DNA from: a virus
Length of the DNA stretch: 33,790 nucleotides
Virus record (IMG/VR): IMGVR_UViG_3300037504_000932
Span: 1-33,790 of that record
Direction: 5' to 3' (one strand)
This document shows positions 1 through 33,790 of this stretch, one piece after another. Numbering within the stretch: the first letter of the stretch is position 1; every line of letters starts with the position of its first letter. The translations under genes and the position numbers were made by a program. The notes beneath the pieces were generated by a model. It was given only the letters and a program-made list of their open reading frames with translations. It had not been told where the DNA came from and did not search any database.

Positions 1-714
1 ATTGCGCGTGCTTTCGGCATCAATGAGCGAGCCTACTATGATGTACCGGCTGGTATTATCCGGAGTCGTTCCCGGCCAGGAAGCAACGGTCAGGGATGTG
101 GAACTGTTACCGGTTATCTTAACGAAACCGTTGTCCTTTCCTGTGCCGTGACAGACAAAAACCCAGCAATCCTTGAACTCATCTGTCGTCCAGGATTGAG
201 AGGTGTCATATAGGTAAGTCGCATCTCCACCGGTTGCAGTCGGGATTATTCCGGTAACCGGAAAATATTTCTCGCTTTTAACCGTAATTTTCCCGTTTTC
301 CGTAATGGCGACTTTATTTTTTATCCCGCAGTCTTCAAGCAGTACCGTCCCTTTCAAGATAGTGACTGTCACAGAATGAGCCAACAGGTTAGGCATATCA
401 GCGAGCATGGCCGACCAGTTGGAATAATCTCCATCTGATCCTATGGTCTTGCTCCAGGCGTCGGTGGTTTTAATGGCATATAGGGGATGGGTGTGAGAGG
501 ATGGAGGAAATGTGGACGGCTTCCCGGTTATCGATGTCCAGCTATGGTCATGGGCTGAAGGCGGAAAGCTGGAGGGCTTTCCAGTAATATTCCCCCAATT
601 CAGCACATTCTCGCGGAGATGGATGAGATCGATGCTCCCCGGACGCAGAGTCTCTCTCTGAGCCTTCTTTAACCGGCCTGGCTCTTTCAGGAAATCATCA
701 TATCGCTGATCCAT
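1..714 (-). CDS. Tail fibre protein, N-terminal part (runs off left edge)
   Basis: An uninterrupted frame from an ATG at 714 to the window edge gives 238 residues. After about 40 residues it carries two near-identical units of the form ITGKPS-(S/T)-FPPS-x-H-x-H, at about residues 43-55 and 60-73. These Gly-Lys-Pro / Pro-Pro-Ser / His-x-His units are common near the start of phage tail fibres and receptor-binding proteins. The rest is beta-rich, Ser/Thr/Gly-rich sequence that fits a trimeric fibre. Its ATG overlaps the stop of the upstream tail gene (ATGA), so the two are translationally coupled. The C-terminal, receptor-contacting part lies outside the window. The fibre role is inferred from the repeats and position. 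Confidence 0.7.
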   Translation of the reverse strand, partial: MDQRYDDFLKEPGRLKKAQRETLRPGSIDLIHLRENVLNWGNITGKPSSFPPSAHDHSWTSITGKPSTFPPSSHTHPLYAIKTTDAWSKTIGSDGDYSNWSAMLADMPNLLAHSVTVTILKGTVLLEDCGIKNKVAITENGKITVKSEKYFPVTGIIPTATGGDATYLYDTSQSWTTDEFKDCWVFVCHGTGKDNGFVKITGNSSTSLTVASWPGTTPDNTSRYIIVGSLIDAESTRN

Positions 715-3700
715 CAGTCCGCCTCCGCCGAGTGTTTCCAGAGTGCTCTCCGGAAATACGCATCCCATCCGACAACTCGGCACTCTCCGCCGGTGTCCTG
801 GTTGTTAATAAATTCGAAACTCACATGGTATCCGTGTACGCCTAAATTGATCCTCCTTAAAATCTCATTCCGCAGCTCCACATCCGATGTCGGGGTCACT
901 CCCGCCAGATCCAGGCTGACGGCTGGTGTCTTCTTAAAATTTTTGTAGATATTCAACGTCAGCTTAAGGTCGGTCTCATAATCAAGGGTGACATTGGTGT
1001 CGTCATCCGGAGCTGAGGAAAAGGTCAGGCTGATGGCACCGGTGGTGTAATCAATCGTCCCGGTGCAGTTGGTCCCGGAGATGTTTCCGTTTCCGTCATC
1101 TGTCGCCGTGTACGGTGCGGCTGATATGATGTAAGAAATCGTTACAGAGTTTTTATTGACCGGCAGATTTAAAGCCGTGTGCGTGAAATTCGTCTCTATA
1201 CCGTCTCCGGCTCCGATCAGCTCCCCGGTTCTGGTCCGCTTGAAAGGCAGGATGTAGTTGAGAAACATCCTCCGTAGCACATTCCAGATCCCGTTTTCCC
1301 CGGTCACATTCACCCAGCCGGTCCGCCAGCGTCCTTCAATGGGCTTGCCGTTATCCGCATAATAATCACCCTGGATGAACAGATTGCCGTCCGGCGTTCC
1401 GATAAGATGGACCAATTGGTTGTCGAGATTGACGATGGAGGCGAAGTGACTCACTCCGTCCGCAAATTCATAGACAGCAAACTTTTTGCTGAGATAATCA
1501 AAAACCACTACCGTTTCATCCGGCAAAGCCATCCAGTATTCATGTTCGGCCATATTGTGACCGCCGAGACAGTGTTTAAGCTGCTGCTGGTCGATGGAGG
1601 CCATAATGGTCTTGACAAACTCCGAAGTCACCGGGCGATAGCACCGTTCCCCATTGTAGATCTCGATTCCGAATTTTGACTTGAAGATCAAGTACATATC
1701 GCAAACGGCGACAGAGTGAGGGGCATCCGTTCCGATATTCTGGGGGAGCTGATTGACCTCATATAAACTGGCCCCTCTCTTTTCCACTTTAAACATGCAG
1801 TCCTTCTTGAAGGCATAGAGAACATCCCCGAAAGCCTTGATCTGCTGGATGGTGTCCGATTCCCGCCGGCGGATATTGAGAAAGTTGGTACTCGCCCATT
1901 CCTCCGCCGTTCCGGTGTTGGTGAAAAACAGGAGATTCGGATATTCCGGGTTTCCGGCTATCCACAGCCGGTTGTCCCAGACTTCAAACATCGTTCCCTT
2001 GGGCGGAGGCAGCCGGTCATAGCTTACCTCATCCCCCAGCTCGTCATCATGGTAGTGATCGGAGAAAGTGGTGGTGGAATTGTCGTCTATATCGTCCAGC
2101 CAGTAAAAGGTCGCTCCATTCGCCTGGGTGCGGTAGATTCTCCGTGCGTTGACCTTTGGATCCGGGGATACCGGGATACTGGTCAATGATCCTTTCTGGT
2201 AATCCATTGTCACCTCAGCCGATTCCGGCGAAGGATTGGATTCGCAGGGATAGTTTCCGGACCGGTAGAATGTGACGAGATACTTGTACTTCCCGACCAT
2301 GCCGGCCGTGTAATCTATGGTGATGGTCGTGCTGTTGTCGGGAGCTGTCGTGAAAGTCAAGGTGATATATCCGGACGCATAATCAATGAATCCTTCACAA
2401 TCCGTCCCGGAAATTGCCCCCTCACCGTCATCAGTCGCCGTATACGGCGCACCTCCGATGGTATAAGAGATAGTGACCGTGCCGGCCTTTATCGGCGTTT
2501 TAACGGTCTCATATGTGAATTCCTTTTGCGTCCCGTTTGCGTCCGCAATCTTCTCATTGGTGATCGCTCCGCTGGCCGCGGCGACAGTCGGCGCTGAATC
2601 CGGAGGATTGATTCCGAGCTGCTGGGTATTCTCTCCCTCGATAATCAGGTTGGTTCCGAACCCGCTTACAGCCAGGCGGCCGTCCCAATCAACCTTGGCC
2701 GGCGGATCTTCGATCACCTCTTCGCTCTCATGAACAATCTCCCAGCCGTTCTCCGTGACCATGCGTTTGTAGACTTCTTTGTACTTTCCAATGTAGAGGT
2801 GGCCATCAAAAGGCAGTAAAGATCCTCCGCTTCCCCGGCCGCTTAGTTCGGTGGAAATGGTGTTTCTGAGGACAAACTGGTTGGTGTTGACATCGAAATG
2901 ATAGAGTTTCCGGTAATTGTTGGTCTCCCAGCCGGTGAGCAGATAAAACCGGTCTTTAAAGAGAGCCTCTGCCACCGGGAAACCGATCTCAAGTGAAGAC
3001 TTGGCCACAGTCCAGTTGATCATATCCGTGGATTCGTAAAGCCGCTGCTGGTTGCCGTCCGGATAATGGTTGTTGGTCGGATCCAGCTTGGAGCCGATGA
3101 CATACGCTTTGCCCTTATACTCCATGATTGAAGATAAAGCATACGTCTCCGAATCATCCCCGGAGTCATAGACTTTCTCAAAGCGGTCGTAAGTCCCGGC
3201 CTTGAACCGCCAGACTTGCCAGGTCCAGTTGGTGAGGGAGGAGTTATAGACCGAAACCAGAAGATAGAGGTCGTTGTTCCACACAAACAGCCGGCCGAAG
3301 CGGTGGTTGTAATTATTCCATCCGACATTCTGGCCGGAGTCAATCGCGGAATCTCCGTCATAATTATCAATGGAATTCCAGGAAGACCCGTCATAATAGC
3401 GGACATGCCATTTGTTGTTGGAGGAAGGCGTGACATAGGTTAAAAGCCAGAGTTTCCCGTCCCAGAGCTTAAACCCCACAGCATGGTAGTTGCCGCTGGT
3501 TTGATGCTCCACCCAGGCTGTTCCGTCCCACTCCAGAACGCGCGGCTGTCCGCCGATAACATTGTAAAGGCCGATGAAAATGGAATCATTGAAAACGGCC
3601 ATGCAGTCACCGTCTTCGGATCCGCTGGCTAAATTCGGAGAGCTGCCGGTGTAAAGAACTTCCCAAGTCTCACCGTCTTCCGTAGACAGAAGCCGGGCGT

Positions 3701-4115
3701 GCGTGCTGTCGATCTGATCATACATAACCAGCTTTCCCTTATACTCCACCAAGGCGTTGATCTCAGAACTAAGCCCTCCGGAATTCGGGACAGTCGTCCC
3801 TTCCAGGTAAATCCGGTTGAGAGCTGACACCTCTTTGCTCATATAGATTTTCGACTTGGTAATGATGACCGTGCGCTTAAAACCATTGGAGTCGGTAAAA
3901 TCATGGATCTGGACAATCGGCTCTTCCGGATCCGGAAAGTTCGCGTCATACTCGGCATACCCTTTCCGCTTAACCCGGCTCCGGCCGTCCGGATGATGCT
4001 TCCAGTTGACAGACTCCAGCACATGACCCTCCGGGAGTTCATTCGGAGGATTGAGCTGGTCGAGAGTACCCCCTATATTCCAGAAAGGCACTCGCTGAAG
4101 CCATTGCTGTCTCAT
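714..4115 (-). CDS. Large tail nozzle/tail tubular protein B-like protein
   Basis: 1133 residues. The N-terminus has a GGTLDQLNPPNELP segment followed by an SVNW..PDGRSRVKRKGY stretch, which resembles the start of podoviral nozzle (gp12-like) proteins. Residues about 110-480 contain repeated short beta units of the EYKGKLY / DGRFYLL type, suggesting a beta-propeller. Two copies of a roughly 60-residue module (SY-x-APYTATDDG ... G-x-IDY-x-TG-x-I-x-LTF) sit at about residues 545-605 and 988-1045. The gene lies between a gp11-like adaptor, with which it overlaps by ATGA, and the tail fibre, which is the expected position of a nozzle protein. Other tail-tube or spike roles remain possible because I see no decisive signature. 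Confidence 0.5.
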   Translation of the reverse strand: MRQQWLQRVPFWNIGGTLDQLNPPNELPEGHVLESVNWKHHPDGRSRVKRKGYAEYDANFPDPEEPIVQIHDFTDSNGFKRTVIITKSKIYMSKEVSALNRIYLEGTTVPNSGGLSSEINALVEYKGKLVMYDQIDSTHARLLSTEDGETWEVLYTGSSPNLASGSEDGDCMAVFNDSIFIGLYNVIGGQPRVLEWDGTAWVEHQTSGNYHAVGFKLWDGKLWLLTYVTPSSNNKWHVRYYDGSSWNSIDNYDGDSAIDSGQNVGWNNYNHRFGRLFVWNNDLYLLVSVYNSSLTNWTWQVWRFKAGTYDRFEKVYDSGDDSETYALSSIMEYKGKAYVIGSKLDPTNNHYPDGNQQRLYESTDMINWTVAKSSLEIGFPVAEALFKDRFYLLTGWETNNYRKLYHFDVNTNQFVLRNTISTELSGRGSGGSLLPFDGHLYIGKYKEVYKRMVTENGWEIVHESEEVIEDPPAKVDWDGRLAVSGFGTNLIIEGENTQQLGINPPDSAPTVAAASGAITNEKIADANGTQKEFTYETVKTPIKAGTVTISYTIGGAPYTATDDGEGAISGTDCEGFIDYASGYITLTFTTAPDNSTTITIDYTAGMVGKYKYLVTFYRSGNYPCESNPSPESAEVTMDYQKGSLTSIPVSPDPKVNARRIYRTQANGATFYWLDDIDDNSTTTFSDHYHDDELGDEVSYDRLPPPKGTMFEVWDNRLWIAGNPEYPNLLFFTNTGTAEEWASTNFLNIRRRESDTIQQIKAFGDVLYAFKKDCMFKVEKRGASLYEVNQLPQNIGTDAPHSVAVCDMYLIFKSKFGIEIYNGERCYRPVTSEFVKTIMASIDQQQLKHCLGGHNMAEHEYWMALPDETVVVFDYLSKKFAVYEFADGVSHFASIVNLDNQLVHLIGTPDGNLFIQGDYYADNGKPIEGRWRTGWVNVTGENGIWNVLRRMFLNYILPFKRTRTGELIGAGDGIETNFTHTALNLPVNKNSVTISYIISAAPYTATDDGNGNISGTNCTGTIDYTTGAISLTFSSAPDDDTNVTLDYETDLKLTLNIYKNFKKTPAVSLDLAGVTPTSDVELRNEILRRINLGVHGYHVSFEFINNQDTGGECRVVGWDAYFRRALWKHSAEAD

Positions 4116-4795
4116 TGCTTGGATTGCCTGTATAACTCCTTGGTTGACGGCAGGAGATCCACGGTCGGGCCTTCCTTGCCGGATAGCTTATATGTGACAT
4201 CGAAGATCATCTGACTGAACCGCTCCTCTAAAAGCTGCTGCACTTTTTCATCCCGGAAATTCCATTGCCGCAGCACATCCAGGGAAATCAGCGGATGGGC
4301 GGGTTTGGGAAGGGCCGGACTGGCATTATCGTCAGCAAGATCCGGGAGTTCGGCATAGTAATAGGCCTTAAACCGGTCCGCAACAGTCGTGCTTGGGGTC
4401 GGATCAAAGAAGATCTCCGTCCGGGACTCATACCCCCATCCCACAGGGGTTCCCTTTTCCCCGACCGTTGATACTTCCCAAATATCCTCCACATCCCAGT
4501 AAGTCAGCGGAACCGGCTTTTCCCCGGCCAGGTTGCGCAGGATACAGCTGAACCTTAAAAAATCAGTGATGCTCAAGTCGGTTGCTATGTCGTACACCCG
4601 CTTATTGGCCGTAATGGAGATCAGCGCCGGCTTCCGGAATTGCTTCGGCAGTTTGTCCGCCAGGGCCAGGAGAACATTGTCCTGAGAAACATTGATCAGA
4701 GTATCCAGCTGGGTATCCCCAAACAGTCCTTCCGGAGCTTCCGTCAGCTCATCAGCCAGGATCCGGGTGTAGTCCCTGAGCTGCTGTCTGTTCAT
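4112..4795 (-). CDS. Head-tail adaptor, tail tubular protein A (gp11)-like
   Basis: 227 residues, starting at an ATG preceded by GGGAGG. The N-terminus (RDYTRILADEL.., LINVSQDNVLLALADKL) is helical. The middle contains a beta-rich YDIATDLSITDFLRF..ILRN stretch and a PVGWGYESRTEIFFDPTPS stretch. This layout, and a length near 200 residues, are typical of podoviral adaptor/gatekeeper proteins (T7 gp11 family), where the sequence commonly reads as a 'YDLP.D' beta part followed by 'I.L.P.P'. It sits between capsid-proximal genes and the nozzle-like gene, matching that role. The assignment is by resemblance and position. Confidence 0.55.
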   Translation of the reverse strand: MNRQQLRDYTRILADELTEAPEGLFGDTQLDTLINVSQDNVLLALADKLPKQFRKPALISITANKRVYDIATDLSITDFLRFSCILRNLAGEKPVPLTYWDVEDIWEVSTVGEKGTPVGWGYESRTEIFFDPTPSTTVADRFKAYYYAELPDLADDNASPALPKPAHPLISLDVLRQWNFRDEKVQQLLEERFSQMIFDVTYKLSGKEGPTVDLLPSTKELYRQSKQ

Positions 4796-4804
4796 AGCAC
4801 CTCC

Positions 4805-5143
4805 CTAAAGCGTTTTATACTGACCGCTGATTTTCACGGTGAAGGAAGGATCCGTTCCTCCCACGGTAAAGAGAAGAGCGTTCCTCCCGCCTAAACCGCC
4901 TAATAGAGTCTGGATATCCTTATCCACCCCGGAGATCTGTTTAAACGAGCCTATCACATACCATTCCCCGGTTTTCTCCGAGTAGGTCAGAACATCGACA
5001 TCCAGAGTCGGAGAGGTCCCGCTGGCGGCCGTACAGTTGAGGAAAAAATTGGCTTCCTGGAATTCACTGATTTCCTGGAAAGCGGTCTTGGTGTCACCGT
5101 TTGCGGTTATCGTTCCGTCAAACAGAATTAATTCGTTTATCAT
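4805..5143 (-). CDS. Small beta-rich virion protein, unknown
   Basis: 112 residues beginning MINELILFDGTITANGDT, with alternating beta strands (LDVDVLTYSEKTGEWYVIGSF, DPSFTVKISGQY). No catalytic motif, membrane segment or cysteine cluster is visible. The position between capsid and adaptor genes, a G-rich ribosome site (GGGGG) upstream, and a compact beta-sandwich-like composition make a capsid decoration or head-completion protein plausible. This is inferred from context only; I do not recognise the family. Confidence 0.5.
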   Translation of the reverse strand: MINELILFDGTITANGDTKTAFQEISEFQEANFFLNCTAASGTSPTLDVDVLTYSEKTGEWYVIGSFKQISGVDKDIQTLLGGLGGRNALLFTVGGTDPSFTVKISGQYKTL

Positions 5144-5170
5144 GGAAACCCCCTGCTTATCGAAATTTCC

Positions 5171-5581
5171 CTATGAAAAAGTTCTTGCAAACTTGAGCCG
5201 TCTTCCCCATTTCCAGAATTCGATCTGCATATCAGCGGCCGTCAGCTTGGCCTTCTGTATCCGTGCAGCCTCTTCCGCATCTACGCTCTTAATCTCTTTA
5301 TCAGCCGAATCCTCGATGTGCTTCTGGTGCTTCATGTACCTGAAAAACCGGATGACATCCTCGTCAAATGGCAAGGGATTATGGTTTTTATCTTCCAGGA
5401 CCATCTCTACGACAAAGTTCTTGCCTGAGATCGGATCGTACTCTGTGATTCCCGGTATATGCTTGGGAAAATCCTTGACGATAAACCACTTCCCATACTT
5501 ATCCATGAAAAAGGGATAGAGCTTGGGGTTTATAAGCCGCAGCTCTTTTACAAGTCTTTTTTCAGGAATATACACAGGCAT
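5171..5581 (-). CDS. Structural-operon protein of unknown function
   Basis: 136 residues starting MPVYIPEKRLVKELRLINP. I chose the ATG at 5581 because GGAGG lies 5 bases upstream; a TTG four codons earlier would overlap that site. The protein is mixed alpha/beta, with several aromatic-basic segments (FFMDKYGKWFIVKDFP) and a charged helical C-terminus (DAEEAARIQKAKLTAADMQIEFWKWG). It is separated from the capsid gene by a strong terminator-like hairpin, so it is probably made at a lower level than capsid protein. No family recognised. Confidence 0.55.
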   Translation of the reverse strand: MPVYIPEKRLVKELRLINPKLYPFFMDKYGKWFIVKDFPKHIPGITEYDPISGKNFVVEMVLEDKNHNPLPFDEDVIRFFRYMKHQKHIEDSADKEIKSVDAEEAARIQKAKLTAADMQIEFWKWGRRLKFARTFS

Positions 5582-5601
5582 ATTTACCTCCAAGTGGAAA
5601 A

Positions 5602-5621
5602 GGGCAGGGTTTCCCCTGCCC
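5602..5621 (-). terminator. Hairpin terminator/attenuator after the capsid gene
   Basis: On the minus strand an 8-bp perfect stem, GGGCAGGG with CCCTGCCC, closes a GAAA tetraloop and is followed by TTTTCC. It lies 12 bases past the capsid stop codon. Because minus-strand genes continue downstream, it probably lowers rather than ends transcription, helping to set capsid above tail gene expression. Confidence 0.75.
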
Positions 5622-5632
5622 TCATAAAAACC

Positions 5633-6877
5633 TTACTCCTCGACATCATCTATGCGGTAAAAATTGTTCCGCTTTTTGATACCCAGGTTGGCGAAAATAT
5701 GCCCTTCCGCGACATACTCATTCTTATTCGCGACTTTCTGCAGGATCCCGCCGGCATCACCTTTTTCCCAGGTAATCTCTTCTCCGCCTTTGCTGCCCTT
5801 GGCTGTTACGAAAATAGTGATCTGGTCATCGTCCACACCCAGCATGGTATTATCAGGAACGTAGTGATCGGGAACCATGGGGATTTCCTTGCCGTTGTAG
5901 TAGAAGGGGATCCCAGAGAAACCGCCCCACATGACCTTGGTGTTGTATTCCCTGAACTGTCGGAGATAGGCAATGTATTTTCTGCGGATTCCGTGCGTGA
6001 CGAAAATGACGGAAACTTTGGTTTCCGGACGGTCGTGAGCAATGATGATCAGGTCTTCAGAGAAGGCCCGTAGAGTTCCGCCATTATCGTAAACCTTGGC
6101 TTTCCAGATGGGGTAACTCGCGACATCCAGGCCTTGAAGACCGCCGGAACTTCCCAGCGGAGGATTCGCGTCAGAACAGAATCCCAAAAGGCCCATCATC
6201 TCGCCTTTACCAGGTTCTTCACCTCCGCTTCCGACAAAGACGTTCTTTGGGTAAACCCAGCTGTTATCGGTCCAGCTTTGGGACGAGGCCAGAGTCACTT
6301 GGGTATCTGAGTCAACGGATGCGATCTTGATTCCGTCCACTTCCTTAACGCCGGCATCCGTGTAAATATCGATCACCCTGTTTTTGAACAGGAACTTGGT
6401 TGCCTTTGCATACCTTGGGTGGTCCACGACAAGCGTGGCCGTTCCGGCTCCGGCACCGTTGGCCTGGGCCAGACGGCCGGACCCGTCACTGAATATCTGC
6501 CGGCTCAGGTCATCAAAGACCCCGACAAAAAGACCTTCCTTCTCAAACGACTCCGGATCCATGGGTGTCCCATTTTTCAAGGCGGACTCCATGGAGAAAC
6601 CGTCCCACTTCATCGAGAACATCATGGCGCGTTTGAGATACACCAGGGTCTCTTCAGGCGTGGATTCCTGGGGAGTCGGATAATCGGACGTGTTGGATGC
6701 GCCGTAGGCCTGGGAGCCTTCCACCATAACCTTCTGCTTACCAGCCTTTCCGCCCATTGTCAGCCGGTCGGATTTATGGAACTCATTCCAACCTTTCGAC
6801 TCCGCGGCGAACTGGACGATAACAGAAGGCGAAATGTAGTCATTAAACAGCTTAAGCTGTGTTTGAATATCCCACAA
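5633..6877 (-). CDS. Major capsid protein
   Basis: 414 residues with a TTG start at 6877 behind GGAGG. It follows scaffold and portal genes in the standard order, has the usual length for HK97-fold coat proteins, and is followed by a strong terminator, as expected for the most abundant virion protein. The N-terminus (LKLFNDYISPSVIVQFAAESKG) and a middle rich in beta segments (DGIKIASVDSDTQVTLASS, near residues 165-190) fit an N-arm, E-loop and P-domain layout. A long stretch near the C-terminus (GGEEITWEKGDAGGILQKVA) is also capsid-like. Assignment is by position, size and composition, without a diagnostic motif. Confidence 0.75.
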   Translation of the reverse strand: MWDIQTQLKLFNDYISPSVIVQFAAESKGWNEFHKSDRLTMGGKAGKQKVMVEGSQAYGASNTSDYPTPQESTPEETLVYLKRAMMFSMKWDGFSMESALKNGTPMDPESFEKEGLFVGVFDDLSRQIFSDGSGRLAQANGAGAGTATLVVDHPRYAKATKFLFKNRVIDIYTDAGVKEVDGIKIASVDSDTQVTLASSQSWTDNSWVYPKNVFVGSGGEEPGKGEMMGLLGFCSDANPPLGSSGGLQGLDVASYPIWKAKVYDNGGTLRAFSEDLIIIAHDRPETKVSVIFVTHGIRRKYIAYLRQFREYNTKVMWGGFSGIPFYYNGKEIPMVPDHYVPDNTMLGVDDDQITIFVTAKGSKGGEEITWEKGDAGGILQKVANKNEYVAEGHIFANLGIKKRNNFYRIDDVEE

Positions 6878-6891
6878 TTTAACCTCCTAAG

Positions 6892-8025
6892 CTAATGCTT
6901 CATCCCGGCCTCCCTTTTCGGTTTAAGGACTTCTTCGTTAAATGCCCTGAGAGCTTCTGACATGGTTTGAAATTTTCGCTCTTTCTTTTTGGTGGTCGCG
7001 CCACCGGCGGGTTGTTCCGAAGGAGGATTAACTGGAGCGGACTCGTTGTCGCCTTTTTCCTTGAGATAGTTGGCGATAACTTCTTCCTGCTGTTTCTCTG
7101 ACAGCTTCTTGTATTCCGGATGGTTTTTCACATGCTGCCGGATATCTGTGTCCACTTCTTCATGGACCATCTTGACAGCCTCATCCACGGAATACCTGGG
7201 TTCGTCTTTCTCGTCCTTTTCGGCTAAAAGCTGGTAGATCCGTTTGTCCTTGCCTTTGGCGTATGGATACTGTTCCACCGCTTCGCCGATAGACTCATCA
7301 AGGCCGGCTTTGGCCTCTGAAATGACTTTCCCCAAAGTCATCTTTTTGAGGTTGGTGTTCTCGCTCTCAAGTTTCTGGAGCCTGGAGTTTAACGCCTTGA
7401 AATGCTTCTTGATGTCCTCATCCATAAGCTCCAGGTCTTTTTCATCAATAGCCGAAACCTCTTCCTCCCCCTGGATCTGTTCCTTGCCGGCATCACCGGT
7501 CTTGGAGGATCCCGGAGGTTTGATAACGAGCCGTCCTTCCTCAGCAGCCGCCATGATCTGTTCCATCATGTGCGCGGCCTGCTCCAGAGTCTTTTCCTTC
7601 TGGTTGAGTTGCTCAAGCCGTTGATTCCCGTGATAGCCGAGCTGTGCATACGTCTTCAGCTTGTCATAGGAATCAATGTTGACCTCCTTGCCGTCAACCT
7701 TGATGACAAAGGGCTGGATTTCGCCTTTTTCGTCTACAAGTTTGAAGGCAGGCGGGCTTGGTTCCTCACCGCCTTTTTCTTCCTCTTCCTCTTCCGCTTC
7801 TTCTTCGGTTTCCTCAACGTCCTCTTGGCCGGGGCTTTCAGTTTGTTTTTCTTCGGTTTTATCTTCCTGGGCTTCTTCGTCCCCAGCGGAGGGCTTTTCC
7901 TTTGCGGCTTTCGCCTGATCCGCCGCGAACAACTCCATAGCGGAGTGGAGGTCAGAGGGCCGTTCCGCCTGTTCCGTTTCTTCGGAGGGCTTTGCAGCCT
8001 GTTCTGTCTTTTCTTTTTCGCCCAT
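6892..8025 (-). CDS. Scaffolding protein
   Basis: 377 residues beginning MGEKEKTEQAAKPS. The first 90 residues are an extremely acidic, disordered region with long Glu runs. A short beta part (FVIKVDGKEVNIDSYDKL) follows, then coiled-coil helices (LNQKEKTLEQAAHMMEQIM; LNSRLQKLESENTNLKKM), and finally a basic C-terminal helix ending KPKREAGMKH. A charged helical body with a basic tail that binds the coat protein, encoded directly before the capsid gene, is the normal picture for phage scaffolds such as P22 gp8. The AAGGAG-TTAAATT-ATG start is clear. Confidence 0.8.
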   Translation of the reverse strand: MGEKEKTEQAAKPSEETEQAERPSDLHSAMELFAADQAKAAKEKPSAGDEEAQEDKTEEKQTESPGQEDVEETEEEAEEEEEEKGGEEPSPPAFKLVDEKGEIQPFVIKVDGKEVNIDSYDKLKTYAQLGYHGNQRLEQLNQKEKTLEQAAHMMEQIMAAAEEGRLVIKPPGSSKTGDAGKEQIQGEEEVSAIDEKDLELMDEDIKKHFKALNSRLQKLESENTNLKKMTLGKVISEAKAGLDESIGEAVEQYPYAKGKDKRIYQLLAEKDEKDEPRYSVDEAVKMVHEEVDTDIRQHVKNHPEYKKLSEKQQEEVIANYLKEKGDNESAPVNPPSEQPAGGATTKKKERKFQTMSEALRAFNEEVLKPKREAGMKH

Positions 8026-8036
8026 AATTTAACTCC

Positions 8037-8276
8037 TTATTTGGATTTTGATGTGACCTTGACTTTGGTCTTGGAGGATTCCTTTGTCTCAGCCGGCTTT
8101 TTCTTTTCCGGCCTTGGGGTTATCTTCCGCAGAACCTCCTCTTTCGGAAACTTCAAGGTCATACCATTCGCATATTTGAGATGCGGGATCTCGCCCTTCC
8201 GGGCCATGTCCTTGATCTCATCCTCATCCATATTCAGGATTTCGGATATCTCTTTAAGACTCACGATTTCAGCCAT
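8037..8276 (-). CDS. Small excisionase/MerR-like HTH protein in the head operon
   Basis: 79 residues. The first 50 (VSLKEISEILNMDEDEIKDMARKGEIPHLKYA.. then FPKEEVLRKI) match the DNA-binding 'helix-turn-helix_17' pattern of excisionases and MerR relatives: choose a state, x(8) acidic turn, GEIPxxK, F..ee...w. The C-terminal 30 residues are Lys/Ser-rich and disordered. Its place between portal and scaffold is odd for a transcription factor. It may be a late regulator, or the fold may have been reused in assembly. AAGGAGG precedes the ATG. Confidence 0.6.
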   Translation of the reverse strand: MAEIVSLKEISEILNMDEDEIKDMARKGEIPHLKYANGMTLKFPKEEVLRKITPRPEKKKPAETKESSKTKVKVTSKSK

Positions 8277-8277
8277 T

Positions 8278-10296
8278 TTAAATGCCTCCTTGCGTCATGA
8301 TGGCCTGGAGAAGGGCTTCCAGTATCTCAGGCGGTATATTCGCCAATTCCGGCGGAATCCCCTGAGCAACCGGAGGAGCAGGAGAGGGGGGAACGCCCAT
8401 CCCCGGCGGCGGCGCGGCCGGTGAGGCTTGCTCCGCCGCTTCAGGAGGCATCTCTTCCCCCTCAGCCTCCTCTTCTGCCAAACCTGTCGCTTCTTTTAAC
8501 GCTTCAATTCTCTTCCTGATATTGCCTTTGCGCTTATCGGAGAGAGATTCGAATTCCTCTGTTTTCCGGAAATTATTGAACACCTCGAAATGGATCTCAT
8601 TGTTGTCATTCGGATCCACTTCGATGTAGGTGTCTTTTCTTTTCATGACATCCAGATACCGTTCAGCCTGCCGCTGATCAATGAACTGGTCCTCCGCGTA
8701 ATCCTCCACGGACTTAGCTCCCATAAGCTCAAGAGCCTGGTTGGGATCCGAGATCATGGCCTTGTCCACCATCGTCATCACCACCTGCTCTTTTTTGCTT
8801 CGGGTGGTGAAAATATCGACACCGGACTTGACCCGGACATCGTAATTGTCGCGGAGGTCGGCTCCCTTGAATTCCAGGATGGTCAATTTCTGGCTGCGGC
8901 CCTGCTGTTTGATCAGCCGGCTTACCGAATAGTGTTTTTTTATCAGTTTCAGCCGGAATTTCATGGCATCCTGGAAGGACAGGTCCATCTCCTCCAGGGC
9001 CGGAGTCAGCACGATCTCATCCTGCTGCTTAAGACCCTGGAAGAGAACGCCAGAGGCCCTGGACGCATACTTGGGGAGCTGGCCCAAAGACGGTTTGCGG
9101 ACGCTGACAGCCGATTCCATCTCATCTTCCTGGAACTGCCGCCATGACAGCATAAGCGAAGGCGGATCCGGCGGAGTCTGCCAGTATGGATTACCGAACC
9201 GCGGATTGAAGTGAGCGAAATCCACGCCGCCGGCGCGTCTCCATACCTTCTCATCCTCATCCCGCATGGACCCCCAGGGAATCATGCCTTTGATCCGGTA
9301 ATTCTGGATCCACTCGTCCATGTAGGAACAATACTTGTTGTGATTGCGCTGACGGTCCTGCAGCATGGCCACGGCCGAGAGATAAATCGGCTCGCCCAGG
9401 ATCGGAAAGATTCCCGGAAGCTGGAAATAGCAGAGATCATGGTCCGGCGCGTTGTTGTCGCCTTCATACAGGAGATAATCGTCATCCACGGCCGTCAGGA
9501 TCAGCCGGCCTTTGGGGTATTTCGGGCTGGGCCGCTCGTGCCGCTCCACGATCCGGACCATCTCTTCGGTGAATTCCAGTTTTTCAAAAAGGGAGATCTC
9601 TTTATCCTCGCTGGTATCCGCCGGAGTCAGGGAGTGCTTGAGCTGATACTGCTCTTCCACGTAGGCTTTCGGCAGCAGATACCCTTCCTGGAACCATCGC
9701 CATCCTTCCCGCTCCAAGGAGGTCGGATCCGGCCGGACATTGAAGGGATTAAGGTAGTTGAAATCCACCTGGCCCTTCTCCCAGGCCCAGCCGCTTTCCG
9801 CACGGATCAGGCCGCCTTCCCGGACATCCTTGTTCCACCACTCTTTCCAGAAGAATGCTCCGGTCAGCAGGGCCCAGAGCTTCCCCCTGGTGACTTTCGT
9901 ATTGAACTTGCCTTTCTCATTGGTGAACTCCAAGGAGATCGACCCGGTCTTGGCGGCCTTGACATCTTCCGGATCCGTACTGTTCGGAATGACATAGTAT
10001 TCATGGGGATACCGGATCTCACCCCACAGCTGCCGGATGATCGGCAGGGTTTTGTTGTAGACGTTTTTCACGTCCCGGTCCACAAACTCGGAGACATCCA
10101 TCAGCTCTCCGGTCTCTTCGTTGTAGTAGATGTACTGATCGCCCATAGCAAACCGGATGTATTCCCGCCACTTGCCGTGGTACTTCTTGACAAAAGGATG
10201 GTTGACCCAATCCTCCCGGACCTGTTCTACAATCGCCCGCTGTTCGGCGGTCTGCTTGTCCTTCGGGACCGGTTTGAATTTCTTTTCGTCAGCCAT
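8278..10296 (-). CDS. Portal protein
   Basis: 672 residues, the size of P22-like podoviral portals. The N-terminal part has a helical WREYIRFAMGDQYIYYNEETGELMDVSEF stretch, then NVYNKTLPIIRQLWGEIRYPHEYYVIP and NYLNPFNVRPDPTSLEREGWRWFQEGYL. These are the neck-and-wing segments usual in portals. The helical barrel part contains SRASGVLFQGLKQQDEIVLTP. The C-terminal 60 residues are Pro/Ala/Gly/Glu-rich and disordered. It lies between terminase and scaffold genes, as in most tailed phages. It forms the dodecameric ring through which DNA is packaged and to which the tail attaches. Confidence 0.8.
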   Translation of the reverse strand: MADEKKFKPVPKDKQTAEQRAIVEQVREDWVNHPFVKKYHGKWREYIRFAMGDQYIYYNEETGELMDVSEFVDRDVKNVYNKTLPIIRQLWGEIRYPHEYYVIPNSTDPEDVKAAKTGSISLEFTNEKGKFNTKVTRGKLWALLTGAFFWKEWWNKDVREGGLIRAESGWAWEKGQVDFNYLNPFNVRPDPTSLEREGWRWFQEGYLLPKAYVEEQYQLKHSLTPADTSEDKEISLFEKLEFTEEMVRIVERHERPSPKYPKGRLILTAVDDDYLLYEGDNNAPDHDLCYFQLPGIFPILGEPIYLSAVAMLQDRQRNHNKYCSYMDEWIQNYRIKGMIPWGSMRDEDEKVWRRAGGVDFAHFNPRFGNPYWQTPPDPPSLMLSWRQFQEDEMESAVSVRKPSLGQLPKYASRASGVLFQGLKQQDEIVLTPALEEMDLSFQDAMKFRLKLIKKHYSVSRLIKQQGRSQKLTILEFKGADLRDNYDVRVKSGVDIFTTRSKKEQVVMTMVDKAMISDPNQALELMGAKSVEDYAEDQFIDQRQAERYLDVMKRKDTYIEVDPNDNNEIHFEVFNNFRKTEEFESLSDKRKGNIRKRIEALKEATGLAEEEAEGEEMPPEAAEQASPAAPPPGMGVPPSPAPPVAQGIPPELANIPPEILEALLQAIMTQGGI

Positions 10297-10298
10297 CG

Positions 10299-10553
10299 TC
10301 AGAACCTATTAGCCGCCTCCTGGATCTTTCTTTCCGTTTCGGTCATTTTCTTTTTTTTGTTTTTCCGGAAATCCTTAAACATTTCCTCTTTATGCTTTAC
10401 TTCCTTGGGAAAGATCTCCTGGAAATGTTTGTACTCCTCCAGGTCCTTGGACATGTACCGGTCGAAAATCTGGCTTTTTTCCCGGTAATGGAGATAGAGC
10501 TGGAGGACATTGACCGCTATAAGCAGCATGACAACAATAAACCAGTAAATCAT
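10299..10553 (-). CDS. Small single-pass membrane protein
   Basis: 84 residues. Residues 2-20 form one hydrophobic segment (IYWFIVVMLLIAVNVLQLYL). The remainder is a charged helix with a Lys cluster (RKNKKKKMTETERKIQEA). It sits 2 bases from the portal gene and 8 from the terminase gene. No family recognised. A membrane protein between terminase and portal is unusual, and an assembly-site tether or a superinfection factor would both fit. Confidence 0.5.
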   Translation of the reverse strand: MIYWFIVVMLLIAVNVLQLYLHYREKSQIFDRYMSKDLEEYKHFQEIFPKEVKHKEEMFKDFRKNKKKKMTETERKIQEAANRF

Positions 10554-10561
10554 TTCGCCTC

Positions 10562-12166
10562 CTAAAACATGGCTCCGAGCTGCCGGTTATCCATTTTCCG
10601 GCCCTGCTGGTCGCGTTTGATTTGTTTGAGAAAATCATCGTCCGGCTCTTTGGCCGCACGGTATCCCGCCGGCAGGTTTGTCACCGCCGGTTTCCGGGGA
10701 TAGATACGCTGGTCTATGAGCATCCAGACGGTATCGAAGATATCCACGCCTTCGGTCTTGCCCTTGTACCAGCTCTTGATTTCACCGTCATAATCCCGGA
10801 GTCCCTTGCGCGAGAGAATCCGCCCCGCCTCAAAGTACGGGACCACCTGGACATGGCGGTCCGGTTTCGGCAGCCCTTTATGCGAGACGGTCAGGACGTT
10901 TATATCCGAACGTTTCTCTTCCAAAAGCGATTCCAGGAAAATGCCGTATTTTTCCCGCTCAATCAGCAGACACCAGGCCGGACGCTCCTCTTTCTCGCAT
11001 TGATCCCAGAGGTCTTCCACCCAGTGGAACAGCTCAATCGGGCGGACTTTCTTTTTCACCGAATACGGGATATACAGATTCCGGTCCAATGCCCAATCAC
11101 CTATCGTAACGGCCGAATCCGAACTCCGGTCGCTCCGCGTGCCGGCGCAGTCAACCGAGATCATGCGGATGTGGATATCCGGAAGGACATCGTATTTCAG
11201 GTTCATAGACGGTGAGATCTGGATATCCTTGGCATCTACCACCTGGCCTTCGTACATCCGCATGTAAAAGTAGGATCCCTGCTTCCGCTTTTTCCGGGCC
11301 AGGTATTCCTCATCCAGCCGCGGCAGGAAGTTAAGTTCGCCTTTTTCATTCCGCACAAAGCAGGAGAAAACATCATACCCGGTCACGGACATAAACCGGC
11401 CGGGTGATTTGCCTTTGATTTTCTTGTAGTCGAAATCGCAGTCCGGATCCAGGATCCTTCCGGACAGGTCGTCCTTTTCCCAAGGGGTTTCCGTCATCAC
11501 TTCCCATGCGCCCTGGGCGATAATCGACTCCATCCGCTGCCAGGTGTCGAAAGTGCCGAAGCGCAAATCAGCGGTCCGGACGTTCTGTTCGTTGACGATG
11601 TTGTCCGACCACACCCCGCCGTAGTGAAATCCGGTCAGAGACTTTTTCAAGGATCCGATGTCGATACCGATGTTCTTATAGCGGATCCCCTCTTTCCCCC
11701 AGGCTTCCGCTTCCGATTCCTTGGACGGGACATAGCCGTGGAGATAGCCCTGAATCAGCTCGTTGGTCAGGATCTCCCGGTTGATCCGGGTCATATGCTC
11801 TTCGGAAAGGTCGGTCAGGCCGGTATAGATCCCGAACAGTTTCTCTTCGCCGTACACGGAGGCTTTGAGAAATTCCTGAATCATCATGCCGCGGCCGATA
11901 GTGGATTTGAGGGTGTCCCGCGACATAAGGCCCAATTTCTGAGGATAGGGATTGCGGGTAAAATCCAGGAAGTCGCAGAACAGCCGGTGGATATGGTTGA
12001 GATCCCGGTATTCCACTTTTTTCCCATGCCGCAGCACCACGGCACAGAGATAGAAGAGATCGGTAAGACACCGATAAATAAAATCATCGACAGAATTAAC
12101 CCCCAGGGCTTGAAGGGACTCGTGCGAGGCCGTGACCCGGCCGCCGATATTCTCCCTAAGACCCAT
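10562..12166 (-). CDS. terL: Terminase large subunit
   Basis: 534 residues from the ATG at 12166, chosen because GGAGG lies 6 bases upstream; a longer frame to 12220 lacks such a site. The ATPase part has a Walker A variant, SRDTLKST, at residues 82-89, where the usual form is PRGHxKST. A probable Walker B, GGVWSDNIV, follows. The nuclease part shows the first acidic motif in ISVDCAG, a second acid in WCLLIEREKYG, and a third in DIFDTVWMLID, as in RNase H-like terminases. It powers packaging and cuts the concatemer, docking on the portal encoded just downstream. It overlaps the small terminase gene by 11 bases. Confidence 0.85.
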   Translation of the reverse strand: MGLRENIGGRVTASHESLQALGVNSVDDFIYRCLTDLFYLCAVVLRHGKKVEYRDLNHIHRLFCDFLDFTRNPYPQKLGLMSRDTLKSTIGRGMMIQEFLKASVYGEEKLFGIYTGLTDLSEEHMTRINREILTNELIQGYLHGYVPSKESEAEAWGKEGIRYKNIGIDIGSLKKSLTGFHYGGVWSDNIVNEQNVRTADLRFGTFDTWQRMESIIAQGAWEVMTETPWEKDDLSGRILDPDCDFDYKKIKGKSPGRFMSVTGYDVFSCFVRNEKGELNFLPRLDEEYLARKKRKQGSYFYMRMYEGQVVDAKDIQISPSMNLKYDVLPDIHIRMISVDCAGTRSDRSSDSAVTIGDWALDRNLYIPYSVKKKVRPIELFHWVEDLWDQCEKEERPAWCLLIEREKYGIFLESLLEEKRSDINVLTVSHKGLPKPDRHVQVVPYFEAGRILSRKGLRDYDGEIKSWYKGKTEGVDIFDTVWMLIDQRIYPRKPAVTNLPAGYRAAKEPDDDFLKQIKRDQQGRKMDNRQLGAMF

Positions 12167-12740
12167 CGGCCACCTCCGCTTCCCGCAGCCGGTTGTACCG
12201 GTTGACGGCTTCGGCATCACTCTGGGTCATATGGACATGGACATGCCGGTGGGTTCCCTCCTGCTGGACGCGGGTAGGCGGGAAAGCGTTTTTAACCTTG
12301 AGCGCGTCCTGGAAGAATTTATGGATGGCGTGCCAGTCTTTCCTCCCCCTCTTGAAGGGATGCTCGGCTTTAAGGCCTTCCTTAAGCACTTTGGCCAGGC
12401 TTTCATTGTCTATCCCCTCCGCTTTCATGGCCTTCTGGAAGGCTTCATTCCCAGCCAGGGTTTCCAGAGCGTTGGTCACTCTGGCTGAAGCGCAGGACGG
12501 CGAATAGCCGGCGGCTTCTCCGGCCTGCTGCTTGCTCACTCCTCCCTGAAAATAATTAGAGAGAGCTGTTCTCTGCTGGATGGTGAGTTCGCCGCGCTCT
12601 TTAGGGGTGAGCTTACGGTTCTTGGATACGCGGCGTTTCGGTTTCGGACCTGGTTTTCGCGGCCGGACCCGGATGGTTGTCCGTCTTACGTCCCGGTGTG
12701 TTACGTTGACCGGAATGCCGTCGATGACTTCTGTTTTCAT
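12156..12740 (-). CDS. terS: Terminase small subunit
   Basis: 194 residues. An N-terminal basic part (TTIRVRPRKPGPKPKRR) precedes a helix-turn-helix-like region, LSNYFQGGVSKQQAGEAAGYSP, typical of terS DNA recognition. Helical oligomerisation segments (ALETLAGNEAFQKAMKAEG, residues about 90-110) follow. It is the first gene of the late operon and overlaps terL. The long basic N-terminus is not universal in the family and may add non-specific DNA binding. No strong ribosome site is visible; the sequence before the ATG is AT-rich. Confidence 0.7.
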   Translation of the reverse strand: MKTEVIDGIPVNVTHRDVRRTTIRVRPRKPGPKPKRRVSKNRKLTPKERGELTIQQRTALSNYFQGGVSKQQAGEAAGYSPSCASARVTNALETLAGNEAFQKAMKAEGIDNESLAKVLKEGLKAEHPFKRGRKDWHAIHKFFQDALKVKNAFPPTRVQQEGTHRHVHVHMTQSDAEAVNRYNRLREAEVADGS

Positions 12741-12785
12741 ATTTAATCATCTTTGCTCACCGACCGCGATATATTGCTTATTTTT

Positions 12786-12815
12786 AAAATACGCACAACA
12801 TATTGAACGTGTCAA
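12786..12815 (-). promoter_or_regulatory. Leftward late promoter
   Basis: On the minus strand a perfect TTGACA (12815-12810) is followed after 18 bases by TATTTT (12791-12786). It points into terS and the virion operon, 45 bases from the terS start. The spacing and -35 match sigma-70 promoters. Confidence 0.55.
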
Positions 12816-12841
12816 TACCTAAACGGCAAAAATCTTTGGGT

Positions 12842-12903
12842 ATTTCCCTATAGGAAATTTCACCCCCCTTGCGCTTTGAAAAAACGGGTTTACGCTGAAA
12901 ATA
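12842..12903 (+). promoter_or_regulatory. Rightward promoter element, copy 1, with upstream dyad
   Basis: A dyad ATTTCC-CTATA-GGAAAT (12842-12858) precedes CCCCCC-TTGCGC and, 16 bases later, TACGCT inside the string GGGTTTACGCTGAAA (12886-12900). The gene at 12919 follows. The same arrangement, TTG then 14 bases then the identical 15-mer, recurs at 17853-17895 ahead of the radC-like gene. The -35/-10 reading (TTGCGC, N16, TACGCT) is a weak sigma-70 match, so an activator or another sigma factor may be involved. Confidence 0.55.
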
Positions 12904-12918
12904 AAAAGGGAGGAAATC

Positions 12919-13110
12919 ATGGATGACGACTACAGAGACATGAAAGAGCTGATTGATAAATGGAGCTTCATTACGTGGCGGAACAAAAAACAGGCCGAGA
13001 AAAACGAAAGGCAGATCCAGCTGATAAAGGATTACCTTAAGGTCATCAACCGCCGGATGAATACCCTCCGGCTGGCTATTGATCAGCTGAGCGAGATTTC
13101 GAGGAATTAA
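12919..13110 (+). CDS. Small helical protein of unknown function
   Basis: 63 residues, mostly charged helix (DMKELIDKWSFITWRNKKQAEKNERQ in two parts, then LKVINRRMNTLRLAIDQLSE). AGGGAGG precedes the ATG, and the gene has its own copy of the duplicated promoter element. Divergent from terS and followed by the AT-rich cargo island, it stands alone as a one-gene unit. A small coiled-coil regulator is possible, but no family was recognised. Confidence 0.55.
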   Translation: MDDDYRDMKELIDKWSFITWRNKKQAEKNERQIQLIKDYLKVINRRMNTLRLAIDQLSEISRN

Positions 13111-13174
13111 TTTAATTATTACGTGCTACACAAATTAAATCTGATAAACATACAGGAGAAAGATTAAGCAAGGC

Positions 13175-13339
13175 TTATTTTTTTGATGATTTATTTTTAT
13201 TTTTCTTTTCCTTTGGATAGTAATCAAGGTCCATTTTTTCAGTCAAGGAGGAGCTGTCAATGGGTACGAAATTTCTTGATTTTGAGAACTGAACTTGGCC
13301 CGGATAAAGCATGTATACGCAATCATTCTCATTTCTCAT
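13175..13339 (-). CDS. 54-aa protein coupled to the Ntn hydrolase gene
   Basis: A short frame from the ATG at 13339 to TAA at 13175. GAGGAGG lies 6 bases before the ATG, and the ATG overlaps the stop of the upstream hydrolase gene (ATGA), so the two are clearly coupled. The sequence starts MRNENDCVYMLYPGQ, contains an aromatic-rich middle and ends in a Lys/Asn/Ser tail (KEKKNKNKSSKK). It has no membrane segment. The function is unknown. A dedicated partner, substrate or regulator of the hydrolase is an inference from coupling alone. Confidence 0.6.
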   Translation of the reverse strand: MRNENDCVYMLYPGQVQFSKSRNFVPIDSSSLTEKMDLDYYPKEKKNKNKSSKK

Positions 13340-14043
13340 TGGCTTCCCTCCTCAAGTTTATAAAATGAGTTTTGAAGATTCTCTCTATGTTTCCTTACTT
13401 TACTATTAATAGACTTAATATCATCTTTTGTCAAGAAAGTGATTCCTCTATCAGGCTCTATTTTCATGATTTGCAATGGGCCCCCGACTTTACCATCTTG
13501 GCTAGCCGTTTCTTGGATACAATAGGCACCTAATTCTAAAATCGCTGTAATAGGCGCATCTTTTTTATATAATCGATTCAATAAATAAACTCCAAGTGGA
13601 ACTACCCCGATAGCCTGGAATCCCATTGTGCATTTTTGTGGGACAAATAAACTTTGAGAATTCAATAAATAGGAAAAAGGTGCCCCTGAAGAATGCCCGC
13701 AAACGATAAGAAGTAATGGAGGGTATTGTTTTATGTAATCATTCCCCAACTCTCTTGGCCCAGGATACCATTTACTGAAATTTTCAACGGCTGCTTTTGA
13801 TATTTTTTTTGTGGCATTTTTAATATCATCACTTTCGGTGATTTTATTTTCAATAATATCTACAAAATGAGCCCCCAATTCACCCGCGCCAGCAATGGCA
13901 ATTCCTATCTTATCACTCAAGCCAAATAACTTTTGAACATTGTCGTTAGAAGTTGTCAATCCCCTTGGATCACCGACAGTGGCCCGGCTGTCAGCAGCCA
14001 ACACAATACCTTCATCGCAGAGTAAACTTATTGCTAAAGTCAT
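13336..14043 (-). CDS. Stand-alone proteasome-like (Ntn-hydrolase) protein
   Basis: 235 residues. The start MTLAISLLCDEGIVLAADSR is the proteasome beta/HslV signature. Removing Met exposes a Thr nucleophile (Thr1), the second catalytic residue falls exactly at Asp17 (AADSRA), and a Lys sits in NVQKLFGL at about mature position 37, four later than the usual Lys33. A Gly-rich IAIAGAGELG segment follows, as in the family's substrate-pocket region. No propeptide, ATPase or second proteasome subunit is present in the window. AAAGGGGAA precedes the start. A peptidase is likely, but some Ntn relatives are amidases. It lies in the AT-rich cargo island with a methyltransferase-nuclease. Confidence 0.75.
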   Translation of the reverse strand: MTLAISLLCDEGIVLAADSRATVGDPRGLTTSNDNVQKLFGLSDKIGIAIAGAGELGAHFVDIIENKITESDDIKNATKKISKAAVENFSKWYPGPRELGNDYIKQYPPLLLIVCGHSSGAPFSYLLNSQSLFVPQKCTMGFQAIGVVPLGVYLLNRLYKKDAPITAILELGAYCIQETASQDGKVGGPLQIMKIEPDRGITFLTKDDIKSINSKVRKHRENLQNSFYKLEEGSQ

Positions 14044-14205
14044 AAAATTCCCCTTTCATAATTTAAGTCGTAAACCATAATAAATAATTGAAAATTGAGA
14101 AAACCTCATTCCTCCAACGCCTATTTAATTGAAACACAATCTGCCAGTAAGGCAACGCTTCAAACCTTGGCATAGATTCCAGTCCCGCAACGCCTCATTC
14201 AATTT

Positions 14206-14757
14206 TCACAAATCTCTTGTCGTCAAAAAATTCTTATCTTTGTTCCTGATAATTCTCATTAATTCTTTCTTATTCCCTATCCTATAAATCTGCTCTGCTT
14301 TTTCAATATTCCTATCACCAATAACGTTTTCAAATTCATACTCAGCTTTTATAAAAACTCTTATTGTGCTTCCTTTGCTTTCTTCAATCTTTTTTCCTTT
14401 TTTGAGAAAATCATAGCTTATGTTTCGTTTTATGTTTTCAGAAGGATAAATCCAGTTATTTATCTCATTTTTCAGGAATGACCCAAGTAAATTTTCTTTT
14501 CTGCCCTCCAGGAAGTAGTCTATTTTTTCTTGGATAAGTTTGACTTGGTAATTACTCTTATTTGTTATTCGGAAAGAAATATGTCCTTTTATACCGCCAC
14601 CTGAATGCCCGTTGAATTCAACATTAATTGTAGGCGTTGTTCTTATCTCTAACTCTTTAGTCATGGCGCCCGCCATTTTTTTTGTTTCAAGAAGATAAAA
14701 GAAAGTAATTAAAGCCAAAATTAAAGTCACGATTACTAATGCTATTTGAATTTCCAT
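14206..14757 (-). CDS. Membrane-anchored protein of unknown function
   Basis: 183 residues with one N-terminal transmembrane segment (IALVIVTLILALITFFYLL, residues 5-23) and a cytoplasmic or periplasmic domain of alternating beta strands (GHISFRITNKSNYQVKLIQEKI; STIRVFIKAEYEF). The composition is AT-rich and Lys/Ile/Asn-rich like its neighbours. It starts 10 bases after the methyltransferase stop, with AAGGGA before the ATG, so both probably share a transcript. Small proteins of this type (helix plus beta domain) are common but unnamed next to restriction-modification and other defence genes. That role here is inferred from context. Confidence 0.55.
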   Translation of the reverse strand: MEIQIALVIVTLILALITFFYLLETKKMAGAMTKELEIRTTPTINVEFNGHSGGGIKGHISFRITNKSNYQVKLIQEKIDYFLEGRKENLLGSFLKNEINNWIYPSENIKRNISYDFLKKGKKIEESKGSTIRVFIKAEYEFENVIGDRNIEKAEQIYRIGNKKELMRIIRNKDKNFLTTRDL

Positions 14758-14766
14758 TTTTTTCCC

Positions 14767-16359
14767 TTATATCTTTAATTTTCCCTGCTTGCCTCCATCA
14801 TGCGTTGGTGCTTTTTTATCACGGTAGGGTGTTCTGGGATAGTCAATTTCTTTTCCTTTTAAAAGTTCTCTAATAGTAAGAATTTGAATTTTGGGAAACT
14901 TTCCCCATCCAGGTGAATCATAATAACCAGAGGAAATTGCTTCTTGCATCATTCCTTTTGTTGGGTTTTTAAGAGTTATAAATACTCCAATTTGGGCTTT
15001 TTCTCTTTCAACCGTTCCCCTTAAATCCCGAATGTATCCTGGATTAATATTGCCACTTTTTACTTGTATCAAAATCTTTTTTGTTTTTCCACTGTTATCA
15101 TCATGAAAATATATATTGCCATCAATTCCTTTATCTTTTCCCTTTTTTTTCTCCTTGTCAGCTGGTCTGGCTCCAACTAATCCAAGCGCCCACCATTCAA
15201 ACTGATATCGATCTTGCTTAGCAAGCGCATATGCTCCCTTTAGATCAACAGGCTCTCCAAAAACTTGATATTTCACTTTATAGCCAAAAGTATCTTGGAG
15301 TCTATGTTTCATTAAAGAAATTGCTAAATGAGTTACATCAATCCCAATCCATTTCCTCTTTATTTTCTCAGCAACAGTAATGGTGGTACCGCATCCACAA
15401 AAAGGATCTAATACAATATTACCTTCATTTGATGAGGCTCCAATTATTCTTTCAAGTAAGGATTCTGGCTTTTGTGTTGGATATCCTAAGCGCTCAGTAT
15501 GCCAGGATCTTAAAGCTTGGACATCAGCCCAGACATCCTGCAGGGGGAGACCTTTGGATTCATCAAGATATCTCTTTAATCTGGGGAAATTATTTCTTGT
15601 ATAGTAAATTTTACCCGACTTATCTAATTCTTCCATCTTACTTTTTGGACATCTCCAAACCCTTGTTATCCCTTTCCATTCATACTCATACCCTCCCCCC
15701 GAGAGACCTGAGGCACTTAAATTATCTGACATCCATCTGCGGCCATCATCATCCTCAAAACGATAATATTGGTCAATATAAGCTTGATCGTATTTCTGAT
15801 ACTTTTTATTCCAAGTATAATTATCTGATTTCACGTAAAATAATAAGTCATCATGAACATTTCCGCAGCGTGACGCATCACTGTGACTTGAAGTTCTTTT
15901 CCAAATAATATCATTCCGAAAATTCAATGAACCAAAAACAGCATCCAATAAAATTTTCAAATAATGACTTGCAACTGGGTCGCAATGAAGATAAATCGAG
16001 CCTGATTTTTTCAAAATTCGATGCAGCTCAATCAACCTTATTGCCATCATCACAAGATAAGCCATCATGTCGCTGGACCCTAAAAAACTTCTCATTGCGA
16101 TAATAACATCAGCAACTTTTTTTGGTCCTTGCTCGGCAATCTCAGTATAAGTCTTCTCTGCGGTTTCATCCCAATGCCACGTATCTTCGAAAACTCGGAT
16201 TTGAGCAGTCGAATCAGTTCCATTATGCTCCTTAAATAAAACATTATAATTTTGATCGCTTTTAAATGGCGGATCAAGATAAACCAAATCAACACTCTCA
16301 TCCTTGATATATCTTCTGAGGATGTCCAGGTTGTCGCCATAGTATAAGGTGTTTTTCAT
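14767..16359 (-). CDS. DNA methyltransferase fused to an Mrr-like nuclease domain
   Basis: 530 residues. Motif IV DPPF is at residues 29-32 and the SAM-binding motif DPFCGCGTT at about 316, so the order is that of beta-class amino-methyltransferases (N4-C or N6-A). Residues about 395-480 form a separate domain: FEWWALGLVGA, then GIDG at about 412, QVKSG at about 431 and AQIGVFITL. This D..QxK pattern is the Mrr/PD-(D/E)XK restriction fold. A single chain would therefore modify and cut, or modify and nick. No separate specificity subunit is visible. It is divergent from the 233-aa gene, with an operator-like palindrome between them. AT-rich, like the rest of the island. Confidence 0.8.
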   Translation of the reverse strand: MKNTLYYGDNLDILRRYIKDESVDLVYLDPPFKSDQNYNVLFKEHNGTDSTAQIRVFEDTWHWDETAEKTYTEIAEQGPKKVADVIIAMRSFLGSSDMMAYLVMMAIRLIELHRILKKSGSIYLHCDPVASHYLKILLDAVFGSLNFRNDIIWKRTSSHSDASRCGNVHDDLLFYVKSDNYTWNKKYQKYDQAYIDQYYRFEDDDGRRWMSDNLSASGLSGGGYEYEWKGITRVWRCPKSKMEELDKSGKIYYTRNNFPRLKRYLDESKGLPLQDVWADVQALRSWHTERLGYPTQKPESLLERIIGASSNEGNIVLDPFCGCGTTITVAEKIKRKWIGIDVTHLAISLMKHRLQDTFGYKVKYQVFGEPVDLKGAYALAKQDRYQFEWWALGLVGARPADKEKKKGKDKGIDGNIYFHDDNSGKTKKILIQVKSGNINPGYIRDLRGTVEREKAQIGVFITLKNPTKGMMQEAISSGYYDSPGWGKFPKIQILTIRELLKGKEIDYPRTPYRDKKAPTHDGGKQGKLKI

Positions 16360-16460
16360 GATGTTGTCCTAAAACTAAATTTTCCTTCAACCCCATCCAT
16401 GAAGATAAAAATATCAACTGGAATCAGACTTGTCAATCATTGATATTGTTAGGTTTTTCT

Positions 16461-16500
16461 TTGAAATCCGGGGATAAGTGTGATATTAATGGAAATATCA
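16461..16500 (+). promoter_or_regulatory. Rightward promoter with 20-bp palindromic operator
   Basis: TTGAAA (16461-16466), 17 bases, TATTAA (16484-16489) form a good sigma-70 promoter for the gene at 16518. The palindrome TGATATT-N6-AATATCA (16481-16500) covers the -10. A second, wider pair, AATATCA at 16410-16416 and TGATATT at 16441-16447, lies towards the methyltransferase start. Four copies of one heptamer in two inverted pairs suggest a dimeric regulator acting on both divergent genes. Confidence 0.6.
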
Positions 16501-16517
16501 AATTAAGGGAGGTTTTG

Positions 16518-17219
16518 ATGAACGACATACCTAAAAAAAGTGGAGGAGACTATGCGCACAAAGCTGGAGAAGTCTTAGTTTCTTCGTTGCCGGTTGTAGG
16601 CCCAGCCGTGGCTGCTCTTTTCAATGAAGTCATTATCCCGCCATTAGAAAGAAGACGTGATCAATTTCTCCAGGAATTATATGACGCATTGAAGGAACTT
16701 GAAGAAAAAGTCGAAGGATTTAAAATTGAAAATCTATCCGAAAATGAGATGTTTATTACAGCGGTCATGCATGCCTCAAGGGCAGCAACCCAGAATCACC
16801 AACAAGAAAAACGGGAAGCATTAAGAAATGCTGTATTGAATTCCGCTTCAAGAACAGCCCCAGAAGAAGATCTCCAGCTTATGTTCTTTAACTGGATAGA
16901 CGAATTAACGTCATGGCATCTTCGGATTTTGAAATTTTTTGATAGCCCGGAAAATTGGGTTAATAAACATGGTATAGAAATTCCAGATTGGCCTAAAGCA
17001 AAACCGCTACGTGTATTTTTTGAAGTCTACCCGCAAATGAAAAATAAAACACAAATACTTAATCTAATGATTCAGGATCTTAGTGACATTAAAGAGCTAA
17101 TGGATGGCGATAAAATTCACAGTGAAATGCAGAAGATGGCATATTTGAGGGTTTCCCACACTACGAAATTAGGGAAGCAATTTCTAAAATTTATAACCTC
17201 GCCTATCGAAGAGAAATGA
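16518..17219 (+). CDS. 233-aa protein of unknown function, divergent from the methyltransferase
   Basis: I chose the ATG at 16518 because GGGAGG lies 6 bases upstream; an earlier start 26 codons upstream would overlap the promoter. Residues about 15-37 (AGEVLVSSLPVVGPAVAALFNEVI) are hydrophobic and Gly/Pro-containing, then a long charged helix follows (PPLERRRDQFLQELYDALKELEEKV). The rest is helical. A hydrophobic head on a helical bundle resembles membrane-acting toxins and abortive-infection proteins in general form, but I recognise no family and this is only a suggestion. It belongs to the AT-rich island and has its own promoter and palindrome. Confidence 0.6.
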   Translation: MNDIPKKSGGDYAHKAGEVLVSSLPVVGPAVAALFNEVIIPPLERRRDQFLQELYDALKELEEKVEGFKIENLSENEMFITAVMHASRAATQNHQQEKREALRNAVLNSASRTAPEEDLQLMFFNWIDELTSWHLRILKFFDSPENWVNKHGIEIPDWPKAKPLRVFFEVYPQMKNKTQILNLMIQDLSDIKELMDGDKIHSEMQKMAYLRVSHTTKLGKQFLKFITSPIEEK

Positions 17220-17275
17220 GTTGAAGTCCTTTAAGAGAAAATTTTTAGCGTTCTGAGTAAGGGATAATATATATA

Positions 17276-17318
17276 GGGGGGTGGTTATGGCAATCCCCAT
17301 ACCCCCCCCTGGGCCTGT
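17276..17318. repeat. G/C-tract hairpin after the 233-aa gene
   Basis: A run of six G, then TGG-T-TATGG, is followed after a six-base loop by CCATA and eight C. The arms pair with small bulges. There is no T run on the plus strand. On the minus strand the AT-rich string TATATATTATCCC follows. It may act as a two-way transcription barrier between the island and the next module. Confidence 0.4.
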
Positions 17319-17428
17319 TAACCTGGAGCTGGCCTGGTCCGGATGGGGCCTGGTGTGGTCCTGGGTGGGGTGCTGACCTGTTCCGGCCTGGTCCTGGCCG
17401 GGTCTGCTGCTCCTGCTGCTGGTCCGAT
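17309..17428. repeat. CCTGG-rich repeat tract
   Basis: Seven CCTGG pentamers occur in about 90 bases, including two exact copies of GGCCTGGTCC (17331-17340 and 17385-17394). The tract continues into CTGCTGCTCCTGCTGCTGG. It is strikingly G/C-rich between AT-rich flanks. No convincing gene covers it. A protein-binding array or a recombination relic would fit. Confidence 0.45.
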
Positions 17429-17496
17429 TCAGTGTATAAATAGGCGGAGTTTACATAAGCATTGTTATACGACATAAATATTTCCCTGGTATTAAA

Positions 17497-17780
17497 GGGG
17501 TTAGGCGGGTCGAGTTAACATAATACTTTTTATCATCATATCTCTTTCAGAATATAATCTCTTTTAGGGCAAAAGTCAAGGTTGCGAGGCTGCAGCTTGC
17601 AGTCATTAACTAATTCATTAAATTTCTTCTCTATGCATTAGTCAATATTACATTGACTCAAGTATTAATCTTCTATTCTATTACATATAACACCTTAACT
17701 ACTCACACCTGCTACATTAATACATTAACTAGTACATATACATAGATACATTAACTAATATATATACAGGCCTAACCCTT
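17497..17780. repeat. AT-rich iteron region bounded by inverted GGGTTAGGC
   Basis: Four copies of an (A/T)C(A/C)TTAACTA decamer lie at 17603-17612, 17692-17701, 17722-17731 and 17748-17757, set in very AT-rich DNA. The stretch is framed by GGGGTTAGGC (17497-17506) and its inverted near-copy GCCTAACCCTT (17770-17780). This has the look of an origin, partition or regulator-binding region. Together with 17220-17496 it makes a roughly 700-base span without a supported gene. Confidence 0.45.
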
Positions 17781-17825
17781 CACCGGGTGGAAGTCGTCCA
17801 TCCTGGGCCGTTTCAGGCCGTCATT

Positions 17826-17898
17826 TTCCCTGTAAATTCCTGTAAATAAAGCTATTTACCCCCTTGTGGTCTGCCCTTTTGGGTTTACGCTGAAAGTA
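17826..17898 (+). promoter_or_regulatory. Rightward promoter element, copy 2
   Basis: TTTCCCTGTA, then ACCCCC-TTGTGG, 16 bases and TACGCT inside GGGTTTACGCTGAAA (17881-17895). The 15-mer, the TTG and the 14-base distance between them are identical to the element at 12868-12900. It sits about 25 bases before the radC-like start. Shared control with the gene at 12919 is likely. Confidence 0.6.
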
Positions 17899-17919
17899 GA
17901 CACCACACAGGAGGTTACG

Positions 17920-18495
17920 ATGGATTTTACATTCAGGATTTTGGAGAAAACGCCTTGCAAGTATCCCTTCAAGGTGGAATCTCCGCAGGATGCCTACAAC
18001 CATTTTAAGGACCTGGCCAAGGCCAACCGGGAATGTTTGGCGGCTGTTTACCTTAACCCCAAAAACCAGGCCATTGACTCGGAGATTGTCTTCGCCGGCA
18101 CAACCGACAGCTCTGTCGTTTATCCGCGCGATATTCTCCGCTCCGCTATTCTCAATGATGCCGTTTCCGTCATCATCCTTCACAACCACCCATCCGGAGA
18201 CCCCGGACCGTCTGAATGTGACCGAAGCATAACGAAGCAGATTCTTTTGGCCCTTCATTCAGCCGGGCTGAAACTCTTGGATCACATCATCATCGGGGAC
18301 GGCCGTTATTTCAGCTTCACGGAAGAAGGCCTGATTGAGGACTATGAAACCATGTTCAAAGGCCTGGAGTCAACGGGCCTGGTGGCCGAGCCGGTAAAGG
18401 CCGGACGGTATCAGCCGGAACCGGAGCCGGAACCTGGCACCCAATTCAGCCTGTTTGACTGGTGCAGAGCCAGCCGGGAGAAATCCCGGCCGTAA
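17920..18495 (+). CDS. RadC-like JAB/MPN metalloprotein
   Basis: 191 residues from the ATG at 17920, which has GGAGG upstream. The JAMM zinc signature is present: Glu near residue 38 (NRECL), HNHPSG at 88-93 and Asp101 in PSECD. Flanking segments (VVYPRDILRSAILNDAVSVIILHNH; LLDHIIIGDG) are standard for RadC proteins. The usual N-terminal helix-hairpin-helix of chromosomal RadC is missing, giving the short form found on phages, plasmids and integrative elements next to antirestriction genes. Its biochemical role is unresolved in the family. It leads a plus-strand operon that includes an ArdC-like gene. Confidence 0.85.
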   Translation: MDFTFRILEKTPCKYPFKVESPQDAYNHFKDLAKANRECLAAVYLNPKNQAIDSEIVFAGTTDSSVVYPRDILRSAILNDAVSVIILHNHPSGDPGPSECDRSITKQILLALHSAGLKLLDHIIIGDGRYFSFTEEGLIEDYETMFKGLESTGLVAEPVKAGRYQPEPEPEPGTQFSLFDWCRASREKSRP

Positions 18496-18501
18496 TGCCC
18501 G

Positions 18502-18523
18502 GTCCTGGTGGCAAGGCCAGGAC
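18502..18523 (+). repeat. CCTGG hairpin before the 71-aa gene
   Basis: GTCCTGG (18502-18508) pairs perfectly with CCAGGAC (18517-18523) around an eight-base loop, directly before the AAAGGAGG ribosome site. It lacks a T run, so mRNA processing or translational control is more likely than termination. Confidence 0.4.
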
Positions 18524-18539
18524 AAAGGAGGTGATATCA

Positions 18540-18755
18540 ATGACGCTCACCAAAGAGCAGGAAGAGGCCATCATCCAGGTTGTCCGGGACGAGCTGGGAA
18601 GCTGGGACATCATGGTCAATGACCTGATATCCGAGATGCTCCACCGGGAATTCTGGGAAGAATCCATGGACGGTTTCTTTTATGTCGCGGCCCGGAGTCT
18701 GGCGAAGAAAACCATCATCAAAGAGCTGCCGGACTTTCTGGACCCGGAATTTTAA
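18540..18755 (+). CDS. Small acidic protein of the RadC-ArdC operon
   Basis: 71 residues starting MTLTKEQEEAIIQVVRDELG; AAAGGAGGTGATATCA leads into the ATG. The protein is helical and acidic, and ends LPDFLDPEF. It has no cysteines and no membrane segment. Its ribosome site and the downstream one (AAAGGAGGTGTT) are almost the same, suggesting equal translation within the operon. Unknown function. DNA mimicry, common in antirestriction operons, is conceivable given the acidity but not shown. Confidence 0.6.
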   Translation: MTLTKEQEEAIIQVVRDELGSWDIMVNDLISEMLHREFWEESMDGFFYVAARSLAKKTIIKELPDFLDPEF

Positions 18756-18765
18756 AGGAGGTGTT

Positions 18766-19560
18766 ATGCATCAATCTATGACAAAGCAGGAGCGGAAGCA
18801 ACAGCTCAAGGCGGACCTTGCGGACCTGGAACGGAAAATTATCACGGACCAGGCCGCACTTGAGGCTTTCGCTGAACGCTGGCGGTCAGGGTTTCGGTCC
18901 TATACCCTGACAAATTTTCTCTTGGCCTGGGGCCAGCGGCCCAATGTCTCCATCCTGGCCGGTTTCAAGCAGTGGAAAGACCGCGGCCGGTATGTCAAAA
19001 AAGGCGAGCGGGCCGTCTGGATATTTGCCCCGTATCTCAAAAAGATTGAGGCCGAGGACGAAGACGAGGAAGAACAAATCCTTAAAGGCTTTTTCCCGGT
19101 CCCTGTCTTCGATGTCAGCCAGACCGAAGGCGAAGACCTGGACATCGGAGCCAATGACGTTAAAGGCCGGAGCTGTCATTCCCTGGAGGACCTGGCCGGG
19201 AAATTCCCGGAGTATCCGCTGGTTATGACCGAGGGCCTGGAGGACGGGCACACGGACGGCCGCACCATTGAAATCAGCCGCAGGAAAAACAAGGCCCAGC
19301 AGATAACAGCCTACCTTCACGAGCTGGCCCATATCCTGCTGCAGCATACCAAAGGCGCAGACCGGGAAAACCTGGCCCATGATTTGGGCGAGGTCGAGGC
19401 GGAGAGTGTCGCTTATCTCACCGGCTTATGTCTCGGGATTAACAGCCGGGATTCCCTCCGCTACCTGGGAGGCTTCAACGGCAAGGGCGACCACTTAAAG
19501 AGCCAGGCTTCCCTCATTCTCAAGACAGCCGAGAGAATCCTTAAACGGATTGAAAACTAA
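18766..19560 (+). CDS. ArdC-like antirestriction protein (ssDNA-binding plus metallopeptidase)
   Basis: 264 residues from the ATG at 18766, behind AAAGGAGG. Residues about 40-120 match the ArdC N-terminal domain (RSYTLTNFLLAWGQRPNVSILAGFKQW, then GRYVKKGERAVWIFAPYL). The C-terminal part is a zincin: AYLHELAHILLQH with HExxH at 185-189 and a probable third ligand in EVEAES near 211. In plasmids, ArdC protects incoming single-stranded DNA and inhibits restriction. A phage could use it early after infection. An acidic insert (AEDEDEEE) near residue 97 is local. Confidence 0.8.
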   Translation: MHQSMTKQERKQQLKADLADLERKIITDQAALEAFAERWRSGFRSYTLTNFLLAWGQRPNVSILAGFKQWKDRGRYVKKGERAVWIFAPYLKKIEAEDEDEEEQILKGFFPVPVFDVSQTEGEDLDIGANDVKGRSCHSLEDLAGKFPEYPLVMTEGLEDGHTDGRTIEISRRKNKAQQITAYLHELAHILLQHTKGADRENLAHDLGEVEAESVAYLTGLCLGINSRDSLRYLGGFNGKGDHLKSQASLILKTAERILKRIEN

Positions 19561-19566
19561 ACAAAA

Positions 19567-19600
19567 GGACCAGGCCGGGCATAGACCCGGCCCCTGGTCC
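19567..19600 (+). repeat. Strong hairpin between ardC-like gene and the next
   Basis: GGACCAGG pairs with CCTGGTCC and CCGGG with CCCGG around a six-base loop, giving 13 pairs with a two-base bulge. It starts 7 bases after the ArdC stop and ends next to the GGGAGG ribosome site of the following gene. No T run follows, so an mRNA stabiliser or processing site is more likely than a terminator. Confidence 0.5.
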
Positions 19601-19611
19601 GGGAGGACAAC

Positions 19612-19905
19612 ATGTCAATGTATCTATGGGCAGCAGCGCAAAAGGCTGCATATGAAAAGTATCAAAGAATCGACGAGGCCAGCGACCGGCACCGGCTGGA
19701 GCTGGGCGAGGTCAACGGCCTGGACTTCCGGGCGGCAGAGATTGACCCGGAAACAGCCAAAGGTCCGGAGGGTGAGCGGTTTGTTGCCATCATCCGGGAC
19801 CGGTCCAATCCCCCGGCTTCGGCCTGGGCCTGGTTTCACACCTGGGAAGCGGCCAGGGATTTTATTAGGCTCGCGCACCGGGCCGAGCAAAGGGGGGTTA
19901 TATGA
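19612..19905 (+). CDS. Protein of unknown function
   Basis: 97 residues from the ATG at 19612, behind GGGAGGACAAC. It opens MSMYLWAAAQKAAYEKYQR and has an internal ERFVAIIRDRSNPPASAWAW beta/turn segment and a helical end (ARDFIRLAHRAEQRG). No known motif recognised. It overlaps the next start by 4 bases, so it is a tight member of the RadC-ArdC operon and shares that module's G/C-rich, GGCCTGG-rich base use. Confidence 0.55.
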   Translation: MSMYLWAAAQKAAYEKYQRIDEASDRHRLELGEVNGLDFRAAEIDPETAKGPEGERFVAIIRDRSNPPASAWAWFHTWEAARDFIRLAHRAEQRGVI

Positions 19906-20102
19906 AATTCTACCGGAAGGATCCCCGGATCCTGAAAGCAAAATTTAAATCGCGTTGCCCTAAGTGCCGGCGCGAGATCTCACCGGGCGAGCAGATCATC
20001 TACTGGCCCATAACCCGGACCGCTTTCTGCTGGAGCTGCGGAGAACTGGATTATCTGGAATTCCTTTCAGCTGCAGCGGATGAGGCAGGGATCCCTTTTT
20101 AA
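19902..20102 (+). CDS. Small zinc-ribbon protein with SSB-like C-terminal tip
   Basis: 66 residues. Two CxxC pairs (CPKC at about 19-22 and CWSC at about 43-46) can bind one zinc ion, and an ISPGEQIIYWP stretch between them is typical of phage zinc-ribbon proteins that resemble PARP-type fingers. The protein ends DEAGIPF, which closely resembles the terminal DDDIPF of Escherichia coli SSB. It could thus enter the same interactions as SSB. It is the last gene of its operon and is followed by a strong terminator. Binding to DNA is inferred only. Confidence 0.65.
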   Translation: MKFYRKDPRILKAKFKSRCPKCRREISPGEQIIYWPITRTAFCWSCGELDYLEFLSAAADEAGIPF

Positions 20103-20115
20103 CCTCCTGTGTTTT

Positions 20116-20149
20116 GGGCGGCTGGCTTCGGCTGGCCGCCCTTTTTTTT
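20116..20149 (+). terminator. Intrinsic terminator with UUCG loop
   Basis: GGGCGGCTGGC and GCTGGCCGCCC pair over 11 positions (two G-T pairs) around a TTCG tetraloop, followed by eight T. It ends the RadC-ArdC operon 14 bases after the last stop. This is a textbook Rho-independent terminator. Confidence 0.95.
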
Positions 20150-20164
20150 AAAACAAAAAAGTTG

Positions 20165-20170
20165 TATAAT
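20165..20170 (+). promoter_or_regulatory. -10 element for the 82-aa gene
   Basis: A perfect TATAAT lies 25 bases before the ATG at 20195. The -35 region falls in the T/A-rich end of the preceding terminator and has no clear TTGACA, so the promoter may be weak or need an A/T-rich UP-like stretch. Confidence 0.45.
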
Positions 20171-20194
20171 CGCACACCAAGGTAGGAAAAGACA

Positions 20195-20443
20195 ATGAAA
20201 AAAGAAATTAACAACTCAACTTGCAGATACTGCGGGGCAACAGGAGAGGTATTTCTTTCAGAGCTAAAAGATGACGAACCCAAACCAAAGAAATACTTTT
20301 GCCTTAAACTTCAATGCTCAGAGAATTGCAGAGAAAGTCAACCAGATGAAATGAATATTCTCTATGTATCTGAAAAATTGCAGGATCTAAAAACTTGGGC
20401 AGTTAAGAATTTTATATCCTGGGATTGCATCACGATAATCTGA
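20195..20443 (+). CDS. Small Cys-rich protein, unknown
   Basis: 82 residues beginning MKKEINNSTCRYCGATGEVF, with CxxC at residues 10-13 and a later cysteine group (FCLKLQCSENC) that could complete a zinc site. AGGAAA lies before the ATG and a TATAAT 25 bases upstream. Base use is AT-richer than the operon before it. It stands alone between a terminator and attP. A moron, expressed from its own promoter in the lysogen, is a reasonable inference; no family recognised. Confidence 0.5.
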   Translation: MKKEINNSTCRYCGATGEVFLSELKDDEPKPKKYFCLKLQCSENCRESQPDEMNILYVSEKLQDLKTWAVKNFISWDCITII

Positions 20444-20523
20444 GTTTTGCGAACAACTCCCCTTGGATGATTTATGCACAACACTACACTTCCATAACTT
20501 CCGCTTTTTTGTCTATAAAATTG

Positions 20524-20580
20524 TAACAGATTTGTAACGGGATGTGTCATATAATGGCATATAATGTCATTTGATGTCAT
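20524..20580. repeat. Probable integrase arm sites, left arm of attP
   Basis: TAACAGATTTGTAAC (20524-20538) is followed by a run of short direct repeats, GTCATATAATG, GCATATAATG, GTCATTTGATG and GTCATTAGG (20545-20584). An inverted copy, GTTACAAATCTGT, lies at 20714-20726 and a direct near-copy, TAACATATTTGT, at 20691-20702, on the other side of the core. Flanking repeats in this arrangement are what tyrosine integrases and excisionase/IHF-type factors bind. Confidence 0.55.
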
Positions 20581-20609
20581 TAGGATTTTCGTTTTCCGCC
20601 AGGGGTAAA

Positions 20610-20654
20610 TGGTACGCCCGGAGAGATTCGAACTCCCGACCTTCTGATTCGTAG
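20610..20654 (-). other. attP: attP core: 3' half of tRNA-Arg(ACG)
   Basis: On the minus strand the 45 bases run from an anticodon loop, CTACGAA (anticodon ACG), through the variable loop, the GGGAG-TTCGAAT-CTCTC T-arm and CGGGCGT-A to CCA. The 5' half of a tRNA is absent: the sequence before the anticodon loop cannot pair with its 3' stem. So this is not a tRNA gene but the crossover identity segment that restores the host gene after integration. Phage genes lie on both sides and the integrase gene ends 60 bases away. Confidence 0.85.
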
Positions 20655-20714
20655 CCGACAGGACTACCCCTGTTCATTTGGCATCTCGTGTAACATATTT
20701 GTCTAGTGTTTTTG

Positions 20715-21788
20715 TTACAAATCTGTGTACAACGCCCCGATTTTCTTTACTGCTGCTCTTAATTCCGCCTCATCGTGATGCGTGTATTTCTCTGTTACCA
20801 GGACCGAACTGTGGCCGAGAACCGTTCGCGCCACCGAGATGGGGACCGTCTGACTTAGGTAGGTGGAAACGGTGTGCCGGATCTGATGGAAAGTGAAATC
20901 CTGAACTTTGGATTTCTTCCGGATCTCCCGGACCACCCGCTTAATCGAGTCCGTTCCCTTCAGCGTGAAGACGTGCTCTCCCTTTACGGGCTGCCGGTCG
21001 ATCACCGCCTTGGCGTGTTCGTTAAGGACAACAACCTTGTTTTTCCGCTGGGTTCTGGAGCTGGAGCGGCGGCGATACTTGGTGGAGGTTATCGGAATAA
21101 CGGCCAGGTTGCCCTGGATATGCTCGCGTTTGAGATTCAGGATCTCGCCCAAGCGCATACCGGTGTTAAAAGCCAGGACAAGAAGATCATGGACAACAGC
21201 CTGAGCCGGACCGGACGGATCTGCCTGAATCTCGGCGGCAGCGTCCAGGACCGCCTTCAGCTCTTCCCGCGACAAGGCCCTCCGTGTACGGTCTTCCACA
21301 AAAAACTCATAACCATCCACCGGATTGTGGCGGATATGGCCTTCTTTTTTGGCCAGGGTGAAGAAATGCCGCAGCAGGGTCATGTACCGGTTGACCGTGG
21401 TCTCCGTGAGGCTGCGCTTGGTTTTCTTGCCGACTTTCCGGGCAAGGAGATATTGCTCCAGCCGCTCAATGTCGGTTTGGCGGATACTGTCGAGCGGTGG
21501 ATCCTCAAGAAAATCCTCAACGACCTTGAGCATTCCCATGTCGTTATCCAGAGTCTTTTTGTGCGCTTTTAGTTTCTTGTAGCGGTCCGCAAAATCGGAA
21601 AAGAGCACCCGTTTGACGGACGGATTCTCCAGCCCGAAATGCTCCGCTGTGATCTCATCCTCGACCTGCTGCAGCCGGGCGGACAGGAAATGCTCCTGGC
21701 CTTTGTGGATCTGGAGGGATCTGTAATAGTCCTTTCCCTCTATGGTTTTTTTGAACCAGTAGATGTGGTTCCTGAGGTAGACTCCCAT
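20715..21788 (-). CDS. int: Tyrosine recombinase integrase
   Basis: 357 residues. The C-terminal catalytic residues are all present: Arg212 (NTGMRLGEILNLK), His301-x-x-Arg304 (FHQIRHT), His326 (LGHSS) and Tyr335 (EKYTH), with a likely Lys237 in the beta-hairpin. Residues 60-165 form the core-binding SAM-like domain and the first 55 the arm-binding part. It carries out insertion at the tRNA-Arg 3' end using the attP beside its own 3' end. It is the third gene of a minus-strand operon with the repressor and a membrane protein, so it should be made in the lysogen-establishing programme. Confidence 0.95.
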   Translation of the reverse strand: MGVYLRNHIYWFKKTIEGKDYYRSLQIHKGQEHFLSARLQQVEDEITAEHFGLENPSVKRVLFSDFADRYKKLKAHKKTLDNDMGMLKVVEDFLEDPPLDSIRQTDIERLEQYLLARKVGKKTKRSLTETTVNRYMTLLRHFFTLAKKEGHIRHNPVDGYEFFVEDRTRRALSREELKAVLDAAAEIQADPSGPAQAVVHDLLVLAFNTGMRLGEILNLKREHIQGNLAVIPITSTKYRRRSSSRTQRKNKVVVLNEHAKAVIDRQPVKGEHVFTLKGTDSIKRVVREIRKKSKVQDFTFHQIRHTVSTYLSQTVPISVARTVLGHSSVLVTEKYTHHDEAELRAAVKKIGALYTDL

Positions 21789-21964
21789 GACAATTTATCC
21801 CACTCGGCTCCTGTATATTGTTCCAATGTGCCGGTTAACCTGTTTATTCTTATATCAACCTTTGCAATAGGATAATAGTACCTATTCGCCCACAAAACAA
21901 TGATCAGCAGCACCAGCAGGATCACCGCATAAACTTTCCAAAATTTATCTTTATTGTCCGTCAT
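21740..21964 (-). CDS. Small membrane protein between repressor and integrase
   Basis: 74 residues with one hydrophobic segment (VYAVILLVLLIIVLWANRYYY, residues about 12-32), then an outer or inner part with IRINRLTGTLEQYTGAEW. It overlaps the repressor end by 14 bases and the integrase start by 49, so all three are one transcript. The ATG at 21964 was preferred to a GTG one codon earlier. A prophage-expressed membrane protein could be a superinfection-exclusion factor; this is an inference from its place in the lysogeny operon. Confidence 0.6.
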   Translation of the reverse strand: MTDNKDKFWKVYAVILLVLLIIVLWANRYYYPIAKVDIRINRLTGTLEQYTGAEWDKLSWESTSGTTSTGSKKP

Positions 21965-22196
21965 CACTTATAAATCCCTTTTCTTCCGCATAGCGGAAAA
22001 ATTCTTCAACTGAGATCCCTAATGCCCGGCAAATCCTTATCATCGTGCTGACTCTTGGGTCTGCAATTTGCCCAGTCTCTATCCTTGAAATTACACTTTT
22101 ATCAATAGTGTATCCGGAATTTCGAAAAACATCACCTTGGCTCATTCCAATTTTTTTCCTTATGGCGCGCAAAGCGTCTCCAATATTGACATCCAA
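21951..22196 (-). CDS. XRE-family repressor (CI-like)
   Basis: 81 residues that are almost all one lambda-repressor-type HTH: MDVNIGDALRAIRKKIGMSQGDVFRNSG..IDKSVISRIETGQIADPRVSTMIRICRALGISVEEFF. There is no C-terminal cleavage or dimerisation domain, so it is not a RecA-cleaved repressor of the CI type. AAGGAG lies before the ATG. It is read from the leftward promoter 22333-22305 and likely binds the palindromic spacers in both divergent promoters. Confidence 0.8.
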   Translation of the reverse strand: MDVNIGDALRAIRKKIGMSQGDVFRNSGYTIDKSVISRIETGQIADPRVSTMIRICRALGISVEEFFRYAEEKGFISDDGQ

Positions 22197-22304
22197 AACT
22201 CTTCTCCTTAAACAATATAACCTCCCCTTCGCCGCCTGGTTATCTTCATTCGTTATTTTTGTGCATCCCTCCTTGGGTTGAAAACCCCAGCTCCCGTTGA
22301 CTTA

Positions 22305-22333
22305 AATATAGTCTACCAATTTACTAATGTCAA
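22305..22333 (-). promoter_or_regulatory. Leftward promoter of the lysogeny operon
   Basis: On the minus strand TTGACA (22333-22328), a 17-base spacer (22327-22311) and TATATT (22310-22305). The spacer reads TTAGTAAATTGGTAGAC, which resembles the ATTAGCAATTGCTAAT operator of the opposite promoter. It reads into repressor, membrane protein and integrase. Confidence 0.75.
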
Positions 22334-22361
22334 ATTTGCATATGATATTTTTTTAAATAGG

Positions 22362-22390
22362 TTGACATATTAGCAATTGCTAATTATTAA
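22362..22390 (+). promoter_or_regulatory. Rightward early promoter with operator in its spacer
   Basis: TTGACA (22362-22367), 17 bases and TATTAA (22385-22390). The spacer is almost entirely the perfect 16-bp palindrome ATTAGCAATTGCTAAT (22369-22384), so a bound repressor dimer would sit between -35 and -10 and block polymerase. It drives the Cro-like gene and the early operon. Confidence 0.85.
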
Positions 22391-22423
22391 TATCATATAA
22401 AGTCAATTTCTCATGGAGTCATA

Positions 22424-22612
22424 ATGAATCAAATTAAAAAGATTCTTGAAGAAAAGGGCAAGTCTGTCGGCTGGCTTTCCATCAACAGCGGAGTCAATCA
22501 CAGCCAGCTTTGGAAAATAATCAAGGAAATCACGCCAAACCCAGGCATTAAAACAGCAATCAAGATCGCTCGAACACTTCATGTAAAAGTTGAGGAAATA
22601 TGGAAACCTTAA
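22424..22612 (+). CDS. Cro-like XRE-family HTH protein
   Basis: 62 residues, one HTH domain (IKKILEEKGKSVGWLSINSGVNHSQLWKIIKE.. then IKTAIKIARTLHVKVEEIW). The ATG has GGAG 8 bases upstream and is 34 bases from the -10. Facing the repressor across the divergent operators, it fills the Cro position of the immunity region. Confidence 0.8.
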   Translation: MNQIKKILEEKGKSVGWLSINSGVNHSQLWKIIKEITPNPGIKTAIKIARTLHVKVEEIWKP

Positions 22613-22800
22613 AACCTGAACAAGTCTGCGATTTATTAGGCGGCATCTCTTACCGCACCCTCCTCCGCCGGATCGACAAAGACGGTCTGCCGAAGATCCA
22701 AGCAACCCGAAAGGGAAAGCTCTTATTCAGCAAAGCGGCTGTCGAACTTTGGTTGAGGAAACAGCAGGAGAAAAGAATCAAGGAATTAAGGAGACGATAA
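22600..22800 (+). CDS. Excisionase-type HTH protein
   Basis: 66 residues with the helix_turn_helix_17/MerR-like layout: LKPEQVCDLLGGISYRTLLRRIDKDGLPKIQATRKGKLLFSKAAVELWL, then a basic tail (RKQQEKRIKELRRR). It overlaps the Cro-like gene by 13 bases, with GAGG before the ATG. Excisionase, or a small activator of the early operon, are both possible. The position in the early operon opposite int favours excisionase. Confidence 0.65.
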   Translation: METLKPEQVCDLLGGISYRTLLRRIDKDGLPKIQATRKGKLLFSKAAVELWLRKQQEKRIKELRRR

Positions 22801-22801
22801 A

Positions 22802-23083
22802 TTGCTTGAAGATTATAAAAATCATCTCTTAAGGCTCAAGCAACGGTCTGAAAAGCTGACGGAATCATACCCTTCCGGTTTCCAACGGGAACATGAAAAC
22901 GTCAGGGCCCAGGCGTTAAGCCTTGCCTATGACCTGTTCCTTCATTACCTGGAACTGGAAAAAAAGAAACAAAAAAAGGAGAGCCGAAAAAATGGCAGAA
23001 AAAAACAACAACGCCCCTCCTACCCTCTCCGCCGAAGTGGTAAAAGAGGACCAGGGCGACCAAGAAAATCATCAAATCGTTAA
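22802..23083 (+). CDS. Small helical protein with C-terminal AT-hook
   Basis: 93 residues from a TTG at 22802, preceded by AAGGAG. The first 60 residues are helical (LEDYKNHLLRLKQRSEKLTES, ENVRAQALSLAYDLFLHYLELEKK), then a very basic part ends with SGKRGPGRPRKSSNR. GPGRPRK is an AT-hook, the minor-groove AT-DNA binding motif. The last 92 bases are shared, in another frame, with the start of the RecT-like gene. Binding to AT-rich phage DNA is an inference from the motif. Confidence 0.6.
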   Translation: MLEDYKNHLLRLKQRSEKLTESYPSGFQREHENVRAQALSLAYDLFLHYLELEKKKQKKESRKNGRKKQQRPSYPLRRSGKRGPGRPRKSSNR

Positions 23084-24068
23084 GCAGGAGCAGCACTTAT
23101 CCCAGCGGCCGGCGGACGCATACCTGGCCAACGCCCAGGACCTCTTGACTATGGCCGAAGGCCTGGCCAAATCCAAGATGTTTCCCAATGTCAAGGACGA
23201 GTACGGAGCCATGGCTATGATCGAGTACGGCCGGGAACTGGGACTGCCGCCGGTGGTCGCCCTCCAGACCATGAGCGTTGTCAACGGCAAGCTCTGTGTC
23301 GAAGCGAAGATCTATCAGAGTCTACTGGAAAAAGCCGGCATCAGGATCTCCATTCTCAAGAAAGACAAGGAAGGCTGCCGGCTCAAGTTTGAAAAGCCGG
23401 GCAAGGCCCATGAAGAAGAATTCACCATGAAGGACGCGGAGCGGATCGGCCTGGCCAAGAAACTCAATTACCAATACTACCCGGAAGAGATGTGCTACTG
23501 GCGGTGTATTTCCAAGGGCGGGAGGGTGATAGACCCCGGTGCCGTCCTGGGTCTTTACACCAAAGAGGAAATGCAGGACACACCCGATGTCGTCCAGGAG
23601 TCTTACTCCGAAAAGCAGAAGGAAGAGAAAAAGAAGGAAGAGTCCAAAAAGGATACTAAATCATCTTCCAAGAAAACCACCAAGAAGGGATCCACCAAGA
23701 AAAAAACCGAAACCAAAAAAGAGGAACCGAAAGAGGAACCACAGGACGATGAGAAAACCGAGCTGGTCAATGAGATCAAGCAATATTTCGAAGACGGATT
23801 CGATGACGGAGAGGCCATGTATAAGCAATTCAAAAGGTTCCTCTCCGACTTCCAGAACGAAAAAAACCGAGACCAGGGAAAAGACCTTTGTTTTGTGCTG
23901 GGAAACCAGTACGGCCACCTCTCCATGACGGAAGGAAAGCTGGACGATCTCAAGAAAATGTGGGGAACCAAAAAGGCCCAGGAATACACTTTGTTCAATT
24001 TCCGCAAATGGCTCAGGGAGCAGAACGAAACCCAGGAAGGCGAGAGTGAAGACGACACCCCCTTTTAG
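22992..24068 (+). CDS. RecT-like single-strand annealing protein with SSB-like tip
   Basis: 358 residues from the ATG at 22992, with AGGAG 10 bases upstream; an in-frame ATG 23 codons earlier lies inside the previous gene. Residues about 40-190 match phage RecT-like recombination proteins: LAKSKMFPNVKDEYGAMA, YGRELGLPPVVALQTM, VNGKLCVEAKIYQSLLEKAG, EFTMKDAERIGL, then MCYWRCISKGGRVIDPG. A Lys/Thr/Ser-rich linker (residues about 210-245) follows, then a helical domain, and the chain ends SEDDTPF, like the SSB docking tip. It pairs with the nuclease encoded next, as RecT pairs with RecE. Confidence 0.7.
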   Translation: MAEKNNNAPPTLSAEVVKEDQGDQENHQIVKQEQHLSQRPADAYLANAQDLLTMAEGLAKSKMFPNVKDEYGAMAMIEYGRELGLPPVVALQTMSVVNGKLCVEAKIYQSLLEKAGIRISILKKDKEGCRLKFEKPGKAHEEEFTMKDAERIGLAKKLNYQYYPEEMCYWRCISKGGRVIDPGAVLGLYTKEEMQDTPDVVQESYSEKQKEEKKKEESKKDTKSSSKKTTKKGSTKKKTETKKEEPKEEPQDDEKTELVNEIKQYFEDGFDDGEAMYKQFKRFLSDFQNEKNRDQGKDLCFVLGNQYGHLSMTEGKLDDLKKMWGTKKAQEYTLFNFRKWLREQNETQEGESEDDTPF

Positions 24069-24077
24069 GAGCCGGGC

Positions 24078-24962
24078 ATGAATCAAAAAATCGAAATAAA
24101 AAACGGAAGATACATCATCCCGGGTCATGGCTCTCTCCCGCGCGTCACCTCCATCTGCGGACTGCTGGATAAGTCCCGTCCGCTTGTCGGCTGGGCCAGC
24201 CGGGTTGTCGCTGAATACGCGCTTAAAGAAATCATTGAGAAACTTAAATGGGGAGAGCTGACGATTGATCAAATCGAAAAGATGGACGTAGATCAGTTCG
24301 TCAAAGACGCAAAGAGCAGCCCCAGGCTAATCAAGGAAAGGGAAGCGGAGAAAGGAAAGCGGGTCCATAAGTTTGCCGAGCTTATGTTCAAGGCGCTGAT
24401 TATGGGCCGGCTGGTGGACCTGGAGGTGGATGAAGACATTGAGAAACCATGCCAGGCCCTTATCCAGTTCGTAGAGGACCACCATATTGAACCGATCGCA
24501 GTAGAAAAAACCGTATGGTCCAAATCATTCGGCGGATACGCCGGCCGGCTGGACGTTGTTTCCTGGAAAGACGACAAGCTCTTTGTGATCGATCTCAAGA
24601 CAGCCAAAGGCCTTTACGATGACCACCCGCTTCAGATAGCCGCCTATTATCACGCTTTCAAACAGATGCATGATAACGAGCCTATTGACGGAGCTGCCGT
24701 TCTCCGGCTGGATAAAGTCTCAGGTTTTCCCTTTTGGCATGAGTACACGCCAAAACAAATGGACGACTATGTGGATGAATTCAGCTTTTGGTGCGCGATC
24801 TGGCATATCCGGAATGATCGGAGAATCCGGGAGAAGGAGAAAAAGAAAAAGGCCGCGGCCAAAAAGAAAACCACAAAGAAGAAGACAACGAAGAAAACCA
24901 CCAAGAAAAAAACCCAACAGGCGGAACTGCCTGATGCTTGGGAAGGGGAGGCTCCCTACTAA
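24078..24962 (+). CDS. PD-(D/E)XK exonuclease with SSB-like tip
   Basis: 294 residues, AGGAG before the ATG. The nuclease core has Glu143 (VEKTVW), Asp159 in AGRLDVV, Asp172-Leu-Lys174 in VIDLKT and Gln186 with Tyr190 in LQIAAYY. This is the RecB/Cas4-type active site. After residue 250 a Lys/Thr repeat tail (KKKTTKKKTTKK) precedes the ending AWEGEAPY. The tail is histone H1-like and unusual for such nucleases. Beside a RecT-like annealing gene, it should degrade DNA ends to expose single strands for annealing. Confidence 0.75.
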   Translation: MNQKIEIKNGRYIIPGHGSLPRVTSICGLLDKSRPLVGWASRVVAEYALKEIIEKLKWGELTIDQIEKMDVDQFVKDAKSSPRLIKEREAEKGKRVHKFAELMFKALIMGRLVDLEVDEDIEKPCQALIQFVEDHHIEPIAVEKTVWSKSFGGYAGRLDVVSWKDDKLFVIDLKTAKGLYDDHPLQIAAYYHAFKQMHDNEPIDGAAVLRLDKVSGFPFWHEYTPKQMDDYVDEFSFWCAIWHIRNDRRIREKEKKKKAAAKKKTTKKKTTKKTTKKKTQQAELPDAWEGEAPY

Positions 24963-25075
24963 TGAGAAAGATCAATTGGCCGGTCGCCTTCCGGTATCTG
25001 GGATATTTGATTTTATTCGCCGTCATCATCCTGATCTCACTCTTGGCAATTAAGACGGGAGGAATCCTTGGGTGA
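24962..25075 (+). CDS. 37-aa single-pass membrane protein
   Basis: The ATG overlaps the stop of the nuclease gene (TAATG) and the frame ends at TGA 25073-25075, inside the start of the SSB gene. The protein starts MRKINWPVAFRYLGY and has one hydrophobic segment, YLILFAVIILISLLAI, at about residues 15-30. GGGGAGG lies 14 bases before the ATG. Tight overlap on both sides supports translation. A membrane microprotein inside a recombination cluster is unusual; function unknown. Confidence 0.55.
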   Translation: MRKINWPVAFRYLGYLILFAVIILISLLAIKTGGILG

Positions 25076-25478
25076 TTTCAACAGCCTGAATGTCGTCATA
25101 CTTGTCGGTAATCTCGGTGAGGACCCGAAACTATACAAAGGGAAAAAAAGCAAACAAAAATTCACCAGGTTTTCTCTCTGCACCAATCAAAAAGCCATCA
25201 ACTCTAAAAAAATAATCGAACAGTGGCACAAGGTTGTTGCCTGGGGATCGTTGGCGGAGGCAGCAGTTACATACCTCCGCAAAGGTTCAAGCATCATGAT
25301 TAAGGGGTATCTCAAAACCAGGACATACAACAAAGACGGTGAAAAACGATACATCACCGAGGTCCATGCGAATGAATGGATCTTCAACAGCAAGGGAAAA
25401 TCCGGAGACGTGACGGACAATACGGAACCTCCGGAGGAAGAGGAAGGATACAGTGCGGAAGATGAGGACCCGTATTAG
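25068..25478 (+). CDS. ssb: Single-stranded DNA-binding protein
   Basis: 136 residues from a TTG at 25068 behind GGGAGGA. The OB-fold is clear: LNVVILVGNLGEDPKLY, KFTRFSLCTNQ, EQWHKVVAWGSLAEAAVTYLRKGSSIMIKGYLKTRTYNKDG, then YITEVHANEW. An acidic tail (DNTEPPEEEEGYSAEDEDPY in effect, residues 117-136) ends DEDPY where cellular SSBs end DDDIPF. It coats single strands made during replication and recombination and displays the tip for partner docking. Other genes here end in the same way. Confidence 0.9.
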   Translation: MGDFNSLNVVILVGNLGEDPKLYKGKKSKQKFTRFSLCTNQKAINSKKIIEQWHKVVAWGSLAEAAVTYLRKGSSIMIKGYLKTRTYNKDGEKRYITEVHANEWIFNSKGKSGDVTDNTEPPEEEEGYSAEDEDPY

Positions 25479-25503
25479 TGTTCGCCCGTTCTGGGTCCCC
25501 AAA

Positions 25504-25549
25504 GGCGCAGGGCTTACGGCCAAGGTCCCTGACAAGGATCCCCTGCGCC
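25504..25549. repeat. Inverted repeat, 9-bp arms
   Basis: GGCGCAGGG (25504-25512) and CCCTGCGCC (25541-25549) are perfect inverted copies with 28 bases between. It lies in the 168-base non-coding gap between ssb and the initiator gene, where another large dyad follows. It may form an RNA or single-strand DNA structure. Confidence 0.6.
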
Positions 25550-25570
25550 AATCATCTCCTTTCATATATC

Positions 25571-25628
25571 GGGGCGGCGGCTGTCCCCCATCAAACCTCC
25601 TTCACGACCTGGCATCGGTCGCCGCCCC
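25571..25628. repeat. Inverted repeat, 11-bp G/C-rich stem
   Basis: GGGGCGGCGGC (25571-25581) pairs with GTCGCCGCCCC (25618-25628), with one G-T pair, around a 36-base loop. The stem ends 18 bases before the initiator start, which has only a weak ribosome site, so folding could control initiator translation. It could equally serve as a single-strand initiation structure. Confidence 0.6.
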
Positions 25629-25646
25629 CCTACAAAAAGATGCGAC

Positions 25647-26471
25647 ATGAAACGCGGATACATAAAACTATGGCGGAAGATTAAAGACCATGATTTCTGG
25701 AAAGAAAACAGATCTAAAACAAAATTTGAAGCATGGGTGGATCTTCTGATGATGGCAGCCGGCCTGGATAAAAAAGTGTTATACCGCGGAGAAATGATCA
25801 AGGTGAAAAGAGGCCAAATCCTCACATCAAAACTCTCCCTCTCTAAACAATGGGGGTGGGACAGGAAAACGGTCACAAGATTTATCGATTTATTAAAAAA
25901 TGAGGACCAAATAAGGGTCATCAAAAAGGACAACAGATATTCCATCTTAAGTATATGTAATTACGAGAAATACAATCCCCTCAGTGATATTGAAAGGACA
26001 ACAGAAGGGACAACAGAAGGGACAACTGATGCCCCAACTGATGCCCCAACAGAAGGGACAACGTCTAAGAAAGATAAAAGAAGGAATAAAGAAGGAATAA
26101 ATAATACATATGCAGACTGTCTGCAAAAATGGAACCAATTCGCTGAAAAACACAACCTCCCTCAAATCATCAAAATCACACCCAGGACAAGAAGAGGCCG
26201 CGCTCTCAATGCCCGGCTGAAAGAGGGATTAAACTTTGATGAACTCTTAGAACGTATCGAAGAGCAGCCGTTCCTGCTGGGTGAGAATAAAAACGGCTGG
26301 GCGGTTGACTTTGATTTTATCATCACCGCATCCAAGTATCAGAAAATCATAGAAGGCGGATATAAACGTGTTCATCGAGATCCGGCCGTTGACGCAAAAG
26401 AAAGGGTGGAAAGAGTAGAAAAAATCCGCAAGAGAATTCGGGAGGAAAAATTCGAGGAGGAACCCTATTGA
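25647..26471 (+). CDS. DnaD/O-type replication initiator with internal origin repeats
   Basis: 274 residues. The N-terminal 115 form the winged-helix of phage replisome organisers: GYIKLWRKIKDHDFW, VKRGQILTSKLSLSKQWGWDRKTVTRFIDLLKNEDQIRV, YSILSICNYEKYNP. A Thr/Glu/Gly linker made of four-residue units (TTEG, TTDAP-type) is encoded by 12-bp DNA repeats. The C-terminal 120 residues look like a DnaD/helicase-contact domain (FDELLERIEEQPFLLGENKNGWAVDFDFIITASKYQKIIEG). It ends KFEEEPY, an SSB-like tip. The ribosome site is weak. Confidence 0.75.
   Translation: MKRGYIKLWRKIKDHDFWKENRSKTKFEAWVDLLMMAAGLDKKVLYRGEMIKVKRGQILTSKLSLSKQWGWDRKTVTRFIDLLKNEDQIRVIKKDNRYSILSICNYEKYNPLSDIERTTEGTTEGTTDAPTDAPTEGTTSKKDKRRNKEGINNTYADCLQKWNQFAEKHNLPQIIKITPRTRRGRALNARLKEGLNFDELLERIEEQPFLLGENKNGWAVDFDFIITASKYQKIIEGGYKRVHRDPAVDAKERVERVEKIRKRIREEKFEEEPY
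25993..26115. other. ori: Probable replication origin: six 12-bp iterons and AT-rich stretch
   Basis: Six head-to-tail 12-mers cover 25993-26064: AAAGGACAACAG, AAGGGACAACAG, AAGGGACAACTG, ATGCCCCAACTG, ATGCCCCAACAG and AAGGGACAACGT. An A-rich, G/C-poor stretch (26065-26115, with two AAGGAATAAA) follows. Iterons plus an AT-rich unwinding region inside the initiator gene is the lambda O arrangement. Confidence 0.7.
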
Positions 26472-26959
26472 GTATCCGGGCGGAATTTTGGGATGACTGC
26501 ATTACGCGGCTCATGAAATTTTTCACGGAGATTGATTCATCCAGGCAGGACGGATACTACGCGGAACTGGAAAAGCGTGATGTGGGTGAAAAGGTCTTGG
26601 AGAAAGCCATTGATTTCCTGATTGAAAACAGAACCCATAAATACTTCCCTTCTTTCGCTGAGATCCTGGATGCGGTCGATGAGGTCCGCCGGCGATATAA
26701 ATTCACCGAGTACGACTTTGAACCCTGCGGCCTTTGTGAGGATACCGGTTTTCGGATTGAGAAAAGGGTGTATCCGGAACTCGGGCCTGAGACCAGGGAG
26801 ACCGCCGTTCCCTGTTCATGCCAGCAGGGTCAGTTTCGAAAGCGGCAGCTTAAACGCCAGGCCAAGGATGGAAAATTAGCACCGAAAAAATATTACAAAT
26901 ATACGGTGGTCCGGGACCAGGAAGAGATTAAATTCCCGGAGGATGAGGAACCGTATTAG
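26468..26959 (+). CDS. Probable helicase loader with zinc knuckle and SSB-like tip
   Basis: 163 residues from a TTG at 26468 overlapping the initiator stop, with GGAGGA upstream. The N-terminal helical part (FWDDCITRLMKFFTE, YYAELEKRDVGEKVLEKAIDFLIENRTHKYFPSFAEILDAVDEV) resembles phage helicase-loader/G39P-type proteins, where a 'fPsfaEi' turn is usual. Four cysteines follow (CGLC near 88 and CSC near 116), a GxG-flanked zinc knuckle typical of these loaders. It ends FPEDEEPY. No helicase gene is visible, so it should bring in the host DnaB. Function inferred from neighbour and motif. Confidence 0.55.
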   Translation: MSIRAEFWDDCITRLMKFFTEIDSSRQDGYYAELEKRDVGEKVLEKAIDFLIENRTHKYFPSFAEILDAVDEVRRRYKFTEYDFEPCGLCEDTGFRIEKRVYPELGPETRETAVPCSCQQGQFRKRQLKRQAKDGKLAPKKYYKYTVVRDQEEIKFPEDEEPY

Positions 26960-26967
26960 GAGGAAAT

Positions 26968-27543
26968 ATGTCTGTAAAGATCAAACCTTGTTATTTCCCC
27001 AGATATTCCGGGGCAAGCTGCAGAGCAGTTTACCGATGTAAACGGAATACATGCGAGTACGCAAAAAAACACAAAGTTACCTGGAAGAATTGCCCTTACG
27101 GGGGAAAAGCGGGACCGCTCCTGACTTATGAACCGAAAGGCATGAAGGTCCGCATAAAACCTAAGCCGGAGAAAAAGAGAAAACAGATCTTAATTCAGGC
27201 TTGGGAAAGAGAAAAGAATCCAGGAATGAATCCTCCAGGAACATACTTCGTGATCAAGAAGATAGACGCTTTACGGTGTGACCAGCTCCCTCAGGAGTAC
27301 TGCAATAAAAGCCCTTTTGTGTGCAAGGTCCTCCGAAAAACCAAAGACGGTAAACGGATCTCTGTTTTAGGTCTCCATGATGATCGACAGGGTATGTATA
27401 TTGCACCAGGAGATATTCTTCATAAGGAGCAAATCCCAGGTTTACTTAATTTTTGCCGCCGAGCCGGAAACCGCCTTCGTGGTATCAACCAGAGGAAAAA
27501 GAAAGAGCAGCAGAAAGGGAAGCTGCGCACCTGGAGGATTTGA
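26968..27543 (+). CDS. Cys-rich basic protein, unknown
   Basis: 191 residues; AGGAGG before the ATG. The first 45 residues hold five cysteines (PCYFP, CRAVYRCKRNTC, NCPYGG), a possible zinc site. A basic middle follows (RIKPKPEKKRKQ) and then a beta-rich segment around TYFVIKKIDALRCDQLPQEYC. It ends RKKKEQQKGKLRTWRI, strongly basic. The next gene overlaps by one base. DNA or RNA binding is likely from charge; no family recognised. Confidence 0.55.
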   Translation: MSVKIKPCYFPRYSGASCRAVYRCKRNTCEYAKKHKVTWKNCPYGGKAGPLLTYEPKGMKVRIKPKPEKKRKQILIQAWEREKNPGMNPPGTYFVIKKIDALRCDQLPQEYCNKSPFVCKVLRKTKDGKRISVLGLHDDRQGMYIAPGDILHKEQIPGLLNFCRRAGNRLRGINQRKKKEQQKGKLRTWRI

Positions 27544-27854
27544 TGAAAAGAGAAGTCGCTTGGTTTTTGATTTTGATTGTTTTTATGTGCGGGGTGATAT
27601 TCGGTTATCTCATCTGTGACCAACAGCATGAAAACCTCTATCAAGAGGTCAAGGCGGCGGAAATCCAACTTGAACTGCGGCTGCTGGAACTCCGGGATGA
27701 CATGGATGAAATTGTGGTCCTGGAATATTTCCTGGATGAAACCTACAAGGATTTAAAAAGCCTGGGATACGCCCTGGAACAACTGATATACACCGGACCA
27801 CGCGGGACCATGACGCTGGACCGGAGCATGTTCAGGTTAAGCGAGGAGGATTGA
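27543..27854 (+). CDS. Membrane protein with coiled-coil
   Basis: 103 residues from the ATG at 27543, which overlaps the previous stop (TGATG); a longer in-frame start 30 codons earlier would add a low-complexity stretch without a ribosome site. One hydrophobic segment, WFLILIVFMCGVIFGYLI, is near the N-terminus. An acidic coiled coil follows (VKAAEIQLELRLLELRDDMDEIVV). Single-pass plus coiled coil recurs in several small proteins of this phage. Function unknown. Confidence 0.5.
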   Translation: MKREVAWFLILIVFMCGVIFGYLICDQQHENLYQEVKAAEIQLELRLLELRDDMDEIVVLEYFLDETYKDLKSLGYALEQLIYTGPRGTMTLDRSMFRLSEED

Positions 27855-28037
27855 ATGTTTTGCACAAGATGTAAAAACGATATCGCCGACTGCACCTGTC
27901 CGGATATTGATGATCGGTTGGGTGCTTTAACCGGAACCGTGATTTACCGGAAATGCCGGAAATGCGGGAAGCATTATGCCCGGTGTCAATGCAAGGATCC
28001 GGAATGGGTGATGAGTGAAAAGGCTGATGCCTATTAA
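27855..28037 (+). CDS. Small double zinc-knuckle protein
   Basis: 60 residues with two cysteine sets: CTRC..CTC near the N-terminus and CRKCGKHYARCQC after residue 33. The repeat of CxxC...CxC suggests two small zinc sites. GGAGG precedes the ATG. It overlaps the HNH gene. Short zinc proteins of this kind are common and mostly unassigned in phage early operons. Confidence 0.55.
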   Translation: MFCTRCKNDIADCTCPDIDDRLGALTGTVIYRKCRKCGKHYARCQCKDPEWVMSEKADAY

Positions 28038-28335
28038 GCCAGAGAGAAGAGAGCTGTATCCGGATAATTGGGACCGGATTTCTCAACTTATCCGTGAACG
28101 GGCTGGATGGGAATGTGAGCTGTGCAGTGCGGATAATGGCTCAGCGCATTGGGAGACTGGATCAAAAGTGGTGCTTACGGTTCATCACATCAATGGAGAT
28201 CCGACAGATAACCGAAAAGTCAATCTGATAGCTCTCTGCCAAAGGTGTCATTTACGGCTGGATCAGGCGTTTAAGTCTAAAATTAATAAGCCTGGAGAAT
28301 TATTCAATAACCAAAAAGGAGATAAAAATGATTAA
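28027..28335 (+). CDS. HNH endonuclease-type protein
   Basis: 102 residues from an ATG at 28027, with AAAAGG upstream; a GTG four codons earlier is the alternative. The HNH core has CELC, then VVLTVHHINGDPTDNRKVNLIALC and CQRCH. These include the His-His-Ile-Asn-Gly motif, the Asn, and two CxxC zinc pairs. HNH proteins next to early genes can be homing nucleases or host-DNA cleavage enzymes. The family is clear; the target is not. Confidence 0.8.
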   Translation: MPIKPERRELYPDNWDRISQLIRERAGWECELCSADNGSAHWETGSKVVLTVHHINGDPTDNRKVNLIALCQRCHLRLDQAFKSKINKPGELFNNQKGDKND

Positions 28336-28699
28336 AAGTATTGGAGTTATTTCCACTGAGAAAAAGGAAAATTCAAAGAGTCAATTTGGCACTGCTGTTA
28401 AATGCCTGGAAAAACGGATAAATGAAGGACGGAAATTATTAAAGATGACAGATGTTCTTTACAGTATTTCAGAGAAGGCCGGGCTTCCTGATGATGTGGT
28501 CAAGCAGATGAAAAAAGAAGGAGAACCTTTGGTTGCAGAGACGCGGGATGAACTCTCTCGCCTCGAAGCGGCCATTTCTTTTTTGGGAAACGAGAGAATG
28601 ATCCATGACCGGATCCTGGAGCTGGAAGAGGAAAACATCAAACTCCGGGACCGGGTAAAGGAGCTGGAGGATGCCGCGGCAAAATCAAAATCTTCCTGA
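28328..28699 (+). CDS. Coiled-coil protein, unknown
   Basis: 123 residues, almost wholly helical. A long coiled coil runs from about residue 68 (ETRDELSRLEAAISFL, then DRILELEEENIKLRDRVKELEDAA). The N-terminal half (FGTAVKCLEKRINEGRKLLKM) is amphipathic helix. It overlaps the HNH gene by 8 bases and the next gene by 29. AAAAAGGAG lies before the ATG. Function unknown; a dimeric scaffold or regulator is possible. Confidence 0.55.
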   Translation: MIKSIGVISTEKKENSKSQFGTAVKCLEKRINEGRKLLKMTDVLYSISEKAGLPDDVVKQMKKEGEPLVAETRDELSRLEAAISFLGNERMIHDRILELEEENIKLRDRVKELEDAAAKSKSS

Positions 28700-28943
28700 T
28701 ATCTGCATTAGGAAACGTGATTCCATCGGAACCTATGATCACTGCGAGGTGACTCCTGTGCCGTCAGAGCACACCTATTGCTTTGAGTACTACTACAAAG
28801 ACCGGTATGTCAGCGAGCGCAGGATCCCGGCGATTATCCTCAATGACTATATCTCACGGTATCGCAGAATGACCGGAACGGAACCGCTGGACCGCCATCT
28901 TCACTACATCGTCTTCATGTATATGTTTGGAAAGGGAATATAA
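28671..28943 (+). CDS. Small basic/aromatic protein, unknown
   Basis: 90 residues starting inside the end of the previous gene; AAAGGAG lies 7 bases before the ATG. The sequence is rich in Tyr/Arg (CFEYYYKDRYVSERRIP, YISRYRRM, YIVFMYMFGKGI) with no known motif. Its reading frame is in the same operon and not frameshifted from any neighbour I can see. No function suggested. Confidence 0.45.
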   Translation: MPRQNQNLPDICIRKRDSIGTYDHCEVTPVPSEHTYCFEYYYKDRYVSERRIPAIILNDYISRYRRMTGTEPLDRHLHYIVFMYMFGKGI

Positions 28944-28987
28944 ATTGGCCGAATTTCGCCGTCAGGCTCCGTATGCGGAGGCTTTTC

Positions 28988-29185
28988 ATGGAAGCTAACA
29001 TAAAACCACGGACATGTAAATATTGCGGAAAAATCATCCCTGTGAGCGTACTTAAAAAATATCCCACAAAAAAGTTTTGCAATAAAAGCCATCATGATAA
29101 ATGGTGGAGCCGGCACAACCGAAGATTTAGGCAGATTGAGGAAAGGCTTGACCGGATCGAGTCTTTTATCGGGATTAGGAAATGA
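28988..29185 (+). CDS. Small zinc-finger protein with helical C-terminus
   Basis: 65 residues from the ATG at 28988, which has GGAGG six bases upstream; an ATG five codons earlier would be covered by that site. A C-terminal helix (RQIEERLDRIESFI) follows a zinc finger, CKYCGK..FCNKSHH. The ribosome site lies in one arm of a short hairpin, CTCCG-TATG-CGGAG (28966-28980), which could lower translation. The finger has two Cys, one Cys and His residues. Nucleic-acid binding is likely. Confidence 0.6.
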   Translation: MEANIKPRTCKYCGKIIPVSVLKKYPTKKFCNKSHHDKWWSRHNRRFRQIEERLDRIESFIGIRK

Positions 29186-29598
29186 CATCTAAGGCCAAGA
29201 AGGGATCCGACTTCCAAAGGTGGACACAGAAACTCCTGGAAGAGCACGGCTGGGAAGTCCATAACCAGCCGCGATCCGTTAAGTGGATCAAAGACAAGAA
29301 AACCAAAGAGCTGCGGCCGATTTCCGTCAGGAATGACATCCTGGGCTGCATTGACCTGGTCGCCAAGAAAGAGAAAGAGCGAACCCTGTGGATCCAATGC
29401 ACTCTTCACAGTGGAAAGGGAAAGAAAGAGGAGGATCTGAAAGAGATCCCCTGGAACTATGAAGTCGATAACGTCCAGATCTGGATGGACCGGGGCAGCC
29501 GGAAGGTAGATATCTTCCAGCTGGATCCCTTTGGGGATTTCGTTCTGGTTGGTCGGGTGATCAAAAGAAAATTCCATAAAATCATGGATGGGATTTAG
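29182..29598 (+). CDS. Nuclease-like protein of the resolvase fold (degenerate site)
   Basis: 138 residues; the ATG overlaps the previous stop (ATGA). The start KGSDFQRWTQKLLEEHGWEVHNQP and the segment NDILGCIDLVAKKEKERTLWIQCTLHSG resemble PD-(D/E)XK resolvase-like proteins (KG..fer...L...Gw.v, then GxxDlvA, then lwIevK). Asp is kept in GCIDLV, but the expected E/QxK reads Gln-Cys-Thr (IQCT), so the catalytic Lys is missing or moved. It could be an inactive DNA-binding relative. Fold assignment is by pattern only. Confidence 0.5.
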   Translation: MTSKAKKGSDFQRWTQKLLEEHGWEVHNQPRSVKWIKDKKTKELRPISVRNDILGCIDLVAKKEKERTLWIQCTLHSGKGKKEEDLKEIPWNYEVDNVQIWMDRGSRKVDIFQLDPFGDFVLVGRVIKRKFHKIMDGI

Positions 29599-29606
29599 GA
29601 GGAACG

Positions 29607-29813
29607 ATGACTATTGAGCGTGAAGGGCTAAGTTTTATGGTCGAGTGTGATAGATGCTCTAATTATGAACTTGTTGATACAGAATTATTCGACAGCATGA
29701 TACGGGAAATTAAGGAAAAGGGGTGGAAAATCCGCAAAGGGAAATATGACGAATGGGAGCATATTTGCCCCGTTTGCGCTGAGGGAGGGCGACCATTGGG
29801 AGGCAGTAGATGA
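29607..29813 (+). CDS. Small zinc-ribbon protein
   Basis: 68 residues, GGAGGA before the ATG. Two CxxC pairs (CDRC near residue 14 and CPVC near 54) frame a helix (DSMIREIKEKGWKI). This spaced zinc-ribbon is common in phage early genes. It overlaps the next, very short gene by 4 bases (ATGA). Function not known. Confidence 0.6.
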   Translation: MTIEREGLSFMVECDRCSNYELVDTELFDSMIREIKEKGWKIRKGKYDEWEHICPVCAEGGRPLGGSR

Positions 29814-29914
29814 TTTTACTGATATTGGGATTTACCGGGTATCTCGCGCTTGTCGTGTTCTTGGCCCGATTTATGAAAATGTCGGATAGGGAGGCTAATG
29901 ATGGAAGAGATTAA
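29810..29914 (+). CDS. 34-aa membrane microprotein
   Basis: ATG at 29810 overlaps the previous stop; TAA ends at 29914 inside the YopX-like start. The sequence starts MILLILGFTGYLALVVFLAR, one membrane segment, then KMSDREANDGRD. Overlaps on both sides argue for translational coupling. Short length keeps the confidence modest. Confidence 0.45.
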   Translation: MILLILGFTGYLALVVFLARFMKMSDREANDGRD

Positions 29915-30344
29915 GTTTCGGGGGTTGTCTGGTGATGGATGGCATTACGGAAACCTGTCTATCATAAAAAAAGATATCCCAAATAAAGTACCTGCGGGAT
30001 ATTACATCTCCAACGATGCCGGGATGCCATGGGCTTACCGTGTTTACAGGGGGACAGTCGGGCAATACACCGGCTTGAGGGATGGCGAAAAGAGAGAGAT
30101 TTACGCAGGTGACATCCTGGTTCCTGAATCATACGTGAACCTTTCGGATCCTAAGTTCAGGTGTAGGGTGATATTTTCTGATGGAATGTTCTGTCTAAAA
30201 CCTGGTGGGTTTATCGCCAAGAAAGAACCGCTTTCCGTTCATCTCCGGCGTGGAGAAAAAGCGGGGAATAGATATATCATCATGAGCAACATTCATGATG
30301 ATCCGGAGCTGTTGGAGGATGAAAATGCTGCGGAAAATCCTTGA
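29901..30344 (+). CDS. YopX-family protein
   Basis: 147 residues; the second of two adjacent ATGs (29901) is preferred, being 6 bases from AGGGAGG. The YopX signature is clear: EIKFRGLSGDGWHYG, VGQYTGLRDGEKREIYAGDILVPES, FRCRVIFSDGMF, then NIHDDPELL at the end. YopX proteins are common in phage of many hosts; their function is unresolved, although the conserved QYTGLxDxxGxxIYxGD core suggests a small beta-barrel interaction module. Confidence 0.85.
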   Translation: MEEIKFRGLSGDGWHYGNLSIIKKDIPNKVPAGYYISNDAGMPWAYRVYRGTVGQYTGLRDGEKREIYAGDILVPESYVNLSDPKFRCRVIFSDGMFCLKPGGFIAKKEPLSVHLRRGEKAGNRYIIMSNIHDDPELLEDENAAENP

Positions 30345-30462
30345 GTTTCTATTCCCCGGCCGTACACCGGAGGACTATCAGTTTATTGCCTCTGCGCTTA
30401 TTGCGCTGGGTCTATGTGTTCTGTGCGGAGCTTTGCTTCTTTTAATCATTTGGATTTTTTAG
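30325..30462 (+). CDS. 45-aa membrane protein, end of early operon
   Basis: ATG at 30325 with GGAGG upstream, starting MLRKILEFLFPGR; one hydrophobic segment (FIASALIALGLCVLCGALLLLIIWIF) makes up most of the C-terminal half. It overlaps the YopX-like gene by 20 bases and, tail to tail, the minus-strand gene ending at 30446 by 17 bases. Function unknown. Confidence 0.5.
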   Translation: MLRKILEFLFPGRTPEDYQFIASALIALGLCVLCGALLLLIIWIF

Positions 30463-30607
30463 TCGGCTTCCAGCCCTTATCCACCCCATACAATACACGC
30501 ATATGGGCGACAGCTTTCTCATAGCTTTCCGAACACCCTTTACTCTCCCCGGTTTGCTTATTGGTGACACACCATTCAGACCCTTTTTTCTGTATCTTAT
30601 ACGGCAT
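30446..30607 (-). CDS. 53-aa protein of a common phage small-protein family
   Basis: ATG at 30607, stop TGA at 30446. The sequence starts MPYKIQKKGSEWCVTNKQ and contains TGESKGCSESYEKAVAHMRVLYGVDKG. This 'K.g.kW.v.nkqTGe..G.h.s.ekA.ahmraLY' pattern occurs as a small uncharacterised protein in many phages. Its start overlaps the end of the preceding zinc-ribbon gene. A larger frame across the same bases gives only low-information sequence. Last gene of the late transcript. Confidence 0.65.
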   Translation of the reverse strand: MPYKIQKKGSEWCVTNKQTGESKGCSESYEKAVAHMRVLYGVDKGWKPTKKSK

Positions 30608-30779
30608 TTTTCTCTCCAAATAATTCCCTGGGATTCCAGCGGACAGTCCGCCCGCATTCCGGATTCGGGCATTGTTTCAGGATCAGCCAGCCCTTCATCC
30701 GTTCATCACAGTTGCAGTTCCTTTTGAGGACCAGGCCGGCCCCGCAGTCCGGACAGGTTTCCTTAAGTTTCATGACCAT
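30597..30779 (-). CDS. Small zinc-ribbon protein of the lysis region
   Basis: 60 residues with CPDCGAG near the start, CNC in the middle and CPNPEC near residue 38, enough for one or two zinc sites. It overlaps both neighbours (30763 and 30607). GGAAAA lies before the ATG at 30779; a second ATG two codons on is the alternative. Not recognised as a known lysis factor. Confidence 0.55.
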   Translation of the reverse strand: MVMKLKETCPDCGAGLVLKRNCNCDERMKGWLILKQCPNPECGRTVRWNPRELFGEKNAV

Positions 30780-31101
30780 TGTTTTTCCTTATAAGCTCGT
30801 AGATCCGGTCAAAGTTCTTATCCATCTTTTCCTCCATCTCAGGGAGTCTCCGGATAAGAGTTTTTAGAATCGCAATATCCCGGTCATGTTCTTTCAGGGT
30901 GTTGGCCAGGTCCCGGATATCCTGATCATGTCTTTTACAGCTGTCGCTGTGGCCGGGTTTATCGTTTTTGTTTTTCGTGTCCTTCTCTTTTCCGTTTATA
31001 TTCCGCATAGCCATCCACTTCACAAAATCCAGAGTTTTATTGACCACGGCAAAACCGATCCCACCGCCGACAACATAGTAGACTTCAGACGGTATATTCA
31101 T
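30763..31101 (-). CDS. Membrane protein with coiled coil, lysis region
   Basis: 112 residues. A hydrophobic, Gly-rich N-terminal stretch (VYYVVGGGIGFAVVNKTLDFVKW) is followed by a charged linker and a coiled coil (DIRDLANTLKEHDRDIAILKTLIRRLPEMEEKMDKN). The ATG overlaps the stop of the Rz-like gene (ATGA). Small proteins with this shape, next to a spanin or holin, often belong to the lysis cassette; a holin-modulating role is inferred. Confidence 0.5.
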   Translation of the reverse strand: MNIPSEVYYVVGGGIGFAVVNKTLDFVKWMAMRNINGKEKDTKNKNDKPGHSDSCKRHDQDIRDLANTLKEHDRDIAILKTLIRRLPEMEEKMDKNFDRIYELIRKNNGHET

Positions 31102-31739
31102 TTCAACGCCCTTGACAATCCATAACCTCCGCCGATGCCGATAACAATCCGGTATCCCCAGATCTCAATTTTCAGCCGGCGATTCTGTCTTTTCAGATCC
31201 TCCGAGAGCTGCTTCTGTGATTGATAGAGTCCGCGGTATTTTTCCATCAGGGTCAATGCTTCCTCCTTATCCTCTTTCGCAGCGAGCCAGAGATCCCTGA
31301 AATTATCTCCCCTCTTCGTCATAGCCGCGGCCACGGACCGGTAATGCTCAATCTCCCGGTCCTGGTTGGTGATGATGGTCGCCTGGGTTTCGATGATCTC
31401 ATCCTTATCCGTCAGGGTGTCCACTTTCGCTTTCAGCTCGTCACTCCGCATATGGAGGTCCAGGATCTCTCTTTTCTTTCCCGCAGCCGTTTGCTCAAGG
31501 GATTCTATCTCAGTCAATAGCCTTTTGTTTTCCTCTTCCTGTTCCTGGATTTCTTCCAGGAGTTTTTGTCTTTCGGCTTCCGCCGCCTTCTCACGCTCTT
31601 GAATTCGTCCTTCAAGTTCACTAATTCTGGCGGTAGATCTCTCATTGATACAGCTCCTTATCTGGCCGGCCAGGATCACCAGCAAAACCAGGCTGATGAT
31701 GACGGCCGGATACTTTATGATTCTGATGATTTTGTCCAT
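31098..31739 (-). CDS. Rz-like inner-membrane coiled-coil protein (possible i-spanin)
   Basis: 213 residues. One N-terminal transmembrane segment (AVIISLVLLVILAGQI, residues 12-27) is followed by about 150 residues of coiled coil and a short C-terminal hydrophobic/Gly part (IVIGIGGGYGLSRAL). This is the i-spanin layout but longer than lambda Rz (153 residues). Its gene follows holin-like and M15 endopeptidase genes. No outer-membrane lipoprotein partner is apparent nearby, and the C-terminal hydrophobic end might replace it. AAGGG precedes the ATG. Confidence 0.55.
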   Translation of the reverse strand: MDKIIRIIKYPAVIISLVLLVILAGQIRSCINERSTARISELEGRIQEREKAAEAERQKLLEEIQEQEEENKRLLTEIESLEQTAAGKKREILDLHMRSDELKAKVDTLTDKDEIIETQATIITNQDREIEHYRSVAAAMTKRGDNFRDLWLAAKEDKEEALTLMEKYRGLYQSQKQLSEDLKRQNRRLKIEIWGYRIVIGIGGGYGLSRALK

Positions 31740-31903
31740 TGCCCTTTCTGGGCGAGTCTTTTACCGGCATAGCCGCCAAAGACCAGGCCCGCTGTTCCCG
31801 CAAAAGTTCCATACGGAGCCTCTTTGAAGAATGTGGCCCAGATGAAACCGACAAACAGCAGGGCTAGAGTCATGATCAGCGCCTTTGATGTCGTTATCAC
31901 CAT
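31715..31903 (-). CDS. Probable holin
   Basis: 62 residues with two hydrophobic segments, ALIMTLALLFVGFIWATFF and FAGTAGLVFGGYAG, separated by a short EAPYGT turn, and a basic C-terminal tail (KRLAQKGQW). This is the two-helix holin pattern. AAGGAGG lies before the ATG, inside the end of the M15 gene. The product would let the endopeptidase reach the wall. Confidence 0.6.
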   Translation of the reverse strand: MVITTSKALIMTLALLFVGFIWATFFKEAPYGTFAGTAGLVFGGYAGKRLAQKGQWTKSSES

Positions 31904-32370
31904 CTCGCCTCCTTCCTAAGTTTTTCTGAAAACCGGGGCAGGATCATCCACCCGATATCTATGTGAACAATCGGATTCTCCCGATCATAGTAAGACCGCC
32001 ATCCGATCCGGACCGGAAACTCCAGGCCTTCCGCGATCAGTACCAGGCTGTCCACCCCGTCATGCTTATCCTTCGGCTGCAGATCCAGGGCCAGGCCGAA
32101 GATGTGAACGGAATAAGGGGATCCGCTTTGCTTGGTGAGATACATCTTGAGCTGATGATCAGGACACCGGTATCCCGATGTCGCCGGCAGGACATTATAG
32201 TCGCTTTCCATGATGTATCTTTCCCGGATCAACTCATAAGCATTAAACAGGGATGCATACTCGATTGAGATCTCATCATCCTTGTAGAAATCCGGAGGCA
32301 GCGCACCGCAATGACGGCACTTATACTCATTCCAAAGAATGTGAGTTCCGGGGATATAATCTCTACTCAT
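31897..32370 (-). CDS. Endolysin, M15-type zinc endopeptidase
   Basis: 157 residues. The M15 active site is complete: SGYRCPDHQ, then SVHIFGLALDL with His89 and Asp96, and VHIDIG with His136. These are the zinc ligands of the VanY/L-alanyl-D-glutamate peptidase family, which cuts peptide stems of peptidoglycan. An N-terminal CRHCG at 18-21 is a possible extra zinc pair. No signal peptide is seen, so the holin encoded next is needed for export. The start overlaps the previous stop. Confidence 0.85.
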   Translation of the reverse strand: MSRDYIPGTHILWNEYKCRHCGALPPDFYKDDEISIEYASLFNAYELIRERYIMESDYNVLPATSGYRCPDHQLKMYLTKQSGSPYSVHIFGLALDLQPKDKHDGVDSLVLIAEGLEFPVRIGWRSYYDRENPIVHIDIGWMILPRFSEKLRKEARW

Positions 32371-33790
32371 GGATCTTGCTCAGCTCCTCCTGGATATCCC
32401 GGATCTGTTTCCGGACGTGATCCATAGCCTTATTCATAGCCTCTTCCGTTTTCCAGGGCTTTTCCCTCTCATAGAAATTAAGCAGCCGCTTCAGCCGGTT
32501 GTACTCATACATCAGCCGTTTTTCCTTGGTGTTCCGGACATAGGGCAGGGCAAGTCCGTTGAGGACGACACCGAAAGCTCCCAGATCCTTGACCAGGGCT
32601 TTTCTGGCTTTCATCCGGTCTCCGCCTTCCTCCATCCCCCAGATAGCCTCGCTCAAACGGAAGATCCGCTTGGTCGCGTACTCCAGCATATCCAAACCGA
32701 CTTTCCAATCCGGATCGACTCCCCTCCGGGCAATCGGCTCTCCGCTGACACCCTGGTTGGACAGCAGCTCATACGCCAGTTGCCACATCGGATGAAGCTC
32801 CCATCTGGCCCTGTTGACCAGATCCACCCACTTGTCCGGATTCTTGCTGTCCCACCAGCCTTTGTACCGGTGGAAATACCGGAGAAAGACATTCGCCGGG
32901 TTGGTGAGATGCACAACCAGCTCTTTCTCTTCACCGTCTATAGTCGCCCTCTTGGTGTATTTAAGGCCCCATTGATCCGTCTCGAAACCAAGCTGGTGCA
33001 TAACGTATTCCTGCAGCAGAAGGGATCCGACAACGCCGGCTCCGATCCGGGCCATGGCTTTCTTATATTTTTTACTCTTATAATCCGGCTCTTCCCATGT
33101 GCTTCCATCTTTTCCCTTCACCTTTTTTATGGGGATGGTCTTCTTTTCTTTCGCAATCAGTTTCGCCAGGCCGGTCATCATTTCCGATTGGGCCGCCATC
33201 ATGGAGATCCGGAATGAAGGCGTGAACAGAATCTTATTCAAGGCCACCCTGGTTTTGGGCGGAATGGATGCATAATCTCCATGAGGTTTGGCTGTCAGCT
33301 GCGCCGCTTCCATCGGGGAGAAACCTTTTTGCAGATAATGGTGATAGGTGATCATCCGGATAAAATTATCTCCGGTCCAGGCGATATCCCAGGAGAGATG
33401 GTAAGGATTGATGTAACGTTTGAGATTCCGGACAAGCGGATTTTTGTTGATCATATTCTGCGTGATCTTGTCCACCTCTTTGAAAGTCGGCGTAAACGGA
33501 GTCGAAAAGGCTCCCCAGAAACCGGCATCCCAATAGTGCTGGTCCTTTTTCGCCATGCTCTTAAAGGCCCGGTATATCGCAACCGGTGTCTTTTTGGGAG
33601 CTGTCAGCGCCCCGGTCCAGAAGGATTGATATGTGTCATACATCGGCAGGAAAAACGGATTATAGAACTGAAACAGCTTGGTATAGGTGAAGACTTTACT
33701 GAGAGTCGGGTTAAACCATCCTCCGCCGCGGGAGAGCAGCTGTTTGTCGATGTAATTCGCCAGGGCCGGATGCCATCTCATGCCTTTAAG
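32363..33790 (-). CDS. C-terminal part of a very large virion protein (runs off right edge)
   Basis: The frame is open to the window edge; the ATG at 33781 has no ribosome site and is probably internal. At least 475 residues are visible. They include LFQFYNPFFLPMYDTYQSFWTGA, a helical SAKPHGDYASIPPKTRVALNKILFTPSF, and a C-terminal Lys-rich helix. The pattern fits the C-terminal 'large polyvalent protein-associated' regions of giant podoviral internal proteins, which are ejected with DNA. Only the C-terminus is seen, so size and start are unknown. It precedes the lysis genes in the late transcript. Confidence 0.55.
   Translation of the reverse strand, partial: LKGMRWHPALANYIDKQLLSRGGGWFNPTLSKVFTYTKLFQFYNPFFLPMYDTYQSFWTGALTAPKKTPVAIYRAFKSMAKKDQHYWDAGFWGAFSTPFTPTFKEVDKITQNMINKNPLVRNLKRYINPYHLSWDIAWTGDNFIRMITYHHYLQKGFSPMEAAQLTAKPHGDYASIPPKTRVALNKILFTPSFRISMMAAQSEMMTGLAKLIAKEKKTIPIKKVKGKDGSTWEEPDYKSKKYKKAMARIGAGVVGSLLLQEYVMHQLGFETDQWGLKYTKRATIDGEEKELVVHLTNPANVFLRYFHRYKGWWDSKNPDKWVDLVNRARWELHPMWQLAYELLSNQGVSGEPIARRGVDPDWKVGLDMLEYATKRIFRLSEAIWGMEEGGDRMKARKALVKDLGAFGVVLNGLALPYVRNTKEKRLMYEYNRLKRLLNFYEREKPWKTEEAMNKAMDHVRKQIRDIQEELSKIHE

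Follow-up and report, generated by a model that had tools for sequence, protein, structure and literature searches.

The C-terminal tip of bacterial SSB (D-D-D-I/L-P-F), in which acidic residues are followed by Pro and a terminal aromatic residue at the exact C-terminus, is a hub of genome maintenance. It is normally borne by SSB and read by its partners; in B. subtilis it recruits at least 12 proteins, PriA and DnaE among them (PMC3000357). Phage T7 has a related arrangement, where an acidic C-terminal tail common to the SSB gp2.5 and the primase-helicase gp4 binds one common partner, T7's own DNA polymerase. In the annealase-SSB pairs (80alpha Sak/SSB, HK620 Sak4/SSB, RecT/host SSB), the two proteins cooperate: the annealase reads the tip, its function depends on it (PMC5928155, PMC11846896) and the last seven residues are what is recognised in this context (PMC10711431). 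Redbeta, the annealase of lambda, has contacts with the exonuclease and with SSB. The lambda exonuclease binds via a folded surface and not via an SSB-type tail.

The stretch of DNA analysed here (the window, 33,790 nucleotides) comes from a temperate phage in which five unrelated replication and recombination proteins, encoded in one gene cluster of about 4 kb, each end in an SSB-type tip (Table 1). The resemblance to the bacterial tip extends to the acids, the Pro, the terminal aromatic residue and the exact C-terminal position, but here phage replication and recombination proteins bear the tip, and its last residue is mostly Tyr instead of the consensus Phe. As in T7, an SSB and another replication protein have an acidic tail in common; however, five proteins of different folds are concerned, the penultimate Pro is SSB-like, and the phage has no recognised polymerase. 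Unlike the annealases of the pairs mentioned above, which read a tip, this one also bears it.

Table 1. Tips, genes and repeats of the window, with the basis of each assignment
Feature	Positions	Strand	Basis
Zinc-ribbon protein, 66 aa, C-terminus DEAGIPF, separate transcription unit	19902..20102	+	translation; probably chance match
RecT-like ssDNA annealing protein, 358 aa	22992..24068	+	phrog_4171 E=3.7e-18; phrog_561 E=9.5e-17
Tip SEDDTPF, RecT-like protein	24045..24065	+	translation; DNA pattern match
PD-(D/E)XK exonuclease, 294 aa	24078..24962	+	PDDEXK_1 E=2.6e-6; phrog_298 exonuclease E=3.9e-33
Tip WEGEAPY, exonuclease	24939..24959	+	translation
Membrane-type ORF without tip, 37 aa	24962..25075	+	start overlaps exonuclease stop
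SSB	25068..25478	+	PF00436 E=1.1e-23
Tip EDEDPY, SSB	25458..25475	+	translation; DNA pattern match
DnaD-like replication initiator / helicase loader, 274 aa	25647..26471	+	phrog_2514 E=2.5e-27
About six 12-nt direct repeats, iteron-like, inside initiator gene	25992..26062	+	
Tip FEEEPY, initiator	26451..26468	+	translation
163-aa protein with CxxC...CxC motif, G39P-type helicase-loader position	26468..26959	+	position downstream of initiator
Tip EDEEPY, 163-aa protein	26939..26956	+	translation; DNA pattern match

The translations gave exactly the six C-termini that the sequence-only reading had listed, the zinc-ribbon protein included, and the 37-aa ORF is, as it had stated, the sole cassette gene without a tip. 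At least two acidic residues just before the end are present in all six proteins, the zinc-ribbon protein being the weakest case; penultimate Pro is followed by terminal Phe in the RecT-like and zinc-ribbon proteins and by terminal Tyr in the exonuclease, SSB, initiator and 163-aa protein. When a tip was defined as a P-aromatic end with at least two acids in the preceding six residues, only these six proteins matched among all six-frame ORFs of at least 40 aa in the whole window, and a laxer rule added a single match, a stray ORF ending in -PL. The zinc-ribbon protein was not retained in the set: its tip (DE then A-G-I-P-F) is weak in view of the background rate at ordinary C-termini, a match of this kind being at chance level (about one per six such genomes), and its gene lies outside the cassette transcription unit. 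A tip is ordinary for an SSB; the surprising ones are on the exonuclease, the initiator and the 163-aa protein, and to a lesser degree on RecT.

The RecT-like protein consists of an annealase core, a Lys-rich linker, a predicted helical C-terminal region and the tip. Its low-confidence AlphaFold model (49) has an alpha/beta core to about residue 180, a disordered linker, helices at 252-349 and a disordered tip; the search of the PDB for folds with this weak model gave no significant match, lambda Redbeta coming second (E 0.21). The exonuclease has a Lys/Thr-rich C-terminal linker, and the SSB OB-fold domain, PF00436, found no match in the other tip proteins. The C-terminal half of the initiator matches phrog_19658 (replication initiation, E=1.3e-16), and the repeats inside its gene are a possible replication origin. 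For the 163-aa protein, no match was found in Pfam and a marginal one only in PHROG, the AlphaFold model (pLDDT 41) is too low for use, and comparison with loaders encoded downstream of DnaD-like initiators gave a weak hhalign match (probability 1.9%, E 0.026). Its gene follows that of the initiator, an order resembling many loci with a loader at this place. The name 'helicase loader', proposed from the sequence alone, is supported by position and a weak motif only, which leaves the protein a putative loader. Of the window ORFs that were compared with Pfam or PHROGs, none was recognised as a DNA polymerase, replicative helicase or primase.

The DNA pattern GANGANNNNCCNTWYTAR occurs three times in the window, every time at the end of a cassette gene, while 0.03 occurrences are expected from dinucleotide shuffles and none of 100 shuffles reached three. 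In about 5,000 phage proteins, the tip rule is satisfied at 0.05% of internal positions, over which the C-terminal enrichment amounts to 1759-fold for RecT and 527-fold for SSB. Among non-SSB, non-RecT proteins the background tip rate is 0.37%; at this rate, about 45 genes would contain at least three tips with a probability of 6e-4 and at least four with a probability of 2.5e-5, adjacency not being counted. Shuffles, internal-position controls and background rate therefore agree that the tips, as had been suspected, are present on unrelated folds for reasons other than chance. Most pairs of tails share only 9-15 of 21 nt, and this difference in codons points to convergence at the protein level; the exception is the SSB and 163-aa protein pair, whose tails, stop codon included, are identical at 19 of 21 nt.

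A survey of dereplicated phage and prophage loci revealed tips on 33 of 40 SSBs and on 52 of 100 PF03837-type RecTs; other ORFs, with ordinary C-termini, had them at 0.3%. Conservation among homologues, which the sequence-only reading had put forward as a check, was not found outside these two families: tips are present in none of 69 exonucleases, 4 of 161 initiators and none of 53 DnaC loaders. This near absence indicates that the tips are an acquisition of this lineage and not a feature of the families, which in general do not need one. RecT and SSB pairs with tips recur among the surveyed loci; in locus L087 a phage SSB analogue and a primase-helicase have common tips, and in L166 the chromosomal DnaB ends in DDEPPF. 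Besides this cassette, no surveyed locus had more than three tips, and in 398 Bacillota genomes three strict-pattern tips within 10 kb were never seen among the matches listed. The cassette thus has the highest density of tips in everything sampled, in line with the earlier remark that none was known to match it.

On phage RecT annealing proteins, then, the SSB-type tip is common, and it is otherwise rare. About half of the sampled Firmicutes phage RecTs bear a tip of their own. No association was seen between RecT tips and the presence of a phage SSB gene (12/20 with SSB, 53/83 without). The RecT of the window is of another subfamily than the PF03837 type: three credible relatives were found for it in 113 Pelotomaculum-related genomes and 299 Bacillota genomes, and all three lack a tip, which suggests that its own was acquired independently. 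Close relatives of the phage were not found in the collections searched by single-protein scans with RecT, exonuclease, 163-aa protein, initiator and terminase, the best outcome being one distant RecT.

The terminal residue sets the cassette apart further. Four of its five tips, that of the SSB included, end in Tyr, as against 5 of 134 sampled tips (p=9e-6). The SSBs nearest in sequence, four distant ones obtained in the SSB scan, end in -PF in three cases and in -PW in one. In a second phage (L236), the fetched locus contains exactly two tip proteins and both end in GEEDPY; of the Tyr-ended strict-pattern matches inspected in bacterial genomes, most are not at gene ends. A matched Tyr in unrelated cassette proteins argues for co-adaptation of the tips to one common tip-binding partner. 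The single hub imagined in the sequence-only reading fits this match; as it was put, however, that reading is not borne out by the exonuclease, initiator and loader families, where most homologues are without the tip, the outcome it had itself named as refuting.

We consider it somewhat more probable than not (about 55%) that the five cassette proteins bear functional docking tips, independently acquired on unrelated folds, which would bind the pocket used by the tip of the phage SSB. The receptors would most likely be host proteins that partner SSB at the replication fork, similar to PriA, DnaE, RecO, RecJ and RecQ, which we favour because no polymerase, replicative helicase or primase was recognised in the phage; the SSB-binding surface of the phage annealase might be an added receptor. 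The tip-bearing initiator and the protein encoded downstream could recruit, or be handed, the host restart and helicase-loading machinery, while exonuclease and annealase may be delivered by their tips to SSB-coated DNA and may swap with SSB on common partners. A more tentative proposal, to which we give rather less than even odds, is that of a tip-plugged complex, where SSB, annealase, exonuclease, initiator and loader would share the Tyr-shifted tip and one receptor, possibly the phage annealase; more generally, SSB-type tips would be portable modules that phages add to DNA proteins.

The hub could also lie within the phage. The helical C-terminal region of the annealase would then bind the tips of exonuclease, SSB, initiator and 163-aa protein, and RecT's own tip would reach a neighbouring subunit, which would give one complex around the RecT oligomer. 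Precedents exist: annealing by 80alpha needs both the Sak CTD and the SSB tail (PMC11846896), Sak4 requires the SSB tail (PMC5928155), and Redbeta binds lambda exonuclease and SSB, according to work cited in PMC9772228. The extra predicted-helical region of the low-confidence RecT model offers a place for such binding, and a receptor within the phage would explain the joint shift to Tyr of SSB and its partners. However, the confidence of the model is too low to show a pocket, the fold match is not significant, and many RecTs with a tip come from loci that lack an SSB gene, and in these the tip cannot be explained by SSB docking on RecT. On balance we regard an annealase-centred hub as unlikely.

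Autoregulation, where the acidic tail would fold as a DNA mimic onto the protein's own DNA-binding surface and be freed on DNA, needs no common receptor. It has likewise been proposed for SSB and T7 gp2.5, DNA binding is expected of all five cassette proteins, and strongly basic Lys-rich linkers precede the tip in RecT and exonuclease; yet charge alone needs neither a penultimate Pro nor a terminal aromatic at the exact C-terminus, and leaves unaccounted for the same terminal residue across unrelated folds, so that we find this improbable. It is more improbable still that the tips are decoys titrating host SSB partners off host forks or repair: the receptors would be the same as those of shared docking, and the concentration of tips would rise with five such proteins made from one cassette, but the tips are on working replication proteins instead of a dedicated small one, and the phage, in whose scanned ORFs no polymerase, helicase or primase was recognised, depends on the host replisome itself. 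The least credible is coincidence, that is, acidic C-termini resulting from codon bias or from the Shine-Dalgarno sequence (GAGGAGG, GGGGAGG) of an overlapping next gene. The DNA of the exonuclease and initiator tails does include Shine-Dalgarno-like motifs for the start codon that follows, and the initiator tip DNA doubles as GAGGAGG for the overlapping 163-aa gene. Nevertheless, of 453 genes that are coupled to the next one and include a Shine-Dalgarno-like motif within the final 24 nt, only 3 bear a tip, no more than others, and coupling was rejected as the cause of the acids; the RecT, SSB and 163-aa tails are under no such requirement, and composition is countered by the shuffles and the internal-position controls. 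Chance, composition and Shine-Dalgarno coupling are thus excluded as the origin of the tips.

In the usual picture of the SSB tip there is one ligand, SSB, and there are many receptors. Five tip-bearing phage proteins, together with the tips of RecTs, reverse this view and lead to the prediction that phage recombination and replication proteins would enter host forks by wearing the host docking tag. This also touches recombineering, where the host range of RecT is attributed to recognition of the SSB tip: a second determinant, overlooked until now, would be the tip on RecT itself.

The 33,790-base IMG/VR record comes from a temperate phage that encodes a tyrosine integrase and a repressor-like HTH as well as a P22-like portal, a major head protein and a large terminase. 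Direct reading returned the same six C-termini as the sequence-only reading, each ending in acidic residues and then Pro-Phe or Pro-Tyr. Five of the genes form a co-directional run, in which the sole gene without such a tip is a 37-aa ORF. The 163-aa protein, previously called a helicase loader, owes that name to gene order and a weak motif.

Tip-bearing genes and other features of the window and of sampled loci
Locus	Coordinates (strand)	Feature	Match or remark
Window	22992-26959	Cassette of five tip genes	
Window	cassette	RecT-like annealase, SEDDTPF	phrog_4171, 3.7e-18
Window	cassette	PD-(D/E)XK exonuclease, WEGEAPY	phrog_298, 3.9e-33
Window	cassette	SSB, EDEDPY	PF00436, 1.1e-23
Window	cassette	DnaD-like initiator, FEEEPY	phrog_2514, 2.5e-27
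Window	cassette	163-aa protein, EDEEPY	no family
Window	23611-23745, 24834-24920	Lys/Thr-rich low-complexity linkers of RecT and exonuclease	similar KKTTKK repeats
Window	25992-26062	Iteron-like 12-nt repeat, GAAGGGACAACA, about six copies within initiator gene	candidate replication origin
Window	19902-20102	66-aa zinc-ribbon protein, DEAGIPF	
Window	13336-14043 (-)	235-aa protein	proteasome-subunit (Ntn-hydrolase) family, E=1.5e-8; unusual in phage
Window	14767-16359 (-)	Mrr-type restriction nuclease-like domain fused to N6/N4 DNA methylase	
Window	17866-18495 (+)	RadC/JAB-domain protein	E=1.8e-38; adjoins next
Window	18682-19560 (+)	Antirestriction-like protein	ArdC-N + M78-peptidase
L087 (phage)	4882-5469	SSB-like 195-aa protein	tip EEFPF
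L087	6495-8345	T7 gp4-like primase-helicase	tip DEIPF
L166 (Bacillota genome)	125-1570 (-)	Chromosomal replicative DnaB helicase	SSB-type tip PPDDEPPF; few kb from ssb
L236	6585-7472	RecT	
L236	9747-10484	245-aa acidic protein	

Three independent controls show that tips exceed chance. Applied to all six-frame ORFs of at least 40 aa in the window, the tip rule (a Pro-aromatic end with at least two acids in the preceding six residues) picks out the six named genes, and allowing -PL adds one stray ORF. At the DNA level, the pattern [DE][DE]xP[FY]-stop occurs three times, always at the end of a cassette gene, against 0.03 expected from dinucleotide shuffles; the initiator and the exonuclease fall outside it because the former stops at TGA and the latter has EGE. 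In a dereplicated set of about 5,000 ORFs from phages and prophages, ordinary C-termini satisfy the rule in 0.3% of cases, and internal positions in 0.05%. With a background of 0.37% (everything except SSB and RecT), at least three tips among ∼45 genes would arise with p ∼6e-4, adjacency not counted. Little weight falls on the zinc-ribbon protein: chance alone would give a match this good in about one in six such genomes. It could be argued that the acidic tails merely reflect translation coupling to the next gene, and the tail DNA of the exonuclease and the initiator does hold motifs of Shine-Dalgarno type for the gene that follows and overlaps each of them. However, coupled genes with such a motif carry tips across the sample (3/453) no more often than the rest, and we therefore reject this explanation. 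The cassette tips are thus real and non-random.

A search for close relatives of the phage found none, so the survey was made at family level, on DnaD-like initiator loci (63 genome and 80 viral) and PF03837-type RecT loci (80 viral), with annotated phages added. After dereplication, tips were found on 33/40 SSBs, 52/100 RecTs and 4/161 initiators, on 0/69 exonucleases and 0/53 DnaC loaders, and on 15/4840 other proteins. No sampled locus besides the window had more than three, and most had none or one. The strict pattern was present in 216 of 398 Bacillota genomes, with a maximum of three per genome; among the matches listed and the re-runs of the most-hit genomes, three hits never fell within 10 kb and a single pair did, chromosomal DnaB and SSB. 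With a looser pattern, 50 whole phage records gave at most two hits each, against three in the window, which is the densest case within the sample.

The terminal residue is itself matched. Sampled tips end in Phe 129 times and in Tyr five times (near-identical copies included), whereas four of the five cassette tips, that of SSB among them, end in Tyr (p ∼1e-5); of the four SSBs closest in sequence to this one, three end in -PF and one in -PW. At the sampled locus of another phage, L236, the only two tip-bearing proteins, RecT and a 245-aa acidic protein, both end in GEEDPY. The sister RecTs at L192 and L193 end in DPYA, one residue further. A single shared receptor would select such coordinated terminal change in unrelated folds; copying of tail DNA could account for the SSB/163-aa pair only (19/21 nt).

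T7 gp2.5 has a tail comparable to that of gp4. T7 offers a precedent for shared tails within one phage, the acidic tails of gp4 being bound to basic patches of the polymerase (PMC12593628). SSB tips have many docking partners, which in B. subtilis include PriA, DnaE, RecO, RecJ, RecQ and RecG (PMC3000357), and SSB tips are read by phage annealases as well (PMC5928155; PMC11846896; PMC10711431). The sequence-only reading had proposed a common tip-binding hub, host or phage; since no polymerase, helicase or primase was recognised among the window ORFs scanned, host fork proteins would be the likeliest receptors. A second candidate is the helical C-terminal region of the annealase (252-349), predicted with low confidence. 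That the tips exist and are non-random is shown, and all further steps of this mechanism are what we infer; the case belongs to the established concept of SSB-type docking tips, with docking as their putative function.

On RecT, the tip seems to come and go: a tree of 47 proteins, built with the last 30 residues removed, requires at least six changes of tip state even on well-supported branches. Across the 21 tip-bearing RecTs left after dereplication, acidic residues make up 90-95% at positions -5 and -4, and -1/-2 are nearly fixed, a conservation that follows in part from the tip definition, and the preceding linker is variable. An aromatic C-terminal residue ends 65% of sampled RecTs vs 10% of other proteins. 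A tip on RecT itself goes unmentioned in the papers found, although such absence does not prove novelty. The RecT of the window belongs to another subfamily, whose few known relatives lack the tip, and it therefore gained its own. The case exemplifies a broader habit of phage RecTs, one that seems to have gone unremarked.
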